From a virus: 64,000 bases of DNA. The notes under the pieces were generated by a model, which saw only the letters and a list, made by a program, of their open reading frames with translations, was not told the DNA's origin and did not search any database. Numbering within the stretch: the first letter of the stretch is position 1; every line of letters starts with the position of its first letter. The stretch is taken from IMG/VR virus record IMGVR_UViG_3300017748_000002, positions 1-64,000 of that record. One strand, 5' to 3'. Below are positions 1 to 64,000 of this stretch, in pieces. The position numbers were made by a program, and so were the translations under genes.

Positions 1-18
1 GCAAAGGTCTATCAATAA
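1..18 (+). CDS. C-terminal end of an upstream gene (partial)
   Basis: The first six codons in frame 1 read Ala-Lys-Val-Tyr-Gln-stop. The TAA at 16-18 overlaps the ATG of the next gene by one base, the same TAATG coupling used by several neighbours. This suggests the 3' end of a gene that begins before the window. Nothing can be said about its product. Confidence 0.4.
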   Translation, partial: AKVYQ

Positions 19-1247
19 TGGAAAACTTTAAGAATTATATAACTGAAAATAAAAATACTCATATGACTCACATCGAAGACAAAGTTGTCTATGGTGGAGT
101 TGACGGAGCACGACAAGCAATCAATGCTCTTCGTTCTTTACGCGACATGCTAGGAGGTGTGAAAGGTGGAACTGTTTCTGTTAAGTGGGATGGTGCACCT
201 GCTGTCTTTGCTGGTACTGATCCTCGTGATGGTAAATTTTTCGTTGCAAAGAAAGGTATTTTTAACAAATCTCCCAAAGTCTACAAGACACCGGCAGATG
301 TTGATGACGATACTTCTGGCGATCTGGCTGATAAGCTTAAGCTCGCACTTAAATACTTACCAGAACTTGGTATAAAAGGAGTTATTCAAGGTGATTTTCT
401 CTATGGCCCGGGTGATATTAAGAAAGCTCGAATCAAAGGACAGCAGTATATTACGTTTCACCCCAATACAATTGTTTATGCAGTACCGGCTGGCACGGAA
501 ATGGCCAAGCAAGTATCGACAGCAAAGATTGGAATCGTATGGCATACGAGCTACTCAGGAAACTCGTTCGAAACGATGAAGGCATCTTTTAACTTTGATG
601 CGAGTAAACTGAGAAATTCTAGGAATGTTTGGTCACAAGATGCAAATCTACGTGACTTGACAAACATGACTATGTCAAAGAAAGAAACTGACGAAGTGAA
701 TAAGCTATTGTCAAATGCTGGTAGAACTTTTAATAAGATTGCTGGTGGAGCTCTTCGTCAATTAGAAGCAAATACAGAATTAACAAAACTCATTGAAACA
801 CATGCCAACTCTTTTGTTCGGGCTGGACAATTACCGCCTGATCCACGTAAGAGAGTTACTAACTTGATCTATTGGATCGAGAACCGGTTTAAGAAAGAGA
901 TAGATAAAAGAGGAACACCACAAGGTAAAGCAACTCAACAGAAAAAGCTTGATGACATCCTCACATTCTTTTCAAAAGAAAATAAAACAAACCTAGAAAT
1001 GATTTTTGAATTGCAACAAAATATCGTTCTAGCGAAATTAAAACTTATAAATAGTTTAAATAAACTTGGAAACGTTGGTACGTTTCTAAAAACAAACAGA
1101 GGATATCGTGTAACAGGACAAGAAGGTTACGTTGCAATCGATAAACTTGGTGGTGATGCAGTGAAAATTGTTGACCGTATGGAATTCTCATATGCCAACT
1201 TTTCACCCAATATATTAAAAGGATGGGATACACCAGGGAGAAATTAA
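18..1247 (+). CDS. Conserved marine-phage protein with a ligase/nucleotidyltransferase-like KWDG motif
   Basis: A 409-residue protein of a family common in marine T4-like phages (DUF6267-like, from memory). Residues near 57-60 read KWDG, followed by AP, resembling motif I (KxDG) of ATP-dependent DNA/RNA ligases, where the lysine is adenylated. A later segment reading VIQGDFLYG near residue 122 could stand for ligase motif III. The rest is helical and charged. The N-terminus (MENFKNYITE) resembles the capsid-targeting peptide of T4 internal head proteins. It is coupled by TAATG to the next gene. The family membership is fairly sure; enzymatic activity is only inferred from the motif. Confidence 0.6.
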   Translation: MENFKNYITENKNTHMTHIEDKVVYGGVDGARQAINALRSLRDMLGGVKGGTVSVKWDGAPAVFAGTDPRDGKFFVAKKGIFNKSPKVYKTPADVDDDTSGDLADKLKLALKYLPELGIKGVIQGDFLYGPGDIKKARIKGQQYITFHPNTIVYAVPAGTEMAKQVSTAKIGIVWHTSYSGNSFETMKASFNFDASKLRNSRNVWSQDANLRDLTNMTMSKKETDEVNKLLSNAGRTFNKIAGGALRQLEANTELTKLIETHANSFVRAGQLPPDPRKRVTNLIYWIENRFKKEIDKRGTPQGKATQQKKLDDILTFFSKENKTNLEMIFELQQNIVLAKLKLINSLNKLGNVGTFLKTNRGYRVTGQEGYVAIDKLGGDAVKIVDRMEFSYANFSPNILKGWDTPGRN

Positions 1248-1693
1248 TGGCAAACTTTGTGTCATTCAAAGATATGTTAGCTACGCCAGATGCATATGCT
1301 GGCTATGACGATCAGCTAAAATACCGAAAGCAGAAGAATAAGCGGATGGGTTACGAAGAAGCGGAACCTACCGAAGAAGAACTGTCAATTTCTGGTAGAC
1401 GCAAACTCGCTCGAGTAATGAAGCGTCGTAAGTCTCAACTTAAAAGATCTCGTGAACGCGCTAAAAAGCGTATGGCTACTAAAGATGTACTCAAGAAGCG
1501 TGCACGCCGTCAATCTCGTGGAGCTGCTGCAAAGATTCTTACTAAAGGTAAGGCCAAGTCAGATCTCTCAGTAGCAATGAAGAAGAGTATTGAAAAACGC
1601 TTGTCACAAGGTGGATGGCAGCAACGTATCAATGTGCTTCAAAAGAGATTGATGCCTAAGGTGAGAAAACAGGAAGTTGGCAGAAAAAGATGA
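1247..1693 (+). CDS. Highly basic conserved T4-like marine phage protein
   Basis: A 148-residue protein starting at the ATG that overlaps the upstream stop (TAATG). After a short acidic N-terminal part, residues from about 50 on are dominated by Lys and Arg, with repeated RR/KR pairs and helical periodicity, ending in VGRKR. Proteins of this look, with a PKVRK element near the C-terminus, recur next to head genes of marine T4-like phages. The charge suggests binding to DNA or RNA, possibly inside the head. That role is inference. Confidence 0.6.
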   Translation: MANFVSFKDMLATPDAYAGYDDQLKYRKQKNKRMGYEEAEPTEEELSISGRRKLARVMKRRKSQLKRSRERAKKRMATKDVLKKRARRQSRGAAAKILTKGKAKSDLSVAMKKSIEKRLSQGGWQQRINVLQKRLMPKVRKQEVGRKR

Positions 1694-2742
1694 TTTCGAG
1701 CTTTAAAAGCTATTTAGTTGAAGAAGAAAAGCTGGTTTATTTTACATTTGGTAGAATGAATCCGCCTACGATTGGCCATGAGAAACTTTTGAATAAGCTT
1801 GCAGCAAATGCTCGTAGTTCATTTCCATATCGTGTTTACTTATCTCAATCACAAGACAAATCAAAGAATCCATTAGATTATAAATCAAAAGTCAAGTATG
1901 CTCGGAAGATGTTTCCTAAGCATGCTCGTTCTATCATGATGGATAGAAAAGTAAAGACACCTTTTGATGCTATGACAAAACTATATGACGAAGGCTTCCG
2001 TAAGGTTGTCATGGTTGTTGGTTCAGACCGAGTCAATGAATTTGAACTTCGTCTTAAAAAGTATAATGGTAAAAAAGGTAGTCACGGATTCTATAATTTC
2101 AAAGACATCTATGTTATTTCAGCTGGTGATAGAGATCCAGATGCTGAAGGTGCAACTGGCATGTCCGCCTCAAAGATGCGTAAAGCTGCAGGTGACGATG
2201 ATTTCTCAATGTTTTCTCAAGGTCTTCCAAAAGCTATTTCAAATGCTGATGCTAAGAGTATTTACAACGGCGTTCGTAAAGGAATGGGACTTAAAGAACA
2301 AAAAGAATTTAAGAATCATGTACAACTGAAGCCGGTATCTGACCTTCGCGAAAGTTATGTACAAAAAGGCCTATATAAAGTTGGTGAGCAAGTTGTAATT
2401 AAAGAAAAAGGTATTGTTGGAAAAATTAATGTCCTTGGTTCGAACTATTTGATTGTTGAATCAAAGGGTGATACATGGCGTGTATGGCTTGATGCTGTTG
2501 AAAAAATGGATGAAGCCAAGCAAGATCCAGATATTAAAGATCGGCCCGGTGCTCAACCAGCTGGTTATCATACTGGCCTGAAGAAATCAACAAAGGTTGC
2601 TCGTGATCGACACTTTAAGAAATATGGCAAGAAGCCTGATGATCAAGATTCAGCTTACAAGCCAGCACCTGGTGATAAAGGTGCTAAAACTAAAACATCA
2701 AAACATACTAAAAAATTTAGACAAATGTTTGGAGACGACTAA
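1690..2742 (+). CDS. Cytidylyltransferase-like nucleotidyltransferase with C-terminal phage domains
   Basis: The 350-residue protein has an N-terminal HIGH-superfamily nucleotidylyltransferase domain: GRMNPPTIGH near residues 21-30 (the T/HxGH ATP-binding site), VVGSDR near 112 and GMSASKMRKA near 157 (the ISSTxxR-like motif). These are the motifs of NMN or pantetheine-phosphate adenylyltransferases, but the substrate cannot be told. Residues from about 225 to 272 look like a small beta-barrel (KOW/SH3-like). The last 75 residues are a basic tail that recurs on other marine-phage head proteins. The start MISSFKSYLVEEE resembles a capsid-targeting peptide. It overlaps the upstream gene by ATGA. 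Confidence 0.7.
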   Translation: MISSFKSYLVEEEKLVYFTFGRMNPPTIGHEKLLNKLAANARSSFPYRVYLSQSQDKSKNPLDYKSKVKYARKMFPKHARSIMMDRKVKTPFDAMTKLYDEGFRKVVMVVGSDRVNEFELRLKKYNGKKGSHGFYNFKDIYVISAGDRDPDAEGATGMSASKMRKAAGDDDFSMFSQGLPKAISNADAKSIYNGVRKGMGLKEQKEFKNHVQLKPVSDLRESYVQKGLYKVGEQVVIKEKGIVGKINVLGSNYLIVESKGDTWRVWLDAVEKMDEAKQDPDIKDRPGAQPAGYHTGLKKSTKVARDRHFKKYGKKPDDQDSAYKPAPGDKGAKTKTSKHTKKFRQMFGDD

Positions 2743-3146
2743 TGGCTGACGACGGTGTTCTTAATAAAGCACAGCAAAAGATTCGTAATCAACGAATCAA
2801 AGCTGCAGCGGTGAAAGTACGTAAAGATCGTGAGCGTATGGCCAAAAAAGATGCTAAAGAAAAACAAGCAAAAAATGATAGGAACAAGGGAATGAGATTC
2901 AAAGAGCATACAGAAATGATGGAAGATGCTACAGCTGGTTTGAAAAAGAAAGCTGAAAAATCTGGTATGCCATTAGGTGTTCTTCGGCAAGTATATAATC
3001 GCGGTGTTGCCGCATGGAAGACTGGTCATAGACCGGGGACAACTCCACAACAATGGGGTTTTGCTCGAGTCAATTCATTCGTAACTAAGTCCTCAGGCAC
3101 TTGGGGAAAAGCAGACAAAGATTTAGCAGCAAAGGTAAGAGGATAA
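2742..3146 (+). CDS. DUF5824-like conserved phage protein
   Basis: A 134-residue protein. The first 55 residues are a Lys/Arg/Ala-rich helix. Residues from about 65 to 130 carry the pattern GVLRQVYNRGVAAWKTGHRP, followed by TTPQQWGFARVNSF, which I recognise as the DUF5824 core found in many marine T4-like phages. Function is unknown. It is coupled by overlap to the nucleotidyltransferase upstream (TAATG at 2740) and to the next gene (TAATG at 3144). Confidence 0.65.
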   Translation: MADDGVLNKAQQKIRNQRIKAAAVKVRKDRERMAKKDAKEKQAKNDRNKGMRFKEHTEMMEDATAGLKKKAEKSGMPLGVLRQVYNRGVAAWKTGHRPGTTPQQWGFARVNSFVTKSSGTWGKADKDLAAKVRG

Positions 3147-3844
3147 TGAAAACTTTCGATCAAATCAGAGAAGATAAAGGTTTCATACCTCATATGATGT
3201 ATGATCCCAAGACTGGTAAAGGCTACAAGGCTGACAAACCAGAAGATCATGAGCGCATGAAAAAAATGGGATATACTCATGACAAGCCAAAAACAGAAGA
3301 TAAGCCGGAGCGGAAATCAACTCGTGAATCAGTTGTATGGGAAGCTATTGACCCAAAGATGCAAAAAGTAAAACAGCTCGCTCGTCTTGGTCTAGTCAAT
3401 AAGATGGATATTACACGCCTTATTCGTGCAATGAAATCCATTGAGACTGGTGAAAGAGTGGCAGAAAAAGATAGAAAAGTTATCTTCAGTGCGTTTGGAG
3501 ATCTTGTTGACATCATCACTGGTGATACAACTATCTTCACAAAGACTCGAAAAGCTGTCCAAAAAGAAGAAGTTGAACTTGATGAAGGTAAGTTCAAAGA
3601 CATGGTTATCCGAAAGCAGGACAAAGCAATGGGTGCTAAGCCTGTACCTCGGCCGAAAAAAGAAGCGAGAGTCATAGATCCAAAGGCTATGTCAGCATAC
3701 CAAAAATATGCTAAAGCCAAAAGAGTAGATGATGATTCTATTCGCATGGCTTGTGATAACCCCGATCATCCTGAAACAAAGCGTATGATGAAAAATAAAT
3801 CTTTTGCTACTGCGCTTAAAATGTATAAGGCAGCAACTGCGTAA
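3146..3844 (+). CDS. Head-associated conserved protein with CTS-like N-terminus
   Basis: Starting at the ATG that overlaps the preceding stop gives 232 residues beginning MKTFDQIREDKG, very close in style to the ten-residue capsid-targeting sequence of T4 IPIII (MKTYQEFIAE). The body is hydrophilic and Lys-rich. A helical segment at about 65-130 with alternating charges precedes an acidic linker (EEVELDEGKF) and a basic C-terminal region. No catalytic motif is visible. Its place in the head-gene block and its N-terminus suggest a protein packaged in the prohead; this is inference. Confidence 0.5.
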   Translation: MKTFDQIREDKGFIPHMMYDPKTGKGYKADKPEDHERMKKMGYTHDKPKTEDKPERKSTRESVVWEAIDPKMQKVKQLARLGLVNKMDITRLIRAMKSIETGERVAEKDRKVIFSAFGDLVDIITGDTTIFTKTRKAVQKEEVELDEGKFKDMVIRKQDKAMGAKPVPRPKKEARVIDPKAMSAYQKYAKAKRVDDDSIRMACDNPDHPETKRMMKNKSFATALKMYKAATA

Positions 3845-3969
3845 TGGAAAAATGTCACAAATGCGATCATAAATGTCATTGCGGAGAAGAATGCAAAGAG
3901 TGCGCGAATGATGTTTGTTATCGCTGTGATTGCGATAATAGTTACCACTTCATAGGTGAAAAACAATGA
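3844..3969 (+). CDS. Cys-rich microprotein (41 aa)
   Basis: The ATG overlaps the preceding stop and the TGA overlaps the next ATG, so this is a coupled gene despite its size. It carries nine cysteines in 41 residues (positions 4, 7, 11, 13, 17, 20, 25, 28, 30), mostly in CxxC or CxC pairs, plus several His. Such spacing would suit a zinc or other metal site. I do not recognise a family. Confidence 0.6.
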   Translation: MEKCHKCDHKCHCGEECKECANDVCYRCDCDNSYHFIGEKQ

Positions 3970-4190
3970 AAAGATTCAAAGAATTCGTAGAAGGTTCGGA
4001 GACTTGGGAAAAAGGCTTTAAGCGCCGTGTAGTAAAAACTACAAAACCTGAGCACAAAGAAAAAGGTTATAAGTGGAGGATCAAAGGTAAAGATCGTCCT
4101 AACATTTCTATTAAGCTTTATAAGTCTAAGCCGAATCAAGCTGAATTTAATAAGCAGATGAAAAGGGTTGCTGGGCATGAGTTTGGATAA
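3966..4190 (+). CDS. Small basic protein with CTS-like N-terminus
   Basis: A 74-residue protein beginning MKRFKEFVEGSE, again like the T4 capsid-targeting peptide, with an FVE/G junction that fits the T4 gp21 protease preference for (I/L/F)xE. The remainder is strongly basic (KWRIKGKDRP). It overlaps the Cys-rich microprotein by ATGA and the next gene by 14 bases. It is probably a small internal head protein; this rests on the N-terminus and position only. Confidence 0.45.
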   Translation: MKRFKEFVEGSETWEKGFKRRVVKTTKPEHKEKGYKWRIKGKDRPNISIKLYKSKPNQAEFNKQMKRVAGHEFG

Positions 4191-4533
4191 GTTCAAAAAA
4201 TACAGAGAAGACTGTATTGATAATATATGCGAAAGCATGTACGATGATCTTGTTGTTGAAGAGTCTGAGTACCAAGGTCGTAAAGTAAAGCTGAACGATC
4301 CTATTCGTACTTCAGAAAATCCTGACAAGAAGTTCAAAGTTTATGTAAAGAACGCAAAAGGTAAAGTAATTGTCGTAAGATTCGGAGATCCTAATATGGG
4401 AATTAACCGTGATGATCCAAAAGCCAGAAAATCATTTCGTGCCAGACATAATTGTGATCAGAAAAAAGATAAAACAACTGCGGGGTACTGGTCCTGTTAC
4501 CAGTGGAGAGCAAGTGCAAAGGTTGACAGCTGA
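4177..4533 (+). CDS. Conserved marine-phage protein (DUF6321-like)
   Basis: The ATG at 4177 gives 118 residues and a 14-base overlap with the previous gene. The C-terminal two thirds carry a signature seen across marine podo- and myoviruses: KFKVYVKNAKGKV, then FGDPNMGI, then SFRARHNCDQ and GYWSCYQW. The conserved Cys, His and Trp residues suggest a small folded or metal-binding domain. In other phages it lies near portal and capsid genes. I believe this is DUF6321 but cannot confirm it. Function is unknown. Confidence 0.6.
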   Translation: MSLDKFKKYREDCIDNICESMYDDLVVEESEYQGRKVKLNDPIRTSENPDKKFKVYVKNAKGKVIVVRFGDPNMGINRDDPKARKSFRARHNCDQKKDKTTAGYWSCYQWRASAKVDS

Positions 4534-4534
4534 A

Positions 4535-4807
4535 ATGAGCACTGATCAAAGATTAGATCGTATCGAGGAAAAAATCGATCGACTAGCGGATGCTATGATC
4601 GACTTAGCGCGAGCTGAGGAAAAGATAGCAGCTTTGGCAGAATCTCAAACGCATCACACCGAAAGATTAAACAGATTGTCGACAAAAATAGATGATATTG
4701 CGGCCATTGCCGCAGATAATACTCGAACGGTCCAACTTATCAATAAGCTGTTCTGGGTAGTGATGGTGGCTGCTATTGGCGCCATAGCCTCAAACATCTG
4801 GATGTAG
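4535..4807 (+). CDS. Coiled-coil protein with one C-terminal membrane helix (XhlA-like)
   Basis: Starting at the ATG just after the upstream stop, 90 residues. Residues 1-68 form an amphipathic coiled coil with repeated RLDRIEEKIDRL-type heptads. Residues about 70-90 are a hydrophobic helix ending NIWM. This coiled coil plus C-terminal TM layout is that of XhlA/haemolysin-type phage proteins, which work with holins at the membrane. A lysis role is possible, but the position among head genes makes a structural role equally open. Confidence 0.5.
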   Translation: MSTDQRLDRIEEKIDRLADAMIDLARAEEKIAALAESQTHHTERLNRLSTKIDDIAAIAADNTRTVQLINKLFWVVMVAAIGAIASNIWM

Positions 4808-4818
4808 GAGTAAAACAG

Positions 4819-5721
4819 ATGACAAAATATATAGATGGTGTTAGGGCCGCACTCGAAGAAATGGCTCAAAAGAAAGAAGGTAACGCCTTCACAAAAGCTC
4901 TCATGGCAGCTCGTGAAAAGGGTGATGCTACATTTACTGTTGCTGGTAAATCATATAAGTGCGAAGATTATGACGAAGAAGGCAACATAAAAGAAGCAAA
5001 AGAAATCACTTATCGTGTTGGTGATAAAAAGCAGCATGGTAATATGGGTGCAAAAAATCTTAAAGATCTGATGGATAAACTAAAAGCTGCTAAGTTTGAT
5101 ATGAAGTCTTTAGAAATTTACGATAAAGATGCTAAAAAGCAAATCATGCAAAAAGGTAAAATGGTAGAAGCCACAGAAGAAGCCACAGAAGCAATGGATC
5201 CAGTAAATCCAAAGGCTGCTAAAAAAGATTTCAAAGATCGTAAAGACAAAGACATCGATAATGATGGCGATGTTGATAGCTCTGATGAATATCTCCATAA
5301 GAAGCGTAAAGCTATTTCAAAGTCTAAAGGTAAAAATGAAGATGAGCCTGATGGCGATAATGGTGAAACCGCAACCATGAATCCTAAGAAGGAAAGTAAA
5401 GTGAACAAAGAATCTACAATTCGTGATCGTCTCTTGTCAATTTGGGAAGATGCTGCCGGTGCTAAGCGTACGGCTGGTGCCACTCCACCAGAAAATGTTG
5501 ATGGTGGTAAGGACGGCAAAAGCCCAAGAAAAGATATGCGGAACGCTCACTCAGCTGAGAAGAAGGGTGAAGCTAGTAAAGAAGCTGACGACTCAGATGC
5601 AGCTGAAAAATCTACTAAGCCCGCAGCAATGCGTGGAAATGATAACAACATGGGCGATCGTCAAATCATTAATAAAATCGCCAATGCTTATAAAACACTG
5701 CAAAAAGGGAAAGATGCGTAA
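4819..5721 (+). CDS. Prohead scaffold-like acidic protein with an EF-hand-like loop
   Basis: A 300-residue, highly charged, low-complexity protein with no hydrophobic core. Near residues 140-153 it has a calcium-loop-like stretch reading DIDNDGDVDSSDEY, followed by the basic LHKKRKAI that accompanies this loop in other marine T4-like phages. The residues after 190 are rich in Lys, Glu, Asp and Ala. Composition and position suit a head scaffold or core protein. A good AGGAG-like site lies before the ATG. It overlaps the following gene by one base. Confidence 0.55.
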   Translation: MTKYIDGVRAALEEMAQKKEGNAFTKALMAAREKGDATFTVAGKSYKCEDYDEEGNIKEAKEITYRVGDKKQHGNMGAKNLKDLMDKLKAAKFDMKSLEIYDKDAKKQIMQKGKMVEATEEATEAMDPVNPKAAKKDFKDRKDKDIDNDGDVDSSDEYLHKKRKAISKSKGKNEDEPDGDNGETATMNPKKESKVNKESTIRDRLLSIWEDAAGAKRTAGATPPENVDGGKDGKSPRKDMRNAHSAEKKGEASKEADDSDAAEKSTKPAAMRGNDNNMGDRQIINKIANAYKTLQKGKDA

Positions 5722-5984
5722 TGTCACTTAAATCAGGACCAAAGGGTGCAATCCCTACTCACCGCGGATGGGTCGATCCACGTAGTGGCGAACTTCTCAA
5801 GTCTCAGCGTATTACTCAAGAACAACTTGATGAATACAACGGGGTTCAAATGTTAGCAGAGCCAGCTCCGGTTATTGAACCTGAGCCAGAAATGGAATTG
5901 ATTGTTGATTATGAACCAGAACTTGTAGAAGAAATGCCAAAGCCAAAAAAGAAAAAGAAGAAAAAGCTTGGTCTTTTTGGCTAA
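5721..5984 (+). CDS. Small acidic protein with a poly-Lys tail
   Basis: An 87-residue protein. The first half (GPKGAIPTHRGWVDPRSGELL) is a conserved-looking short motif. The middle is Pro/Glu-rich (EPEPEME) and the end is a run of lysines before LGLFG. It is coupled to the upstream gene by a one-base overlap. I do not recognise a functional family. The charge split (acidic middle, basic end) suggests a disordered, interaction-type protein. Confidence 0.5.
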   Translation: MSLKSGPKGAIPTHRGWVDPRSGELLKSQRITQEQLDEYNGVQMLAEPAPVIEPEPEMELIVDYEPELVEEMPKPKKKKKKKLGLFG

Positions 5985-6016
5985 TCTGTTTGCTAGTTTT
6001 TTGAATATATAACTTT

Positions 6017-6385
6017 ATGATGGTATTTAATGAATTAACAGAAGAGAACGTACTTCTATACGCAGCGAAAGCTTATTATAAACCACAGTTCTCAGACATT
6101 GAAGAGTTCTACGAGGACTTGAAGCGCTTTAAATATATTAAGAGACTAGTTAATAGATACCTTGAACAAGGTGAATTGGCCGAAAGACTAATCATTAATC
6201 ATTTGATTGTTGTCTTCAATTCTTTTGGTATCGAGCCAGCGGTTAATATTTTAAAATTAAAGTTAGACGACAAACACTGGCCAACAATTAAACCGTTTTT
6301 GATTTATTTGAAATATATTACAGATGATCAAATTACTGGATTTACAATGGACAGGTTGGTCGTAGATAGGCTGAGAAAAATATGA
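6017..6385 (+). CDS. Conserved T4-like marine phage protein
   Basis: A 122-residue, mostly helical protein with the pattern LLYAAKAYYKPQ, EEFYEDLKRFKYIKRL and LIINHLIVVFNSFG. This layout is very familiar from marine T4-like genomes, where it stands directly before the next gene just as here. No enzymatic motif is present. It overlaps the next gene by four bases (ATGA). Function is unknown; a virion or assembly role is plausible from its neighbourhood. Confidence 0.6.
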   Translation: MMVFNELTEENVLLYAAKAYYKPQFSDIEEFYEDLKRFKYIKRLVNRYLEQGELAERLIINHLIVVFNSFGIEPAVNILKLKLDDKHWPTIKPFLIYLKYITDDQITGFTMDRLVVDRLRKI

Positions 6386-6966
6386 GTATTCTTAAACGCG
6401 GCGCTGATATGGTCTACACCTTCCGGTTTATCCGGATGCTTGTCATGTCATGGACAAGCTGGGAGGCATACAAACAGGGAGTAATTGACCGCAATGGAAA
6501 ACGCATTAAGACACAGCCTCTTGATACGGAGCCTCGTAAGTCCAGTTATACTCCTTTCATCCGTCTTGCTGCTAACATTAAGCGGATGCTCAATAAAGTC
6601 CCCGGTCTCGGAAATAGTCTCGGATCGTTTGCTGCTGGTTTGTTTCTCATCAAAGAACGATTCGATCTGGCCGACCATCAGCTTGAAAAAATCTTGTCCG
6701 AGTTCGGCCTCGAACCAACAGACTTCCTCGAAGAAAATGCTCAATGGTTCGTCCTCGAAGACGGAACCTTGGGGCCCGGGGTTTATCGAATTAAGAATGT
6801 AAAAGTTTGTAATAAATCATTCGAAGAAATAGTATTACCAAAAGACCAAATAAAAGTTTTTGATGGTACTCCAATTGGTGATATTTTTGGTATTAATGTT
6901 TTTGAAGCAGTACACCTCAAGACTAATCAAAAAATATACATTACTATAAGCGAGATTTACAAATGA
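6382..6966 (+). CDS. Conserved T4-like phage protein with a compositional break
   Basis: A 194-residue protein starting MSILKRGADMVYTFRFIRML, a start shared by a widespread marine-phage family of unknown function, with the central KVPGLGNSLGSFAAGLFLIKE. The N-terminal two thirds (6382-6780) are near 49% GC, while the last 60 codons and both flanking genes are around 25-35%, with a GGGGCCCGGGG stretch at the junction. This suggests a mosaic gene. The C-terminal part (IPIGDIFGINVFEAV type) looks like a small beta domain. It is coupled by ATGA to the next gene. Confidence 0.6.
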   Translation: MSILKRGADMVYTFRFIRMLVMSWTSWEAYKQGVIDRNGKRIKTQPLDTEPRKSSYTPFIRLAANIKRMLNKVPGLGNSLGSFAAGLFLIKERFDLADHQLEKILSEFGLEPTDFLEENAQWFVLEDGTLGPGVYRIKNVKVCNKSFEEIVLPKDQIKVFDGTPIGDIFGINVFEAVHLKTNQKIYITISEIYK

Positions 6967-7232
6967 AACCAGGACTATGGGCTAACATCCACAATCGTAG
7001 AAAGTCTGGAAAGAAGATGCGTAAAAAAGGCCAAAAGGGTGCTCCTTCGCCAGAAGCTTTGGCAAGAGCACAAGCATCAAGTGAAGAGATGACAACCACT
7101 GCATCGATTCCAAATCCAGCAGACACAGCAATGGGTCCACGATTTACTACACATAATGTAATGGATCGTAGAAAGAAAAAGAAACCTTCGCTGTTGAAAC
7201 GGTTTAAGAGTCACATGGACGATAATGCTTAG
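6963..7232 (+). CDS. Small MKPGLWANIH-type phage protein
   Basis: An 89-residue basic protein beginning MKPGLWANIHNRRKSGKKM and continuing RKKGQKGAPSPEAL. This N-terminal motif is common in phages of many types and is of unknown function. A Lys-rich C-terminus follows. It overlaps the i-spanin-like gene by eight bases, which suggests co-translation with the lysis genes. Confidence 0.55.
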   Translation: MKPGLWANIHNRRKSGKKMRKKGQKGAPSPEALARAQASSEEMTTTASIPNPADTAMGPRFTTHNVMDRRKKKKPSLLKRFKSHMDDNA

Positions 7233-7728
7233 AATTTATATTATAATTGTCATAGTCATGGCAATGGCCGGTGTTGGTTATGCCGCTAAGTATTATTATG
7301 ACACAACTCAAAACAAAATAGCAATTCTTACAGAGAATAACGCTCAGCTTGAAGTTGCGGTACAAACTGCCAACGAAAGCTTAGAAGTTGCTATTGCAAA
7401 TCAAAAGAAATTAGCTGAATTAAATAATAATCTACAACTAGATTTACAAAGAGCTGAACAATATGGAGATAGTCTCCGCAATAAGTTAGCTGAATTAGAT
7501 CTAGTAAGAGACGCATTGTTAGATGCAAAAAACTTAGAAGGTAGAATGAATGGCGCAACTGCTAAACTCTGGCGTGAGATTACAACCGATACTGGTGGTG
7601 ATGGCAGCCGCGATATTCCTGACTGGCTGCAGCAGCCTCAGGATGCCAGCGGAGATCAAAACAGTAACCAAGATCGAGAAAGTAACAATACCGACGGTAG
7701 CTCGTCCGAAGCCAGTACAACTCAATGA
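7225..7728 (+). CDS. Inner-membrane spanin subunit (Rz-like)
   Basis: A 167-residue protein with a single N-terminal membrane helix (residues about 3-22, IYIIIVIVMAMAGVGYA), then a long coiled coil (about 28-105) and a hydrophilic, Ser/Asn-rich tail. This is the layout of i-spanins, which span the periplasm and pair with an outer-membrane lipoprotein to fuse the two membranes at the last step of lysis. The call is made strong by the Rz1-like lipoprotein gene that starts inside it in another frame (7550). No sequence family was recognised; the call rests on architecture. Confidence 0.7.
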   Translation: MLRIYIIIVIVMAMAGVGYAAKYYYDTTQNKIAILTENNAQLEVAVQTANESLEVAIANQKKLAELNNNLQLDLQRAEQYGDSLRNKLAELDLVRDALLDAKNLEGRMNGATAKLWREITTDTGGDGSRDIPDWLQQPQDASGDQNSNQDRESNNTDGSSSEASTTQ

Positions 7729-7945
7729 TGTTCGTGTTTACGTCGTAAACGCTGATATCTACGAAGAATTTGTTAAAGAGTTTACCGAAGAAAACGGTGA
7801 ACTTGCTTTTGTTGCGTTGTCAATGCAAGATTACGAAAATTTAGCACTCAATATTTCTGAGCTAAGAAGATATATAAACCAACAGAAGAATATAATCATT
7901 TATTATGAGAAGGCGGTGACAGAGGAACCAAAGGAGACAGAATAA
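7550..7945 (+). CDS. Outer-membrane lipoprotein spanin subunit (Rz1-like)
   Basis: A 131-residue protein that begins 325 bases inside the i-spanin gene in the +1 frame and extends past its end. Residues 1-27 form a lipoprotein signal with a hydrophobic stretch and the lipobox LTGC (Cys27), followed by Ser-Ser, which favours outer-membrane sorting. A Pro-containing segment (TVARPKPVQLND) follows, as in Rz1 proteins. It is longer than the lambda Rz1 and has an extra helical C-terminal part. Partial nesting within Rz is the classic arrangement. Confidence 0.75.
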   Translation: MAQLLNSGVRLQPILVVMAAAIFLTGCSSLRMPAEIKTVTKIEKVTIPTVARPKPVQLNDVRVYVVNADIYEEFVKEFTEENGELAFVALSMQDYENLALNISELRRYINQQKNIIIYYEKAVTEEPKETE

Positions 7946-8532
7946 TGGAATTCATTATCGACCAACTCATAACATGGTGGCAGTTTACCGTAGTCGGTAT
8001 TCTTATTATTATTGGATGGCTAATCAATAAACTAGGTGTAGACCAAGACGAAGAGCTTATTGGCTTTGAATATACTGTAATGCCACAGCTTAAACCAATT
8101 CCTATTCCAACGGCCGGTAAAGGTTTCTGGGGCGCAATATGGATGTGGTTAACTGGTACACGTCATTGGGAAGTAGCTAATGACTGGATATTTAGTATTG
8201 AAGGCGAAGAATATATAATACCACAAGGATTCCAATTCGATGGCGCATCTATCCCTAAGTTTTTGCATACATGGCTGTCACCAACCGGTGTTCTTTTAAT
8301 GGGTGGATTAGTACACGACTATGCTTATAAGTACGCTACACTCTTAAAGTCAGACAAGACATCAACCATGGGCGAGATTAATCAAAAGAAAGCTGATCAA
8401 ATTTTTAGAGATATTAATATTGAACAAAACGGTTTTCACTTCCTCAATAATTTGGCCTACTGGGCGTTACGTATCGGTGGCTTTATGGCATGGAATGGTC
8501 ACAGAAAAGTAAATGCGCAGATTGGAAAATAA
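7945..8532 (+). CDS. DUF1353 domain protein with an N-terminal membrane helix
   Basis: A 195-residue protein. Residues about 12-30 form one membrane helix (FTVVGILIIIGWLI). From about 92 on it has the DUF1353 signature: IPQGFQFDGASIP, SPTGVLLMGGLVHDYAYKY and ADQIFRDINIE. DUF1353 is widespread in phages and often found near lysis genes; its biochemical role is not settled. The conserved Asp/His (VHDYAY) would suit a catalytic or metal site. It follows the spanin pair with an overlapping start, so a lysis-related role is reasonable. Confidence 0.75.
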   Translation: MEFIIDQLITWWQFTVVGILIIIGWLINKLGVDQDEELIGFEYTVMPQLKPIPIPTAGKGFWGAIWMWLTGTRHWEVANDWIFSIEGEEYIIPQGFQFDGASIPKFLHTWLSPTGVLLMGGLVHDYAYKYATLLKSDKTSTMGEINQKKADQIFRDINIEQNGFHFLNNLAYWALRIGGFMAWNGHRKVNAQIGK

Positions 8533-8877
8533 ATGAATATGAAGTTTGGAATCGGTGTTGTTGTTGCTATTGTTATGCAAGTGAGCGCATTTGTGTGGTG
8601 GACAGCACAACAAGCACAAACCATAGAAACTCTGAAAGATCAAGTCAGTGAACTTACAAGTAAGATGGCTGTAGAAGATGAAGTTAATATGGCTCGTGAC
8701 ATTGCTGACATGAAAAAATTGTTAGCAGAACAAGATAAATGGATTACACAAAACTACAATGATATCGAAGACTTGATTGACTTTGCTACATTTACTGAAA
8801 ACAAATGGGCTAATGCTTATGATGAAGATCCAGGGTATAACAGGGTCTTTGGCAAAAAGCCAGCAACGAGGGATTAA
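8533..8877 (+). CDS. Small membrane-anchored coiled-coil protein
   Basis: A 114-residue protein with one N-terminal membrane helix (about 4-23, FGIGVVVAIVMQVSAFVWW) and a coiled coil (about 30-75), then an acidic C-terminus. It begins immediately after the DUF1353 gene. Its layout resembles a second i-spanin or an accessory lysis membrane protein, but no family was recognised. Confidence 0.5.
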   Translation: MNMKFGIGVVVAIVMQVSAFVWWTAQQAQTIETLKDQVSELTSKMAVEDEVNMARDIADMKKLLAEQDKWITQNYNDIEDLIDFATFTENKWANAYDEDPGYNRVFGKKPATRD

Positions 8878-8879
8878 TT

Positions 8880-9092
8880 ATGACAAACCTAAGAGACGAT
8901 ATTCTCACCGCCTTTGAATCACACGCAAAAGGCCATATTGATAAACATCGGATGAACGTTGAAGTTTATCTCACCAATCCAGCTGGTATCGGCGAACATT
9001 CTGATATTATGGAATCAATCGAAGTTGAGATGGAACAGATTGCAAAATACGATGATTTCTTAGAAATGGCAAAGAAATATTTTAGCGATTAA
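8880..9092 (+). CDS. Small conserved T4-like marine phage protein
   Basis: A 70-residue acidic, helical protein. The pattern AKGHIDKHRMNVEVYLTNP followed by GIGEHSDIMESIE is one I recognise from many T4-like cyanophages and relatives, usually as a single small gene of unknown function. It is the last gene before the promoter of the ribonucleotide reductase. Confidence 0.6.
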   Translation: MTNLRDDILTAFESHAKGHIDKHRMNVEVYLTNPAGIGEHSDIMESIEVEMEQIAKYDDFLEMAKKYFSD

Positions 9093-9114
9093 GAAAAATA
9101 AAAAAAATATTTTT

Positions 9115-9157
9115 TGCTCATTAAATGGTTTACAAAATCAGCATATTGATATATAAT
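9115..9157 (+). promoter_or_regulatory. Promoter with TGCTCA upstream box, for the nrdJ operon
   Basis: TGCTCA at 9115-9120, eight bases, -35 TTTACA at 9129-9134, 17 bases, -10 TATAAT at 9152-9157. The nrdJ ATG with AGGAG follows at 9203. The same geometry recurs at five other places in the window. Confidence 0.8.
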
Positions 9158-9202
9158 AGACCAGATATAAAAAAATAGAATCACACCAATAGGAGAGTTT
9201 TA

Positions 9203-11419
9203 ATGGCAACAGCTCATGTTGACACGAGGCAGTTTTTGTCTCAAACAAAATTTTATGAAGGATACTCTCGTTTTATAGACGATGAAAAGCGTTACGAGAG
9301 TTGGGAAGAAGCTGTAGATCGCGTGATTGGAATGCACGCAGATAACTACAAAGAAAAAGGCAACGAGCTAGGGCCATTTTTAGAAGAAGCACGTCAGGCA
9401 TACAAAGAACAGCGAGTACTCGCAGCACAGCGTTCTTTGCAGTTTGGTGGTGATCAATTGCTCAAACATCAAATGCGTATGTATAACTGTACGTCATCTT
9501 ATGCAGATCGTCCAGAGTTTTTTGGTGAAGTTTTCTATATTCTATTATGTGGTGCTGGTGCTGGCTTCTCGGTACAAACACATCACATCGCAAAATTACC
9601 ACAAATCGCCGCACGTACAAAACAAGCAAAAGGCTATATTGTAGAAGACTCTATTGAAGGTTGGGCTTCAGCACTAGACGTGTTGATGGCATCTTATTTT
9701 GTAGGTGGTGGTAAATATCCAGAGTTTGAAGGTCGTAGAGTATTCTTTGATCTTACACAGATTCGTCCAAAAGGCGCTAAGATCTCTGGTGGATTTAAAG
9801 CTCCAGGTCCTGAAGGCTTACGTAAGTCTCTTGACAAGATTGAGCACTTACTTCAAAGCAAAGTGATTGACCAAAAAGAGCCTATTGACTTACAACCAAT
9901 TAATGTTTATGATATTACCATGCATGCGGCAGATGCTGTATTGTCTGGTGGAGTACGTCGTTCAGCTACTATTTGTTTGTTCTCACCGACTGACGAAGAA
10001 ATGATGACAGCTAAAACAGGTAACTGGTTTATTGATAATCCACAGCGTGGTCGTTCAAACAACTCAGCCGTTATCGTACGTGATGAAGCAAAGAAAGAAG
10101 AATTTGCTAAATTAATGGAGTCTGTTAAGTCATTTGGTGAACCCGGTTTTGTGTTTGTAGAGTCTACCGAGCATACAACAAATCCATGTGTTGAGATTGG
10201 TATGTATCCACAGATTGATGGCGAGTCTGGTTGGCAAGGTTGTAACCTTACTGAAATCAATGGTGGTGCTTGTAAGACAGAAGAAGACTTCTACATGGCA
10301 TGCCGTGCAGGTGCTATTCTTGGAACGCTACAAGCTGGCTACACAGACTTCAGATTCCTCAGCCCAACATCAAAGAAGATCTTTGATCGTGAAGCTTTAC
10401 TTGGTGTATCGATAACTGGATGGATGAATCAACCGGATATTTTGTTCAATCCAAAAGTCCTTGAAAAGGGAGCTAAAATTGTTAAAGAAGTTAATAGAGA
10501 AATCGCCGGCATTATTGGTATTAATCCTGCCGCTCGGACTACTTGTGTTAAGCCTAGCGGTAATGCTTCAGTACTACTCCAGACCGCGTCTGGTATCCAT
10601 GCTGAGCACTCACCAACGTATATCAGAAATGTCCAGATGAATAAAGAGTCTGAGATTACTCAGGCAATTATCAAGTCAAATCCATATATGGTAGAAGAAT
10701 CTGTATGGTCTGCATCAGGAACTGATGTTGTTGTGTCGTTTCCAATCATTCCTCATAAAGGATCTTTGATGAAAGACGATATGCTTGGTGTTACACATTT
10801 AGATAAAGTCAAAACAGCTCAAAAGCATTGGGTTGTGGCTGGTACTAATGAAGAACTTTGTGCAGATAAAGGTATCCGCCATAATGTTTCTAATACTATC
10901 ATTGTTGATAATTGGGACGAGGTTGAGTCGTATGTATTCAAGAATCGCCACTCATTCTCAGGTATCTCATTCCTGTCTATGTCAGGCGATAAAGACTACA
11001 ATCAGGCTCCAAACACTGCGGTTATCAATGCTAAGCAGATGGTAAAGCAATATGACGAAGCTGCAATCTTTGCATCCGGTCTTGTTGTTGACGCATTAAA
11101 AGTCTATAATAACCTATGGGATGCTTGTTCTACAGCTCAAGGATATGGCATAGATATTTCTTTAGAATGTGCTGAGAATGCGGCACGTGCTGATTGGAAT
11201 AGACGGTTTGAAAACTTTGCAAATAGCTATTTAAAACGTGATGTCAAAAAGGCTGAACACTGTTTGAAAGATGCTTATCTACTTCACAAGTGGAATAAGA
11301 TTCAAACTAACCTGAAGCCAATTGAATGGAAAACTGGATTGACAGAAAAGAAGTATACAGATGTAGATACTATTGCAGCAGCTAGCTGTGCTGGTGGAGC
11401 ATGTGAAATTGACTTCTAA
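9203..11419 (+). CDS. nrdJ: Adenosylcobalamin-dependent (class II) ribonucleotide reductase, monomeric type
   Basis: A 738-residue enzyme that reduces ribonucleotides to deoxyribonucleotides using a B12-derived radical, feeding phage DNA synthesis. Length matches the monomeric Lactobacillus-type RTPR (739 aa). Visible sites: Cys96 (MYNCTSS) and Cys347 (GCNLTE) as the likely redox pair, N327-P-C329-V-E331 as the active-site Asn/thiyl Cys/Glu motif, and a C-terminal CAGGAC pair (Cys729, Cys734) for re-reduction. No intein or frameshift is seen. A class II enzyme works with or without oxygen but requires the host's cobalamin. It has its own promoter and a clear AGGAG ribosome site. Confidence 0.92.
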   Translation: MATAHVDTRQFLSQTKFYEGYSRFIDDEKRYESWEEAVDRVIGMHADNYKEKGNELGPFLEEARQAYKEQRVLAAQRSLQFGGDQLLKHQMRMYNCTSSYADRPEFFGEVFYILLCGAGAGFSVQTHHIAKLPQIAARTKQAKGYIVEDSIEGWASALDVLMASYFVGGGKYPEFEGRRVFFDLTQIRPKGAKISGGFKAPGPEGLRKSLDKIEHLLQSKVIDQKEPIDLQPINVYDITMHAADAVLSGGVRRSATICLFSPTDEEMMTAKTGNWFIDNPQRGRSNNSAVIVRDEAKKEEFAKLMESVKSFGEPGFVFVESTEHTTNPCVEIGMYPQIDGESGWQGCNLTEINGGACKTEEDFYMACRAGAILGTLQAGYTDFRFLSPTSKKIFDREALLGVSITGWMNQPDILFNPKVLEKGAKIVKEVNREIAGIIGINPAARTTCVKPSGNASVLLQTASGIHAEHSPTYIRNVQMNKESEITQAIIKSNPYMVEESVWSASGTDVVVSFPIIPHKGSLMKDDMLGVTHLDKVKTAQKHWVVAGTNEELCADKGIRHNVSNTIIVDNWDEVESYVFKNRHSFSGISFLSMSGDKDYNQAPNTAVINAKQMVKQYDEAAIFASGLVVDALKVYNNLWDACSTAQGYGIDISLECAENAARADWNRRFENFANSYLKRDVKKAEHCLKDAYLLHKWNKIQTNLKPIEWKTGLTEKKYTDVDTIAAASCAGGACEIDF

Positions 11420-11561
11420 GGTACCTTCACCGTGTATTCAAGTCTGTACAGTCGTTGATGGTTTTTGTCTTGGTTGTGAGCGCTCTGCAAAAGAAATTGC
11501 AGAGTGGCTCAGAGCTACCGATGAAAGAAAGCTAGAAATCTTAGAAAGGATCGGGCAATGA
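11403..11561 (+). CDS. DUF1289 small Cys-cluster protein
   Basis: Start chosen at GTG 11403, with GGTGGAG just upstream inside the end of nrdJ, giving 52 residues. The pattern PCIQVCTVVDGFCLGCERSAKEIAEW is the DUF1289 signature with four Cys, found in many proteobacterial proteins thought to bind a metal or Fe-S cluster. Phage copies are less usual. Overlap with nrdJ suggests co-translation and perhaps a role linked to RNR, which is inference. Confidence 0.75.
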   Translation: MKLTSKVPSPCIQVCTVVDGFCLGCERSAKEIAEWLRATDERKLEILERIGQ

Positions 11562-11713
11562 ACGAATATCGTGTAGAGTGTCATGCCTGTGATGATGAGA
11601 TGATTGTGATATGCGGTACAGACGTTCCATCTTTTTGCCCACTATGTGGAGAAGAAGATTTAATTGTAACAAGATTTGACAAAGAACTTGATATTGAGGT
11701 TGAAGACGAGTAA
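11558..11713 (+). CDS. Zinc-ribbon microprotein (51 aa)
   Basis: ATG overlaps the TGA of the DUF1289 gene. The 51 residues contain two CxxC knuckles: CHAC at about 8-11 and CPLC near 29-32, with an additional Cys at 19 (VICG), and end acidic (IEVEDE). This is a minimal rubredoxin or zinc-ribbon fold. Its partner and role are unknown; it belongs to the nrdJ operon by position. Confidence 0.65.
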   Translation: MNEYRVECHACDDEMIVICGTDVPSFCPLCGEEDLIVTRFDKELDIEVEDE

Positions 11714-11724
11714 TATATATTCGT

Positions 11725-12126
11725 ATGTGGACATATGAAAACAAACCTTTTGACACAACCCCAGATGAATATCAAGGCTTCGTTTATCTCATCACAGAGC
11801 TGGATACAGGTAAGAAATATATCGGTAAAAAGAACTTCTGGCGGCCTAAAACATTACCAAAAAATTCAAAGAGAAATCGAAGAGTACGAACAAGAGTTGA
11901 ATCTGACTGGAGAGATTACTATGGATCCAGCAAAGAAGTGCAACAACTCGTCGAAGACAAAGGAAGAGAAAACTATTCTAGAGAAATCTTACACCTTTGC
12001 AAGTCTAAGGGATCTATGTCGTACTATGAAGCAAAGCTTCAGTTTCAATACGATGTTCTCTTAAGTGATGAATATTATAATGAATTTATTGGGTGCAAAA
12101 TACACTCAAGACATGTAAAAGGATAA
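11725..12126 (+). CDS. GIY-YIG-like endonuclease
   Basis: A 133-residue protein with a GIY-YIG-like N-terminus: FVYLIT at about 19-24 and KKYIGKK at about 31-37, then Arg-rich helices (RVRTRVESDWRDYYG) that fit the catalytic Arg region, and a later acidic EAKLQFQYDVL with the putative catalytic Glu. Such short GIY-YIG proteins occur as free-standing genes in T4-like phages, either as homing or degradation nucleases. No interrupted target gene is seen next to it. Confidence 0.65.
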   Translation: MWTYENKPFDTTPDEYQGFVYLITELDTGKKYIGKKNFWRPKTLPKNSKRNRRVRTRVESDWRDYYGSSKEVQQLVEDKGRENYSREILHLCKSKGSMSYYEAKLQFQYDVLLSDEYYNEFIGCKIHSRHVKG

Positions 12127-12134
12127 ATAGAATT

Positions 12135-12557
12135 ATGAATAAATTATTAGTACATGAAGTTCTTGACAAAGTTCGAAAAGCTCGACATAAGAATATTAAA
12201 ATTGAGATCCTCAAGAATAATGATTCTTGGGCGCTTAAAGACATTTTACGTGGGACGTTCGACACAACAATCAAATGGAATCTTCCAGGGGGTGATCCAC
12301 CATATACGAAGTGTGATCCCCATAACGCTCCTACCAATCTCTACAAAGAACATAGAAAGTTTGTATATTTCGTGAAAGGAGTTCGCGAAAGCAACCGCTT
12401 GCATCCAGCAAAGCGCGAAAGTATTTTCATCGGTTTGATAGAGGGTATTGACCCTTCTGACGCTCAGCTCGTCATTAATATGATAAACAAAACTAAACCA
12501 GAAGGCATCACTCGAAATATTGTGCAGGAGGCGTTTCCAAACCTATTGCAGGACTGA
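12135..12557 (+). CDS. DUF6433-like conserved phage protein
   Basis: The ATG at 12135 is preferred over earlier ones because MNKLLVHEVLDKVRKA aligns with the usual start of this family. The 140 residues contain the family pattern ILKNNDSWALKDILRGTFD, WNLPGGDPPY and HRKFVYFVKG, and end VQEAFPNLL. The family (DUF6433, from memory) is widespread in marine T4-like phages and is of unknown function. No catalytic motif stands out. Confidence 0.6.
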   Translation: MNKLLVHEVLDKVRKARHKNIKIEILKNNDSWALKDILRGTFDTTIKWNLPGGDPPYTKCDPHNAPTNLYKEHRKFVYFVKGVRESNRLHPAKRESIFIGLIEGIDPSDAQLVINMINKTKPEGITRNIVQEAFPNLLQD

Positions 12558-12584
12558 TGTCATAACCCTAACCGGAGACAATAA

Positions 12585-12737
12585 ATGCCAGCAATACAAC
12601 TCGAAAGACTACGTAACGACATCCTCGAATTGGATGTTTACATCAAAAAGCTAAAGATAAGAGGGTCGTTGGACCGAGTTAAAAAATTGTATGAAAAGAA
12701 AAACTTTTTGAAAGAAAGGTTAGCCGCAGTCATTTAA
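12585..12737 (+). CDS. Small basic helical protein (50 aa)
   Basis: ATG at 12585 follows CCGGAGACA, a good ribosome site. The 50 residues form a single Lys/Arg/Leu-rich amphipathic helix with heptad-like spacing (LERLRNDILELDVYIKKL). It ends inside the region just before the next promoter. No family recognised. Confidence 0.5.
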   Translation: MPAIQLERLRNDILELDVYIKKLKIRGSLDRVKKLYEKKNFLKERLAAVI

Positions 12738-12740
12738 TTG

Positions 12741-12769
12741 TTTACATTGCCTCTGTTCTGTGATATAAT
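12741..12769 (+). promoter_or_regulatory. Sigma70-like promoter
   Basis: -35 TTTACA at 12741-12746, 17-base spacer, -10 TATAAT at 12764-12769, about 30 bases before the ATG at 12802. The upstream TGCTCA box of other promoters is not present (CAGTCA at that position). Confidence 0.75.
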
Positions 12770-12801
12770 ATACTTATCAATAGAGCAGAGGTTTTTTTAC
12801 T

Positions 12802-13380
12802 ATGAATTTGTTTATCTTACACGAAGATCCAGTCATTGCTGCGCAGATGCAATGTGACAAGCATATTCCAAAAATGGTTGTAGAGTCTGGTCAAATGTTG
12901 TCCACAGCACATCGAGTGCTGGATGGCATTCTTGATCGTAGGCCGTCAAAGTCTGGCAAAACAAACGTGAAGTACTGGGATCTATATCTTGGTCGAGATG
13001 ACCTTGAAGGCGAGTTACTACTTTACAAAGCTGTACATGTAGGCCATCCATGTACTCAATGGACTATGCGCACAAGCGATAATTATGATTGGCACTACCA
13101 ACATTTTATTGCACTTGCTCAAGAATATACATACAGGTATGACAAAGATCATAAGACAGCTGTTGAACTTGGTGCAGCACTCTACAATAAACCGGACAAC
13201 ATTCCTCAAGGGCCGTTGACTCCATTTGAATTGGCTATGAAATCAAACCCTGAATGTATGTTCCAAGATCCAGTAAAGTCATACAGACTTTTCTATCAAA
13301 CAAAACAAGAGCGTTTCAAAATGGTATGGACGAAACGCAACAGACCGGAGTGGTTTAATAATGTACACAGCGATGGATAG
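12802..13380 (+). CDS. Conserved phage protein, MNxFxLxxDPxxAAQMQCDKH family
   Basis: A 192-residue protein of a family present in most T4-like marine phages. The N-terminus reads LHEDPVIAAQMQCDKHIPKM, then LSTAHRVLDG, HPCTQWTMRTSDNYDW and YTYRYDKDHK. Conserved Cys, His, Asp and Trp suggest an enzyme. Some relatives carry pyrimidine-dimer glycosylase (Pyr_excise) labels, but I cannot confirm that here. It has its own promoter and overlaps the following small gene. Confidence 0.6.
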   Translation: MNLFILHEDPVIAAQMQCDKHIPKMVVESGQMLSTAHRVLDGILDRRPSKSGKTNVKYWDLYLGRDDLEGELLLYKAVHVGHPCTQWTMRTSDNYDWHYQHFIALAQEYTYRYDKDHKTAVELGAALYNKPDNIPQGPLTPFELAMKSNPECMFQDPVKSYRLFYQTKQERFKMVWTKRNRPEWFNNVHSDG

Positions 13381-13531
13381 ATATAAAATCCTACAAAACG
13401 AAATCAAATTACTTGAAGATAGGTTACAGCCACAAGACACTGGCCACCTAAACACTGCAATCGCCGTATTACAAGGGCGGTGCAGAGAACTAGAAGAGGA
13501 AATCAATGCCCGTTTACACGCTACGCGATGA
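13361..13531 (+). CDS. Small coiled-coil protein (56 aa)
   Basis: ATG at 13361, with GGAG ten bases upstream inside the previous gene; an in-frame ATG at 13373 is an alternative. The product is a charged helical protein with coiled-coil heptads at both ends (LQNEIKLLEDRL and LQGRCRELEEEI). It overlaps genes on both sides (20 and 26 bases). No family recognised. Confidence 0.45.
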   Translation: MYTAMDRYKILQNEIKLLEDRLQPQDTGHLNTAIAVLQGRCRELEEEINARLHATR

Positions 13532-13739
13532 AAAAACTCGAGATGAGTGGGAAGTCAATATGTCTTACGACGAGTTACAAATCGTTCTCGACACAATGGA
13601 AAACGTGTCTCATGTTTTGCAACCATCAAACTTTATTACTCAGCATGGTAGTATTCACAGCCGTACTGATACTGATTTCCGTAGTCATTTGAAAGCAATT
13701 AAAAAGAAATATCCTGGGAACACGATTGATAACTCATGA
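13506..13739 (+). CDS. Small FmdB-like N-terminal phage protein
   Basis: A 77-residue protein beginning MPVYTLRDEKTRDEWEVNMSY, a beta hairpin followed by the MSYDEL element common to short phage proteins related to the FmdB family, though the usual zinc CxxC is missing. AGAGGAAAT precedes the ATG. It overlaps the phoH-like gene by four bases. Confidence 0.5.
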   Translation: MPVYTLRDEKTRDEWEVNMSYDELQIVLDTMENVSHVLQPSNFITQHGSIHSRTDTDFRSHLKAIKKKYPGNTIDNS

Positions 13740-14428
13740 CTCAAAAAAATAATTCATCACGTGTAAAACCACAAGATCTTTATCAGTTTGATCCTATTAC
13801 AAAGAATCAAGAAAAGACTTTTAATCTATGGGATGAGGAAGAGAACCTTATTCTTATGGGATCAGCAGGTACAGGTAAAACATTCATAGCACTATACCTT
13901 GCTCTCGATGAAATGCTAAACAACCCTAGTAAATTGTATGATAAAATCATTATTGTACGTTCGGTTGTGGCTGTCAGAGAGATTGGTTTTCTCCCTGGAA
14001 AGCTAGAAGAAAAGACATCTGTATTTGAAACTCCATACAGAATGATTTGTGATGAGTTGTTCCAAACGAGTACTGCTTATAATAAAATGATAAATAGTCA
14101 TCAGATACAGTTTGAAACAACATCTTATATACGTGGTAAAACGTTTGATCGTGCTATCATTGTTGTTGATGAGATGCAAAATTTAAACTTTCACGAACTC
14201 GATTCTATCATGACTCGTGTAGGTGAAAATTGCCGGATTATATTTGCCGGTGATTATCTTCAGTCTGATTTCAAAGCTGAAGGTGAGAAGGACGGACTAC
14301 TGAAATTCGTTAGTATCATCGAAAGAATGAAAAATTTCTCAGTAGTTCAATTTGGTTGGGACGATATCGTACGCTCTGGTATCGTCAGAGACTATATTCA
14401 AACTAAGGAGATGATGGGACTCAAATGA
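13736..14428 (+). CDS. phoH: PhoH-like ATPase
   Basis: A 230-residue P-loop ATPase of the PhoH family. Walker A is GSAGTGKT at residues 42-49, Walker B is IIVVDEMQN near 143-151, and the family pattern KIIIVRSVV and REIGFLPG lies between. PhoH is one of the commonest auxiliary genes in marine phages; in bacteria it is linked to phosphate starvation and RNA metabolism, but its phage role is unknown. It lies in the DNA-metabolism block, without a Pho box of its own. Confidence 0.9.
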   Translation: MTQKNNSSRVKPQDLYQFDPITKNQEKTFNLWDEEENLILMGSAGTGKTFIALYLALDEMLNNPSKLYDKIIIVRSVVAVREIGFLPGKLEEKTSVFETPYRMICDELFQTSTAYNKMINSHQIQFETTSYIRGKTFDRAIIVVDEMQNLNFHELDSIMTRVGENCRIIFAGDYLQSDFKAEGEKDGLLKFVSIIERMKNFSVVQFGWDDIVRSGIVRDYIQTKEMMGLK

Positions 14429-14429
14429 T

Positions 14430-14762
14430 ATGCTTAAATATATCTTCCTATGTGTTGCGTTAATCGTAACACCAGCTATGGCCGGACCGCAATGGTTTGC
14501 TAAACCGGTTCAATGCGATATAATAGACAACGTCGACGATCTAATGATGGAACGTGGACAAGAACCACTCTTTGCTGGAATAGGTGCTGCAAGAATAGGT
14601 GATGATAGAGCAGTACTTCCTGTCATCGTATTTGCTAATTCAGATGATTATAGTTGGCATGTAGTAGAATATAATATCGATCAAGATCAAGCATGTATCC
14701 TTGCTGTTGGCGATAATTTAGATTTTAGTGCCGCAGATTGGTATTACACAAAAAATGATTAA
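14430..14762 (+). CDS. Secreted protein with signal peptide
   Basis: A 110-residue protein with a clear Sec signal (LKYIFLCVALIVTPAMA, cleavage after about residue 18). The mature part is a small acidic domain with two Cys (PVQCDI and QACILA), likely one disulfide. The pattern of a secreted single-domain protein occurs in other marine phages. The target would be periplasmic; no function recognised. Confidence 0.6.
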   Translation: MLKYIFLCVALIVTPAMAGPQWFAKPVQCDIIDNVDDLMMERGQEPLFAGIGAARIGDDRAVLPVIVFANSDDYSWHVVEYNIDQDQACILAVGDNLDFSAADWYYTKND

Positions 14763-14777
14763 TTTGTGAATCAGTTG

Positions 14778-14806
14778 TTTACTTTTCCGAATAACTATGG
14801 TATAAT
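14778..14806 (+). promoter_or_regulatory. Sigma70-like promoter
   Basis: -35 TTTACT at 14778-14783, 17-base spacer, -10 TATAAT at 14801-14806, 30 bases before the ATG of the PD-(D/E)XK nuclease. No TGCTCA box is present at the usual distance. Confidence 0.65.
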
Positions 14807-14835
14807 AAATAATAATTGAAAAAGGAAATCAAACT

Positions 14836-15513
14836 ATGGAGTTTATCCATGAAAAAATCGACATGGGCTATGAGAGCTTGGACAGAACAGATAGCCCTGA
14901 CGGGAGGCGGTATCTTACCTTGGACGGTAATGCTTATCCTTCTGTTACTACTGTCCTTAGTATCTTAAGCGAAGAATCAATTGCTAAATGGCGTAAGCGT
15001 GTTGGCGAAGAAGAAGCGAATCGTATTGGTGGACGTGCTGCGGCACGTGGCACAGCAGTACATAGTCTTATTGAAAAGTATCTACAAAATGACAAAGACT
15101 GTAGAGAAAACTTCTTGCCACATGTAGTACAATCTCTAGAAAACCTTAGACCATTGTTGGATAAGCATGTCACAAAAGTCTATGCGCAGGAAGTGCCACT
15201 ATATTCTGATCACCTACAACTGGCAGGAACATGTGATGCTGTGGTTGAGTGGGATGGAGTACCTACCATCGTTGACTGGAAAACCAGCCGGCGGCCAAAG
15301 AAAAAAGCTAACATTGGTAACTACTTCATGCAACTTGCCGCCTACGCAGTAATGTGGGAGGAACGTACTGGTATGGCTATCAACCAGACTCGTATTGTTA
15401 TGGACGTAGATGACTTCCATCCAGTTATGTACAAAGAAACACGTGATGCTTGGATCGACAAAATGATTGAGACACGTGACGAATACAATCGAAGAAAGTT
15501 GTTTCATGGATAA
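14836..15513 (+). CDS. PD-(D/E)XK exonuclease
   Basis: A 225-residue nuclease of the RecB/MGME1-like PD-(D/E)XK type. Visible residues: RGTAVHSLIE around 71-80 (His76), Glu119 (QEVPLY), Asp134 (GTCDAVV), then Asp147 and Lys149 in VDWKTS, and a Gln/Tyr motif (QLAAYAVMW) after it. This is the complete active-site set. It probably processes single-stranded DNA ends during replication or recombination. It has its own promoter and an AAAGGAAA ribosome site. Confidence 0.85.
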   Translation: MEFIHEKIDMGYESLDRTDSPDGRRYLTLDGNAYPSVTTVLSILSEESIAKWRKRVGEEEANRIGGRAAARGTAVHSLIEKYLQNDKDCRENFLPHVVQSLENLRPLLDKHVTKVYAQEVPLYSDHLQLAGTCDAVVEWDGVPTIVDWKTSRRPKKKANIGNYFMQLAAYAVMWEERTGMAINQTRIVMDVDDFHPVMYKETRDAWIDKMIETRDEYNRRKLFHG

Positions 15514-15631
15514 AGGCCTTAGAATACTTAAGTCAGAAGCGGCACGTACTCGCCGACGAAAACGTAAAAACATTCTATTAGAAACAACGGTACGTCTCTA
15601 TAGTAGACTCCGAAAGAAAAGAAAAAAGTGA
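15506..15631 (+). CDS. Very basic 41-residue protein
   Basis: ATG at 15506 overlaps the end of the nuclease gene. The 41 residues include about 18 Lys/Arg, among them RRRKRK and RKKRKK, so it should bind nucleic acid. Its last codons and TGA form the left arm of the terminator hairpin. No family recognised. Confidence 0.5.
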   Translation: MDKGLRILKSEAARTRRRKRKNILLETTVRLYSRLRKKRKK

Positions 15632-15650
15632 GCTACGGCTCATTTTTTTA
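15622..15650 (+). terminator. Rho-independent terminator
   Basis: A run of A, then GTGAGC, loop TACG, GCTCAT and a T-run: a 12-bp stem (15622-15633 with 15638-15649, one G-T pair). The left arm can also pair perfectly with GCTCAC plus the T-run at 15659-15670, giving an alternative hairpin that includes the next promoter's upstream box. Confidence 0.8.
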
Positions 15651-15657
15651 TGAAATC

Positions 15658-15700
15658 TGCTCACTTTTTTGTTTACGTATGAAAAGAATTAGTGTATAAT
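15658..15700 (+). promoter_or_regulatory. Promoter with TGCTCA upstream box
   Basis: TGCTCA at 15658-15663, eight bases, -35 TTTACG at 15672-15677, 17 bases, -10 TATAAT at 15695-15700. Start codon at 15735 with GAGGAG upstream. Confidence 0.8.
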
Positions 15701-15734
15701 ATAACTATAAAATGATGAAGAGGAGATTATCATT

Positions 15735-15968
15735 ATGTCTAAGCCAATTTCAAATGCAGCCTTCAAAAGAATGATTCTTCAAGAGTCTGCCGAAAAGCAA
15801 CAAGAAATTATTAGTCGTCAACTAAGAATCCTTCCGCGGATGATTATGGATGAAGTTGCTCGTATGCCACAGTTGCCTACATCACCTAAAGTGATTAAGG
15901 ACCTAGAATCAAAACTAAAGTTGGTTCAATCAATGTGGACAGACATTTTGGTGGCTCGTCATGTTTAA
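15735..15968 (+). CDS. Small helical protein, unknown
   Basis: A 77-residue, mostly helical protein (ISRQLRILPRMIMDEVARMPQLP, then KVIKDLESKLKLVQSMW). It is first in its operon behind a TGCTCA-type promoter with a strong AGAGGAG site, so it is likely to be well expressed early. No family recognised. Confidence 0.5.
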   Translation: MSKPISNAAFKRMILQESAEKQQEIISRQLRILPRMIMDEVARMPQLPTSPKVIKDLESKLKLVQSMWTDILVARHV

Positions 15969-16077
15969 TTTTCTTCTTGGTCTTACTATAGGTATTCTGC
16001 TTGGTATACACCAACCAGATGCTGTTATTGCGGTATATGAAACTATTACAGGAGCTATAAGTGACAATTTATCTTGA
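15961..16077 (+). CDS. Single-pass membrane microprotein (38 aa)
   Basis: ATG at 15961 overlaps the previous gene by eight bases. The 38 residues begin with a hydrophobic helix (FNFLLGLTIGILLGI) followed by a polar end. It overlaps the GTG start of the nucleotidase gene by 17 bases. A small membrane protein; role unknown. Confidence 0.45.
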   Translation: MFNFLLGLTIGILLGIHQPDAVIAVYETITGAISDNLS

Positions 16078-16585
16078 TATGGATGGTGTGATTGCTGATT
16101 TCTTTAATGGTCTTGCTAGACGATATGGTGTAAGCCATTGGAAGTCTATCCAAGATCGTGAGATTAAGTTTAGAGAACTCGCTAATACTGACTTCTTCTA
16201 CAACTTAGATATATTTCCAACAACTTACGAACTTGTAAAACGTGTCAAGTTAGTAGCCGCTCGAGAAGAAACCGAATGGGGTATCTGTTCATCTCCACTA
16301 CGCGGTGATAGAGATAACTCAGCATATTGGAAAAGACAATGGCTAAATCGATGGGACATTCTTCCACCATTGGTTGAGAACATGATTTTTACCAGTAACA
16401 AGCATAAATATGCTATAAGTCCACTGACTCGTAGACCAAATATTCTTATCGATGATAAACCAGAAAATATCAGTCGATGGAATGAAGCTGGTGGTATCGG
16501 TATTCGCTACCAAGCAAATGAAGACGATCTTGAAGAATACCTGTTTGTTGAATTGGAGAAAGCATGCAAATTGGCGAAATACTAA
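16061..16585 (+). CDS. HAD-family 5'(3')-deoxyribonucleotidase-like phosphatase
   Basis: A 174-residue protein with GTG start (AGGAG six bases upstream). Motif I is YLDMDGVIADF (Asp6, Asp8), motif II is CSSP near 85, and motif III/IV is ILIDDKPENI near 137-146, preceded by a Lys-rich segment. This is the NT5C-like HAD pattern that dephosphorylates nucleoside monophosphates. It probably adjusts nucleotide pools, in keeping with nrdJ nearby. Confidence 0.8.
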   Translation: MTIYLDMDGVIADFFNGLARRYGVSHWKSIQDREIKFRELANTDFFYNLDIFPTTYELVKRVKLVAAREETEWGICSSPLRGDRDNSAYWKRQWLNRWDILPPLVENMIFTSNKHKYAISPLTRRPNILIDDKPENISRWNEAGGIGIRYQANEDDLEEYLFVELEKACKLAKY

Positions 16586-16782
16586 GACTACGATCTGACT
16601 TCGAAGACATCACTCATGGTTATAATATGCCAGAAGGAAGTCATATAAATACGCTTGAGTGGTTTGTTGAGAATGGACATAGATCCAACTCGCTTCGTAA
16701 TGGTTTTAATGATGCATATGTAATAGCACAGATAATCCTTACGGAGCATAACACATGGCAGAAGACAGTAAACCAACAGTAA
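16564..16782 (+). CDS. Small conserved protein, unknown
   Basis: A 72-residue protein that overlaps the nucleotidase end by 22 bases. Pattern FEDITHGYNMPEG then LEWFVENGHRSNSLRNGFNDAY. Polar with His and Asn. No functional family recognised. A TATAAATA late-type box lies inside it at 16644. Confidence 0.45.
   Translation: MQIGEILRLRSDFEDITHGYNMPEGSHINTLEWFVENGHRSNSLRNGFNDAYVIAQIILTEHNTWQKTVNQQ
16644..16651 (+). promoter_or_regulatory. Possible late promoter box (TATAAATA)
   Basis: Exact T4-type late -10 box inside the previous gene, about 105 bases before the ATG of the EF-hand membrane protein at 16755. Being inside coding sequence it may be chance. Confidence 0.3.
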
Positions 16783-17099
16783 CTATCGATGCAGAAGCTA
16801 TCGAAGGTGCAGATACTAATGGTGATGGTCACGTTTCTAAAAAAGAAATGGACATGCATCTTGAATTTAAACGGAAAGCGCTTGAAGACGCTGATGCTCA
16901 GAGAGATGCAATTCGTAAGATGGCATGGTTCTCACTTGTTGGATTGTTGATATATCCAATCGGTATTGCAATCACATCAGGATTTGGTATGGATAAAGCA
17001 TCCGAACTCATTGCTGACATTGCGCCTACATACTTTGCATCAATTGCAGTATTAGTTTCAGCCTTCTTTGGAGCAGATGCTATCGCCAAAAAGAAGTAA
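16755..17099 (+). CDS. EF-hand-like membrane protein (two TM helices)
   Basis: A 114-residue protein. Residues about 19-30 read ADTNGDGHVSKKE, a good EF-hand calcium loop. A helix with many charges follows, then two membrane helices (about 55-73 and 85-108) and a KKK end. A soluble calcium-binding head on a membrane pair suggests a regulated membrane protein. Holin-like function is possible but unproven. It overlaps the previous gene by 28 bases. Confidence 0.55.
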   Translation: MAEDSKPTVTIDAEAIEGADTNGDGHVSKKEMDMHLEFKRKALEDADAQRDAIRKMAWFSLVGLLIYPIGIAITSGFGMDKASELIADIAPTYFASIAVLVSAFFGADAIAKKK

Positions 17100-17112
17100 T
17101 ATATAACTTATA

Positions 17113-17913
17113 ATGAAAAATTTGATATTACAATATTATATTCCGTATGAGTCTTTTGATGCGGATCTAGGTGGAGTAGAATTACCAGATTGGGCCAAGG
17201 CTGGATCAGAGTGCGCGCAAATGTATGCCGAGTTTTGCGAAGCAGAATACAAGCTAGCAAACGACAGGTATTTCGAACATCTGGATCCACGCCTTGACTC
17301 ATTACGTATCTTTTATGATCCTCAATACGAAGAGTACGATAATATCCTGACACTCGATCTGGATATGTTAGTTACAACTCCCTTTAACATTTTTGAAAGC
17401 TTTAACACCGGTGCTGATGTAGCAATGGTGCATGAGCTAGGTGTACATACTGGCAATCCAGCAGGTTGGCTTAAACGTGTTATGGATGTTCCAATATATC
17501 AAAGAGGCATTATTGCGTATGGCCAACATCTGTTTGGTAAAGACTGGATGTTTCCAAAGTCAGTCTTGTATCCAAATGAAAGATTCCGTTATCTCAATGG
17601 TGGACTTCAATTATGGACCAAACATGGTAGAGAGAAAGCACGTGAGCACTTTACTTCAGTTGACAACTATGTAATGCATACACGATATACAGAACAAATG
17701 TATGTTAACCTTCAACTCAGTCAGTCAATCTTTAACGTTAACGAGCTTGATACACATTGGAATAGAATGCCTTATCAGTGGAGTGGTGGACAACCGGATG
17801 GTAGAATTAATCACTTCCTCGCAAGAGATAAGTTTAATATGCCGAAATTATGGAAAGGTATGAAAGATGGCAAGATATCTAGAAATTGCAGCTGGTGCCA
17901 AACGAGGTCTTAA
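17113..17913 (+). CDS. Glycosyltransferase with DxD motif
   Basis: A 266-residue GT-A-type protein. The DxD metal-binding motif is in ILTLDLDMLVTTP near residues 76-88, followed by a GG-containing acceptor segment (RYLNGGLQLW). It is the first gene of the glycan operon. The last ~16 codons overlap the methyltransferase start in another frame. Donor and acceptor sugars cannot be told. Confidence 0.7.
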   Translation: MKNLILQYYIPYESFDADLGGVELPDWAKAGSECAQMYAEFCEAEYKLANDRYFEHLDPRLDSLRIFYDPQYEEYDNILTLDLDMLVTTPFNIFESFNTGADVAMVHELGVHTGNPAGWLKRVMDVPIYQRGIIAYGQHLFGKDWMFPKSVLYPNERFRYLNGGLQLWTKHGREKAREHFTSVDNYVMHTRYTEQMYVNLQLSQSIFNVNELDTHWNRMPYQWSGGQPDGRINHFLARDKFNMPKLWKGMKDGKISRNCSWCQTRS

Positions 17914-18484
17914 CTGGGACGCCGTAAGAGACGTTGCAGATCCTGCAAAAGGTGTAGAGAAATACGATATGCGTGATCTCCCTATGAGAGGAGTCATGGA
18001 TAATACTTATGATGGTGTATATAACGAACACTTCATAGAACACCTTACTCAAAAAGAAGGTATAGACTTTCTTATTGAAATGAAAAGAATTATGAAACCC
18101 GGTGGTACAATTCGTATTGTCTGGCCACCACGAGAGTTTGTTGATAAGCTACTTGGTGAATGGTCACTTACACCAGATGAAGAGTTCTTTTGCGCAGCCT
18201 ATTATAATTTTTACGTAGTCAAACACGGGTTCTGTCCACCAGAATTCCGTGATCGTTCTATTAGAGAACAGTGTGGTAGAGCTTTGTTGTGGCAACAGGG
18301 TGAACACATCTACGTATGGGGAAAGGCCGAACTGATGGAAACTCTCAAAGATTTAAAGTTTGTCATGGTGAAAGAACACAAGTACTTTGAAAGCCGTGTA
18401 CAAGACTTTAAAGGTATTGACACACCCGGAAAAATCAGACTACTACACTCAGCCGTTTTGGAGGCACAAAAGCCGTGGTCATAA
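17867..18484 (+). CDS. SAM-dependent methyltransferase (type 11-like)
   Basis: A 205-residue class I methyltransferase fold. The core has YLEIAAGAKRGLNWD at the N-terminus (SAM-binding Gly loop region), YDGVYNEHFIEHL around 46-58 (the post-strand-4 motif of type 11 enzymes) and MKPGGTIRIVWP near 77-88. Its position in the glycan operon suggests sugar or lipid methylation. It overlaps neighbours at both ends. Confidence 0.7.
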   Translation: MARYLEIAAGAKRGLNWDAVRDVADPAKGVEKYDMRDLPMRGVMDNTYDGVYNEHFIEHLTQKEGIDFLIEMKRIMKPGGTIRIVWPPREFVDKLLGEWSLTPDEEFFCAAYYNFYVVKHGFCPPEFRDRSIREQCGRALLWQQGEHIYVWGKAELMETLKDLKFVMVKEHKYFESRVQDFKGIDTPGKIRLLHSAVLEAQKPWS

Positions 18485-18768
18485 TTACAACGTTTGAAGG
18501 CAACCAAAAAGCTTTTCACCATTATTGGCTACCACTCATGTACAAGCATCAAGAGTGCGAGTTCCGTGTAACCGGAAAATTTGTCTTTCCAAAGGACTTA
18601 AAAAATCTGAAGGTGAACTCTCTCGATGAAAGTGGTGGACCAATACTTAAATGCCCTATCAATAAGCTTCCTACTTACAGAGGCATGATTGAACTACAAA
18701 AGAAGAACAAGAACTGGATTGGTACATGCCAACAAATCGGAGAAGACTGGTTCTATGACCTCGATTAA
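18475..18768 (+). CDS. Small protein of the glycan operon, unknown
   Basis: A 97-residue protein, MVIITTFEGNQKAFHHYW at the start, mixed alpha/beta in look. It overlaps the methyltransferase by ten bases and the mutase by 14. The strand-like start and the ending WIGTCQQIGEDWFYDLD recall the N-terminal part of a small glycosyltransferase fold, but no DxD is clear. Function unknown. Confidence 0.45.
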   Translation: MVIITTFEGNQKAFHHYWLPLMYKHQECEFRVTGKFVFPKDLKNLKVNSLDESGGPILKCPINKLPTYRGMIELQKKNKNWIGTCQQIGEDWFYDLD

Positions 18769-19777
18769 AGAATATCTAGTAGTAGGCGCTGGATTCTCAG
18801 GTTGCGTCATTGCACATGAACTGGCAAAAGCTGGCCATACAGTACATGTAATTGATTCAAGAGATCACATTGGCGGTAATGCGTATGATTATACTAATGA
18901 GCACGGCATACGTATTCACAAGTATGGACCACACTTATTTCATACAAACAATAAAAAGGTTTATGACTGGGTTACGCAGTTTGGTGAGTGGGTTGAATAT
19001 AGGCATAAGGCTAAAGCTGTCCTCAGCACTGGCCAATACGTTACGCTTCCAGTCAATAGAGAAACCAAAGAGATCGTTGGCGAAGACAATATTATTAGCA
19101 CGTTCTATGCCCCATACACATATAAGATGTGGGGAAAAACCATAGAAGAACTTGATCCGTCTATTATTAAAAGAGTTGCAGTAAGAGATGATGACAATGA
19201 AGAGTACTTTCCTAATGACGAGTTCCAAGTCTTACCAAAAGATGGTTATGAGGAAGTGTTCAAAAAGATTTTAGATCATAAGAATATTACAGTAGAATTG
19301 AATAAACCATTTCAAAAATACATGGAAGGTTGGTACCAACATGTGTTTAATTCAATGGCCATTGACGAGTACTATGATTACGAATATGGTGAACTGCCTT
19401 ATCGTTCTCTTAAATTTCACAATGTAGATCTACCAGTACCGAAACTGTTACCGGCCGCGGTAGTTAACTTTACACACGATGGGCCGTACACTCGAATGAC
19501 AGAGTGGAAGAATATGCCAGCACATGGTGTTAACGATACAATGACTTCTGTAACGTACGAAGAGCCATGCGACTATAAGGATAACGACTATGAGCGGTAC
19601 TATCCAGTCAAAGATATTGATGGTAGTAATAGAATCATATATAATAACTATAAGAACATAGCTAATAAAAATGTGACATTTATAGGCAGATGTGGAATGT
19701 ACGTATACGTTGATATGCATCAGGCAATCAACTCATCACTGGCAACAGTGGAAAAATTTCTGGAGAATAAAGAATGA
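18755..19777 (+). CDS. glf: UDP-galactopyranose mutase
   Basis: Start at ATG 18755 gives 340 residues. The FAD-binding GxGxxG is VVGAGFSG at 9-16, followed by the acidic strand-2 residue (VIDSRDHIGGNAYD). The mutase signature GPHLFHT is at 58-64, and the C-terminal FAD motif GRCGMYVYVDMHQAI is present. The enzyme converts UDP-galactopyranose to UDP-galactofuranose, the donor for Galf in surface glycans. Its presence in the operon means the phage changes or builds a Galf-containing glycan. Confidence 0.9.
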   Translation: MTSIKEYLVVGAGFSGCVIAHELAKAGHTVHVIDSRDHIGGNAYDYTNEHGIRIHKYGPHLFHTNNKKVYDWVTQFGEWVEYRHKAKAVLSTGQYVTLPVNRETKEIVGEDNIISTFYAPYTYKMWGKTIEELDPSIIKRVAVRDDDNEEYFPNDEFQVLPKDGYEEVFKKILDHKNITVELNKPFQKYMEGWYQHVFNSMAIDEYYDYEYGELPYRSLKFHNVDLPVPKLLPAAVVNFTHDGPYTRMTEWKNMPAHGVNDTMTSVTYEEPCDYKDNDYERYYPVKDIDGSNRIIYNNYKNIANKNVTFIGRCGMYVYVDMHQAINSSLATVEKFLENKE

Positions 19778-20643
19778 AAAATATAATTTACCAATACTGG
19801 AAAGGCGATATGAAGCCGGGTGTGGAATACAGCTGCAAGCTTATGAAAGAGTACGCTGATCGGATTGGTGCTGAATACAAATTTGATTTTAATACAACCA
19901 TTGCCGGTCAAGTAGTGAATGTTCCAATCTATTATGAGCCAGCCAATCCATTAGTCGATGATTCATTCGATGAATACGACAATGTGATGCTATGCGATGT
20001 TGATGTTTTTCCTACCGAAGGCTTGTCAGATAATATCTTTGATTTGTTAGACGGTGAAGATGCTGGTATCTGTACAGAGCCAAAGCAGCCGTACTTCAGA
20101 ACGATATATAATTCTGGTGGCATCAATAGTAAGATCGATAAAGAATGGGCTGAGGTCTGTAAGAAACATTGGGGTGTAGAATATCCAGTAGATGAAAAGC
20201 AAAGGCCTGAAGTATTCAATACTGGAGTTGTTGTTATCTCAAAAGCTGGTCTGGCAAAGATGAAGTCTGAATGGCCAACATTCCAAGAGTACGTTGATCG
20301 GATGAATGGCTTTCCTAAATTCTACAAATTGTTTCAAGACTATTTCTCAGCGTTTATCCATTTACCGGGATTTAATTTAAAGCGGTTACCAAACGAATGG
20401 AATTGCTATATGCATAAAGTAGGTTCTCATCCGAATGCAAAGATTGGTGATAACAGGCCTGAAAATGCTAAGTTAGTCCACATCATGTTTCGTACTGCCG
20501 ATGATTGGCCTACTGATGTTCTTTGGAGGATAACAAATAAGCCAATTGCTGAATGGGATCTTCCACTACATAAAGAATGGCCTAATGATCCACCTCGAGA
20601 AAGTAATAGCCTTTTAGATCAATTGGCAAATATTAATGCGTAG
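19774..20643 (+). CDS. Glycosyltransferase with DxD motif
   Basis: A 289-residue GT-A-like protein. The DxD is in NVMLCDVDVFPTEG near 70-82, then EVFNTGVVVIS near 147 (typical acceptor-side loop), and a late HIMFRTADDW. It resembles GT8 or GT32-type enzymes in layout. It starts four bases before the end of glf, so the two are translated together, and it may use the Galf donor. Donor specificity is inference. Confidence 0.7.
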   Translation: MKNIIYQYWKGDMKPGVEYSCKLMKEYADRIGAEYKFDFNTTIAGQVVNVPIYYEPANPLVDDSFDEYDNVMLCDVDVFPTEGLSDNIFDLLDGEDAGICTEPKQPYFRTIYNSGGINSKIDKEWAEVCKKHWGVEYPVDEKQRPEVFNTGVVVISKAGLAKMKSEWPTFQEYVDRMNGFPKFYKLFQDYFSAFIHLPGFNLKRLPNEWNCYMHKVGSHPNAKIGDNRPENAKLVHIMFRTADDWPTDVLWRITNKPIAEWDLPLHKEWPNDPPRESNSLLDQLANINA

Positions 20644-20803
20644 AGATAAACCGGCTGATCCAGCACAGTATATTAAGGTAAGAATGGGTCAACTGTTAGA
20701 TGAATCAAATAAATGCAGTGATGCGTATGATGCTCAATGGTACAATAGAATAGCAGAAGAACTTAATTGGGTATTGAAATTTTTGGAGAAGAAGAATGAT
20801 TAA
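20636..20803 (+). CDS. Small protein (55 aa), unknown
   Basis: ATG at 20636 overlaps the preceding gene by eight bases and its TAA overlaps the next ATG region. A charged, helical protein (DAQWYNRIAEELNWVLKFL). No family recognised. Support comes from exact coupling on both sides. Confidence 0.45.
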   Translation: MRRDKPADPAQYIKVRMGQLLDESNKCSDAYDAQWYNRIAEELNWVLKFLEKKND

Positions 20804-21365
20804 TGCTGAACTCAGTCATGTGACTACACTTGAAGAATTTTATGAATCAATTCGATCTCAACAAGAAGCTGCTCATGGAAACGACTATTGTGCAATGCAT
20901 GATACTATTAATGAATTGGTTCAAGACTGTAATTCCTATAAAGAATTAGGTGTACACCAAGGCGGTACACTTGCAAATGCTCTTCTTCAACCTACGATTA
21001 AATACGTAGAAGGTGTTGATATTGACATGCATCGATATAAGAAATTCCTTCAGCCAATTGCAGAACAATATGCTAAAGATAATAAAAAGATTCTGAAAAT
21101 AAGAGAAGTTGATTCAACCGGTATTGACTCTCTTGGCTATTCAACTGACATTCTAGTAATTGATTCTTACCATAAAGCCTTTCATATGGAGAAAGAATTA
21201 GAGCGGCACGGTCAGTACGCCAAGAAGTATATTGCTGCACATGATACTCATCTACCAGACGATCAATTATACTGGTGTCTCGCAAATTGGGCTGCAGAGA
21301 ATGGTTGGACCGTTGTGACAAGAAGTAAAGAAAACGTTGGATTTACGGTGATACAGCGTGACTAA
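20796..21365 (+). CDS. Class I SAM methyltransferase-like protein (MTase_24/CmcI type)
   Basis: A 189-residue protein. YKELGVHQGGTLANAL near 47-62 is the SAM-binding Gly-rich loop, VEGVDIDMHRY near 70-80 has the acidic residue that binds the ribose, and ILVIDSYHKAFHMEKEL then YIAAHDTHLPD resembles the metal/substrate part of CmcI-type O-methyltransferases. It probably methylates a sugar or its precursor in the glycan pathway. Confidence 0.65.
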   Translation: MINAELSHVTTLEEFYESIRSQQEAAHGNDYCAMHDTINELVQDCNSYKELGVHQGGTLANALLQPTIKYVEGVDIDMHRYKKFLQPIAEQYAKDNKKILKIREVDSTGIDSLGYSTDILVIDSYHKAFHMEKELERHGQYAKKYIAAHDTHLPDDQLYWCLANWAAENGWTVVTRSKENVGFTVIQRD

Positions 21366-22032
21366 TATTATATTACAACACTTCGATGGTAAACTGAGGC
21401 CACTCGACGAGCTATCAAAGACCAATATTGAAGCATATGCTAAGATGGTTGGTGCTGACTACGAGTTAGTTACAGGTAAACCATTTCGTTCTCATCTGAC
21501 TTCTCCATGCCAAAAGGTATACATGTTAGATGAAAGATATGATAAATACAATCAGGTTCTCATGCTTGATATTGACATGTTTGCTCCTATTGGTATGAAA
21601 GAAAATGTGTTTGATCTTCAAGGTGTAGGTCTCTATGCAGATACACAGAGCATGCTCCATCGAAAGATAGCCGCCACTAATCCAATGTTTGCGAGTCTCA
21701 AAGCTGCATACTGGGGTGGTGCCATCTATAAGATGGATAGACCAATGAGACAAAAACTACGTAGACACTTCGGTGGTGATGAATCGTGGATGAATCCGTA
21801 TAATAAGTTATATCAATTCGAGGATGAAGGCATTATGCACACTCTTGCAATGCTATCGAATTACAGGCATAATCCTGAAATGTATCTTGATCGTAAGTGG
21901 TGTCAATGTTCTTTCTTACCAAATCCCGAAAAGGCTGGTTTTATTCATGTAAGAACAAAGATTACGCCACAAGGACCAAAGCGAGAAAAGATGGAAAACT
22001 GGCAAGAACTACATGATAAAGGTATCCTATGA
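21358..22032 (+). CDS. Glycosyltransferase with DxD motif
   Basis: A 224-residue protein starting TNIILQHFDGKLRP, the same kind of first strand as the genes at 17113 and 19774. DxD is in VLMLDIDMFAPIG near 63-75; AYWGGAIYKMD near 119 is the GG loop. A late HVRTK is likely to bind the donor phosphate. These related copies suggest an expanded GT family within this phage. Confidence 0.7.
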   Translation: MTNIILQHFDGKLRPLDELSKTNIEAYAKMVGADYELVTGKPFRSHLTSPCQKVYMLDERYDKYNQVLMLDIDMFAPIGMKENVFDLQGVGLYADTQSMLHRKIAATNPMFASLKAAYWGGAIYKMDRPMRQKLRRHFGGDESWMNPYNKLYQFEDEGIMHTLAMLSNYRHNPEMYLDRKWCQCSFLPNPEKAGFIHVRTKITPQGPKREKMENWQELHDKGIL

Positions 22033-22724
22033 TCAATGCATACGTAATACGAATGTTTAATGATGAGATCTCTAATCGTGCCGTCTATAAGCTAGAAGAT
22101 TCTCTACCAACCAATGTAAAGCTTATTGAGTTTGATGCAATTAAACCAACTCAAGTCAAGAGGCTTATGGAAAAGCATAGAGTTCATTGGAATTATCCGT
22201 GGAATGGAGAACACCACGATATTGCGTCAGGCCTTATCAAAAAAGCATATCCGACAAAGGTAGCAAATAAAAGGATTGCATGTTTCCTTTCTCACTATCT
22301 TCTATGGCAAAGATGTATTAAGTATGATGAGCCAATCATTATACATGAACACGACGCCATTTACTTTAATGCTACACCATTACCAATCGAAGATTTTGCA
22401 CAATCTTACTACGATATTATTGGTTTGAATGATCCACGTAATGCTACAAGGCTTGCTGCAGTCTATGATCGTGTGGTACAAGAATCTGAAGGAGATATTG
22501 TACGTGCTCCTGTCATTGATCAACAGATGATCCCTCAGGGAATCGCCGGCAATAGTTCCTATTACATTAATCCACGAGGTGCACGAGAAATGGTGTCTCT
22601 GACTTCACGGTATGGCGCATGGCCAAATGATGCTCTGATGTGCAGGCAATTAGTACCAAAGCTTGGCCAGACTAAAAACTATTATACATATGTACAAGGG
22701 CTAGGAAGTACTACATCATCATGA
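22029..22724 (+). CDS. GT25-like (LPS-type) glycosyltransferase
   Basis: A 231-residue protein with the GT25 pattern: an N-terminal strand followed by RIACFLSHYLLWQRC near 80-94, then PIIIHEHDAIY near 101, and a C-terminal YYINPRGAREM. GT25 enzymes act in lipooligosaccharide synthesis and some are collagen-type galactosyltransferases. Overlaps with both neighbours by four bases. Confidence 0.75.
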   Translation: MINAYVIRMFNDEISNRAVYKLEDSLPTNVKLIEFDAIKPTQVKRLMEKHRVHWNYPWNGEHHDIASGLIKKAYPTKVANKRIACFLSHYLLWQRCIKYDEPIIIHEHDAIYFNATPLPIEDFAQSYYDIIGLNDPRNATRLAAVYDRVVQESEGDIVRAPVIDQQMIPQGIAGNSSYYINPRGAREMVSLTSRYGAWPNDALMCRQLVPKLGQTKNYYTYVQGLGSTTSS

Positions 22725-23368
22725 AATCCTTTGTTATTACGATTAAAGACAATAAAGAGTCTGTTGAAGCTGCAAAGCTATGTATCAAATCAGCTGCTCG
22801 GTTTGGTATTACTGTAGAACACCATTGGGCCAATACACCAGAAACTCTTGACATTCATGAATGGTTTAGAGAACGTTCGATTCCTGATCAGTTTTTCCAT
22901 GAAGAATATTCACGACTTGAGAACTGCATGTGTGCCTTCTCTTCGCACTATACTCTATGGCAAGAGTGCATGAAAGCAAATACACCTTTCCTTATCTTTG
23001 AACATGACGCAGTTGTAGTGGACAAGATCCCGTTAGTTACTCGAGGCCATATTGTTAATTTTGGTAAGCCATCATATGGAAAATATGAGATTCCAAACTT
23101 TGTTGGCGAGTCAAAAATGTTTTCAAAAGAATATTTACCGGGAGCACATGCATACAAAATAACTCCGACTGGAGCAAATGAATTAATTGTAAGAGTGCCA
23201 TTTGAAGCAGGACCTACTGATCTCTATATACATAATCAAAGGTTCCCAGGTATGATTAGTGAAGTCTATCCTTGGCCAGTTGAAGTACATGAAACATTTA
23301 CCACAATCCAAAGAAAACTGGGTTGTTATGCGAAACATCAATACAATGAAAAATACCAAGTTATATGA
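22721..23368 (+). CDS. GT25-like glycosyltransferase
   Basis: A 215-residue protein with ENCMCAFSSHYTLWQECM near 66-83, PFLIFEHDAVVV near 88, and AHAYKITPTGANELI near 143, matching the GT25 layout of the gene just upstream. The two are probably ancient paralogues. The C-terminus overlaps the next gene's start region by 41 bases if the ATG at 23328 is used. Confidence 0.7.
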   Translation: MKSFVITIKDNKESVEAAKLCIKSAARFGITVEHHWANTPETLDIHEWFRERSIPDQFFHEEYSRLENCMCAFSSHYTLWQECMKANTPFLIFEHDAVVVDKIPLVTRGHIVNFGKPSYGKYEIPNFVGESKMFSKEYLPGAHAYKITPTGANELIVRVPFEAGPTDLYIHNQRFPGMISEVYPWPVEVHETFTTIQRKLGCYAKHQYNEKYQVI

Positions 23369-23996
23369 TAAAGCCTTCTTAACAGGGGCTGATTTAAATA
23401 CAGAATGGATGCTTCCTTGGTTCTTTGAGAATTACAAGAAGCACAATAATACTCCATTAATCTTTGCAGACTTTGGTGTCATTGATCGAGATGCAATTGC
23501 GCCACATGTGCATGCAATTATAGACATGACAAAGGTGGAAGAAAAAGGCTGGTTTAAAAAGCCAAAAGCACTAGTCCATGCACCTGCAACAAAAACAGTC
23601 TGGATCGATAGTGATTGCCAAATCAAATCTGATATCTCTGGCATCTTTGATTTACTCCTTCCAAATAAATTAAATATGGTTGAGGATCTACCATGGGCAA
23701 AACGTCGTGGTGGAGTACAATTTAATTCAGGTGTTGTAGGTATTATTGACAAGCCTTTGATTCTTGGCATGTGGGCTAATTGGGTAAAAGAGAACCCAAG
23801 TGTAGGAGATCAAGAGACTCTTACCGAGAACCTCAATCCTATTACACAAATGACATATATAAATGCATTGCCAAACGAATATAACTGGCTCAGACTACAG
23901 ATTGAAAACGACAATCAACCTGCAACAAATGCTAGAGTTATTCATTGGACCGGCCAAAAAGGAAAAGATCGCATTAGGAGTATGATGAATGGCTAG
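23328..23996 (+). CDS. Glycosyltransferase-like protein
   Basis: Starting at ATG 23328 gives 222 residues; ATG 23346 is also possible. The metal-binding acidic motif is WIDSDCQIKSDI near 91, then VQFNSGVVGII, the acceptor-loop pattern of GT8-like enzymes, and a late HWTGQKGKDR. This layout matches small phage and bacterial GT-A enzymes. It is part of the same uninterrupted operon. Confidence 0.6.
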   Translation: MRNINTMKNTKLYDKAFLTGADLNTEWMLPWFFENYKKHNNTPLIFADFGVIDRDAIAPHVHAIIDMTKVEEKGWFKKPKALVHAPATKTVWIDSDCQIKSDISGIFDLLLPNKLNMVEDLPWAKRRGGVQFNSGVVGIIDKPLILGMWANWVKENPSVGDQETLTENLNPITQMTYINALPNEYNWLRLQIENDNQPATNARVIHWTGQKGKDRIRSMMNG

Positions 23997-24690
23997 AGTA
24001 GTACACGTAATAGGAAATGGAGACTCTGCAAGTCTTTATGAAAGACATAAGAGAGCAGGACTTAAGTTGTGTTGCAATCAAATTCCATTTGAAGTACCTG
24101 ATAAGTGGGCTACGGTAATGGTCGACTTTAAGATGATGGATGCTCTGACTCGTGGATTTAAAGGAGATCAAACCGGTTTACATATTGCAGGTAACTGGGT
24201 TCTAGGTTTTAGACCAAAGAAATGGATGGAGGATAGACCAACCTTTCATATGGCAAAAGCTTCACAGATTCGTGAATTCTATACAGATCTTCCTCGATAC
24301 ACCTGGGACAGAAAAAAAGGTGAGGATATGGGCCTGGGATATACTAACTGGAACTGCGGTCATATGGCTACTCACTATGCATGTAACAGACTCAAGGCTG
24401 ATGAAGTTCACATGTATGGCTTTGATTCTATCTTTGATTTCAACATGAATTCATTTACAGATCTTGTATTACAGTCTGATCGTGGTCTTATGAACAACCA
24501 ACGTTTGTCATCTAACTGGAGACCAATCTGGGAAAACCTCTTCAAAGAGTTTCCAAATACAAAGTTCAAATTACACTACTTCCATAATGCATTTAAGATT
24601 AAAGCACCGGACAATATAGAAGCAATTGTTTATTCAAAGAAAACTACCAAAGAAGCAGAAGTTAACTTTGATCAAATATCAGAAGCCTGA
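23989..24690 (+). CDS. Glycan-operon protein with Rossmann-like VIGNGDSAS start
   Basis: A 233-residue protein beginning VHVIGNGDSASLYERHKR, a Gly-rich loop like that of DUF115 or GT42-type proteins, followed by VMVDFKMMD and later MYGFDSIFD. This resembles proteins annotated as motility-accessory or sialyltransferase-like. It is the last plus-strand gene of the operon and converges with minus-strand genes, overlapping one by 19 bases. Function not assigned. Confidence 0.5.
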   Translation: MARVVHVIGNGDSASLYERHKRAGLKLCCNQIPFEVPDKWATVMVDFKMMDALTRGFKGDQTGLHIAGNWVLGFRPKKWMEDRPTFHMAKASQIREFYTDLPRYTWDRKKGEDMGLGYTNWNCGHMATHYACNRLKADEVHMYGFDSIFDFNMNSFTDLVLQSDRGLMNNQRLSSNWRPIWENLFKEFPNTKFKLHYFHNAFKIKAPDNIEAIVYSKKTTKEAEVNFDQISEA

Positions 24691-24842
24691 TCGTTGAGAT
24701 ACGTAATGGCAGATGTAGTGTGTTGCTTAAACTCATCGAGCTCGTCATTCAGTGCAACAACTCTTTTACGAAGATAATTAATCTCTCGTTGCATTTCACG
24801 TATTTCTTTCTTATAAAGTTCTTCTCGTGTTATTTGTTCCAT
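24672..24842 (-). CDS. Small coiled-coil protein (56 aa)
   Basis: Reads from ATG at 24842 on the minus strand. The 56 residues form a charged coiled coil (REEL YKKEIREMQREINYLRKRV type). It overlaps the peptidase gene upstream by 13 bases and the plus-strand gene end by 19 bases. Translational coupling with the peptidase suggests it is real. Confidence 0.5.
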   Translation of the reverse strand: MEQITREELYKKEIREMQREINYLRKRVVALNDELDEFKQHTTSAITYLNDQASDI

Positions 24843-25195
24843 TTTTCTAATAGCTCCTCTTGTAATTTATATGCTTCAATCTCAGTCGGTTTTTCATAGT
24901 ACGGTATCTCATCGCTATCCTCTATCCCACGCTCTGCCTGCCTTACATGCACCATTTCATGCCAAAGACAAGTTAACATATCTTCGGTATTAAGATCTGG
25001 ATTAATCTCTATCTCATGAACGTTCTTATCTGTACATATATGCCAACCACAAGCAGAATCACCGGTATCACACAATGTAATAGTTACATCAAGGTTCTTC
25101 TTTCGAGGCATAAGCTCTTTGAGTCCGAACAGAAAAGCTTCTTCGAGTAAATTAATCTTACAACTATCGGCGTGCAAAATATCAAATGTAATCAT
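24830..25195 (-). CDS. HExxH zinc metallopeptidase-like protein
   Basis: A 121-residue protein. The zinc site is WHEMVHVRQ with His79, Glu80, His83, and a third ligand Glu is likely in KPTEIEAYKLQEEL near 103-116 (HExxH then E, gluzincin/SprT-like layout). Two N-terminal segments with paired Cys (CDTGDSACGWHIC) are noteworthy. It has its own promoter on the minus strand. Substrate unknown; phage peptidases of this size are often annotated as hypothetical. Confidence 0.65.
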   Translation of the reverse strand: MITFDILHADSCKINLLEEAFLFGLKELMPRKKNLDVTITLCDTGDSACGWHICTDKNVHEIEINPDLNTEDMLTCLWHEMVHVRQAERGIEDSDEIPYYEKPTEIEAYKLQEELLEKWNK

Positions 25196-25228
25196 AGTAT
25201 ACCTTCCCTCATTAGCTAAACTCTATTA

Positions 25229-25270
25229 ATTATACCATATCTGGCGGAAAAGTACACAAAAAAATGAGCG
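25229..25270 (-). promoter_or_regulatory. Minus-strand promoter with upstream box, for the peptidase gene
   Basis: On the minus strand: CGCTCA at 25270-25265, eight bases, -35 TGTACT at 25256-25251, 16 bases, -10 TATAAT at 25234-25229. The box spacing equals that of the TGCTCA promoters. Confidence 0.6.
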
Positions 25271-25284
25271 AATGAAACAAAAAT

Positions 25285-25302
25285 GTTTAACAAAACTGTA
25301 AC
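25285..25302 (+). promoter_or_regulatory. Possible Pho box
   Basis: GTTTAAC, AAAA, CTGTAAC: two 7-mers with a 4-base spacer, the 7-4-7 arrangement of PhoB sites (consensus CTGTCAT). A second ATTA spacer follows. It lies 53 bases before the Na/Pi-cotransporter-like gene, and no good -35 is seen, as in PhoB-activated promoters. The match to consensus is partial. Confidence 0.4.
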
Positions 25303-25354
25303 ATTACGAGAGCACAATATCTTATAGATATATTTTTAAACGTAGAGGAAGCTA

Positions 25355-25822
25355 ATGGATAAGCTCTGGAAAAAGGTAAAAAAAATGGATTTAGGTAATC
25401 CCGTAATTACAGCTATTGTAGGATTGATTATATTCTACATCGGTCTCAAGACGTTCTCTGGTGGAATGAAATCAATGGGGAATATGGAACATCTATCATG
25501 GTTCACAGGTAATGTGATCTATATGTTTATTGGTGGTATTGTCATGACACTCTTATGGCAATCAAGTTCATTATCAACAACAGCAATTATTGCACTTGTT
25601 GCATCCGGAGCAGTTCCATTACCAGCCGCAATAGCAGCGGTACTTGGAGCCAATATAGGAACTACCGGCACCATATGGTTAGCCGGTTTTTTAGTCTCTG
25701 ATGGTTATCCAAAAGGTGATACGCTGCGAATAGCAATGGCCCATACTGGTATGAATCTTATGATGGCAATTATGTTACTTCCATGGGTGCATCATATAGG
25801 ACGTTTCCTCTCTCGATTCTAA
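25355..25822 (+). CDS. Na/Pi cotransporter-like membrane protein (half-length)
   Basis: A 155-residue membrane protein with three to four TM helices. It carries the PF02690 (Na_Pi_cotrans) signature once: LLWQSSSLSTTAIIALVASG, then AAIAAVLGANIGTTGT. Cellular homologues have two such repeats and about 300-550 residues, so this is a single-repeat version that may dimerise. It would import phosphate for the infected cell. A possible Pho box lies upstream and AGAGGAAG precedes the ATG. Confidence 0.8.
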   Translation: MDKLWKKVKKMDLGNPVITAIVGLIIFYIGLKTFSGGMKSMGNMEHLSWFTGNVIYMFIGGIVMTLLWQSSSLSTTAIIALVASGAVPLPAAIAAVLGANIGTTGTIWLAGFLVSDGYPKGDTLRIAMAHTGMNLMMAIMLLPWVHHIGRFLSRF

Positions 25823-25832
25823 AAAAAAAATA

Positions 25833-25893
25833 AAAAAAGTGAGCAGAAAATGACAAGTGATTGATTTCATTAGATTTTTCTGCTCACTTTTTT
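25833..25893 (+). terminator. Terminator with long perfect inverted repeat
   Basis: An 18-bp perfect inverted repeat (25833-25850 with 25876-25893) built around GTGAGCAG/CTGCTCAC with flanking A and T runs, loop 25 bases. The right arm is also the upstream box and T-run of the next promoter. Confidence 0.7.
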
Positions 25894-25959
25894 GTTTACA
25901 ATGGTTTCGATACATGTTATAATGTATATACAAAATGAGGAAAAGAGGAGTCCAAAATG
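25847..25959 (+). repeat. Direct repeat of a promoter-leader cassette, copy 1
   Basis: A 113-bp segment that ends on the ATG of the 25957 gene. It is nearly the same as 26971-27083, from AAAATGACAAG through the promoter to GAGGAAAAGAGGAG. Both copies have the same length. Confidence 0.85.
25881..25923 (+). promoter_or_regulatory. Promoter with TGCTCA upstream box
   Basis: TGCTCA at 25881-25886, eight bases, -35 TTTACA at 25895-25900, 17 bases, -10 TATAAT at 25918-25923. It drives the small-gene operon from 25957. Confidence 0.8.
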
Positions 25960-26232
25960 TTTTTAGAAAATCTTACAAAGCTTGAAAAGAATCTTTGGAA
26001 CAGCCATGTTGAGTTTGTTGGTGTTGACCATGATATGGCTGAAATGTATGCCGAAGATCGTAACGATGTTCTCGAAGTAAAGAGTCGTTTCAATAAAGGT
26101 CACATGGGTTCGCTTAAAAGCTTCATTGATTGTATGGATACACATCCTCGCGAAGGTGTTGTTATCGCTTTTGCTAAAGATCTTGGCAACGATTGGGTTC
26201 TTAATAATCTTGGATATGAGGTACGTGTATAA
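25957..26232 (+). CDS. Small protein, unknown
   Basis: A 91-residue protein, mixed alpha/beta, with VEFVGVDHDMAEMYAEDR, then a helix ending in FIDCMDTHP and VVIAFAKDLGNDWVL. No family recognised. It is first after a TGCTCA promoter with a strong AGAGGAG site and overlaps the next tiny gene by one base. Confidence 0.5.
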   Translation: MFLENLTKLEKNLWNSHVEFVGVDHDMAEMYAEDRNDVLEVKSRFNKGHMGSLKSFIDCMDTHPREGVVIAFAKDLGNDWVLNNLGYEVRV

Positions 26233-26312
26233 TGACTAAGTTCGAATTGATCTTTGGTGGTATCACTTTTATGTTGGCTATGGCTGCACTTCCAATTTTG
26301 TTGATCTGGTAG
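26232..26312 (+). CDS. Membrane microprotein (26 aa)
   Basis: ATG overlaps the preceding TAA by one base. The 26 residues are almost all one hydrophobic helix (FGGITFMLAMAALPILLIW). The next gene starts 11 bases after its TAG with a good AGAGGAG, which lies over the stop. Very small, so the call is tentative. Confidence 0.4.
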   Translation: MTKFELIFGGITFMLAMAALPILLIW

Positions 26313-26323
26313 AGGAGTAACCT

Positions 26324-26569
26324 ATGACTAATGAATACGGTATGAATGTTGAAGGCACTAAACGGTATGACACACGTCATGGTGGTGCATATGATCGTGG
26401 TTCTGCAGATAGCTATTACCACCGTCCACGTAGGCCTCATTATTTTGAAGGTGGCACTAATAAGTCAAATCATATTCCAGAAGAATTGATGTCTAATGAT
26501 GAGATCGAAGCTTATAATGCAGGTTATGAATACAACGAAGAAACAGGTGATAAGAAGGATTGGGGTTAA
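26324..26569 (+). CDS. Conserved small marine-phage protein
   Basis: An 81-residue polar protein with YDTRHGGAYDRGSADSYYHR, then PHYFEGGTN and EIEAYNAGYEYNE. This Tyr/Gly/Arg/Asp pattern is familiar from many marine phages and is of unknown function. It has no predicted membrane or catalytic feature. Confidence 0.65.
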   Translation: MTNEYGMNVEGTKRYDTRHGGAYDRGSADSYYHRPRRPHYFEGGTNKSNHIPEELMSNDEIEAYNAGYEYNEETGDKKDWG

Positions 26570-26815
26570 GTGAAGAATCCTATTGCGAAATATCTGATGT
26601 GTGCATATGCCTATTATGTAGAGGATGATCCATTGATCTCTGACGCTGAGTTTGACGAATTAGCTCAGTATCTACTTGATAACTGGGATGATGTAGACCA
26701 TAGACATAAGCGATATATTTCAAAGTCTGATCTCAAAGCTGGTACCTTTCTAGGTAACTATCCATCAATGGTACAAGGAGCAGTTAAATCATGGCGCATA
26801 AGTCAGAATTCATAG
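26570..26815 (+). CDS. Protein with a DNA-ligase Ia-like helical segment
   Basis: GTG start directly after the preceding TAA gives 81 residues. The segment YAYYVEDDPLISDAEFDELAQYL is very like domain Ia of NAD-dependent DNA ligases, which binds NMN, but the rest of the ligase is absent. It may be a repurposed Ia helix pair. It overlaps the next gene by 25 bases. Confidence 0.5.
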   Translation: MKNPIAKYLMCAYAYYVEDDPLISDAEFDELAQYLLDNWDDVDHRHKRYISKSDLKAGTFLGNYPSMVQGAVKSWRISQNS

Positions 26816-26988
26816 AAACAAAGAACCATCCATTTGTCGGAGTCAAGTGGCCAGTAACTGGTTCAAAGGGCGATCAATACTACGTAGAGATGGTTGACTA
26901 CGGTTTTGATTGTACTTGTATTGCCTATCGTAAGTGTAAACATATCAAGGAAGTTGAATTAAAATTAAAAAAAATGACAAGTTATTGA
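26791..26988 (+). CDS. SWIM-type zinc-finger-like protein
   Basis: A 65-residue protein. FDCTCIAYRKCKHIKEVEL fits the SWIM pattern CxC...CxH, a zinc site that binds DNA or protein. The last four codons lie within copy 2 of the intergenic repeat. No promoter of its own; it belongs to the operon from 25957. Confidence 0.6.
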   Translation: MAHKSEFIETKNHPFVGVKWPVTGSKGDQYYVEMVDYGFDCTCIAYRKCKHIKEVELKLKKMTSY

Positions 26989-27083
26989 TTTGATTGAATA
27001 TTTCTGCTCACTTTTTTGTTTACAATCAGTTAAAAGTATGGTAGAATGTATATACAAAATGAGGAAAAGAGGAGTTCCAAATG
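26971..27083 (+). repeat. Direct repeat of a promoter-leader cassette, copy 2
   Basis: 113 bp matching 25847-25959, ending on the ATG of the 27081 gene. It lacks the left arm (GTGAGCAG) that forms the terminator before copy 1. The stop of the SWIM gene is inside it. Confidence 0.85.
27005..27047 (+). promoter_or_regulatory. Promoter with TGCTCA upstream box
   Basis: TGCTCA at 27005-27010, eight bases, -35 TTTACA at 27019-27024, 17 bases, -10 TAGAAT at 27042-27047. Part of repeat copy 2. Confidence 0.75.
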
Positions 27084-27335
27084 TCAGTTATTATTACCAA
27101 GAATATGTCTACAACACAACGTCTAGCTGCTATCAAAAAAGCTGCTGACAAGTTTCAGGCCAAGCAAACACGCATTGGTCGCCTTCGTGATTATACCGAG
27201 ACTCCTAAAGACGAGCAAGGTATCGACACTCACAACATCAATGCTTATACAGATTCTGAAAAGTATGTTGATGAGTACTATGGCGATCGTGCACGTGCAC
27301 AGGCTTCTTATGAGTCAAGTGAAGGGTGGAACTAA
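27081..27335 (+). CDS. Small polar protein, unknown
   Basis: An 84-residue protein with a basic helix at the N-terminus (TTQRLAAIKKAADKFQAK) and an acidic, Tyr-rich C-terminus (YVDEYYGDRARAQASYES). No family recognised. First gene of its operon, with AGAGGAG. Confidence 0.5.
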   Translation: MSVIITKNMSTTQRLAAIKKAADKFQAKQTRIGRLRDYTETPKDEQGIDTHNINAYTDSEKYVDEYYGDRARAQASYESSEGWN

Positions 27336-27337
27336 AC

Positions 27338-27697
27338 ATGACGATGCATTTAGTGCGCGGAATGAGCAGTATAAATACTAGGAAACGCCGGCGTAATAAA
27401 GAACCGGGTCAAGACAAAGCGCTCGAAGAACACAACAAATGGCTTCGTAAACGTGGTGTCCATCCTGATCAGTTGAAAACTAAGGAGAAGAATAATGGCT
27501 CGAGTATTCCGGACTATGCAAGCACATCGTTCAGCATCCCGACGTCGGACGTCGTTACACCCATCCAAGGAAAGCGTAACGCACAGGAATACTCTGGAGA
27601 CTATATCGTCGGACTCGCCACGATGCACAAGTCAAACACAGTTCCCGTTGGTAAAGGAACTGATCCAAAAATATACGCACAAATGAGGAGAAGTTAA
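27338..27697 (+). CDS. Conserved small basic marine-phage protein
   Basis: ATG 27338 gives 119 residues. ATG 27362 (MSSINTRKRRRNK) may be the true start, since relatives begin with a similar basic motif. The pattern NKWLRKRGVHPDQLK is conserved in marine phages. The remainder is disordered, Ser/Pro-rich, ending KIYAQMRRS. Function unknown. Confidence 0.55.
   Translation: MTMHLVRGMSSINTRKRRRNKEPGQDKALEEHNKWLRKRGVHPDQLKTKEKNNGSSIPDYASTSFSIPTSDVVTPIQGKRNAQEYSGDYIVGLATMHKSNTVPVGKGTDPKIYAQMRRS
27370..27377 (+). promoter_or_regulatory. Possible late promoter box (TATAAATA)
   Basis: Exact late box, inside the 27338 gene. It could supply late transcripts for the endolysin operon (27697-28769), but its coding location makes chance possible. 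Confidence 0.35.
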
Positions 27698-27912
27698 TGG
27701 TTAATAATGCCTATCCACGATTTGAAATGCTCTATAAGAAGTGGAGAATTCAATGTGATAAGAGTCCATTTGTCTCGGTAGAGACGTGGGATTGGATGAT
27801 CGAAACAGAAAAAAATGGTCCAGTCTTCTGGCATAAAACAACTGGGTCACAACCCACGCCGGTTGAAATCCGTGCCTACATTGACGAGTCGAGTCCAAAC
27901 TGGTTATGCTAA
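27697..27912 (+). CDS. Small protein, unknown
   Basis: A 71-residue, Trp-rich protein (five Trp): FEMLYKKWRIQCDKSPFVSVETWDWMI and later NGPVFWHKTTG. It overlaps both neighbours, including the endolysin gene by seven bases. No family recognised. Confidence 0.5.
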   Translation: MVNNAYPRFEMLYKKWRIQCDKSPFVSVETWDWMIETEKNGPVFWHKTTGSQPTPVEIRAYIDESSPNWLC

Positions 27913-28358
27913 GCGAAGCTTTGGTTTGTCTAGCTCTTAATGCATATTGGGAAGCTAGAAACCAAGATATGAATGGCATGATCGCGGTCAGTCAGGTTGT
28001 CATGAACAGAGTTGAATCAGAATATTATCCTGATACTGTCTGTGATGTTGTCTTTCAAGGTCCGACTCGACCATCTTGGAAAGATCCTGAGATTAGAATA
28101 CCGGTACGTGATCGCTGCCAGTTCTCTTGGTATTGTGATGGTAAATCTGATAAGATTCCTGATGGTGATAATGAAGCCTGGGACATGGCGCGACTTGCAG
28201 CCTTTGGTGCATACTTTGGAAAGACCGACGATCTAGTTGATGGTTCACTATGGTACCATGCCGACTATGTCACACCGGGATGGGCTGAAGTGAAAACAGT
28301 AAAAGCAACGATTGGTGATCATATCTTTTATGGTTGGAATCATGGAGAGTACGAATGA
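27906..28358 (+). CDS. SleB-type cell-wall hydrolase (endolysin)
   Basis: A 150-residue protein of the Hydrolase_2 (PF07486, SleB) family. The catalytic Glu is Glu16 in LALNAYWEARNQ, followed by MIAVSQVVMNRVESEYYPDTVCDVVFQ, CQFSWYCDGK and LWYHADYVTPGWA, all family hallmarks. It cleaves the glycan strand of peptidoglycan. There is no signal peptide, so it depends on a holin. The tiny membrane protein just downstream is a candidate. Confidence 0.85.
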   Translation: MLSEALVCLALNAYWEARNQDMNGMIAVSQVVMNRVESEYYPDTVCDVVFQGPTRPSWKDPEIRIPVRDRCQFSWYCDGKSDKIPDGDNEAWDMARLAAFGAYFGKTDDLVDGSLWYHADYVTPGWAEVKTVKATIGDHIFYGWNHGEYE

Positions 28359-28501
28359 AAAAACATGTCTTATATAAGTACGGACCAGCAATTCTTGGTG
28401 TCGTTAATCTAATAGTTGCTAATGGTAATCTCATGATGATCATTACTGGAATCATTTTAATTTTTATGGCAATAATGGATTTTTTTAGTTATGATGGGTA
28501 A
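28355..28501 (+). CDS. Small membrane protein, candidate holin
   Basis: ATG overlaps the endolysin stop by four bases. The 48 residues have a basic N-terminus (KKHVLYKYG) and one long or two short TM helices (AILGVVNLIVANGNLMMIIT then GIILIFMAIMDFF). Its position right after the endolysin and its membrane character make a holin or antiholin the simplest reading. This rests on context, not on family match. Confidence 0.5.
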   Translation: MKKHVLYKYGPAILGVVNLIVANGNLMMIITGIILIFMAIMDFFSYDG

Positions 28502-28769
28502 AGATATTTTTGAAGATATTAATATTGACGCTCTTCAGTTTGATATGGAGATGGAAGACGCTGCTCGCCAGTTAGTAGATAACTATGGTAAAGAACTTAC
28601 CGAGTCAGATCTGATCTTGCTCAAAGGAATGGCAGACGGGTCTAACACCGAGAGTATTCTAGCACAGTACTGTCTTGACTACTATCTGACTCAAAACTAT
28701 CAACCTGAACGAATCGATACAAATAAGTTTCCGTCTACTGCAAAAAAGGCGTGGTGGAAACTCTGGTAA
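28491..28769 (+). CDS. Small acidic protein, unknown
   Basis: A 92-residue acidic helical protein (ALQFDMEMEDAARQLVDNYGKEL, then DLILLKGMADGSN). The start may be ATG 28491 or 28494. Ends KAWWKLW. It is the last gene before the intergenic hairpin. No family recognised. Confidence 0.5.
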   Translation: MMGKDIFEDINIDALQFDMEMEDAARQLVDNYGKELTESDLILLKGMADGSNTESILAQYCLDYYLTQNYQPERIDTNKFPSTAKKAWWKLW

Positions 28770-28807
28770 TCGCAACCGATACTATATTTCTCGGCTCTGC
28801 TCAATAA

Positions 28808-28846
28808 GCTTAGCTTAGAGGATCTCCTTTCTTCTCTAAGCTAAGC
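28808..28846 (+). terminator. Perfect 13-bp hairpin, probable terminator
   Basis: GCTTAGCTTAGAG at 28808-28820 pairs perfectly with 28834-28846 around a 13-base loop. The following bases are AT-rich but without a clean T-run, so it may be an imperfect terminator or an RNA-processing hairpin. It separates the endolysin operon from the next promoter. Confidence 0.55.
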
Positions 28847-28862
28847 AAATTAATTTAGAATC

Positions 28863-28905
28863 TGCTCATTATTTTGTTTACAAACACAGTAAAACGTGAT
28901 AGAAT
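28863..28905 (+). promoter_or_regulatory. Promoter with TGCTCA upstream box
   Basis: TGCTCA at 28863-28868, eight bases, -35 TTTACA at 28877-28882, 17 bases, -10 TAGAAT at 28900-28905. It makes a transcript with a long leader. Confidence 0.75.
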
Positions 28906-28911
28906 ATATCT

Positions 28912-29046
28912 AACAATAAAGGGAACAGTCGAGCGATGAACGCGGTTAAGCCTGTAACGACTATAAAATAAAGACGCAGGTGGGAAGTGGAGCGCCCTCA
29001 TAAGAAAGGCCCATCATATTATTTTTGATTGTTGAGGAGCAATATT
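28912..29046 (+). ncRNA. Structured 5' leader, unknown class
   Basis: About 135 bases separate the predicted start from the ATG at 29047, the longest leader here and locally GC-richer. AGTCG (28927-28931) can pair with CGACT (28958-28962), enclosing a GCG/CGC hairpin and a GG/CC hairpin: a possible three-way junction. Two tiny reading frames lie inside: ATG 28937 (11 codons, MNAVKPVTTIK) and GTG 28987 (13 codons) preceded by AGGTGGGAA. It could be a riboswitch, leader-peptide control or an unclassified RNA. Confidence 0.4.
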
Positions 29047-30168
29047 ATGGCTATACCAAAGAGAACCAAAAAGAAAACTATTAGAGCTCGTGCCCGTACT
29101 GGTGTACTTGGAGCTCCGGTCGACAAAGGCTTTGACGCAGTCAAAGACTATTTCCATATGGAAATTGACCGTAAAGATCTTATTTCACAAACCAAAACTT
29201 TTACAAAAAACAACTTCAGTAAGACAGATGCCAAATATATCTTGGCCTGTCCTGACTATAAATTTCAATTTTCACATTATGCGGCTACTGCTTTTTGGTA
29301 TAACACTCAGCAGGAAGTCACGGAGAGATCAGAGTATTGGAAACAATCTCTGGTGAAGAAGCTGTCTGAGCTCATTGATATGGGTAAGACATTACATCAT
29401 GAAAAAGCTATGCAGGCGAAAGTAACATCGAATGTTGTTACACTCTCTCCTCAACAACGTCTGCAGGCTAAAATTTCAAACACCATCATGCAAGATCTCC
29501 TCAATCTTGAAGATGAGTGGCTTGAAGGTGAAAAAGCTTCTATCAATGTTTACGATTTGTTTCGTAAGCATGGGTTGAGTGGCAGCGCTGCTCTTCCCGT
29601 CCGTCAGGTGGTTGAGGGCTGGTTGCTTGATTATGAAGACGCATATCATAAGCGTTGTGAACAAGCAGTAGAAGGCTATTCGCATCTTAAGCGACCAGAA
29701 CTCAACCGCCGCATTAAAGAATGTCAAGCAATGCTTGAAGATCTAGATCGAATTAAATCTGCAGCGAAAGCAACTCGCAAAGCCAAAGTTGCAAAAGCTC
29801 CGTCAATGGAAAAGCAAGTCTCAAAAGTCAAGTACAAAAAAGAAGATAATGACTTTAAGATTGTTTCTATCAATCCAGCGCAGATTATTGGTAAGACTCA
29901 TCTCCTCTGTTTTAATACAAAGACTCGTAAGTTGATTGAATACAAAACAGAGTCAACCGATGGTTTTGTGATTAGTGGTACTACTATTAAGAACATAAAC
30001 AGTGAGTCTCGTGCATGGACGCTGAGAAAGCCTATGGATATATTGCCATCTGCACTCAGCTCAACACCAAAGCAATTTGAGACTTTGGTCAAACAAATTA
30101 CTACTAAACCGACCACTCCTAATGGTCGAATCAATGAAGATACTATATTGTTGAGGGTATTGAAATGA
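29047..30168 (+). CDS. Conserved T4-like marine phage protein, unknown
   Basis: A 373-residue protein starting at ATG 29047 after GAGGAGC. N-terminal segment is basic (KRTKKKTIRARARTG). The rest has helical regions (YLACPDYKFQFSHYAAT and LNLEDEWLEGEKASINVYDLFRKHG) and a C-terminal beta part (IVSINPAQIIGKTHLLCFNTKTRKL, then SRAWTLRKP). It is a familiar single-copy gene next to gp33/gp32 in marine T4-like phages but has no assigned role. Its control by a structured leader is unusual. Confidence 0.55.
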   Translation: MAIPKRTKKKTIRARARTGVLGAPVDKGFDAVKDYFHMEIDRKDLISQTKTFTKNNFSKTDAKYILACPDYKFQFSHYAATAFWYNTQQEVTERSEYWKQSLVKKLSELIDMGKTLHHEKAMQAKVTSNVVTLSPQQRLQAKISNTIMQDLLNLEDEWLEGEKASINVYDLFRKHGLSGSAALPVRQVVEGWLLDYEDAYHKRCEQAVEGYSHLKRPELNRRIKECQAMLEDLDRIKSAAKATRKAKVAKAPSMEKQVSKVKYKKEDNDFKIVSINPAQIIGKTHLLCFNTKTRKLIEYKTESTDGFVISGTTIKNINSESRAWTLRKPMDILPSALSSTPKQFETLVKQITTKPTTPNGRINEDTILLRVLK

Positions 30169-30407
30169 CAATTGAACAAGAATTTCTAACTAAGTCTAAG
30201 TTTACTAAGCTCGTTGAAGATGCAGTGAATGAGCTAAAATTAAGTTATCTGGATGCTATTCTATATCTTTGTGAGAAGAACCAGCTAGAACCAGAAGATA
30301 TGAAAAAGTTTGTCTCACCTATTATTAAGGACAAACTTGAAGCTGAGGCAATGCAGCTTAATTTCTTGCCAAAACAAAATACTCTTGATTCAGCCTTTTT
30401 CGAATGA
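30165..30407 (+). CDS. 33: Late transcription accessory protein, gp33-like
   Basis: An 80-residue helical acidic protein. The pattern LVEDAVNELKLSYLDAILYLCEKNQLEPED, then KDKLEAEAMQLNFLPKQN, matches the small gp33 homologues of marine T4-like phages, which link the sliding-clamp-activated late RNA polymerase to the gp55 sigma factor. The presence of TATAAATA late boxes in this window fits. It overlaps the previous gene by four bases and precedes gp32, as in relatives. Confidence 0.6.
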   Translation: MTIEQEFLTKSKFTKLVEDAVNELKLSYLDAILYLCEKNQLEPEDMKKFVSPIIKDKLEAEAMQLNFLPKQNTLDSAFFE

Positions 30408-30423
30408 TGAGTATATATAATTG

Positions 30424-30452
30424 TGTACAACGACGCATGAACGTTGTATAAT
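30424..30452 (+). promoter_or_regulatory. Sigma70-like promoter of gp32
   Basis: -35 TGTACA at 30424-30429, 17 bases, -10 TATAAT at 30447-30452, 39 bases before the gp32 ATG at 30491 with an AAGGAAA site. Confidence 0.7.
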
Positions 30453-30490
30453 ATAAAATCATATTTCAGCTATACAAGGAAAATACAAAT

Positions 30491-31384
30491 ATGTCTTTTG
30501 CAAATTTAAAACGCAACCGCGATCAAATCTCCAAACTCGTTCAAGCCGCAGAAACTGCCGGTGGTGGTGAAAAGAAAAACTACTCTGATGAACGTATCTG
30601 GAAACCCACAGTAGATAAAGCAGGTAATGGTTATGCCGTCCTCCGATTCCTCCCATCAGCCGAAGGTCAGGACCTCCCATGGGTTCGTTACTGGGACCAC
30701 GGTTTCAAAGGACCAACCGGTCTTTGGTATATCGAAAACAGCCTTACTTCTATTGGTCAACCTGATCCAGTCGGGGAACTTAACTCACGCCTTTGGAACT
30801 CTGGTATCGAATCAGACAAAGACCGAGCCCGTGATCAAAAACGTAGACTCCATTATGTAGTCAATGTGCTTATTGTACAAGATCCTTCAAATCCATCTAA
30901 CGAAGGTAAAGTAATGCTTTACAAGTTTGGTAAGAAGATCTTTGACAAGATCATGGATTCTATGCAGCCAGAGTTTGCTGATGAAAGTCCGGTTAATCCT
31001 TTTGACTTCTGGGAAGGTGCTGACTTTAAACTAAAAATTCGTAATGTTGAAGGATACCGTAATTATGATAAGTCAGAGTTTTCAAGCTCAACTGGTCTCT
31101 ATGATGGAGACGAAGCCAAGTTGGAAGCAGTCTATAACCAACTACATGATCTCAGTGAGTTCTCCGATCCAAAGAACTACAAAACATACGATGAGCTTAA
31201 AACCAAACTCAGCCGAGTTCTTGGAGAAGAAGCAGTAAGTTCAGGTGCTCCTACAATGAGACAAGAAGCTCAAATGAATGAGCCAGCTCCTGCTCCAATG
31301 GAACCAGTCACTGCTGAGTCTGTACCAGCCAGTGATGACGACGATACCATGTCATACTTTGCGAGATTAGCAAGTGAGGGATGA
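30491..31384 (+). CDS. 32: Single-stranded DNA-binding protein gp32
   Basis: A 297-residue gp32 homologue. N-terminal basic motif (LKRNRDQISKL) is the LAST-like cooperativity region; the core has WKPTVDKAGNGYAVLRFLP, PWVRYWDHGF and RRLHYVVNVLIVQDP, typical of T4-like gp32; the C-terminus is acidic (DDDDTMSYF) and binds other replication proteins. There is no cysteine anywhere, so the T4 zinc site is missing. It has its own promoter. Confidence 0.9.
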   Translation: MSFANLKRNRDQISKLVQAAETAGGGEKKNYSDERIWKPTVDKAGNGYAVLRFLPSAEGQDLPWVRYWDHGFKGPTGLWYIENSLTSIGQPDPVGELNSRLWNSGIESDKDRARDQKRRLHYVVNVLIVQDPSNPSNEGKVMLYKFGKKIFDKIMDSMQPEFADESPVNPFDFWEGADFKLKIRNVEGYRNYDKSEFSSSTGLYDGDEAKLEAVYNQLHDLSEFSDPKNYKTYDELKTKLSRVLGEEAVSSGAPTMRQEAQMNEPAPAPMEPVTAESVPASDDDDTMSYFARLASEG

Positions 31385-31580
31385 TCACCACAACTTTTAT
31401 TCTGATGACGGTAGCCGCGAGGCTATCGTCTTCAAGACATCTGATGAAGATGGATGGTTCGTTGATCTATTAGAAGATGACGTAGTTGTCGAAACACGTA
31501 AGATGGAAACAGATGGTGTGCTTCATAGCGAACAATACGCTGAAGACTGCGCTGAGAACTGGGTAATGTATATCTTTTAG
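31374..31580 (+). CDS. Small acidic conserved phage protein
   Basis: GTG start at 31374, overlapping gp32 by 11 bases, gives 68 residues. The pattern YSDDGSREAIVFKTSDEDGWFVDL, then VETRKMETDG and YAEDCAENWV, recurs in marine T4-like phages. Very acidic beta-type small protein. The end overlaps the minus-strand tape measure gene by four bases. Confidence 0.55.
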   Translation: MRDDHHNFYSDDGSREAIVFKTSDEDGWFVDLLEDDVVVETRKMETDGVLHSEQYAEDCAENWVMYIF

Positions 31581-33253
31581 TTCAGGTATCCACTCGTAGA
31601 AAGATTCATACGACTATTGAGTGCGCCTGAGTAATCATCGCTTTGACCAGCAGCTGGTGGTGGAGCAGAAAGCGTAGTATTTGACTGACCAATATTCTGT
31701 GTTGTATTGGTAGATCCATCAACAATCATTGGTTGGCCGGGTGGTGCATTACCAAGCGCAGTTTCATTTCTAAGGCTTTCTCCAGATGTTGGCTTTGGTG
31801 CCTTCATTGCTGCTTCGCGATTTTGAAGAGCTAGTAATGCTGCTCTTCTTTCTTCTAGTTCTTTACCCATTGAAGTTTTAGCAAACTTATCAGCACCCTG
31901 CAGGTTTTCAAATTTTTCAAGTTGTGCTACTCGCGCCATAAATGTATCACTGCCGATCAACTCGCCAGTTCTAAATTTGGTGTCTGTACTTTTTGCTTGT
32001 AGAGTAAAGTCTTGCCCTTGCCCAGCGTTAGTGGCAAAGCGCGCAACAGTTGCTGCATCTTCTGGAGATGCTCCAGCATCTAACTGTGCCTGCTGAACTT
32101 TATTAAATGTAACAGACTCATCTTCTCTTTTCTTTTGAGCCTCGGCCAGATCTTTATACATTTCAGTAGTTTTAAACCACTCACCGACTGCATAACCTAT
32201 CGTTGCAATGCCAATAATAGCTCCAAGCGGTCCAGCAAACCTAAGCATGCCTCCAGCAATTTTTAATAACGTACCACCACGTGATGCTGCTGCACCTGCT
32301 CCAGCCGCACCTGCTGTTCCGACTCCAGCAGATGCGGTAATTGCGGTACCCAATAATCCTAATCCTCTTAAAACAGCTGGAACTTTACCCCAGAGAAGTG
32401 TTAAAGCCTTAATCCCAAGTCCTAGTGTTTTCTTTCCTAAGAATCCCATAGCTCCAAGAGTAGCACCCGGAGCTAGAACTAATCCTAATCCAGCAATCAA
32501 ACCTAAAGTCTTAAATACTTTGTTCTCACCTTCGCCTATTCCAAAAAATTCAGCAATTCGCCCATTGAGTAGATCGTTAATTCCGTCTAAACCACCTTTA
32601 AGAGTTTCACGAAGGAAAGTGCCGATGCTCAGCATAACACCTTTAAGGTCATCTAAGTTTGCTATATCAGCACCAAGTAAATTACCAAATGATTTACCGA
32701 GTTCTAATAACTGTGCCGCAACTTCATCATCAATTAAGAATCCAGCCGCGGCACCAATTAGAGCGAATTTTTTACCAAGAAGAGAACCAAGAGCACCACC
32801 TTGAATTGCTCGAGTAACTTGGTTTTTCATCTCGGCAGAAGCTTCTGGACCAAGCAAAAATCCTGCAATCTCATCAGCAAAGATGCCAACTGCAAGAGCT
32901 GGAATACCACGTTTAAGAAGAACACCGGCAAGAATTCCGGGAAGAGCCATTAGAGCAGCAGGTGTCAAGAAACTACCTATTTTACCAAGCATTCCTTGAA
33001 TATTACCTAAACCTTTTTCTGCGCCACCTTTAATAGCTCCACCAGCAGCACTTAATCCACCAGCAACTCGAGAAAATCTTCCGCCTTCTCTGTCTTTCTC
33101 AAGATCTTTCAACTTAGCCATTGAAGCAGCTTTAAGTTGAGATTCTAGAGTTTTAGACAATAGATTATTCGTCGAAAGAACAGACTTCTGAGTATCTCTC
33201 AGAATTTCATTCTGCGATAATAGAGTTTCATTTACTGCTTTTAAATTTGCCAT
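31577..33253 (-). CDS. 29: Tail tape measure / baseplate hub protein (gp29-like)
   Basis: A 558-residue protein rich in Gly and Ala with long hydrophobic helices (residues about 60-370), N-terminal coiled coil and a polar Ser/Asn/Gln tail. Size is close to T4 gp29 (590 aa), the tape measure that fills the tail tube. It lies directly downstream of the hub/chaperone genes, as tape measure genes do. The sequence itself is poorly conserved, so the call is from composition, size and place. Confidence 0.7.
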   Translation of the reverse strand: MANLKAVNETLLSQNEILRDTQKSVLSTNNLLSKTLESQLKAASMAKLKDLEKDREGGRFSRVAGGLSAAGGAIKGGAEKGLGNIQGMLGKIGSFLTPAALMALPGILAGVLLKRGIPALAVGIFADEIAGFLLGPEASAEMKNQVTRAIQGGALGSLLGKKFALIGAAAGFLIDDEVAAQLLELGKSFGNLLGADIANLDDLKGVMLSIGTFLRETLKGGLDGINDLLNGRIAEFFGIGEGENKVFKTLGLIAGLGLVLAPGATLGAMGFLGKKTLGLGIKALTLLWGKVPAVLRGLGLLGTAITASAGVGTAGAAGAGAAASRGGTLLKIAGGMLRFAGPLGAIIGIATIGYAVGEWFKTTEMYKDLAEAQKKREDESVTFNKVQQAQLDAGASPEDAATVARFATNAGQGQDFTLQAKSTDTKFRTGELIGSDTFMARVAQLEKFENLQGADKFAKTSMGKELEERRAALLALQNREAAMKAPKPTSGESLRNETALGNAPPGQPMIVDGSTNTTQNIGQSNTTLSAPPPAAGQSDDYSGALNSRMNLSTSGYLN

Positions 33254-33475
33254 CTATTGCTGCTGCTGATTCTTCTCTTTCATATGCTGTATGAGCATAT
33301 AGATTATGATTTCCCTCTCCCACGGTATCATATTATCAAGTTCAGTTAACGAATATTGGTGCTCTTGAGCTAATAAAAAATTGGTTTGATAATAATTTTC
33401 TAGAGTATCATGAGAAAGGTTTATGAAAAAAAATCTTGCAGTCCCTCCACTACTAATGTGTTTTCTTTTTCGCAT
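33254..33475 (-). CDS. Frameshift extension of the gp26-like chaperone (GT-type)
   Basis: An open frame of 73 codons overlapping the end of the gp26-like gene by 55 bases in the -1 frame. It has no credible ribosome site at its ATG (33475). A run of eight T (minus strand, 33433-33426) lies in the overlap. Shifting there fuses 57 residues (FINLSHDTLENYY to KEKNQQQQ) to the upstream protein, about 293 residues in all. Helical and acidic/amide-rich C-terminus, like the T domain of G/GT chaperones, directly before the tape measure gene. Confidence 0.6.
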   Translation of the reverse strand: MRKRKHISSGGTARFFFINLSHDTLENYYQTNFLLAQEHQYSLTELDNMIPWEREIIIYMLIQHMKEKNQQQQ

Positions 33476-34134
33476 TTTTCACAATTGAATTTCTTTTGGT
33501 ATTTCATCGATGGTACATTAGAAACAAAGTCTGCAATCTTTCCGTATTGTTCATCATTCAATGACGAAATAAAATCATCGATCTCTTCAATTGTTTCATC
33601 TTTTAATATAACATTTTCTTCCTCAGTCTGAATTGCTTCCATACAATTACGAAGTGTAGCAAGTAATTGTTCAGTCTGAGTACGTTTATCGTTTAATAGA
33701 ACTCTATCACCAATGATGTCAGTGTAAGTAGGATATTTCATTTTCAATGTATATGTGTCATTGAGCTCGATAGTCATATCTTTCTTTTCAACATCAATAT
33801 TGATTTCATTTAAATTGATAGTTAGCTTATTTTCATGACCACAGTTTGTACACTTCATGATAACATCGTTAGTTTCACCAACAGACTTTGATCGGATCTG
33901 TGTAAAGATATAATCAACATCGAATGTTGCTAATTTACCAACATCAATATTTTTAACACACGCTTGAATACAATTCAAAACTGCTTTTAAAATTTGTTTT
34001 ACGTCTTTTGATTCATATGAAATCATAAGGACTTTCTGTTCTTTTACTAAGAATGGCCTGAAGCCAACAGAGTGTCCAGTCGAAGGTACCGTCAATTCAT
34101 ACTCAGGTACATCATTTAGTCGCGGTAGTGCCAT
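33421..34134 (-). CDS. 26: Baseplate hub / tail assembly chaperone, gp26-like
   Basis: A 237-residue protein. N-terminal ALPRLNDVPEYELTVPSTG and GFRPFLVKEQKVLM is the family start shared by marine T4-like gp26-type hub proteins. Two zinc-like CxxC pairs (CTNCGHENK near 110 and CEKCEKENT near 220) are visible. In T4 this protein serves in hub assembly. Its last codons carry the T8 slip site described separately. It is coupled to the upstream tube protein by a short gap. Confidence 0.7.
   Translation of the reverse strand: MALPRLNDVPEYELTVPSTGHSVGFRPFLVKEQKVLMISYESKDVKQILKAVLNCIQACVKNIDVGKLATFDVDYIFTQIRSKSVGETNDVIMKCTNCGHENKLTINLNEINIDVEKKDMTIELNDTYTLKMKYPTYTDIIGDRVLLNDKRTQTEQLLATLRNCMEAIQTEEENVILKDETIEEIDDFISSLNDEQYGKIADFVSNVPSMKYQKKFNCEKCEKENTLVVEGLQDFFS
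33426..33433 (-). promoter_or_regulatory. Candidate -1 ribosomal frameshift site
   Basis: On the minus strand the gp26-like gene ends GAT TTT TTT TCA TAA. The T_TTT_TTT heptamer permits a -1 slip two codons before the stop, entering the downstream frame that runs to 33254. Confidence 0.55.
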
Positions 34135-34144
34135 AATTTACTCC

Positions 34145-34774
34145 TTAAAGGCCATATCCAAGAGAAAGCTGACCAGCTGGTACTCTTTCCCAAAATCTAT
34201 AAGACATCGTAACACTGAATGTTACAAATCCGTCTTGATCATTATTATAGTCAATTTGACTCAATGTTGTCGGAAATGCGTCAACTAGCGCACAAGAATA
34301 AGTTGAAATCTGCGGGTTCATTCCAAGTGGTAGAGATATACGACCAAATGGAATAGGGTTTGCTAATTGGTGAATGGTAACTCTCTTCTTATATTCAGTC
34401 GGATAATTGACAACGTTCTTGTCCTGATTTCCGGGAGAAGTATCATGCATTGTTGCAATCCAGCTTTCAAAATAATTACGAATCGGAAGTGTTGAAGTCT
34501 CCATGAATTGAAGAGTCACATCATCCATAGCATAACCATACATTACTTTTTGCTGTTCGATACCAACTCGACGTTCATGAGTCAACATTTGTTTGCCCGG
34601 AAGAGTTGCGTTTGTACAAAGAATATTTCGTTGTGCTGAACCAAGAGCACCTGTGATTGCTCCAAGTACTCCGGTGCCACCGCCAATTGATGGTAAACTA
34701 ACCATGAACTTGTTTGTACGAGCCAGTCCTAGTCCAGCAGTGATAGCTAATTTTAATGTGTCTACGCTGCTCAT
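34145..34774 (-). CDS. Tail tube-fold protein (gp19/gp54-like)
   Basis: A 209-residue beta-rich protein. Segments ARTNKFMVSLPSIGG, ATLPGKQMLTHERRVG, MYGYAMDDVTLQFMET, LPIRNYFESWIATMHD and VDAFPTTLSQIDYNNDQDGFVTFSVTMSYRFWE match the tail tube fold common to gp19, gp48 and gp54. As the main tube protein gp19 usually lies with the sheath gene, which is not here, this copy is more likely a tube initiator (gp54-like). This is inference from position. Confidence 0.65.
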   Translation of the reverse strand: MSSVDTLKLAITAGLGLARTNKFMVSLPSIGGGTGVLGAITGALGSAQRNILCTNATLPGKQMLTHERRVGIEQQKVMYGYAMDDVTLQFMETSTLPIRNYFESWIATMHDTSPGNQDKNVVNYPTEYKKRVTIHQLANPIPFGRISLPLGMNPQISTYSCALVDAFPTTLSQIDYNNDQDGFVTFSVTMSYRFWERVPAGQLSLGYGL

Positions 34775-35340
34775 CCTCTTAACTTCTTCCTCGAATCTCT
34801 ATAAACTGAATTAGCTCTTGCTTTATTCCAATCTGCCATTGGAAGGAATGTAGCGATTTCCCATTCAGGTTTGTCAACTAGAGCAAATCTGCTTTTGACA
34901 TGTTTGAACAAATAATGCTTCATTGCTGGTGCAATATATTTCTGTGGAATTTTTGCGTTATCATTTCCTAGTATTACGTCAAGAAGTTTGGCTCTGAGAG
35001 TTGGTGGCAAATAATGTAGATTCAATCCATAGAATCCACCTTTTGCCGGGCCCATCATAATGATCAGAGGAAATCCATCATAATATGGTAGAGTGTCTTT
35101 ATGCTTTGGATCATAGAAGTACATGTACATATTTCCAAGCAATCCAGTTTTAGTTATCGGTTTATTCCTAAGATCTAATGCATCGTCTTGCATAATCTTA
35201 TTGCGGTTACCGACGGTTCTGCCTCGGAACATTTCGCGTGCTTTGTTCCGAAACCACTCAATAGATTGCTTTGTCCGGGGTGTAATACCAGCGCGGAACG
35301 CTTCAATCTCGAGTTCTCTAAATAAACTTTCTCCTGCCAT
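34771..35340 (-). CDS. Conserved T4-like virion protein (possible gp2-like)
   Basis: A 189-residue protein with MYMYFYDPKHKDTLPYYDGFPLIIM, GGFYGLNLHYLPPTLRAKLLD and KYIAPAMKHYLFKHVKSRF. The combination is well conserved in marine T4-like phages, next to the gp4 head completion gene as here, and I have seen it labelled DNA end protector gp2. I am unsure of that label. There is no Shine-Dalgarno before the ATG; a late box abuts it instead. Confidence 0.5.
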   Translation of the reverse strand: MAGESLFRELEIEAFRAGITPRTKQSIEWFRNKAREMFRGRTVGNRNKIMQDDALDLRNKPITKTGLLGNMYMYFYDPKHKDTLPYYDGFPLIIMMGPAKGGFYGLNLHYLPPTLRAKLLDVILGNDNAKIPQKYIAPAMKHYLFKHVKSRFALVDKPEWEIATFLPMADWNKARANSVYRDSRKKLRG

Positions 35341-35345
35341 ACGTG

Positions 35346-35353
35346 TATTTATA
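35346..35353 (-). promoter_or_regulatory. Possible minus-strand late box (TATAAATA)
   Basis: Minus-strand TATAAATA in the 14-bp gap between the gp4 and 34771 genes. A start 5-7 bases downstream would fall at the ATG at 35340, giving a leaderless transcript, so it may serve only downstream genes or be chance. Confidence 0.4.
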
Positions 35354-35354
35354 A

Positions 35355-35852
35355 CTATTTCTTGCGTCTTTTATAAGGCTTCAACGGCTTTAATTTACCG
35401 GGAACTTTCTTCAAGGGTTTAGACATAATCCCCATTGACGTTAATGTTTCTTCGGTCCAGATTTGAAACTCCCATTTACGATCTTTACAAAACGATTGAG
35501 CAGCTTCCCACTTATTCATATTCTTTACATAAGTGACTGCCTCATTTATGTATTGCCTTTGGTTTTTTCCGGTTTTCTTGGGCGGGGCTGTTTCTTTTGC
35601 TGGCTTGATTTCGACGAGGACTGTTTTGTTTTCAAAGACAATCTTGATATCGGGGAAATAGCGGTGATACTTTTTATCGACGTCATAGTAGTATGGAATC
35701 ACAATCTCTTCGGATGACCACTTCTTTACTTTTGGATTTCTGTCGAGCCATTTAAATGTGTCTCTTTCCCACAACGATCTATATACTACGTTGTTTGGAT
35801 CACCAGCGTACTTCTTTTTATTCTCTACAGTGTATCTTCCAGAATAGGCCAT
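35355..35852 (-). CDS. 4: Head completion nuclease, gp4-like
   Basis: A 165-residue protein with the T4 gp4 (head completion) pattern: YRSLWERDTFKWLDRNP near 24-40, SSEEIVIPYYYDVDKKYHRYFPDIK, and LVEIKPAKE. Asp68 with Glu81 and Lys83 form a PD-(D/E)XK nuclease site. gp4 completes filled heads before tail joining. The C-terminus is basic (KPYKRRKK). The start is close to the late box of the divergent baseplate operon. Confidence 0.85.
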   Translation of the reverse strand: MAYSGRYTVENKKKYAGDPNNVVYRSLWERDTFKWLDRNPKVKKWSSEEIVIPYYYDVDKKYHRYFPDIKIVFENKTVLVEIKPAKETAPPKKTGKNQRQYINEAVTYVKNMNKWEAAQSFCKDRKWEFQIWTEETLTSMGIMSKPLKKVPGKLKPLKPYKRRKK

Positions 35853-35859
35853 TTTACGT

Positions 35860-35867
35860 TATAAATA
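35860..35867 (+). promoter_or_regulatory. Late promoter box (TATAAATA) for the baseplate operon
   Basis: Exact T4-type late box 37 bases before the gp48 ATG, in the divergent gap between gp4 and gp48. AGGAAAAG follows as ribosome site. Confidence 0.75.
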
Positions 35868-35904
35868 CTCATGAGTTATTTGTATATCTATAGGAAAAGA
35901 ACGA

Positions 35905-36957
35905 ATGTCTTATACACTAATGGACGAGAGCTGGGCTAACCAAGGCGATCAAAGAGTCACTGGTCCCTATCAGTATCCGCTTGAAAGAAACCAGCTCCTT
36001 ACACGAATCTCATTTCAAGCAATGAAAATACTACCACCCGAGTTTAGCGTTAATTATAATGCTAGTGAGACATATACAGCCGGACCGCCAAATCAAATAA
36101 GAACTAAAGAATCTGGAAATATTACTTCAACTGGGTTAAAAATGCGGTCTATCCCTGGTGAAAAAGCGCTTATTCATGTTCCTATTAGTTTTCAAGTAAA
36201 TGATGGATTCAACTATAGTGGTGCAGAACTTGGAGCGTTTGGTGGTGCTATTACAAATGTTCTAAATCAAGGTGGATCAGTTGGTCAGGCTGCGATGGAA
36301 GGTTTAAAAGAAACCGGCCAAAGTTTTCTTTCGCTATTAAGCGCATTCGGTGGGTCTGAACAAGAACTTGGTAGACTCGGTATTGCTCGATTAGCAAGAG
36401 GTTTACCCGTTGGATCTCAGGCTGTACAGGTTGGTGCTAGAGTTTCAGTAAATCCAAATGCACGTACCGCATTTCAGAATGTTAACATCCGTGAATTTAA
36501 CTTTGCTTTCAAGTTTCTTCCAACAAGTTTTGAAGAGTCTAAACAAGTCAAAGCAATTATTAATTTCTTCAGGTGGCATTCGTATCCTGAGTTAATTGGT
36601 GATCCTAACTTTGCGGTTGGTTATGAATACCCAAATATGTTTAGAATTAAACTGCAATACACCGGTGATGGAAGTCCAAAAAATATTGGCACTCCTATTA
36701 AGCTGTGTTATTGTAAGTCAATTAGTACTACATATAATCCAACATCTACAACTGTATTCTCCGATGGTTCACCAACAGAGATTGATATGAACGTTACATT
36801 TGCAGAATACAAAGCACAGTCAAGAAACGATGTCTTTTTGCAAGACAATGTTTCGTATTACGATTTTGAAGGTGTGGCTGATGAGAATGAAGTACTTGCT
36901 CCACCAGCTGAAGGACCTCGACAGCGTACTGCTGCTGATACACCGGAGGGATTATAA
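35905..36957 (+). CDS. 48: Baseplate tail-tube cap protein, gp48-like
   Basis: A 350-residue protein. N-terminal PYQYPLERNQLLTRISFQAMKI, the GNITSTGLKMRSIPGEKALIHVPISFQVNDG strand region, and a C-terminal tube-fold part (VNIREFNFAFKFLPTSFEESKQVKAIINFFRWHSYPE and IKLCYCKSISTTYNPT) match gp48-like cap proteins of marine T4-like phages, which begin the tail tube on the baseplate. First gene of the late baseplate operon. Confidence 0.75.
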   Translation: MSYTLMDESWANQGDQRVTGPYQYPLERNQLLTRISFQAMKILPPEFSVNYNASETYTAGPPNQIRTKESGNITSTGLKMRSIPGEKALIHVPISFQVNDGFNYSGAELGAFGGAITNVLNQGGSVGQAAMEGLKETGQSFLSLLSAFGGSEQELGRLGIARLARGLPVGSQAVQVGARVSVNPNARTAFQNVNIREFNFAFKFLPTSFEESKQVKAIINFFRWHSYPELIGDPNFAVGYEYPNMFRIKLQYTGDGSPKNIGTPIKLCYCKSISTTYNPTSTTVFSDGSPTEIDMNVTFAEYKAQSRNDVFLQDNVSYYDFEGVADENEVLAPPAEGPRQRTAADTPEGL

Positions 36958-37688
36958 TGTCTAATTTCTTTAAGTCTTTTCCAATTATTGATTATAAGTT
37001 TGGTGAAAACGAAGCTACAGACAAGTTTGAAAATATATCTGTGTATGCCAACATTGTTGATCAAGTAATGAACAACGTTGCTGCTTATACTGAATATTAC
37101 GCTCTTCCAGAAGATAGGCCAGATACAGTATCTGAAAAATTATATGGAACTCCAAATTATCATTGGACTTTTTATTTAACGAATGAAGATGTTCGCTCAA
37201 CTGGTTGGCCATTGTCGCCTCGTCAATTGTTCAATCAAATTACTCAATTATATCCTAGGCGTGTGATTACAACTCGAACTAAATTAACAGACAAGTTTAA
37301 AGTAGGTCAAACAATTACTGGTAGCACTTCGGCAGCGACTGCAACAATTGCACAAAGAAATCTTAATTTTGGTCAATTATTTCTCGAGGACGTGAGTGGT
37401 TCATTTCTTGTTGGTGAGAATATTAATAGTGTAAATACCGATAATGTTACTGAAACAATTGTAGCAACCAGCTTTGAGTTTCAGTATAATACTGCTCATC
37501 ATTACGAAAACGCTGAAGGCCATATTGTTGATATAGATCCTGAAGTTGGACCGGGAGCTCTTTTAACTGAAGTAACTTGGTATCAGCGTTTAGAAAGACT
37601 GAATGACGCGAAAAGGCAAATGAAAGTTATTAAACCATCAATCATTCGTGAAGTCGCTAGATCGTTTAGAGATACTGTTGGAACATAA
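36957..37688 (+). CDS. 53: Baseplate wedge subunit gp53-like
   Basis: A 243-residue protein. Residues about 1-90 match gp53: FFKSFPIIDYKFG, then YAL-PEDRPDTVSEKLYGTPNYHWTFYLTNE, as in T4 (GNPQLYWVLLMCND). A beta insert (about 110-170, TGSTSAATATIAQRNLNFGQ) resembles a small carbohydrate or Ig-like module not in T4 gp53. The C-terminal helix (RLERLNDAKRQMKVIKPSIIREVARSF) ends the wedge-type fold. Overlaps neighbours by one base. Confidence 0.8.
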   Translation: MSNFFKSFPIIDYKFGENEATDKFENISVYANIVDQVMNNVAAYTEYYALPEDRPDTVSEKLYGTPNYHWTFYLTNEDVRSTGWPLSPRQLFNQITQLYPRRVITTRTKLTDKFKVGQTITGSTSAATATIAQRNLNFGQLFLEDVSGSFLVGENINSVNTDNVTETIVATSFEFQYNTAHHYENAEGHIVDIDPEVGPGALLTEVTWYQRLERLNDAKRQMKVIKPSIIREVARSFRDTVGT

Positions 37689-39043
37689 TGCCTCCTATTG
37701 AAAGAACAAAATCATCGTTTGAACTCGACCAGGTGTTGCTTGAATCTGAGCGACTGCCAAAATCTGTTGACCTGAAAAGAGTCGTTACTGATTTAGATAT
37801 ATTTGAACACCTTGATAAACCATATCTTACTGCAGAAATGTCTATAGCCGATCAGACAAATCTTTACGAAACTGCTGGTATAATTGGCGGTGAAAGAATT
37901 ACAATTACTATTACGTCGGCCAAAGATGATGTTTCTGTACCAATCACCAATCATTTTTACGTTACTAAAGCAAAAGTAATTTATGCTAATGATGATTCAC
38001 AACTTGTAATCTTTAGTCTTATTGAAGACATTGCTTTCATATCAAACTTATATAACGTCAATCGACATTATTCTGGTAAGTGCGGAAACATTATTGAAAA
38101 AATAGCAAAGCAATATTTCAAAGAACAACTGAGCTCAGACGAACCACTTAGCCAACTAAAAAATGAAAATCAAAATTTACACTTGATTGTTCCAAATATG
38201 GATCCATTAGAAGCTATGCAATGGGTGCGAAATAGAGCAACAACAGTTGAAGGATTTCCGTTCTATCTGCATTCGTCTTTGACAAAGGATAGTTTGTTTT
38301 TTAGAGATCTTGGTACACTCTTAACTCAACCAGTGATTAATCCAATTGAACGCTTTAGAATTGACAAAGCTTCTCTTGATTCTCCAAGTAATAAAATGAT
38401 TATTAATCATAAATTTGAGTCATTTCAAAATATTGTAACCATGATTGCAAAAGGCTTAATTGGATCTAGTTATCGTTATATCGACACTACACAAGAAACC
38501 AGTCGGACTTTTTCTTTTGATGTGAGAAGAGATCTATACGATGTGCTGATTGAAAAAGGATTTATGGCTGGCCAAGAAAATCCAGAGTTCTCGACATTAT
38601 ACAAAGTTAATGAAAAATCATTTAACGAATATAGAAGTAGAGACATCACACGAATTGGTGGATCTAACTCTCAACGTAATTTCTTTTGGAATGATGACCA
38701 AGAACACACATGGGACAATGGCTATTCAGAATCAAAAACTGCAGCTGGTTACAAACAGGTTGTAATTTCATGTGTAATGGATGACATCATCAAGAGAGCT
38801 CCTTTTACTATGATTGTTGATGGAATCAACTTTATTGACGGTGATAAACATTCAACAATTGGAAATAATATTGCTGTTGAATTTCCAAAGGCAACTGCTG
38901 ACAGAGATACAGGATCAAATCAAATAGATACAAGAAGGTCAGGCAATTATTTGATTTTTGCTTGTCGGCATATGTTTAAGAAAGAAAAATATGAAGTGTC
39001 TCTTTCATGCGTAAAGATGGGAGATTTGAGACAGAATGACTAG
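37688..39043 (+). CDS. 27: Baseplate central hub protein, gp27-like
   Basis: A 451-residue protein with the tail hub fold: N-terminal FEHLDKPYLTAEMSIADQTNLYETAGIIGGERITITI, the KAKVIYANDDSQLVIFSLIE strand pair, NIIEKIAKQYF, and the NLHLIVPNMDPLEAMQWVRNRA segment seen in gp27-type hubs. It forms the trimeric collar that carries the spike encoded next. Its stop overlaps the spike gene by eight bases. Confidence 0.75.
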   Translation: MPPIERTKSSFELDQVLLESERLPKSVDLKRVVTDLDIFEHLDKPYLTAEMSIADQTNLYETAGIIGGERITITITSAKDDVSVPITNHFYVTKAKVIYANDDSQLVIFSLIEDIAFISNLYNVNRHYSGKCGNIIEKIAKQYFKEQLSSDEPLSQLKNENQNLHLIVPNMDPLEAMQWVRNRATTVEGFPFYLHSSLTKDSLFFRDLGTLLTQPVINPIERFRIDKASLDSPSNKMIINHKFESFQNIVTMIAKGLIGSSYRYIDTTQETSRTFSFDVRRDLYDVLIEKGFMAGQENPEFSTLYKVNEKSFNEYRSRDITRIGGSNSQRNFFWNDDQEHTWDNGYSESKTAAGYKQVVISCVMDDIIKRAPFTMIVDGINFIDGDKHSTIGNNIAVEFPKATADRDTGSNQIDTRRSGNYLIFACRHMFKKEKYEVSLSCVKMGDLRQND

Positions 39044-40040
39044 TTTATACAAACAATTTTATGGTGACGGAACAAGATGGTTTATAGGTGAAGTGACATC
39101 TATTAAAGATCCTCTTCAACTCGGTCGAGTGAGAGTTCAGATTGAAGGTATTCATCACGACAATAGTAATCTAATACCGCGGCACAGGTTACCTTGGGCG
39201 CAATGTTTAGTGCCTATCACTGAAGGTGGTACGAATGGATATGGAAATAATCTAGGAATTCAAGTTGGTGCTAGAGTTTTCGGTGTTTTCCTTGATGGCA
39301 CAGATTCTCAATTACCGTTAGTTATGGGTACGTTGCCTAAATTTGAAAATACTACAAATGCTGATGGTACAATCAATCTTGCAAGAAACAATAGTGACGT
39401 ACAGAATAAATCAACAAATGTTTTAGCAACTGGAACAAATACATTAGTTGCTCGAAAAGTTTCAAACCAGACTGATCCAGTAAAAATTGCAAAAGATGCA
39501 AATTCTCGTGGAGGTGAAGAGCCGTTTGACGAACCGGATTCTCCATACAACACAATATATCCAATGAACTACGTCCATGAAACTCCTCGTGGAAATGTAA
39601 TTGAAATTGATGATTCTCATGATAGCGATGGTGATGGTAATATTACCGACTATTCACGTATTCACATTTATCATCGTTCAGGTTCCTTTGTTGAAATGCA
39701 CCCGAATGGAGATGTGGTCACTCACCACAAGAACGGATTCAAAGCAGTACATGGTAATGACAAGGTTTATATTACCGGTGATTTAGATATTACAGTCAAC
39801 GGTAACATGAATGTTAATGTCAAAGGAAATCTTACAGAAAATATTACTGGTAGCATGGATACAAATGTAACAAAAGATATTACTACTGACGGCAAAACTA
39901 TTAACTTGAATAATGGAAGTAAAGAAACAGATGGTGCTGCACGATTAAATGATACAACTGTTGATAATGATACTGAAATCAATGGAAATGACGCTGGTGT
40001 AATTACAAGCAGTTCTCAGACAGTATTCATTGGAGACTAG
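39036..40040 (+). CDS. 5: Baseplate central spike, gp5-like without lysozyme
   Basis: A 334-residue protein. Residues about 10-110 form the OB-fold (RWFIGEVTSIKDPLQLGRVRVQIEG, LPWAQCLVPIT, GARVFGVFLDGTDSQLPLVMGTLP). The T4 lysozyme domain is not there. The C-terminus (about 235-315) is a repeated short-strand region (DLDITVNGNMNVNVKGNLTE) of the triple beta-helix type, forming the membrane-piercing spike. Cell-wall digestion at entry must rely on another protein or be absent. Confidence 0.8.
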   Translation: MTSLYKQFYGDGTRWFIGEVTSIKDPLQLGRVRVQIEGIHHDNSNLIPRHRLPWAQCLVPITEGGTNGYGNNLGIQVGARVFGVFLDGTDSQLPLVMGTLPKFENTTNADGTINLARNNSDVQNKSTNVLATGTNTLVARKVSNQTDPVKIAKDANSRGGEEPFDEPDSPYNTIYPMNYVHETPRGNVIEIDDSHDSDGDGNITDYSRIHIYHRSGSFVEMHPNGDVVTHHKNGFKAVHGNDKVYITGDLDITVNGNMNVNVKGNLTENITGSMDTNVTKDITTDGKTINLNNGSKETDGAARLNDTTVDNDTEINGNDAGVITSSSQTVFIGD

Positions 40041-40048
40041 TATAAATA
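40041..40048 (+). promoter_or_regulatory. Late promoter box (TATAAATA) before gp25
   Basis: Exact late box directly after the gp5 stop, 19 bases before the gp25 ATG, with AAAGGAA between. Confidence 0.65.
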
Positions 40049-40066
40049 GGTTCAAAGGAATTATAA

Positions 40067-40507
40067 ATGGCACGTCAATTTGCAGTAGAAGATGGTAATT
40101 TACAAACACGCTCTATAGTAACGTCTCGTACAGTTAATTATAAAGATGTTGACTTGACGTTTTCCAAAAAAGCGAATAACGATATCTTCAAAAAAGAAGA
40201 TGCCGCAGCTGTAAAACAAGCAGTAAAAAATATATTAATGACGAATCCTGGTGAAAAACCATTTCGTCCTTTTTACGGCGCTGGTCTAAATCGATTTCTT
40301 TTTGAATTAAGCGAAGGCTTAGAAGAAGACGAAATACAAGATGCTGTGGCTGAAGCTATTAGTAGAGACGAACCAAGAGCTGCGTTGCTCGGAGTTAAAT
40401 CTACTGTTGATGCAGACAATAATTCTATTAGAGTTCGTGTAGCATTTAGAGTACTGAACACTAGCGCAGTCGAAGAAATTTCAATTGATCTCACGAGGTT
40501 AAGATAA
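40067..40507 (+). CDS. 25: Baseplate wedge subunit gp25-like
   Basis: A 146-residue gp25/gpW-family protein. The signature AVKQAVKNILMTNPGEKPFRPFYGAGLNRFLFEL near 48-82 is clear. This protein sits at the wedge core and starts sheath assembly. Size is similar to T4 gp25 (132 aa). It overlaps gp6 by one base. Confidence 0.9.
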   Translation: MARQFAVEDGNLQTRSIVTSRTVNYKDVDLTFSKKANNDIFKKEDAAAVKQAVKNILMTNPGEKPFRPFYGAGLNRFLFELSEGLEEDEIQDAVAEAISRDEPRAALLGVKSTVDADNNSIRVRVAFRVLNTSAVEEISIDLTRLR

Positions 40508-42345
40508 TGGCAATTATCACATCATCAAGTCTTGATTTTGATACAATCAAACAAGCGTTAAAAACGAAACTACAAGCATCGAGCGAATTTGCTGACTACG
40601 ACTTTGAAGGCGCTGGCTTGTCTAACATTCTTGATGTATTGGCTTATAATACACACTTGAACGGCCTTGTTGCAAACATTGCTATCAATGAAACATTTTT
40701 AAATTCTGCTCAACTTCGTTCTTCAGTTGTATCTCATGCTGAAACAATTGGTTATTATCCTCATTCAAAAACTGCATCTCTTGCTACAATATCTGCTTCA
40801 GTTGCAACTTCAGACACTGTAACTGCTCAAGCAACTCTTCCAGCAAATACTACTTTCACTGGCACAATTGGTGACACATCATATACTTTCCAGACTCTTG
40901 AAGCATTTACTGCCGCCAACGATGGGGCCGGAAACTTTGCATTTCTTAATTCTTCTGGTACTGCATCTTTGTCAATCAAAGAAGGTACACTAAAAACTAA
41001 AACGTTTATTGTTGGTGATTCTACTGAAGAGCAAGTTTATATCATTCCTGATACTGAGCTTGATAAGAATACTATGAAAGTAGATGTATTTGATACAACT
41101 ACATCATCATCTTTTACGTCATACTCGAATGTTGAAAATACTGTAAGAATTGAATCAACCTCAACCATTTTCATTGTTCGTGAAACACCGAATGGCTTTT
41201 TTGAATTGATCTTTGGTGAAGGAAATGTTCTTGGTAAATCTCCAAGTGCTGGTAATAAAATTGTAGTTACGTATCTTGCAAGTAACGCTGCAGATGCAAA
41301 TGGTATTTCTACATTTACAGCAGACGACGATATTAGAATTAATGGAAGTGATTATACACTGAATGTTACAACTCTTACCGCATCAGCGGCAGGTGATGAT
41401 AAAGAATCAATTACTTCGATTAAAAGAAACGCTCCACTTGTTTTTGCTTCTCAACAAAGACTTGTAACTGCTGATGACTATAAAGCAATTATCGGCCAAC
41501 GATTTAACTCACTGATTAGTGATGTTATATCTTGGGGTGGTGAAGACAATGTTCCAGCAATCTATGGACGCACTTATGTCTCAATCAATTTCTTTGAGAA
41601 TATTCCAGAAGATATTCAGACTGCAACAAAGAATACAATCGCTACTACTATCTCAGAAAACTTGGCAGTCATGTCGATTGATACAGTCTTCGCTGATCCA
41701 GCTTTTACTTTTATTGAACTCAGAGTTAAATTTGACTTTGATCCAGAATTGACTAATGTTACTCTTGACACAACACAAAATAATATCAAATCAGCTGTTG
41801 CATCTTATTTCACTGAAAATCTTGGTATGTTCAATAAATCATTTAGACAATCTGGTTTAATTACTGCTATCGATGCTCTTTCTCCAGCAATTTTAAACTC
41901 GTCAATGACCGTGAAAGCTCAAAGAAGATTTGCTCCTACATTGAACACAGTTGGTAATTATACTGTTGATTTTCCAATGCCTATTGCTGCTCCAGATGAT
42001 GTTAACTTTGTTCTTACTTCTTCGTCAGTTACATACGATGGCAAAACCAGCGTTTTAAGAAATAGACTATCATCAACTACTATTGAAGTCTTTGATACTA
42101 TCAATGGTGTTGTGGTAGAGGATAACGTAGGATCCTACAATAAAGATACTGGAGTTATTACTTTCACTGGCTTTGGTTCTAAACTTTCTGCTTATGTTGG
42201 TGATGCTATTAAAATATCAGTCACACCGGCAAATCAACAAACAATTAAACCTTTGAGAAACTATATTCTTGATATTGATTTGAGCCTCACGACTGCTTCA
42301 GGTACGATTGATAACGATAACACTACAACTTCATTGACAGTATAA
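40507..42345 (+). CDS. 6: Baseplate wedge subunit gp6-like (baseplate J family)
   Basis: A 612-residue protein. N-terminal LDFDTIKQALKTKLQASSEFADYDFEGAGLSNILDVLAYNTHLNGLVANIAINETFLNSA is the hallmark of gp6/gpJ. The middle has ETPNGFFELIFGEGNVLGKSP and KRNAPLVFASQQRLVTADDYKAII; the C-terminus is beta-rich. Close in size to T4 gp6 (660 aa). It forms the dimeric ring that holds wedges together. Confidence 0.88.
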   Translation: MAIITSSSLDFDTIKQALKTKLQASSEFADYDFEGAGLSNILDVLAYNTHLNGLVANIAINETFLNSAQLRSSVVSHAETIGYYPHSKTASLATISASVATSDTVTAQATLPANTTFTGTIGDTSYTFQTLEAFTAANDGAGNFAFLNSSGTASLSIKEGTLKTKTFIVGDSTEEQVYIIPDTELDKNTMKVDVFDTTTSSSFTSYSNVENTVRIESTSTIFIVRETPNGFFELIFGEGNVLGKSPSAGNKIVVTYLASNAADANGISTFTADDDIRINGSDYTLNVTTLTASAAGDDKESITSIKRNAPLVFASQQRLVTADDYKAIIGQRFNSLISDVISWGGEDNVPAIYGRTYVSINFFENIPEDIQTATKNTIATTISENLAVMSIDTVFADPAFTFIELRVKFDFDPELTNVTLDTTQNNIKSAVASYFTENLGMFNKSFRQSGLITAIDALSPAILNSSMTVKAQRRFAPTLNTVGNYTVDFPMPIAAPDDVNFVLTSSSVTYDGKTSVLRNRLSSTTIEVFDTINGVVVEDNVGSYNKDTGVITFTGFGSKLSAYVGDAIKISVTPANQQTIKPLRNYILDIDLSLTTASGTIDNDNTTTSLTV

Positions 42346-42346
42346 A

Positions 42347-43312
42347 ATGGCTATTAGCGCAATAGATAAAAATAGAAGAGACCCTACTCTTTTTACTTCA
42401 AAAGTAGATCAGGTTTTACCTGAGTACTTTCAAGAAGATAATTCTAAACTCATTTCTCTTCTTGAAGAATATTATAAAAGTCTTGATAGTGACAATGGAA
42501 CTATTAACTTTTCTGAAAAAATACGTGATGTTTTTGCAGCAAGAGATATTGCAGAAACTGATGATACATACTTAGATCAATTGATTGGTGAGATTGGTAA
42601 CGGATTAAAAGCATCTAGTTTCTTCGATCAACCTCGCTTAATGGCTCGTCTTCTTGCACGATTTTATCAAGCAAAAGGTACACGAAACTCTGCTGAAGGT
42701 TTCTTTCGTGGATTCTTTAACGAAGAAGCTGAAATCATTTACCCAAAGAAAGATCTTTTTATTGTAGGTGAATCACAACTTGGATTTGATTCTCAGAAAA
42801 GATTGATAGATAATCGTAGGTTCCAAGTTCTTTCAATTTTAGTTCGATCAGGTCTTTCTGTATCTGACTATGAAAATTTATATAAGAAGTTTGTACACCC
42901 GGCTGGTTTCCACTTTGCTGGTGATGTTGTGTCTGTTGGAAGTGCTTCTTTTACTCCGACAGTTACTACACATGATCCACTTGAAGTTCCAGAGCTCGCA
43001 GCGATTTACTTGTCAGAAGTAGAACTTGCACCTAGAACTTTATTCGGTGAAACAACTCTTCTATATGATTCAAGTGATGGTACTCAATTCCGTGTTGATA
43101 CTATTCAACAAGAATTACTTTACTACACAGTTGATTCAGATCTTACAGCTAGTGTCTGGGGTAAATACTATGACGACATTAAAACAATTCTCAATCCGAA
43201 TTCGTTTACATTTGATGATAGTGCTACATCCGGCCGCCCAGACTTTGCAATGACTGTAGAAACTATGGATAATGACTACTTTACTCGCATTTCATCTGAC
43301 TCTGCGATATAA
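42347..43312 (+). CDS. Baseplate wedge protein, gp7/gpI-like
   Basis: A 321-residue protein placed directly after gp6, where T4 has gene 7. N-terminal QVLPEYFQEDNSKLISLLEEYYKSLDS and LIGEIGNGLKASSFFDQPRLMARLLARFYQAKGTRNSAEGFFRGFFNEEAEI resemble the tail protein I-type wedge domain. It is far shorter than T4 gp7 (1032 aa), so only the gpI-like core is present. Exact homology is inference. Confidence 0.55.
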   Translation: MAISAIDKNRRDPTLFTSKVDQVLPEYFQEDNSKLISLLEEYYKSLDSDNGTINFSEKIRDVFAARDIAETDDTYLDQLIGEIGNGLKASSFFDQPRLMARLLARFYQAKGTRNSAEGFFRGFFNEEAEIIYPKKDLFIVGESQLGFDSQKRLIDNRRFQVLSILVRSGLSVSDYENLYKKFVHPAGFHFAGDVVSVGSASFTPTVTTHDPLEVPELAAIYLSEVELAPRTLFGETTLLYDSSDGTQFRVDTIQQELLYYTVDSDLTASVWGKYYDDIKTILNPNSFTFDDSATSGRPDFAMTVETMDNDYFTRISSDSAI

Positions 43313-43315
43313 ATA
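43308..43315 (+). promoter_or_regulatory. Late promoter box (TATAAATA)
   Basis: Exact late box over the stop of the wedge gene, 22 bases before the next ATG at 43337. Confidence 0.6.
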
Positions 43316-43336
43316 ACCATTATAGGATTTAGATAA

Positions 43337-44158
43337 ATGGCAAGACAAAATATCAATACTGGCAGTACTGCGAATGACGGAACTGGTGATACGCTGAAAG
43401 CTGCTGGTACAAAAATTAATACTAACTTCGTTGAGCTCTATAGCTTTTTAGGTGGTGGAGATAGCAATAACCTGTCTTCACAAGTAACATTTGAAGATAG
43501 TGCGGTAGTATTTGAAGGTGCTACTGCAGACGCTCATGAAACTCGACTGGTTGCAAGTAATGTAACTGCTGATGTCAAAATTACTTTGCCAGACTCTGAT
43601 GGTATTGTAACGTTGAATGGTGCTACTCAGACTTTGTCAAACAAAACAATAAGTACACCTATCATTAATCGACCTCAGATTTTACATTGTATCAACGATT
43701 CATCAGGTAACCCGTTTATTAACTTTACTCGATCGGCGTCGTCTGTTAACCAGATTACAGTTATTAATGCTGCAGCTTCTGGTAAACCTCAAATCAATGC
43801 AACTGGTACAGACGGTAACATTAATCTAAACATTAACGCTAAAGGTACTGGATCGGTTGAAGTAAGTAAGGTTGCTTACGAATCGGTTACAATTACTTCG
43901 AACGGTACTGCATCAACGGCAGCTTCATATATTATATGTAATAAAGGTTCAGCTCTTGCTGTTGCATTGGCAGATGGAACGACAACTGGTGAATATAAAA
44001 TCTTTACAAACAAAGGAGCCGGGACTGCAACAATTACGCCTACAAGTTTTGGCACTAATACTAGTTTCGCAATTGCTCAAAATGAAGGAGCACAATGCAT
44101 ATGGGATGGTTCCAACTGGTTCCTCGTAGGCAATCAATCAGTAACAACGGTGGTATAA
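43337..44158 (+). CDS. Virion structural / fibre-like protein
   Basis: A 273-residue protein starting ARQNINTGSTANDGTGDTLKAAGTKINTNFVELYSFLG, a module widely used at the N-terminus of marine-phage structural and fibre proteins. The middle has LPDSDGIVTLNGATQTLSNKTI, a common fibre-attachment repeat, and the C-terminus is beta-rich, ending QCIWDGSNWFLVGNQS. Probably part of a short fibre or baseplate-attached structure. Confidence 0.65.
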   Translation: MARQNINTGSTANDGTGDTLKAAGTKINTNFVELYSFLGGGDSNNLSSQVTFEDSAVVFEGATADAHETRLVASNVTADVKITLPDSDGIVTLNGATQTLSNKTISTPIINRPQILHCINDSSGNPFINFTRSASSVNQITVINAAASGKPQINATGTDGNINLNINAKGTGSVEVSKVAYESVTITSNGTASTAASYIICNKGSALAVALADGTTTGEYKIFTNKGAGTATITPTSFGTNTSFAIAQNEGAQCIWDGSNWFLVGNQSVTTVV

Positions 44159-44159
44159 T

Positions 44160-45539
44160 ATGGCAGCAATTGTAACAGACGCGCTTAAACATCAAATCGC
44201 GCTTAATTTCTTCACTGAAGTCACAAGCACAACTGACTCAAATGAGTACTTTATTGGCATCGGTAAGACAGACACTTATGATTCATCTGACACTACTGCT
44301 ACTCCACTTAGCCATCAATTCGATTCTCGTATATCTCGCGGTAATCTTGAATCAATTAAGAAAATTACTGCAACTTCTTTTGTCGCGACAAGACATAACT
44401 GGTCTTCAGGTACAACATATTCTGCTTGGAATGATAAACAAGTAGGTTATCCAACACAACCATACTATGTACTGACCGAAGATAACGAAGTTTATATCTG
44501 TATTCAACAAAGCCAGAGTGCAACCGGTTCTGCAAACCCATCAACAGTCAAGCCATCTTATAGCGCCGCTGGTGCGAGTGTCTCGTCTGTATTTGAAACT
44601 TCTGATGGTTATCGTTGGAAGTATCTCTATTCTATCTCAGCTGGTGAAGCTACTAACTTCTTGACTGCTGGATTTTTTCCAACACAAAAAGTTCTAGTTG
44701 ATTCTGGTGCAGCCACTGCTTTCCAACTTCTACAGTTGAACGTTCAAAACTTTTCAACTGGTGGACAGATTCTTGGAGCAGAAATCGTAGATGGTGGTTC
44801 AGGTTATACTTCTGCACCAACAATCGCTTTCCGCGGAAACGGTGCGGGAGCTGCAGCTAGTGCTACAATCTCTGGTGGTCGTATTGTAAAAGTTACTATG
44901 GACAATGAATCTGCTGGTATGGGTTCAGGATATGATTATAGCTCAATCTCGCTCTCAGGCGGTGGAGGAACTGGTGGTTCATTAAGACCAATCATTGGTC
45001 CACGTGATGGCTTTGGATTTGATGCTCGTAAAGATTTGAAATCTTCAAGTGTTTTGTCAAACGTTAAAGCTGATGGTACCGAAACTGGAACATTTAATAT
45101 CACTAACGATTACAGACAAATTCTTGTTTTGAAAAACTTAGACCTCACTGATTCTGCTTCTCCCGGTGGTAGATATTCTGGAACATCTTCAAAAGTGAAT
45201 CGCCAATTAACTCTTACAACTGATATTGCTACAACTGGATTTTCTGTTGATGAAATTATTACTGGCGGAACTTCTGGAGTAACTGCATTTGTTGATGAAG
45301 TTGACTCAAATAGTGGTTTCACTATTCGATTCCATCAAAACGAAAAGACTCAAAACGGTCACTTCCAAAATTCAGAAGCATTAACTGGTAACTTAGGTGG
45401 ATCAGGTACAGTTGATAGTGGCAACCTCTTTAGTCCTGTTGATATTTACTCTGGAGATTTGTTATACATAGAGAATAGAGCAAGAATTGTTCGATCTTCG
45501 TCTCAAACCGAAGACCTTAAAGTTATATTGACGGTGTAA
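44160..45539 (+). CDS. 8: Baseplate wedge subunit gp8-like
   Basis: A 459-residue protein. N-terminal TDALKHQIALNFFTEVTSTTDSNEYFIGIGKTD, then PYYVLTEDNEVYICIQQSQSATGSANPSTVKPSY and DGYRWKYLYSISAGE resemble gp8 of T4-like phages. A Gly/Ser-rich central part and beta C-terminus are longer than in T4 gp8 (334 aa). Its order after gp6 and the gp7-like gene agrees. Confidence 0.65.
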   Translation: MAAIVTDALKHQIALNFFTEVTSTTDSNEYFIGIGKTDTYDSSDTTATPLSHQFDSRISRGNLESIKKITATSFVATRHNWSSGTTYSAWNDKQVGYPTQPYYVLTEDNEVYICIQQSQSATGSANPSTVKPSYSAAGASVSSVFETSDGYRWKYLYSISAGEATNFLTAGFFPTQKVLVDSGAATAFQLLQLNVQNFSTGGQILGAEIVDGGSGYTSAPTIAFRGNGAGAAASATISGGRIVKVTMDNESAGMGSGYDYSSISLSGGGGTGGSLRPIIGPRDGFGFDARKDLKSSSVLSNVKADGTETGTFNITNDYRQILVLKNLDLTDSASPGGRYSGTSSKVNRQLTLTTDIATTGFSVDEIITGGTSGVTAFVDEVDSNSGFTIRFHQNEKTQNGHFQNSEALTGNLGGSGTVDSGNLFSPVDIYSGDLLYIENRARIVRSSSQTEDLKVILTV

Positions 45540-45542
45540 AGA

Positions 45543-48500
45543 ATGGCAACTACATTTACCACTACTACGTTCGGAACTACATATAAGGACGATTTTAAAG
45601 ACTCTGATAATTACCATCGGATACTCTTTAACGCTGGTCGAGCTTTGCAAGCACGTGAGCTTACGCAAATGCAGACAATCATCCAAACTGAGATTCAGCG
45701 GATGGGATCAAACATCTTCAAAGAAGGTGGTAAAGTAAATGGCGGTAACCTTACACTCAACAATTTAGAATTTATCAAGCTCACTTCAGGAGCTCTTCCA
45801 GCAGCTGCTAGTGATGTAGTTGGTGAAACATTTACTGATGGCGATGGCATTAAAGTCAAAGTCATTAAGGCTGTTGAAGCTACCGGTTCTGACCCGGATA
45901 CAATCTATGTAGAATATACTAGCACGTCAAGCGGTACAGCTGGCGCATCGGCTGTTCGTTGTTCGAATGGTGGTACACTAACTCATGATGGTGGTTCTCT
46001 CGATGCACTTACAATTGCTTCTGCAGACGCAACTGGTCAAGGCTTAGAAGCTTCAATTACTTCTGGTTCTTTTTATGTACAAGGCCACTTTGTTTTCGTC
46101 AAACAACAATCCGCATTTGTGAATAAGTATTCAAAGACTGGCACAAAAGAACTTGGATTTAAGCTTGTACAAGATATTGTTACAGCAACTGATGATAACG
46201 ATCTTTTTGATAACCAAGGCGCGGCTCCAAACAACGCAGCACCTGGTGCAGATCGATATCGGATTAGCCTTACTCTGAGTACTCGTGACTTATTAGCTGC
46301 TTCAGACAACTTTGTTTTCCTTTGTAAAATCATAAATGACAAAATCGGTAAACAAGTAACGGTTAATAGTTCTTATAACATTATTCGCGATTTCATGGCG
46401 CTAAGAACTAAAGAAGAATCAGGCGACTATATTGTAAAGAATTTTGTAGCAAAGTTTGAACCACTCAATGATTCAAATCTTAGCTTGGATGTAAGTAATG
46501 GTTTAGCATATGTTGATGGTTATCGAATTGATATTCCAGCCGAAGACATTACTGTACCAAAGGCTCAGACAACTCAAGCAGAGAATGGTGATACTGTAAT
46601 TCCTCGTTATGGTAACTATGTTCTTTTTGATTCAAACTACAATCTACCAGAAAATCACGCTAGATCAAATCTTTTTGACGGCGTACATGATTCAGCTGGA
46701 GCTGTTCCAAATCATATTGGATACGCAAGAATTCGTGGTTATGAAGAAGACGGAGCAGACCATAGAGCTTATCTCTATGATATTCAAATGAATTCTGGCC
46801 AAAACTTTGCGAACACTGCTTCAATTGGAACTGGTGCTAATGAATATCTCGCTGTAAAACAAGTAAGTGGTCGAGCAGTTATTCAAGGTACTGCTGACAA
46901 TAATTTGTTATTCCCTCTTAGTTATGCTCGTCCATCAACTATTGCCTATACATCTTCAAACGATATTACGCTTCAAAAGAAATATACAGTAACAACAAAC
47001 GCTAGTGGTGTTCTTGCTTCTAACCAAGTTATATCTGGTGGTGATACATTCACAAGTTCTACTTCTTGGGTTGCAACAGATACTTCTGGAAAAGTCGCAA
47101 GTCTTACATTTAATATTACTCTTGGTTCGCCAGCTGGTACTGAATTCAATATTACTGGTGGCGGTGGCAATACTAGAACATACGACATTTACGCTTTACA
47201 AGTTCACAAAGGTCCAAGTAACTTCTCGGCTAAGACAAAGTCTCTTGCTGCTCAACAGACTCTTACTTTGAACATGCAAAATGACTTAGATTCAGACGGA
47301 AATGGTACTCAATTCTTATCATTGAGAAAAGCAGATATCTATAAAGTTGAAGGAATTAATTTAGGTTCTACAAGTGGAGCTGATTTAACAAACTTCTTTA
47401 CTGTCGATAATGGTCAACGAGATAACTTTTATGGCATCGGCCGATTAATAAAGAATAGTGGTGTTGGTAATCTTCCAAACGGTAACGCAGTTGTCCAATT
47501 CAGATACTTTACACACAGCACATCAGGTACTCATTTCGATATAACATCTTATCCATCTGGAGATAGTGTTGGATACGATGGGATTCAAGATTACCGTCAA
47601 CAGGATGGTAATACTGTTAGCTTAAGAAATGTTCTTGATTTCCGCCCAGTGGCTGGTATTCTTGCAGATTCAGATGGTACAATGAGATACACATTTGACT
47701 CAGCCGGTAACGGTAGCCAAATTACTCCGTTGCTTCCAGCAAATCAAAACGCTTTTGATATTAATCCAACATATTATCTTACTCGTAAAGATCGACTCGT
47801 TGTTGCAACAAAAGATGAAAATCTAGATCGTTATCCACAAGCTGGCGAGCTTCGTTATATTCAAGGTGAACCAGCTCTTACTGGTGCAAAACTTCCAGCT
47901 GTACCAGATGGATCTTTAGAAATCTATCAGTTTACTTTGAATCCATTTACAATCCATGAATCTGATTTATCAAGTCGTTATGTTGAAGCTAAACGATTTA
48001 CAATGGCAGATATCGGTAATCTTGAGAAAAGAATTGATGATCTTCAAGATTTGACTGTGTTAAGTTTACTTGAAAATGCCACCGAAGCATTAACGATTGT
48101 TGATTCGGCCGGTAATGAAAGAACAAAAGCTGGATTCATTGCTGATCCATTTGATAATTTCAATTTTTCAGATGTTGAAAGAGACGAATATAGAGCATTT
48201 ATTCATGAACGTAGTGGTGTACTACATCCTCAAGCAATGTCAAATGTCATTCGTCTTCTATACGATTCTGCTAATTCTACTAGCACTACACGTGGAGTTT
48301 TCAGACCGTCAGGCGATATCTTGACTTTGTCTGTAGATTCAAGCCATGTGTTTATTGATCAACCATTAGCGACTGAAACAGAAAATGTTAACCCATTTGC
48401 GGTATTCTCTGGTGAAGGTCATATCACGTTATCACCAAGATCTGATACGTGGTACGAACGCCGTCAAGCACCTGATGCAATTGTAGATGGTGGAACTATT

Positions 48501-48656
48501 AGAAAAGTTAGAATTATCCGCATCAATGGCGGTGGCGGCGGTGATGATAACGGCGGCCGGGATAACGGTGATATTGGACGCGATCCATCTGGTACAGCTG
48601 GTGCTGGCCAATTTGGAGGTGGCGGTCCTACTGGTATGTCGGATTGGGGTGATTAA
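45543..48656 (+). CDS. Large baseplate/tail structural protein (DUF4815-like)
   Basis: A 1037-residue protein. The start TYKDDFKDSDNYHRILFNAGRALQARELTQMQTIIQTEIQRMGSNIFKEGG is the DUF4815-type N-terminus found in marine T4-like phages. Long beta-rich region follows, then FTMADIGNLEKRIDDLQDLTVLSLLE coiled coil near 820 and FNFSDVERDEYRAF. The last 35 residues are Gly/Asp-rich (NGGGGGDDNGG). Probably a peripheral baseplate or fibre network protein (gp9/gp10 level). Confidence 0.65.
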   Translation: MATTFTTTTFGTTYKDDFKDSDNYHRILFNAGRALQARELTQMQTIIQTEIQRMGSNIFKEGGKVNGGNLTLNNLEFIKLTSGALPAAASDVVGETFTDGDGIKVKVIKAVEATGSDPDTIYVEYTSTSSGTAGASAVRCSNGGTLTHDGGSLDALTIASADATGQGLEASITSGSFYVQGHFVFVKQQSAFVNKYSKTGTKELGFKLVQDIVTATDDNDLFDNQGAAPNNAAPGADRYRISLTLSTRDLLAASDNFVFLCKIINDKIGKQVTVNSSYNIIRDFMALRTKEESGDYIVKNFVAKFEPLNDSNLSLDVSNGLAYVDGYRIDIPAEDITVPKAQTTQAENGDTVIPRYGNYVLFDSNYNLPENHARSNLFDGVHDSAGAVPNHIGYARIRGYEEDGADHRAYLYDIQMNSGQNFANTASIGTGANEYLAVKQVSGRAVIQGTADNNLLFPLSYARPSTIAYTSSNDITLQKKYTVTTNASGVLASNQVISGGDTFTSSTSWVATDTSGKVASLTFNITLGSPAGTEFNITGGGGNTRTYDIYALQVHKGPSNFSAKTKSLAAQQTLTLNMQNDLDSDGNGTQFLSLRKADIYKVEGINLGSTSGADLTNFFTVDNGQRDNFYGIGRLIKNSGVGNLPNGNAVVQFRYFTHSTSGTHFDITSYPSGDSVGYDGIQDYRQQDGNTVSLRNVLDFRPVAGILADSDGTMRYTFDSAGNGSQITPLLPANQNAFDINPTYYLTRKDRLVVATKDENLDRYPQAGELRYIQGEPALTGAKLPAVPDGSLEIYQFTLNPFTIHESDLSSRYVEAKRFTMADIGNLEKRIDDLQDLTVLSLLENATEALTIVDSAGNERTKAGFIADPFDNFNFSDVERDEYRAFIHERSGVLHPQAMSNVIRLLYDSANSTSTTRGVFRPSGDILTLSVDSSHVFIDQPLATETENVNPFAVFSGEGHITLSPRSDTWYERRQAPDAIVDGGTIRKVRIIRINGGGGGDDNGGRDNGDIGRDPSGTAGAGQFGGGGPTGMSDWGD

Positions 48657-48690
48657 TAAATGAAAAAGACAAATATAACGGAGTGTCATA

Positions 48691-50766
48691 ATGTCTAACG
48701 TTGATATTCGCAGAGAAAAAATTGGAACGGAAATCGTTGATGTGTCGTTCATTCCTTTCATGCGTGGCAGAAAAGTTTTCTTTAAGGCACAAGGCCTTCG
48801 CCCTAACACTCGGTATTTTCCGTACTTTGGTAAGAAAGCGATTGATGATTACACACGTGAAGAAACAACGTTTAAATCATTTGCAGAACGTCAGGATGAT
48901 AATTCAAACGTTTTCCAAAAAGCACTTGCGCACCCTGATGGATCTACAAATCTAATTTCTGACGCTTCAGGTGTCATCATTGGTTCATTTGTTATTCCTA
49001 GCAGAGATAATTTTAAGTTTAGAACTGGTACTCGCGAATTTAAACTGGTAGATGTATCCGGTGCAGGTACTGATGAGTCCCAAGCTATTAGTACTGCTAG
49101 AGTTCCTTTTACTTCAACTGGTATTTTACAAACATATCAAGATACTGTTCGTGTTACAAGAATTGTTACAACAACACAGATTATTCGAAGAGATCCTCTT
49201 GCTCAATCATTCTTTGTAGATGCTGTTGAAAATAAGAATGGCATTTTTATAACAAAGATTAGAGCATATTTTGCAACAAAGTCAACTGGTGTTCCGGTTC
49301 AAATGCAAATCCGGCCAGTTGTCGCTGGTGTTCCATCAAATCAACCTTTACCAGATGCTTCTAAATTTTTAGATCCAGCTAGTATTAATATTCCAACTGA
49401 TGCGTCTGATCTCAATAATATTCGTTCACATGGTACAGACTTTGAATTTGATGAGCCAGTTTATCTAGAGCCAAATAAAGAATATGCCTTTGTTATTTTG
49501 GCAGATAGCGTTGATTATACTGTTTTTGTCGCAAAGACATATGAATTCTTGATTGGTTCAACCGAAGCAAGAGTTAATAAGCAACCTACTCTTGGTTCTT
49601 TGTTTATGTCTCAAAACTCTTCAACTTGGTCGCCAGATCAAGATCGTGATATGATGTTTCAGATATATCGCGCAGAGTTTGCAAGTTCTGGTTCAGCGTT
49701 GTTCACCAATGCTACAGACATACGTGAATTAACAAATGATAATCAACTTCTTGCTGATTCAGGTGGAACTGAATGTACAGTGTTTATGGTTGGCCACGGT
49801 CTCGCAAAGAACGATAAAGTCTTTATCTCTGGTGTATCAGACGCAGATGTAAGTGGCGCGTTTAGTTTTGCCAATTCCGTTACTGGATCAAGAACAATCA
49901 CAAAGGTAGATCATACCGGATTTACTTTTGCCGCTGACTCAAACGCTCAAGGATCTCTCTTTGTCGGTGGTGATGGCATGATCGTTACTCGTAACATGAT
50001 GTACGATAGATTCAGACCAAGTGTTCAAACGCTATTACCCGGAGCCGATACAACTCTTTCTGCTACGGCAAAATTAGTAAGTGGTTCTTCATACGCTGGA
50101 AATAGAAACACAAATCCAACATATACAAAAGACGGTGCATATACACCTATTACATTGAATGAAAATAACTTTTTAACAGCACCTTGTATTGTTTTAAACG
50201 ATTCAAATGCAGTTGTTCATAGCTTGTCTGGCGCCTCATTCGATATGAAAGTCGATTTTGCTACATCAGACACAAAAGTTTCACCAATTATCGATCTACA
50301 AAGATCTGATTTGATAATGCGTGAAAACATTATTGACAAACAGGATAATTCAGCTACAAGTGGATTCAATGTTCCAATTCGATTTGTTGATGAAACTGAT
50401 GCTAGTCTTGGTTCACATGCTGCGAAACACATTACAACACCAGTTACTCTTGAAGAACCAGCTGTTGGTTTGAGCATTAAGTTTGGTGCTAATCGTCCAT
50501 CCGCTGCAGGATTTAGAGTATACTTTAAGACTGGTACACCAGATGATAACCTTGATGATCTATCATACACTGAGTTAAGTGAAGTCACAAGCAATCCAGC
50601 TGATGAACAAGTTACAGTATTCCGTGAGTACGAATATCTTGCTGGTGGTGATGTTGGTAACCTTGATTCATTTACTCAATTCCAAGTAAAGATTGTTATG
50701 ACTTCAACAAATTCATCTAAAGTTCCTGCTATTACAGACTTAAGAGTGATTGCTCTAGTAACATGA
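48691..50766 (+). CDS. Large tail structural protein, partner of the DUF4815-like protein
   Basis: A 691-residue beta-rich protein starting DIRREKIGTEIVDVSFIPFMRGRKVFFKAQGLRPNTRYFPYFG. In other marine T4-like phages a similar IPFMR-VYFKAEGLKPNT element lies inside one long protein following a DUF4815-type part, so this gene looks like its separately encoded C-terminal half. Its C-terminal domain (LSIKFGANRPSAAGFRVYFKTG, then EYEYLAGG) resembles a lectin- or jelly-roll-like fold. Own ribosome site CGGAGTG. Confidence 0.6.
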   Translation: MSNVDIRREKIGTEIVDVSFIPFMRGRKVFFKAQGLRPNTRYFPYFGKKAIDDYTREETTFKSFAERQDDNSNVFQKALAHPDGSTNLISDASGVIIGSFVIPSRDNFKFRTGTREFKLVDVSGAGTDESQAISTARVPFTSTGILQTYQDTVRVTRIVTTTQIIRRDPLAQSFFVDAVENKNGIFITKIRAYFATKSTGVPVQMQIRPVVAGVPSNQPLPDASKFLDPASINIPTDASDLNNIRSHGTDFEFDEPVYLEPNKEYAFVILADSVDYTVFVAKTYEFLIGSTEARVNKQPTLGSLFMSQNSSTWSPDQDRDMMFQIYRAEFASSGSALFTNATDIRELTNDNQLLADSGGTECTVFMVGHGLAKNDKVFISGVSDADVSGAFSFANSVTGSRTITKVDHTGFTFAADSNAQGSLFVGGDGMIVTRNMMYDRFRPSVQTLLPGADTTLSATAKLVSGSSYAGNRNTNPTYTKDGAYTPITLNENNFLTAPCIVLNDSNAVVHSLSGASFDMKVDFATSDTKVSPIIDLQRSDLIMRENIIDKQDNSATSGFNVPIRFVDETDASLGSHAAKHITTPVTLEEPAVGLSIKFGANRPSAAGFRVYFKTGTPDDNLDDLSYTELSEVTSNPADEQVTVFREYEYLAGGDVGNLDSFTQFQVKIVMTSTNSSKVPAITDLRVIALVT

Positions 50767-50984
50767 TGAAACAACAAGTACAAGGGATGAACGGCTGGGT
50801 AAGAGATATACGTACTGGAGCCGTTATAAATACAAATACGAAAGATATAGCAAAAGCTAGGCATCGTAAAAAGGTTTGGAAAGAACAACAGGAAGAACTT
50901 GAAATACTTCGTAATGATGTTGCTATGATGAAACAAATGATGCAACAGATTTTAGAGGATAAAGATGGCTCAAACAACAATTAA
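50763..50984 (+). CDS. Small conserved T4-like virion-linked coiled-coil protein
   Basis: A 73-residue protein: QGMNGWVRDIRTGAVINTNTKDIAKARHRKK, then a coiled coil (EELEILRNDVAMMKQMMQQILED). This N-terminal pattern followed by a helix is found after tail-protein genes in many marine T4-like phages. Overlaps both neighbours (4 and 20 bases). Function unknown. Confidence 0.6.
   Translation: MMKQQVQGMNGWVRDIRTGAVINTNTKDIAKARHRKKVWKEQQEELEILRNDVAMMKQMMQQILEDKDGSNNN
50825..50832 (+). promoter_or_regulatory. Possible late promoter box (TATAAATA)
   Basis: Exact late box inside the 50763 gene, about 130 bases before the 50965 fibre-type gene. May be chance, as it lies in coding sequence. Confidence 0.3.
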
Positions 50985-51552
50985 TCTATCAGATCCTATT
51001 GCAACTTGGGTAACTAAGTCGAATGAAATGGGAGCCGATATTGGAGATCTAGCGACGCTAAGTGATTCAGCCGCGACGCTTGTTCATGCCATTAACGCCA
51101 TAGATTCAGATATTGGTAATCGAGCATCACTTACTACTCCGGCGGTTGACTTAGTAACTGCTATAAATAATCTTGCGAATACGTTCTTTGAGGTAACAGA
51201 TTCTGCTGATATTAAGAATTACTTTGTTAGTACTTCAGGTATTGGTGGCATTACGTTTGATAGCGGATCCGGTGGATCGCGTGGATCATTTACTCTTGTG
51301 AATGATGCAATTAACGCATCTAAGATTCAAGATTTTGCTGTCCAACAAGAACACTTTAATGATAGCTCTGTTCCAAGTCGAGCATTTAGAGCTCAGGTAG
51401 TTTCTAATTCGGCCTTAGCTGATTCTGCGGTATCATTTCACAAAATTCAAAGTGGAGCAATCAAATCGACTAACTTTGCTTCAACAACTAAATTAGAAAT
51501 TAAAAATTCAGCGGGAACAACGCTTAAAACAATGTACGGACCTGGAGTTTAA
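50965..51552 (+). CDS. Fibre-like structural protein
   Basis: A 195-residue protein, Ala/Ser/Asp-rich with helical N-terminus (WVTKSNEMGADIGDLATLSDSAATLVHAINAIDSDIGN) and a repeated SAL/DSAV pattern (VSNSALADSAVSFHKIQSGAIKSTNF), typical of phage fibre shafts. It lies with other tail-fibre genes. Target unknown. Confidence 0.6.
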   Translation: MAQTTINLSDPIATWVTKSNEMGADIGDLATLSDSAATLVHAINAIDSDIGNRASLTTPAVDLVTAINNLANTFFEVTDSADIKNYFVSTSGIGGITFDSGSGGSRGSFTLVNDAINASKIQDFAVQQEHFNDSSVPSRAFRAQVVSNSALADSAVSFHKIQSGAIKSTNFASTTKLEIKNSAGTTLKTMYGPGV

Positions 51553-51554
51553 TA

Positions 51555-52502
51555 ATGACAGTATTTCCACTTAAATATGATGGCAGTGATTCGCTGCAAG
51601 ATATGACTGATGCTGAACTTGAAAGAGTCACGTATTACACACAAGCAGCATACGCTGCAGTTTTGAGTGCTAATGGAATCGGATACGTTTTTGCTGGATC
51701 AGGCGAAACGGATATCGGTTCTGCGTCAGACACTAGTTCTACACAACAAACGAACGGCACTAGAAAACTTACTAACTCTGGTACTACTCAAGGTTACCCA
51801 GGCTATCCAGGGACTGGTACAGAAACAGACGCAACATACGATTACCGTCAAAACAGATCTTCACCGACTGCTGTTTCGGCTGCGGTGTTTAACGAACACG
51901 GCCCAGTGTATTATGATTCTGGAAGTGATCATATCATTCCATTTACTACCGAAGCTCAAATTGCTGATGTGATCACTAATCAAGCGATTACAAATATGAG
52001 AACTGGTGATGAGGTTGGTTCTTATAGAGTATCAACATCTACTCCTTCAAACGGAGGAGCTGGAACATGGACTGATAAAGGTACATTCTTCGCAGATACT
52101 ACTTATTCAGCTGGTACAACAACATATAAGCTTTGGGTAAAAACTGCGTTAGATAGTATTCCCGGATCAGATACGTTTCCTCTTAACCTTGAAGGTGCTG
52201 GCACAACTGGTCAGTTACAACAAGCTGAGATTACAGCTGCTAGCGGGCTGGTACAAAACGTCTTGTTACCTTCTCTGCAGCGTAAAATGTCAAGTGGTCT
52301 ATACTACACAGTGGCTACATCAACATCTGGAGAGACTCGTGGAACATTCACAAACACTCGTCAAACTGGAACAACAAATTCACAGTCTCTCGGAGTAGAT
52401 ACAATTGGCGGTGTTTACGGTACGTTTTATCGGTCTATAAGTAGTCCATCAGGCAGTGCCTCAACAGTAACAACATATTATTTTAATATGATCCCTGCAT
52501 AA
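51555..52502 (+). CDS. Structural / fibre-tip-like protein
   Basis: A 315-residue Ser/Thr/Gly-rich protein beginning FPLKYDGSDSLQDMTDAELERVTYYTQAAYAAV, a conserved start in marine-phage tail proteins. The C-terminus (RQTGTTNSQSLGVDTIGGVYGTFYRSIS) is beta-rich and low in charge, as in receptor-binding tips. It starts two bases after the previous stop. Possible adhesin; inference. Confidence 0.55.
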   Translation: MTVFPLKYDGSDSLQDMTDAELERVTYYTQAAYAAVLSANGIGYVFAGSGETDIGSASDTSSTQQTNGTRKLTNSGTTQGYPGYPGTGTETDATYDYRQNRSSPTAVSAAVFNEHGPVYYDSGSDHIIPFTTEAQIADVITNQAITNMRTGDEVGSYRVSTSTPSNGGAGTWTDKGTFFADTTYSAGTTTYKLWVKTALDSIPGSDTFPLNLEGAGTTGQLQQAEITAASGLVQNVLLPSLQRKMSSGLYYTVATSTSGETRGTFTNTRQTGTTNSQSLGVDTIGGVYGTFYRSISSPSGSASTVTTYYFNMIPA

Positions 52503-52512
52503 GGAATATGAA

Positions 52513-53043
52513 ATGAAAACAAGAGACGGAAGATTAGTCAATGCTCGATTTACAGATACAGATAATACGCTGATCAGAGCAGAATTTAAAAATTATGAAA
52601 ACGATGGTGCTGTAACTATTGCGCACCATGCATTTAATCCTGAAAATAAAATTGTTCATGAAATTTTACAAGAGTTTTCTCCAGAAGATCTTGAGAGAAA
52701 CTACGTAGAATTTAATAAAGAAGAATCAATTCGCGTAGCTTACTTTAACAAGTTCGCCGAAAGATTTGATGAGATTGTTGACTATCTTGATTCCGGCGTT
52801 GCACCTCAAGCACCGGCCGAAGAAAAGCCAATTAATCTTACATCAATTAAAGAAATTGGAAATAATGCTGAAGAATTCTTTAAACTGAAACTTGAAGTAT
52901 TTGAACTTGAAGAAGTAAAAAATTCAAAGAATCGCAAATGGAAAGCGAGTATGCGAAAGGCAACTACCAGCCTCGAACTTCTCTCGTTACTTTATGAGGT
53001 GTATTCGACCCTTGAAAATGAAGAAGGCGAACGTCTGGATTAA
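52513..53043 (+). CDS. Tail-operon protein, unknown
   Basis: A 176-residue acidic protein. N-terminal small beta part (RLVNARFTDTDNTLIRAEFKNYEND), then helical (EILQEFSPEDLERNYVEFNKEESIRVAYFNKFAERFDEIVDYL). Last gene of the plus-strand tail operon. Its final 80 bases overlap the end of a minus-strand glycosyltransferase gene. No family recognised. Confidence 0.5.
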   Translation: MKTRDGRLVNARFTDTDNTLIRAEFKNYENDGAVTIAHHAFNPENKIVHEILQEFSPEDLERNYVEFNKEESIRVAYFNKFAERFDEIVDYLDSGVAPQAPAEEKPINLTSIKEIGNNAEEFFKLKLEVFELEEVKNSKNRKWKASMRKATTSLELLSLLYEVYSTLENEEGERLD

Positions 53044-53632
53044 ACTCTTCTCCAAGAAACAGGTACTCTCCAGGATAGCGCAAGTTAGCGTCTAAAATAA
53101 AGTTATTGTTATACTGAGCCCACTTATTCCAATTAGTCATCCAAGTTTCGGGTAAGAATTTAAGCTTCAGTCTTTCTTTTACAGAGTCTTCTACAAAATA
53201 CTGTTCACCATTAACGGGGCCGCAAGTGGTCCCGTTTTTGATATAATACTCCATCCAATATTCAGAATCCGACACAAATTTATCATAGATGTATTTACAA
53301 TCTTTTGGATAATACTTTTGAAATCCACCTTGTAGTCTATAATTTAATTCTGGATCTACATCATCCCACCAACAATATGCTCCAATAAACTCACCGCGTT
53401 CGATCGGATAATTTATCGCATCCATATAATCATTGATAAAGCTCATATCTATATCAATAACTACGACTGGTTCGTCGATATCTAAAGACATTGGAACTAA
53501 CTTATTCCATTGTGCTTTTCCAATAGTCTCTTCACGAATCCAATTTACGTTTGGTATTTTTGAATCAATGTACTCTTCGTATTCTGGGCCGTATTTGTCG
53601 CCAGTACGGACAGCGTAGACTCGTGGTTCCAT
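52964..53632 (-). CDS. Glycosyltransferase-like protein with DxD motif
   Basis: A 222-residue protein. RTGDKYGPEYEEYIDSKI at the N-terminus matches the KWGDKYGPEYVNRLY start of the 57005 gene, so the two are related. DxD is in PVVVIDIDMSFIND near 55. The C-terminus DVRLLHFQGSN has the His common at the donor site. Last gene of the minus-strand operon; converges with the tail operon. Confidence 0.6.
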   Translation of the reverse strand: MEPRVYAVRTGDKYGPEYEEYIDSKIPNVNWIREETIGKAQWNKLVPMSLDIDEPVVVIDIDMSFINDYMDAINYPIERGEFIGAYCWWDDVDPELNYRLQGGFQKYYPKDCKYIYDKFVSDSEYWMEYYIKNGTTCGPVNGEQYFVEDSVKERLKLKFLPETWMTNWNKWAQYNNNFILDANLRYPGEYLFLGEEFNPDVRLLHFQGSNTPHKVTREVRGW

Positions 53633-54138
53633 AGTTCGTCCTTCGCATGATTGTATAGTGTGATTGGCATTTTACCACCATCCCACAAATATGAATCACA
53701 TACTTTATCGTAAGTATTATATTCTATTTCTTTGTATAAAAACTCGTCAATGCCTTTATTATATTTTACCATATAATAGTCAGGATCTTCAGCAAACTTA
53801 TCATGAATATGCGAGTGATCTCCTGACCAAGACATGATAGAACTATTCAATGGTGTATGAAAAGGCTGCCTCCACCATGCGTGAAGAAGAGTAAATTTAT
53901 CACGCCAAAGATGATCGATAGTGCCCCCAATAAAAACGTCGAGATCAAAATACAGGTATTGTCCGGTTTTAAAAAGATCAAACAGGCGAAGCTTATCATA
54001 CACACCACCGTATAAAATATCGTCAACAACAGATAGTCTATCATATTGAGCTCCTATGTTATCTAGCATATATTCTATATTGTGTATCCAATATGATTGT
54101 CCATACGCTGGTGGTGTGTTGAGTAATACTATTTCCAT
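53545..54138 (-). CDS. Glycosyltransferase-like protein with DxD motif
   Basis: A 197-residue protein with IVLLNTPPAYGQSYWIHNIEYM at the N-terminus and YLYFDLDVFIGG near 61-72 as the metal site, then FTLLHAWWRQPFHTPLNSSIMSW. It overlaps the next gene by 88 bases in another frame; the overlapping end (about 28 residues) looks like a later extension. Six- to eight-base overlaps link it to the radical-SAM gene upstream. Confidence 0.6.
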   Translation of the reverse strand: MEIVLLNTPPAYGQSYWIHNIEYMLDNIGAQYDRLSVVDDILYGGVYDKLRLFDLFKTGQYLYFDLDVFIGGTIDHLWRDKFTLLHAWWRQPFHTPLNSSIMSWSGDHSHIHDKFAEDPDYYMVKYNKGIDEFLYKEIEYNTYDKVCDSYLWDGGKMPITLYNHAKDELWNHESTLSVLATNTAQNTKSTLIQKYQT

Positions 54139-55052
54139 TTTTCAACCATCGTGTCGAGTTTACAATGACAAGAAATAATATCACAAGTATACGGATCAGC
54201 CGGTAATCTCCACACTGTATTAACGTTTCCAAGTGGCAAGTCAGCTCCAGCACAACATCTTCGAATAGTACCATCTGCTTCAACAGATAAGCTTTTAATA
54301 CCAGCCATACATTTCCATCCACGGAAATCTACTTCTTTGTTAGCGATCATATCAGGATGAGCTCGTTCTTCTCCATCGATATAGATTTTCCAAGGATACG
54401 GCCAGTTAACTTTTAATGGCAAGCATCTTTTCTCTCTCGATTGAGTGATCCACTTAATTTGTTCAGGACTATAATCCATTAGCTTACCATCGCCTTGAAT
54501 ACTTACTCGAGTCAATTTAGCATTCACATCAACAGTAGCTTTACTTTCTATAATTCTTTCAACTAACTTTTGAGCTCTATCGAAATTTTCAGGAGTCACT
54601 TGTAAATTAGCGACAATCTCTCCTTTTGATTGCATTGCTTGAATTACGTCAAAGAAATGATCATCGTCAGCAAACTCATAATGCCAACTGAATACAATGT
54701 AAGCATTAAGATCTTCAGGCCATTGATTCCAATATCGTAAAGTGCGACTTCCATTTGTACAAATTTCAATAATTCTATTTGGAGAGTTAATCTTTTTACA
54801 GAATTCGTCAAACTTTGGCATGAGTGTTGGTTCACCACCTAACAAGGATACTAACATATACTCATTATTCTTTTCAAAGTCGTTGAGAAGATCTACATAG
54901 TTTTCCCAGTCAGCTGGCCATCTGTTTTTTCCGCCATAATGATATGGATGACAATAGCTACACTTATAATTACACACGTCATGAAGCATGATATTTACAA
55001 TGCCGCAATCTGGATTGTTGTTTGTAATTCTCATACGATTATCTATTTCCAT
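54129..55052 (-). CDS. Radical SAM protein with C-terminal SPASM/twitch-like Cys region
   Basis: A 307-residue radical-SAM enzyme. The cluster motif is CNYKCSYC (Cys27, 31, 34); SLLGGEPTL is the GGE SAM-binding motif near 72. The C-terminal region WKCMAGIKSLSVEADGTIRRCCAG and a late SCHC give the Cys set of a SPASM/twitch auxiliary cluster. Such enzymes modify peptides or sugars by radical chemistry. It is most like its upstream neighbour (55043). Confidence 0.8.
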   Translation of the reverse strand: MEIDNRMRITNNNPDCGIVNIMLHDVCNYKCSYCHPYHYGGKNRWPADWENYVDLLNDFEKNNEYMLVSLLGGEPTLMPKFDEFCKKINSPNRIIEICTNGSRTLRYWNQWPEDLNAYIVFSWHYEFADDDHFFDVIQAMQSKGEIVANLQVTPENFDRAQKLVERIIESKATVDVNAKLTRVSIQGDGKLMDYSPEQIKWITQSREKRCLPLKVNWPYPWKIYIDGEERAHPDMIANKEVDFRGWKCMAGIKSLSVEADGTIRRCCAGADLPLGNVNTVWRLPADPYTCDIISCHCKLDTMVEKWK

Positions 55053-55930
55053 TTAGTTAGTATAGTTTCAAGCCGACAGGTACAAGGTTTATGAGTATCA
55101 CAAATGATCGGATCTTTCGGAAGCTCAAAATACGTATTAATATTTCCTAAGCTACCACCTACTTGTTTTGTGCATCGCCATATTTCGCCATTGGTGTGTA
55201 CATAAATTCTATCAAGGCCAGCATTACATTTCCACCCTTGAAACCAATAGTTTTCTGATGCTATCATTTCTGATAATTTGCCGGCACTACACTCGAGTGG
55301 TAAAACAAAGTTTGGACCTGATTGAGTATTATTCCAATAATGAGATTGAATCCATTTTTTCTGTTCATCAGTATATTCAAAATAGTCAGGTCCGTCGATC
55401 ACGACTCGAGTAAACTTTGGAATTGCTTCTACTCTTAATTTTTTTTCTACTATTCTATGGTATAGTGCTTGTCCTCTTTCGTAATTATCTGGAGTCAATA
55501 AGAATGTAGCCACACACATAGCTTTGTCTTGCATGATCTCGAGAACATCAAGGTAATGGTCGTCATCTGCTTCTTCATGGTGCCAACTAAAGAGAGCAGT
55601 TGCTGTATGTTTTGGTAAGCTTTCCCAGTACCGCTTTGTTCTACTTCCATTAGTAGCGTATTCAATGTACGTACGATCATCACTAATATAATCTATAAAG
55701 TCATGAAACTTTGGCCATAAAGTTGGCTCACCACCGAGAATCTGAACATACACATATTTCTTTTTTTCTTTGATCTCGTCAATTAGATCAAGGTATCCAT
55801 CCCACTTAGTAGGCCAACGGTACGACCCATCGCGATGTTCATCACTACAATAGCTACAATTAAAATTGCAGACATTATGGACAAACAACGAGACAATACA
55901 GCAATCTGGATTTGAGTTAATTATTTCCAT
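55043..55930 (-). CDS. Radical SAM protein with C-terminal SPASM/twitch-like Cys region
   Basis: A 295-residue enzyme with CNFNCSYC (Cys21, 25, 28), ILGGEPTLWP near 70, and the C-terminal GWKCNAGLDRIYVHTNGEIWRCTKQVGGSLGNINTYF. Paralogue of the 54129 gene; both begin with an NPDC-type segment. They overlap by ten bases and so are co-translated. A double of the same architecture may act in sequence or as a heterodimer. Substrate unknown. Confidence 0.8.
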   Translation of the reverse strand: MEIINSNPDCCIVSLFVHNVCNFNCSYCSDEHRDGSYRWPTKWDGYLDLIDEIKEKKKYVYVQILGGEPTLWPKFHDFIDYISDDRTYIEYATNGSRTKRYWESLPKHTATALFSWHHEEADDDHYLDVLEIMQDKAMCVATFLLTPDNYERGQALYHRIVEKKLRVEAIPKFTRVVIDGPDYFEYTDEQKKWIQSHYWNNTQSGPNFVLPLECSAGKLSEMIASENYWFQGWKCNAGLDRIYVHTNGEIWRCTKQVGGSLGNINTYFELPKDPIICDTHKPCTCRLETILTKWK

Positions 55931-56556
55931 TTGCCGAGTATCATGTACCTCGTATATTGATCTGGAGTACCTTCATTAAATCTCTTCTTACCACCATAGA
56001 GTTCTTTGACATCAGCCTGAGCTGCGAGCTCTTGACCGGTCTTGACACAGTTAATATGGTCTGGTTCGTTTGTCTTGTCATTTGACTGTAGAGCTAAAAG
56101 AGTACGCTCAGGTTCTTCATAATACTCTTTTGTTGTGTTCATATTCCACATATGCTCACATGAAGTATTTATTACTAAATGTGTACGTCTTTTTTCTGTA
56201 TAAGTAAAGTAGTCCTGATTAAAAATACGTACGTTGTCATAACCAAAAAGATCACAATACTTCCAAATCATTTTACACGCCCATGAGTCAATCTCAAAAA
56301 TATCGATCTCACGAATTTGAATATTCCACTCATCCATTAGAAATTGAATAAGAGGAAACCCATACCATCCACCAATGATTTCTACACGAAACTTTCCGTT
56401 CTCATCTCTCGGAATCTGAACGTTTGGTAAACCTTCATAAACCAGCCACTCTTTACACTTAATCTGGTTTGGATGCAAAGAATCTATCCAACGATCTAAC
56501 ATAAATGAATGATTGTGACGAAGCCATTTCATCATTTCAGCATATTCAAGTTGCAT
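55921..56556 (-). CDS. SAM methyltransferase-like protein
   Basis: A 211-residue Rossmann-type protein. VEIIGGWYGFPLIQFLMDEW near 59-78 could be the SAM loop, IDIFEIDSWACKMIWKYC has the acidic end of strand 2, and VINTSCEHMWNM near 130 is the post-strand-4 motif with Glu/His. First gene behind the minus-strand sigma70-like promoter. It overlaps the radical-SAM gene by ten bases. Substrate unknown. Confidence 0.6.
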   Translation of the reverse strand: MQLEYAEMMKWLRHNHSFMLDRWIDSLHPNQIKCKEWLVYEGLPNVQIPRDENGKFRVEIIGGWYGFPLIQFLMDEWNIQIREIDIFEIDSWACKMIWKYCDLFGYDNVRIFNQDYFTYTEKRRTHLVINTSCEHMWNMNTTKEYYEEPERTLLALQSNDKTNEPDHINCVKTGQELAAQADVKELYGGKKRFNEGTPDQYTRYMILGKWK

Positions 56557-56586
56557 ATACTACCCTCCGGATTAAATTCTTACTTT

Positions 56587-56615
56587 ATTATACACCATTT
56601 ATGTTCTCCCGTAAA
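56587..56615 (-). promoter_or_regulatory. Minus-strand sigma70-like promoter inside a gene end
   Basis: Minus strand: -35 TTTACG at 56615-56610, 17 bases, -10 TATAAT at 56592-56587. It lies over the last codons of the 56599 gene and drives the methyltransferase-radical-SAM genes. GGAGGG precedes the ATG at 56556. The box eight bases upstream reads AACTCA, partly like TGCTCA. Confidence 0.7.
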
Positions 56616-57012
56616 CAATAAAATGAGTTTTCTGCTCACTTATTATTTCAAACGAATCGTATATTTCTTTGACATTATACCATCCAACTAGATCTTCGAC
56701 AGATTCAACTGGACAACAATCTCCGTTATGCTTTTCGTTATCACCGATGAGTAGTACATCTCCTTCGAGTGTAATAGGATATGTTTTTTCGCAGTTAGCA
56801 TGAACAACTAAATCAGCATTAAGATCTACGTCGTCAAACACGAAATCCTTGTTAATAAAGATAGGGCTATTCATGAATTTTGGATCGTAGTCAATTCCTT
56901 TTACGTTGATACCACATGATGCTAACTTATGTAGAAAATCTTTTCGAGCATTGCATGCTAAGAATATGATAGAATCATAGTTAAAGTATATCGATTCAAA
57001 TTTATCAATCAT
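56599..57012 (-). CDS. Small SAM-methyltransferase-like protein
   Basis: Starting at ATG 57012 gives 137 residues; an earlier ATG at 57093 would read back into the preceding gene and is less likely. YDSIIFLACNARKDFLHKLASCGINVKGIDYDPKF is a shortened SAM-binding fold, and ADLVVHANCEKTYPI is its strand-4 part. It overlaps the glycosyltransferase upstream by eight bases. Being small, it may lack a substrate-binding part. Confidence 0.55.
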   Translation of the reverse strand: MIDKFESIYFNYDSIIFLACNARKDFLHKLASCGINVKGIDYDPKFMNSPIFINKDFVFDDVDLNADLVVHANCEKTYPITLEGDVLLIGDNEKHNGDCCPVESVEDLVGWYNVKEIYDSFEIISEQKTHFIVYGRT

Positions 57013-57697
57013 AGCTTTTCCATAATTTAACTGTATCTTTGTCAGCCTCGTCGAGCTCGTATGACTCCTCCACGATACCTTTGTTCCTCGCAATATGGGA
57101 TGTATTGAAAATAGAAATCTTTCCTTTTAACTCGAATCCTTGCCGATTATAATTTGTCACAAACCCTTCATCCCAGAACTTGAGACGATTATTTCTATGG
57201 TGTTGATAAAAGAGATATTTATCTAGAGACTTATATGTCCACTCAATCTTCTTCCAATTGTCATTAGTAAACTGAATAAGCCACTCAGGATTGTTGAACT
57301 TTACAAAAGAACTATTGACATGACAAGAACCGCCTTTACCATACCAAAGTAAAGATCGCTCGCGATAATCATTCCAATAGTTCCAAATCATGGTAAAATC
57401 GTTATCATTTTCAATGTCTGTAATATCGTCATGAATTAGCACGTCTAAATCAAGCCACACACCCTTCTCGTGTTTTTCCATAAGAATCAACTTCTCATAG
57501 GTAAACACACGATCCGTATCAAATTTTCTTAATGATTTGATATTTTTTACCTTTACTTCTTCGCGTAACATGTTATAATTATCTGTATAGCATGTTAATG
57601 TAAAGGGTTTTTTATAGTGCTTTTTGAGGCCGCCGTACAGCCGATTTACGTATTCGGGACCGTACTTGTCGCCCCATTTCAGTGTATAGAAATCCAT
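57005..57697 (-). CDS. Glycosyltransferase-like protein with DxD motif
   Basis: Start at ATG 57697 (GAGG eight bases upstream) gives 230 residues beginning DFYTLKWGDKYGPEYVNRLYGGL, related to the 52964 gene. TLTCYTDN near 33 and KGVWLDLDVLIHDDI near 85-98 (DxD) are clear GT-A features. First gene of the minus operon. Its start codon abuts the late box of the divergent operon. Confidence 0.65.
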   Translation of the reverse strand: MDFYTLKWGDKYGPEYVNRLYGGLKKHYKKPFTLTCYTDNYNMLREEVKVKNIKSLRKFDTDRVFTYEKLILMEKHEKGVWLDLDVLIHDDITDIENDNDFTMIWNYWNDYRERSLLWYGKGGSCHVNSSFVKFNNPEWLIQFTNDNWKKIEWTYKSLDKYLFYQHHRNNRLKFWDEGFVTNYNRQGFELKGKISIFNTSHIARNKGIVEESYELDEADKDTVKLWKSYD

Positions 57698-57705
57698 TAT
57701 AAATA
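57698..57705 (+). promoter_or_regulatory. Late promoter box (TATAAATA) for the plus radical-SAM operon
   Basis: Exact late box 33 bases before the ATG at 57738. AAAGG lies near the start codon. The box directly abuts the start codon of the minus-strand gene, so the two operons share 40 bases of control region. Confidence 0.65.
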
Positions 57706-57737
57706 CCTCGTGTAACACTATATATAAAGGTTTCATT

Positions 57738-59162
57738 ATGAGCGTAGATGATCAGTTCCCCTCCTCCACTTTTTGTGCTTTACCGTGGATGCATCTTTCT
57801 ACTAGACCAAATGGTCATATGAGAGTATGTTGTACTGCGAATGCTTCAGGCGTCGCAGTAAACGCGAGCTCTACCAATAAGACTGTTTCAGAGTCTGGTG
57901 TACTTCGTAATGATGACGGTAAACCATCAAATCTCGCCACCACCGGTTTGATGGAATCGTGGAATAACGAATATATGCGTGGCGTTAGAAGGATGATGTT
58001 AAATGGAGAACAACCAAGCTCCTGTACAAAATGTTATAAAGAAGAAGAAGCTGGCCACATTTCTAAAAGAATCTGGGAAACTCGTAAGTGGATCAAAGAC
58101 CAAGGCGGGATTGAACCAATTATCGAAGGCACAGCAGAAGATGGATCAGTGGCTCCAAGAATACGCTATATCGACCTTCGCCTTGGCAGTAAGTGTCAGC
58201 TTGCATGCGTTATGTGCTCTCCTCATGATTCAAGTAATTGGGTAAAAGAACATAAAAAGATTTACCCTACACTTGAAAACAACAATCTGAAAAAGTCAAT
58301 GGCTTGGGAAAAAGAATCCGGCAAGTTAGCTTGGTCAGGTGGATCCTACAATTGGCATAAGAAGAATCCAAAGTTCTGGGATGAACTATACGAAACACTT
58401 CCGCATCTACGTCAATTGTACTTTGCTGGTGGTGAGCCACTCATTATGGATGAGCACTACATGTTGCTTGAGAAATGTATTGAAGATGGATTAGCACCAG
58501 ACATTGAATTACGTTATAACTCAAATGGTATTGAGTGGCGTGATGACTTGTTTGATCTATGGTCAAAGTTTCGTAATGTTATCTTTCACTTCAGTGTAGA
58601 TGACATTGAGATGAGAAATCATTTCATTCGGTATCCATCTAACTGGGAAGTTATTACAGGTTCAATTCAAAAGATGGATGATTATCCACACGGCAATCTT
58701 ACATTGACAACAGCCACAACAATTATGGCACTTAATATTATGTACATGCCAGAATTTATTAAATGGAAACTTGAATCAAACTTTAAGTTACTCAACAAAT
58801 GGCCAAATGGTGCCGGCATTTTCAATTGTCATCTTGCTTATTGGCCACCACAACTCAACGTAAAAGTTTTGCCTGAATGGTTTAAACAAGAAGTCAGACA
58901 GAAATATGAAGAAGAGTTGTATCCATATCTAGAAGAAAACTGGCAAAAATGCACAGGAGTAGAAGCTACTGACTATGATACATGGCGCAATTCCGAATAT
59001 GGAATCAATAGACTAGAAGGACTACTTACTTTTATGGAAGCTGAAGATTGGTCTGAAAGATTACCTGAAACTGCTGAATGGTGTTATAAAGTAGGAAAAG
59101 AAAGATTCCTTGATTTCAATGAAGTCTTTCCAGATCTCGATTGGTTGGAGTGGTATAAATGA
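57738..59162 (+). CDS. Radical SAM protein with N-terminal twitch-like domain
   Basis: A 474-residue protein. The N-terminal Cys region (Cys13 in FCALPWMHL, CC at 31-32, CTKC at 96-99 followed by YKEEEAGH) resembles a SPASM/twitch domain placed ahead of the core. The radical-SAM motif is CQLACVMC (Cys153, 157, 160), with FAGGEPLI near 235. C-terminal helices (LLTFMEAEDW) finish the protein. First gene of the late operon. Substrate unknown. Confidence 0.8.
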   Translation: MSVDDQFPSSTFCALPWMHLSTRPNGHMRVCCTANASGVAVNASSTNKTVSESGVLRNDDGKPSNLATTGLMESWNNEYMRGVRRMMLNGEQPSSCTKCYKEEEAGHISKRIWETRKWIKDQGGIEPIIEGTAEDGSVAPRIRYIDLRLGSKCQLACVMCSPHDSSNWVKEHKKIYPTLENNNLKKSMAWEKESGKLAWSGGSYNWHKKNPKFWDELYETLPHLRQLYFAGGEPLIMDEHYMLLEKCIEDGLAPDIELRYNSNGIEWRDDLFDLWSKFRNVIFHFSVDDIEMRNHFIRYPSNWEVITGSIQKMDDYPHGNLTLTTATTIMALNIMYMPEFIKWKLESNFKLLNKWPNGAGIFNCHLAYWPPQLNVKVLPEWFKQEVRQKYEEELYPYLEENWQKCTGVEATDYDTWRNSEYGINRLEGLLTFMEAEDWSERLPETAEWCYKVGKERFLDFNEVFPDLDWLEWYK

Positions 59163-60481
59163 GTACGTTTTGTCCATTAGCTTGGAACTCAATTAATTTA
59201 AGAAATAATGGTGATCTTCGGATTTGTTGTAATACCAACAGCTATAGTCCGAAGAAAGGTATCATGCGTAAAGAAGATGGTACACCGTATAACGCTGGTC
59301 GTGACGATTTAAATGAAGCACGTAATGCTGAGATTGTAAAGGACGTTCGTGTTTCAATGATGAAAGGCGAATGGAATCCTGAATGTGAACGTTGCCGCCA
59401 AGAAGAAGTGAATGGTATTAGATCAAGGAGAGAATATGAATCAGAAGATTGGGACCTTACGCTTGAAGAGGCTATGGAAAAAACTAACGAGGACGGATCC
59501 ATTGATCCTACTGATTTTGATATCGAGTTTTTCGATATTCGTTACGGCAATTTCTGCAACCTTAAATGCCGTATGTGCGGGCCCACCGACAGTCACATGT
59601 GGTATTCAGATCATGTCGCCCTTTACAATACCACCAAGTATAAAGATACTCACGATCTCATCCAACTGACTAAGAATGAAAAAGGTAAATGGTCTACAGA
59701 CCAGTATGACTGGTTTAAGAACTCAAACTTCTATTGGAATAACTTCGAGAAACATACTGGTAAAGCAAAGAAACTTTACATTGTAGGTGGTGAACCACTC
59801 ATCATTGAAGAACACTTTGAATCACTTGAAAGATTGATTGCTGCGGGTAGAGCCAAAGACATTCAGATTGAATACAACAGTAACCTGACTAACGTTACTG
59901 ACCGCATCATGAAGATATGGGAAGAGTTTAAACAGGTTCGTATTGGTGTTTCAATCGATGGTTATGCTGATGTGTTTGAATATCAAAGAACACCAGCTAA
60001 GTGGAAGTCTGTTTATAAAAACATGAAAAAACTAAACGACAATCCGAATATTAATTTAAAGGGTTGGTTTGCTTTTACAGTAACTCCGTTTAATGTATTT
60101 CATTTGCCTGAGTTTATGAAATGGAAACTTGAAGAATCTGGACTCACACGGTATAATCCTATCACTGGTCCACGTCCTATTATTACTCAACATATGTGTC
60201 ATTCACCAAAGTATTACAATGTGAAAGTTCTACCGCAAATGTTGAAGGATGAAGTCTGTGATACATACCAGGAGTACATTGATTGGGTAATGGATTCAAA
60301 TCATTCTGATCATGTGAAAAAGAAATTTATTGAGATACTCGATGGTATTATGGATTTTATGAATTCCGAAGATTTTGCAACAGACCATTTGCAAGAGTTT
60401 ATTGACCATACAAAGAAACTTGATTTGATACGTGGCCAGAATATTTTAGATGTAGTGCCACAATACGAGGGATTATTTTGA
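59159..60481 (+). CDS. Radical SAM protein with N-terminal twitch-like domain
   Basis: A 440-residue paralogue of the previous gene. N-terminal Cys5 (FCPLAWNSI), CC 23-24, CERC 76-79; cluster motif CNLKCRMC (Cys133, 137, 140); VGGEPLIIEEHFE near 200; VRIGVSIDG near 265 (strand with acidic residue). It overlaps the first gene by four bases. Same late operon. Confidence 0.8.
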   Translation: MSTFCPLAWNSINLRNNGDLRICCNTNSYSPKKGIMRKEDGTPYNAGRDDLNEARNAEIVKDVRVSMMKGEWNPECERCRQEEVNGIRSRREYESEDWDLTLEEAMEKTNEDGSIDPTDFDIEFFDIRYGNFCNLKCRMCGPTDSHMWYSDHVALYNTTKYKDTHDLIQLTKNEKGKWSTDQYDWFKNSNFYWNNFEKHTGKAKKLYIVGGEPLIIEEHFESLERLIAAGRAKDIQIEYNSNLTNVTDRIMKIWEEFKQVRIGVSIDGYADVFEYQRTPAKWKSVYKNMKKLNDNPNINLKGWFAFTVTPFNVFHLPEFMKWKLEESGLTRYNPITGPRPIITQHMCHSPKYYNVKVLPQMLKDEVCDTYQEYIDWVMDSNHSDHVKKKFIEILDGIMDFMNSEDFATDHLQEFIDHTKKLDLIRGQNILDVVPQYEGLF

Positions 60482-61428
60482 AACAGGTAGCACAAAGAAT
60501 TAGTTGGAGAACACCTGAGACTCCGTTTGCCGTTCAATGGTACATGACACCAAGATGTAATTTTGATTGTGTCTACTGTATGCCATGGGATCCGGATAAT
60601 AAGTGGTCATACTATCATGACGATAAATCTAAACCACCAACATTTGATATAATGAAAACTTACGTAGATAAGATTATTGCTCATAGGGGAAATCATATTG
60701 AATGGGGTCTTGGCGGTGGCGAACCAACTGTTATTAAAGATCTTCCAAAGCTAGTAAAATATATTCGAAAAACAGATCCGTATGACTTGACAATTTGTAC
60801 AAATGGATCTTTACCAGAAAAGAAGCTTTTAAAATTATATGAAGATCTTGACGGTATGGTTATGTCATTACACATGGACTATGTTTCAAAGAATCCAGAT
60901 GAATATATCGAGAAATTGATTGCTCTCGAAGAACAACGTAGACCTGACCAAAGTTTGACAGCACGGTTTATTGTCAATCCTCTTCATATGGAATTGATCG
61001 ATAATATGTACCAAGAACTCATGATGGCTAGTATTAATAAGATCGATTTTCGAAATGTAAAGCTATTCAACGGTGAATCATTTTATAGTAATGAGCAAAT
61101 TAAAGTGATGGAATCATGGTACGACGAGTATGGTAAACAGACATCTAATATCATTCAAACGTTTGAAGATGGATCTGAAAAAGAAGTTAATTATGAATTA
61201 ATCACTTTGAATAATGAACATTCATACACTGGTTGGTCATGTATGGCTGGTATCGAACAATGCAATATTGATCCACTTGGAAGAGTCTCGGTTGGTAATT
61301 GTGCAGTTGGAGGATCTATTGGTAATTTAAATGATAATGATTTTACTTTCCCAACTGCACCTGTGACATGTACTAAACAATGGTGTTTAGATTATTGCGA
61401 TATTCGTACGACAAAATGGAAACCTTAA
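60478..61428 (+). CDS. Radical SAM protein with C-terminal SPASM/twitch-like Cys region
   Basis: TTG start at 60478 within TTGA overlap, GAGGG upstream, 316 residues. Cluster motif CNFDCVYC (Cys27, 31, 34), GLGGGEPTVI near 80, and a C-terminal SCMAGIEQCNIDPLGRVSVGNCAVGGSIGNLN with a late CLDYC. This is the same architecture as the two minus-strand enzymes, here between two N-twitch enzymes. The next gene overlaps it by 13 bases. Confidence 0.8.
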   Translation: MKQVAQRISWRTPETPFAVQWYMTPRCNFDCVYCMPWDPDNKWSYYHDDKSKPPTFDIMKTYVDKIIAHRGNHIEWGLGGGEPTVIKDLPKLVKYIRKTDPYDLTICTNGSLPEKKLLKLYEDLDGMVMSLHMDYVSKNPDEYIEKLIALEEQRRPDQSLTARFIVNPLHMELIDNMYQELMMASINKIDFRNVKLFNGESFYSNEQIKVMESWYDEYGKQTSNIIQTFEDGSEKEVNYELITLNNEHSYTGWSCMAGIEQCNIDPLGRVSVGNCAVGGSIGNLNDNDFTFPTAPVTCTKQWCLDYCDIRTTKWKP

Positions 61429-62615
61429 ACTATTCTCAAACATTCTGTCCGATGCCTTTCAATCATTCTTATATCGGACCTGAGCAAATTAAAAAACCTT
61501 GCTCGCGATTTCTATTTCCGGAAATTGACCATGACAACTATGATCAATTCATTAAAGAACTTCAACAGTACAAGTTAAAAGGTGAAAGACATCCGGGTTG
61601 CCGTAAGTGTTGGGAAGAAGAAGATGCTGGTCGAAAAAGATCACTAAGGCAAATTCATCTTGAAGTCGGTGGATTTAACTATCCATTAGTACACGATCTA
61701 GATCCTCATGATCCAAAAATTCGTTGGCTTGAATTAGCATTTTCAAATCGTTGTAATATTCGCTGTCGTATGTGTGGTCCTTTCTACTCAACAAACTGGT
61801 TTAAAGATTGGGTAGCAGTAAATGAATATGCTTTTGGTGTACCGGGTGTAGGTAAAAAGAAAGAAGACATTGAAACATGGTTAGCAACAAATGGTAATAA
61901 ACCACAAGGGTTTGACATATCGGAATTAGATGAGCATATCCCACATTTACGTATGGTAAAGATGACTGGTGGAGAGCCGTTCATCATTCCGGAATATCAA
62001 CAAATTCTAGAACGTATTGATGAGATTGGTAACGCCGAAGGTATGTGGTTGAACTATAGTACTAACCTTACAGTCCGTCCAAAGAAAAGACTCAAAGAAC
62101 TCTGGCAAAAATACGAAAAGATAATGTTTGCTGCTTCGCTTGATGGAGTAGGGCATTTCCAAGAATACCAAAGATATCCGACTCAATGGTGTGACGTGAA
62201 ACAAGTGATGGATGATCTAATGGAGATTCCTAATTCTTGGGTTGGAGTCAGATCAACTATTACGATCTATAATGTTCTCAACATGTCAGGTATTGCTAAC
62301 TGGTTTGCTGAGCAAGAAGATAAATATCATGGATTCAGCGAAGACAGTTGGTTGAATTTTGTAGCTGTGTCTGAGCCAAATTTCTTATCAATCACCGTTT
62401 TACCAAAGTGGGCTAAAGATATGGTAGCTGAAAGATTATCATGGTCTGCACCATCAAGAAAAGTCCAAGATAATTTTGATCAAATAATCAATTATATGTA
62501 CAACCAAGATAATTCACACCTTCTTCCAAAATTCAAAGATTACACGAATAAATTAGATGCTGTTCGTAATGAAAGTTTTAAAGAAGTCAACCCTGAATTT
62601 GCGAGTCTAGTATGA
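61416..62615 (+). CDS. Radical SAM protein with N-terminal twitch-like domain
   Basis: ATG 61416 gives 399 residues. N-terminal Cys11 (FCPMPFNHS), Cys29, GCRKC at 61-65 followed by WEEEDAG; cluster motif CNIRCRMC (Cys113, 117, 120); KMTGGEPFIIPEYQ near 190; MFAASLDG strand. Third member of the N-twitch group in this operon. Overlaps the PLP gene by four bases. Confidence 0.8.
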   Translation: METLNYSQTFCPMPFNHSYIGPEQIKKPCSRFLFPEIDHDNYDQFIKELQQYKLKGERHPGCRKCWEEEDAGRKRSLRQIHLEVGGFNYPLVHDLDPHDPKIRWLELAFSNRCNIRCRMCGPFYSTNWFKDWVAVNEYAFGVPGVGKKKEDIETWLATNGNKPQGFDISELDEHIPHLRMVKMTGGEPFIIPEYQQILERIDEIGNAEGMWLNYSTNLTVRPKKRLKELWQKYEKIMFAASLDGVGHFQEYQRYPTQWCDVKQVMDDLMEIPNSWVGVRSTITIYNVLNMSGIANWFAEQEDKYHGFSEDSWLNFVAVSEPNFLSITVLPKWAKDMVAERLSWSAPSRKVQDNFDQIINYMYNQDNSHLLPKFKDYTNKLDAVRNESFKEVNPEFASLV

Positions 62616-63517
62616 AATACGAAGAGTTATCATTTGACGATCTAGGAACTAAACGGCAAAGGCCGATGTTTTTAAGTACCTTTACTCAATTTCGTGCTAG
62701 CATGAATATGAGAACATACCCACATGATCCTCATGCTTATACAAAACACTTCTTAAATGAAATTGATATGTGGATTCATGCTCATAAATGGGTTCAGTAT
62801 AGAGGATTAGAACGCTTTCCAATACGTGAAGCCATACATGGAACGACTCATACACTTGATGAATTGCATTATCTACATAAAGGAAAGATTTGTGTGTTTG
62901 ACGGTGAATACAGATATCACGAAAGATTGCTTGGTTGGAAATTAAAAAAGATAAAAGCTGCTGATGAAATTTCGTTTGGTGATGTTCTTGTAGTATCATA
63001 TCCATCGTGTATTACTACAAATTATCTTCCAGATTTTGATGAAGTTCTTGATCATTGCTATAAAATAAATGTGCCAGTTCATATTGATGGAGCTTGGTTT
63101 GGTCAGTGTCGAAACTTTTATTTTAATGCTAGCCATCCAGCAATTCAATCAGTGTCTGTATCTTTATCGAAAGCTCTTGGTATGGGATCAAATAGAATTG
63201 GTATTCGTTACAGCCGAGAAAAAGTCGCAGGTCCTATTTCTATTATGAATGACTATAATTATTGTAATGTGTCTGATATGTGGATCGGTGTTGAAATGAT
63301 GAAATACTATGGTCCTGATTTTTGGTGGAAAAATTATACACCGTTGTATCAAAAAGTGTGTAAAGACTTTGGTTTAGAAGAATGCCACTCAATTCATCTT
63401 GGCAAAGGTGATACATATTATGGAATACGTACACCACTTCGATTGTTAATTGAAGGTAAGTACGATGAGCGTGGAACTGATAGAGGATTAAATGACATCG
63501 AAAGAAACGAAAAATAG
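62612..63517 (+). CDS. PLP-dependent fold-type I enzyme
   Basis: A 301-residue aminotransferase-fold protein. VPVHIDGAWFGQCRNF has Asp159, which would bind the PLP pyridine, and VSVSLSKALGMGSNRIG has Lys187 as Schiff-base lysine. It is shorter than usual (about 350-400). Aminotransferase, decarboxylase or lyase activity cannot be separated. In the radical-SAM operon it may act on an amino group of the same product. It overlaps the oxygenase gene. Confidence 0.7.
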   Translation: MKYEELSFDDLGTKRQRPMFLSTFTQFRASMNMRTYPHDPHAYTKHFLNEIDMWIHAHKWVQYRGLERFPIREAIHGTTHTLDELHYLHKGKICVFDGEYRYHERLLGWKLKKIKAADEISFGDVLVVSYPSCITTNYLPDFDEVLDHCYKINVPVHIDGAWFGQCRNFYFNASHPAIQSVSVSLSKALGMGSNRIGIRYSREKVAGPISIMNDYNYCNVSDMWIGVEMMKYYGPDFWWKNYTPLYQKVCKDFGLEECHSIHLGKGDTYYGIRTPLRLLIEGKYDERGTDRGLNDIERNEK

Positions 63518-64000
63518 AATCATTGATAATCCATTTGACATGGATACAATTGACATGATTCTTGAAAATACTCAAGATGAGCGTAGATACCTCGGTAAAG
63601 AAAAAAAGAACTGGGTACGAAGATTACCTGAAGCTGCTCAAGAATATATGAATAGACAGATGGATTGTTTCCAAGGTCGGTGGGTCTTTGAATACTTTCA
63701 TTCTGATGTCAATGTTTTATATCATACCGACACTATCCCTGGTAATGATGGTGATCTTGGTTGTATTGTTCCGATTGATTGGAGTGGTCATCAACCAGCA
63801 ACTCTTATGTACAAATGGTGGTCAGATCGAAGAGTAATATATGCTGGGTCAAATCAAGTTCGATATGAAGACACTGGTGAATTAGAATACTTACATTTAG
63901 GTTATCATTCAGTTGATATGATTTTTGAATGGGATAGAGAGAAAGCGCTTATATTCGATTGTAAGCAATTACATTCAGCTCGAAAGTTTAATCAAAGCGC
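63492..64000 (+). CDS. 2OG-Fe(II) oxygenase-like protein (partial)
   Basis: ATG 63492, reading past the window end (169 codons seen). VLYHTDTIPGNDGDLG contains the HxD pair (His78, Asp80); IFDCKQLHSARKF near 155-166 contains the distal His161 and Arg164, which would bind iron and 2-oxoglutarate. That is the set of a prolyl-hydroxylase-type oxygenase. It would hydroxylate a product or protein made by the same operon. The 3' end lies outside the window. Confidence 0.6.
   Translation, partial: MTSKETKNRIIDNPFDMDTIDMILENTQDERRYLGKEKKNWVRRLPEAAQEYMNRQMDCFQGRWVFEYFHSDVNVLYHTDTIPGNDGDLGCIVPIDWSGHQPATLMYKWWSDRRVIYAGSNQVRYEDTGELEYLHLGYHSVDMIFEWDREKALIFDCKQLHSARKFNQS

Follow-up and report, generated by a model that had tools for sequence, protein, structure and literature searches.

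A host recognition cluster has been described in pelagimyophages as an island extending from VrlC to gp14 and carrying tail fibres and glycosyltransferases (Zaragoza-Solas et al. 2020, PMC7029224). In that study the region is hypervariable, cassettes of radical-SAM (rSAM) genes are recorded as a difference between two pelagimyophage genomes, and O-chain modification is proposed for the GT8 enzymes. Numerous rSAMs are also present in the T4-like Campylobacter phages CP220 and CPt10 (11–12; PMC2853527) and in the T4-like marine genome TARA_ERS488813_N000010 (12, reported as Fe-S metabolism; PMC5332604). A preliminary description of the locus considered here called its density of such genes unusual in a phage, which is only partly so given these published genomes, the pelagimyophage cassettes (PMC7029224) and related viral records with 4–18 rSAMs each. 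Reports of abundant rSAMs in T4-like phages date back to 2010 and assign them no function; here these enzymes are resolved into three families and a fixed core. Since rSAM-rich T4-like phages are already published, the kind is known; the new part is a core shared with Bdellovibrionota, relatives of predatory bacteria, which appears to be undescribed.

Genomic setting and extent of the cassette

The window, the whole 64-kb stretch that was analyzed, is the first part of a 123-kb T4-like viral record and contains no tRNA genes. The record's gp23 is 66% to that of C48C1, a member of the Kyanoviridae for which no host is given, and 59% to those of HTVC008M and the Methylophilales phage Melnitz. 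The baseplate gene VrlC, which is split into two plus-strand ORFs (45543–48656 and 48691–50766; 32–33% to VrlC of the Pelagibacter phage Mosig and 36–37% to a single C48C1 ORF), bounds the host recognition cluster on its left. Tail-fibre matches are present at 50965–51552 and in genes 115 and 117, and a conserved plus-strand gene that adjoins the tail-fibre genes (52513–53043; orthologues in C48C1, 37%, and in the related viruses G002, 67%, and G003, 54%) forms the left flank of the cassette, which is inserted between conserved tail genes 84 and 115. On the right side, 84502–86178 contains orthologues of the C48C1 head-tail adaptor and head closure. The island therefore has two hallmarks of a host recognition cluster, i.e. 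the VrlC-to-neck position, and tail-fibre genes together with many glycosyltransferases, and is best explained as the rSAM-rich variable island of a pelagimyophage-like T4 phage.

The cassette ends at 79,410 in the record, beyond the window, and its whole span (52,964–79,410) includes ~30 tightly packed genes that abut or overlap, the widest gap being 42 nt. They form two divergent operons, as initially described, with seven genes on the minus strand followed by 23 on the plus strand that continue past the window end. Six rSAMs had been reported between 52,964 and 64,000, and all were found; this count is an understatement, as a whole-record scan identified 12 rSAM genes within 26.4 kb, six of them past the window end in the same record. 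The CX3CX2C motif is intact in all 12, and GGEP is present in each of the six window rSAMs. Alongside the rSAMs, which belong to three families (N-twitch [NF033640], gene-114 type and rSAM-B type), the cassette encodes the methyltransferase MT89, an FkbM methyltransferase, five DxD glycosyltransferase-like proteins (two with PHROG matches), a NodU/TobZ-like carbamoyltransferase, a QueC-like PP-loop enzyme, a PLP-like protein and six GDSL/SGNH-like proteins with weak matches. Several of the glycosyltransferase assignments are weak, being drawn from motifs or low-scoring matches. The encoded enzymes are soluble, with no membrane segments predicted among the cassette proteins, and the cassette contains no flippase, polymerase or membrane protein.

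The record also includes an Fe-S carrier gene and, elsewhere, a second glycosyltransferase region (17113–24690) with a UDP-galactopyranose-mutase-like gene, UDP-sugar epimerase/dehydrogenase genes (117445–119215), and a dCMP hydroxymethylase gene (114661–115341; T4 gp42 match, E 1.5e-67) situated 40 kb from the carbamoyltransferase gene.

The two operons within the window

The minus-strand operon (genes 85–91) contains the three DxD glycosyltransferase-like genes noted previously. Two of these, genes 86 (53545–54138) and 91 (57005–57736; DLD motif), match phrog_1962 (E 5.2e-5 and 4.2e-7, respectively), and gene 86 is 47% to Mosig_00094 of the same cluster; the third, gene 85 (52964–53632), has a DID motif and orthologues in G002 and G003 (66–71%) and no family match in Pfam/PHROG-type searches. 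A weak homologue of gene 85 is present in Mosig. Gene 91 probably starts at ~57697, judging from the starts of its orthologues in G002 and G003. Genes 87 (54129–55052) and 88 (55043–55930) encode rSAMs of the gene-114 family (PF04055 E 3e-11 and 2.5e-12; family HMM E 2e-28 and 1e-20), with the motifs CNYKCSYC and GGEP in gene 87 and a dN/dS of 0.05 against G001 for gene 88. Gene 89 (55921–56556) encodes MT89, for which an AlphaFold2 model (pLDDT 91) has a class I SAM methyltransferase fold. Sequence searches of the PDB gave nothing useful for MT89 or for GT-IAY, a frequent neighbour of the core, and fold comparison was informative instead, GT-IAY having a GT-A-like predicted fold with low TM. 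Of the two methyltransferases initially proposed MT89 is retained and gene 90 (56599–57093) is left without assignment, as it is methyltransferase-like by eye only (MT89 HMM E 0.022).

A T4-type late promoter box, TATAAATA, is located on the plus strand at 57698–57705, 40 nt upstream of gene 92, and is kept in G001 and G003 and replaced by AATAAATA in G002. Among the 20 late-type boxes in the record, 14 precede a gene start by no more than 100 nt, compared to 2.05 expected. We infer that the main, plus-strand operon is expressed late, together with the virion genes, from this predicted promoter. The minus-strand operon has no late box. In distant relatives a late box lies upstream of the gene 92 type (TW92) in only 4 of 82 cases, and this scarcity rules out late expression from such a promoter as a general rule for these cassettes.

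Gene 92 (57738–59162, plus strand, as are those that follow) encodes the core-type N-twitch rSAM, TW92, and scores 400 bits against NF033640; genes 93 (59159–60481; 373 bits) and 95 (61380–62615; 293 bits) also exceed the curated cut-off of 170 bits and have orthologues in G001–G003 at 70–94% and 57–90%, respectively. Genes 98 and 100 are placed in the N-twitch family by our own profile only. The auxiliary-cluster cysteines of TW92 (C13, C31, C96 and C99) are invariant across 12 relatives. Gene 94 (60478–61428) is of the gene-114 family (PF04055 E 8.5e-14; family HMM E 2e-15). Five of the six window rSAMs pass the PF04055 cut-off; gene 95 scores 27.9 bits against a cut-off of 29.5 bits, and 30 bits in the whole-record scan. 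Gene 96 (62612–63517) had been described as a PLP enzyme, and a match does exist albeit a weak one (valine-pyruvate transaminase, E 1.2e-4; 28% to a Mosig ORF); its family is present in 14 viral and five bacterial-assembly loci. The proposed 2OG-Fe(II) oxygenase-like protein, gene 97 (63492–64000, extending to 64,034 in the record), has His and Asp residues recognizable by eye (HTD...H) and orthologues in G001–G003 (44–91%), with no family match in profile searches.

A conserved core and its candidate functions

Three related viruses (G001–G003) share the gene order, the rSAM motifs are intact and the rSAM genes are under purifying selection (dN/dS mostly 0.05–0.17), in agreement with the original proposal of one coherent pathway. 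Among 88 related viral loci, the gene-114 type is present in 74, rSAM-B in 77 and the MT89 family in 73, and 69 contain all three rSAM families together, usually plus a class I methyltransferase. Viral cassettes also contain Asp/Asn hydroxylases and nucleotide-sugar enzymes (DegT/DnrJ/EryC1, epimerase, UDP-glucose dehydrogenase, RmlD and cytidylyltransferase).

The three-rSAM core is also found on Bdellovibrionota chromosomes, amid family-2 glycosyltransferases (GT2). These account for 11 of the 109 non-core neighbours of the core versus 54 in the 13.2 Mb of four genomes (Fisher p 4e-12, for loci that are partly dependent on each other), an enrichment that could stem from a shared genomic neighbourhood. 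The Bdellovibrionota genomes G018–G021 have no gp23, which rules out prophage or misbinning as the sole source of the bacterial copies; two bacterial-assembly loci (L120 and L121) have gp23 on the contig and are phage-derived or misbinned. The best explanation is that phages add differing glycosyltransferases and caps to a three-rSAM core unit also used by some Bdellovibrionota, and the chromosomal copies enable the core to be studied outside infection.

We consider it somewhat probable that the cassette specifies a late, cytoplasmic pathway by which an unusual sugar is made or attached, the acceptor most likely being a virion tail component. The choice of a sugar is supported by relatives, whether viral, cellular or cultured phages, that encode glycosyltransferases and nucleotide-sugar enzymes. 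The rSAMs of all three families, which each have an auxiliary-cluster domain, would perform C-H radical chemistry on a sugar or glycan intermediate, perhaps a dehydrogenation, an epimerization or a C-C/C-H change; the methyltransferases and carbamoyltransferase would cap the tailored sugar, and the glycosyltransferases would transfer the residue to its acceptor. Tail modification, as suggested at the outset, fits the cassette location and late promoter, with the acceptor itself putative. As cells without gp23 also have the core, a core substrate found strictly in virions is less likely.

Rather less likely, the same sugar pathway targets a host surface glycan, either for superinfection exclusion or to mask receptors and so prevent progeny loss on debris. 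The O-chain modification proposed for pelagimyophage GT8 enzymes in PMC7029224 and the other sugar genes of the record (17113–24690 and 117445–119215) are consistent with this, but the main operon is apparently late, its genes lie between tail genes, and with neither membrane protein nor flippase nor polymerase in the cassette a host-surface target would require host machinery.

The preliminary description left the product as a sugar or a peptide, and the second of these is now improbable. Most characterized SPASM/twitch rSAMs modify peptides, among PDB profiles the sactipeptide enzyme SkfB best matches the TW92 core domain, and the Asp/Asn hydroxylases would also suit modification of tail-protein side chains or of a ribosomal peptide. 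However, since the genes abut or overlap with no gap above 42 nt, no separate (non-overlapping) precursor gene fits in this record (G000), and no YcaO, RRE, lanthipeptide or exporter family is among the 25 most frequent viral-cassette families (28 rarer ones are outside this set); nucleotide-sugar enzymes are present instead. A RiPP cluster is rejected on the same grounds.

Hypermodification of DNA, with the gp42-like enzyme making hydroxymethylcytosine (hmC) for the cassette to decorate, is very unlikely despite the co-occurrence of dCMP hydroxymethylase and carbamoyltransferase and the existence of phage hmC carbamoyltransferases (PMC8670742). A gp42 gene is absent from all 11 of the other cassette-bearing viral records examined, the carbamoyltransferase belongs to the NodU type (gene 108 is 24% to a validated hmC enzyme and 42–46% to the NodU-like proteins that other cassette phages encode), and bacteria lacking gp23 also have the core on their chromosomes; we have dropped hypermodification as a general function. 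The lack of any single pathway, with rSAM and glycosyltransferase genes loosely collected at a tail-fibre locus prone to recombination, might account for the hypervariability of the region in this phage group (PMC7029224) and for the SGNH and some glycosyltransferase genes that differ between close relatives, but is scarcely credible given the conserved order, the presence of the whole core trio at 69 of the 88 viral loci and the low rSAM dN/dS. Queuosine/deazaguanine synthesis is rejected, the PP-loop protein being weakly QueC-like (E 2e-5) and the rSAMs below QueE cut-offs.

Returning to sugar tailoring, we tentatively suggest in broader terms that three auxiliary-cluster rSAMs and a class I methyltransferase constitute an undescribed pathway, present in many environmental viruses and some Bdellovibrionota and expressed late by this phage, that would equip the adhesion apparatus or cell surface with a new carbohydrate modification made by radical chemistry. 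Should the product prove to be a glycan of the tail or surface, this would be new radical carbohydrate chemistry in adsorption by abundant ocean viruses.

Comparison with known systems

Vibrio phages K566 and K567 (OZ196521, OZ196593) have no gene-114 or MT89 homologue within the stretch searched, and four TW92-type rSAMs are close together in K566. TARA_ERS488813_N000010 resembles this record in being T4-like and marine with 12 rSAMs and an Fe-S carrier gene. CP220 and CPt10 have a five-rSAM module with a glycine amidinotransferase, adjoined by two nucleotide-diphospho-sugar transferases (PMC2853527); three of the five rSAMs are rSAM-B homologues, the gene-114 and TW92 profiles match weakly, MT89 has no match, and the module lies beside baseplate/PAAR genes without a VrlC flank. 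The pelagimyophage host recognition cluster occupies the same island position, although here there are 12 rSAMs in 26 kb, and the portions of PMC7029224 compared make no mention of a conserved rSAM core, of its families or of counterparts in cells.

The cultured Pelagibacter phage Mosig EXVC030M (MT647606) has a cassette at the same site, from VrlC to the gene-115 orthologue (Mosig_00070–00100), with homologues of MT89, rSAM-B, the carbamoyltransferase, glycosyltransferases 85 and 86, the PLP protein 96 and SGNH. It is a reduced version with three MoaA-annotated rSAMs, neither N-twitch nor a close gene-114 homologue being found at the site, and has as extras an ArnB-annotated aminotransferase, an FA-desaturase-domain protein and an FMN reductase. 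Because this small version is carried by a cultured SAR11 phage, the question of the product is directly testable.

Gene content and location of the cassette

From its gp23 gene (95184-96512) and its orthologues in Phage C48C1 (Kyanoviridae), the 123,332-base IMG/VR record, of which the window covers positions 1-64,000, is a T4-like virus. Order is kept with C48C1 for most structural and replication genes, and the closest gp23 matches are to C48C1 (66%), Methylophilales phage Melnitz (59%) and Pelagibacter phage HTVC008M (59%). The six radical-SAM (rSAM) genes reported in the preliminary description were all found, each with CX3CX2C and GGEP motifs, and the cluster extends past the window end to 79,410, with six further PF04055 proteins beyond 64,000 giving a total of 12. 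This part also encodes an FkbM methyltransferase (65189-65857), a QueC-like PP-loop protein (67872-68618), a NodU/TobZ-type carbamoyltransferase (72915-74237), two additional DxD proteins and six GDSL/SGNH-like proteins (weak matches), five of them in a diverged tandem array (74186-78317; L009:11186-15317). The minus strand carries seven genes (52964-57736) and the plus strand 23. Nearly all adjacent genes overlap, and the 30 proteins all lack hydrophobic membrane segments.

Pelagimyophages are described as having a 'host recognition cluster' that runs from VrlC to the neck gene gp14 and contains many GT8 glycosyltransferases, and within which rSAM cassettes distinguish two genomes (PMC7029224). 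Here the baseplate gene VrlC lies to the left (45543-50766) and the neck genes to the right (84502-86178), and the cassette is therefore inside this cluster. VrlC is split into two ORFs, rather than the single ORF of the related contig G003, C48C1 and Pelagibacter phage EXVC030M (Mosig). The flanking tail-region genes 84 and 115 are separated by 26.4 kb of enzyme genes, whereas their C48C1 orthologues are ~1.5 kb apart. Gene 92 is preceded, at a distance of 40 nt, by a T4-type late box (TATAAATA) that two of three relatives conserve and the third has in variant form, and a second box precedes gene 115; across the record 14 of 20 such boxes have a gene start no more than 100 nt downstream (2.05 expected). 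The boxes speak for late transcription of the plus operon, although in distant relatives a late box is generally not found upstream of N-twitch genes (4 of 82). A second glycosyltransferase-rich region (17113-24690) encodes several DxD proteins; it also holds a gene, assigned by eye, that resembles UDP-galactopyranose mutase (18689-19777; phrog_9677, function unknown).

Conservation of the rSAM core

Using profiles built in this analysis, the 12 rSAMs sort into three families: N-twitch (NF033640; genes 92, 93, 95, 98 and 100, the three in the window scoring 293-400 bits against a cut-off of 170), the gene-114 family (genes 87, 88, 94 and 114) and rSAM-B (genes 104, 105 and 106), which has GN/GAxGD in place of GGEP. 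Conservation is highest for gene 114, with 48-69% identity in the alignment over phages and Bdellovibrionota. Three related contigs (G001, G002, G003) retain most of the cluster in unchanged order at roughly 55-94% identity, although no orthologues of genes 99, 103 and 107 were found in them and close orthologues of 87, 88 and 94 are missing from G002. The preliminary description had allowed that co-occurrence might not be conserved in related phages, or that several genes might be inactive copies with broken motifs; the conserved order, the intact motifs of its six rSAMs and rSAM dN/dS values of 0.045-0.17 (against G001) argue against both. The SGNH array differs strongly among close relatives, in contrast to the conserved adjacent rSAMs.

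An N-twitch alignment scan recovered >500 viral relatives. Among 88 viral loci the gene-114 family is present in 74, rSAM-B in 77, the gene 89 methyltransferase (MT89) in 73 and the neighbouring protein GT-IAY in 41; 69 loci hold members of all three rSAM families. Viral records carry 4-18 rSAMs, compared with one in C48C1 and 11 in CP220. The MT89 model (pLDDT 91) matches class I SAM methyltransferases. GT-IAY, which is not in our record though frequent in other cassettes, has as top PDB matches GT-A glycosyltransferases including RmlT, WrtF and SunS (model pLDDT 93), with low TM-scores of 0.3-0.4. A conserved ~73-aa protein (L121:8669-8893 and 21 more copies; 19 viral and three bacterial-assembly loci) often sits between MT89 and rSAM-B and is a possible small partner of the core; it is missing from our record, and a family search gave nothing above cut-off.

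The three families, often with GT-IAY and MT89, are also found on Bdellovibrionota contigs of up to 936 kb with ordinary chromosomal genes on both sides, and gp23 was absent from all four core-bearing genomes tested. The distribution within the phylum is patchy (12 of 192 genomes), and in the gene-114 tree these sequences group together between two viral groups. Family-2 glycosyltransferases are the top Pfam among 109 non-core neighbours at 11 loci (11 proteins, compared with 54 over the 13.2 Mb that four of the genomes comprise; Fisher p 4e-12, assuming ~1 gene per kb and with related loci). Two other apparent bacterial carriers, the MAG contigs PAAV01000055.1 (L120, labelled Chloroflexi) and NZGL01000008.1 (L121, labelled Gammaproteobacteria), contain gp23 and are misbinned T4-like phages.

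Possible functions

The most economical reading is that the cassette specifies a cytoplasmic sugar- or glycan-tailoring pathway. Pfams in viral cassettes, among 25 listed of 53 families, include DegT/DnrJ/EryC1, epimerase, UDP-glucose dehydrogenase, RmlD, cytidylyltransferase and NTP-transferase. The twitch enzyme BtrN and the SPASM enzyme NeoN have aminoglycoside substrates, and BlsE modifies a nucleoside sugar; rSAM-B matches the BlsE-type cytosylglucuronate decarboxylase profile at E 0.001, too weak to prove a substrate. In this phage the cassette would be transcribed late, together with virion genes, and the virion (tail) is the preferred candidate acceptor over the host surface because of the cassette location, the late promoter and the lack of export machinery. 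Glycosylated virions are known from mycobacteriophages (cited in PMC12619734).

What made a role in DNA modification worth considering seriously is a gp42-like dCMP hydroxymethylase gene in the record (114661-115341; L011:11661-12341), which adjoins a dCMP deaminase gene. Its product matches T4 gp42 at E 1.5e-67 as against ~1e-5 for thymidylate synthases, and the phage probably has hydroxymethylcytosine DNA. However, no gp42-like gene is present in 11 other cassette-bearing viral records (which may be fragments), and the cassette carbamoyltransferase is just 24% identical to a validated hmC enzyme (PMC8670742). RiPP synthesis is disfavoured, as neither a precursor nor, among 25 listed of 53 cassette families, hallmark proteins were found. 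Elsewhere in the record, a short GGGCSGFTY...CGCG protein (108378-108659; L011:5378-5659), in a PHROG family without known function, resembles an A-type Fe-S carrier and could supply the numerous Fe-S enzymes.

Relation to known phages

Mosig has cassette homologues at the matching site, between VrlC and the gene-115 orthologue: MT89 (E 1e-30), rSAM-B (E 3e-26), the carbamoyltransferase (32%) and glycosyltransferase 86 (47%), with homologues also of glycosyltransferase 85, PLP protein 96 and SGNH proteins. They adjoin an epimerase and an aminotransferase annotated as UDP-4-amino-4-deoxy-L-arabinose type. The cultured Vibrio phage K566 (L170, 161548-168284) has four N-twitch rSAM genes, one annotated as hypothetical, and is a further isolate suited to functional tests.

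We found no prior description, in the open-access papers searched, of the three-family core, its MT89 association or its Bdellovibrionota counterpart. Phages of this rSAM-rich T4-like type are nonetheless already known, including CP220/CPt10 with 11-12 rSAMs (PMC2853527), a marine genome with 12 (PMC5332604) and the pelagimyophage cassettes, and the cassette described here is therefore a fresh version of a known phenomenon.
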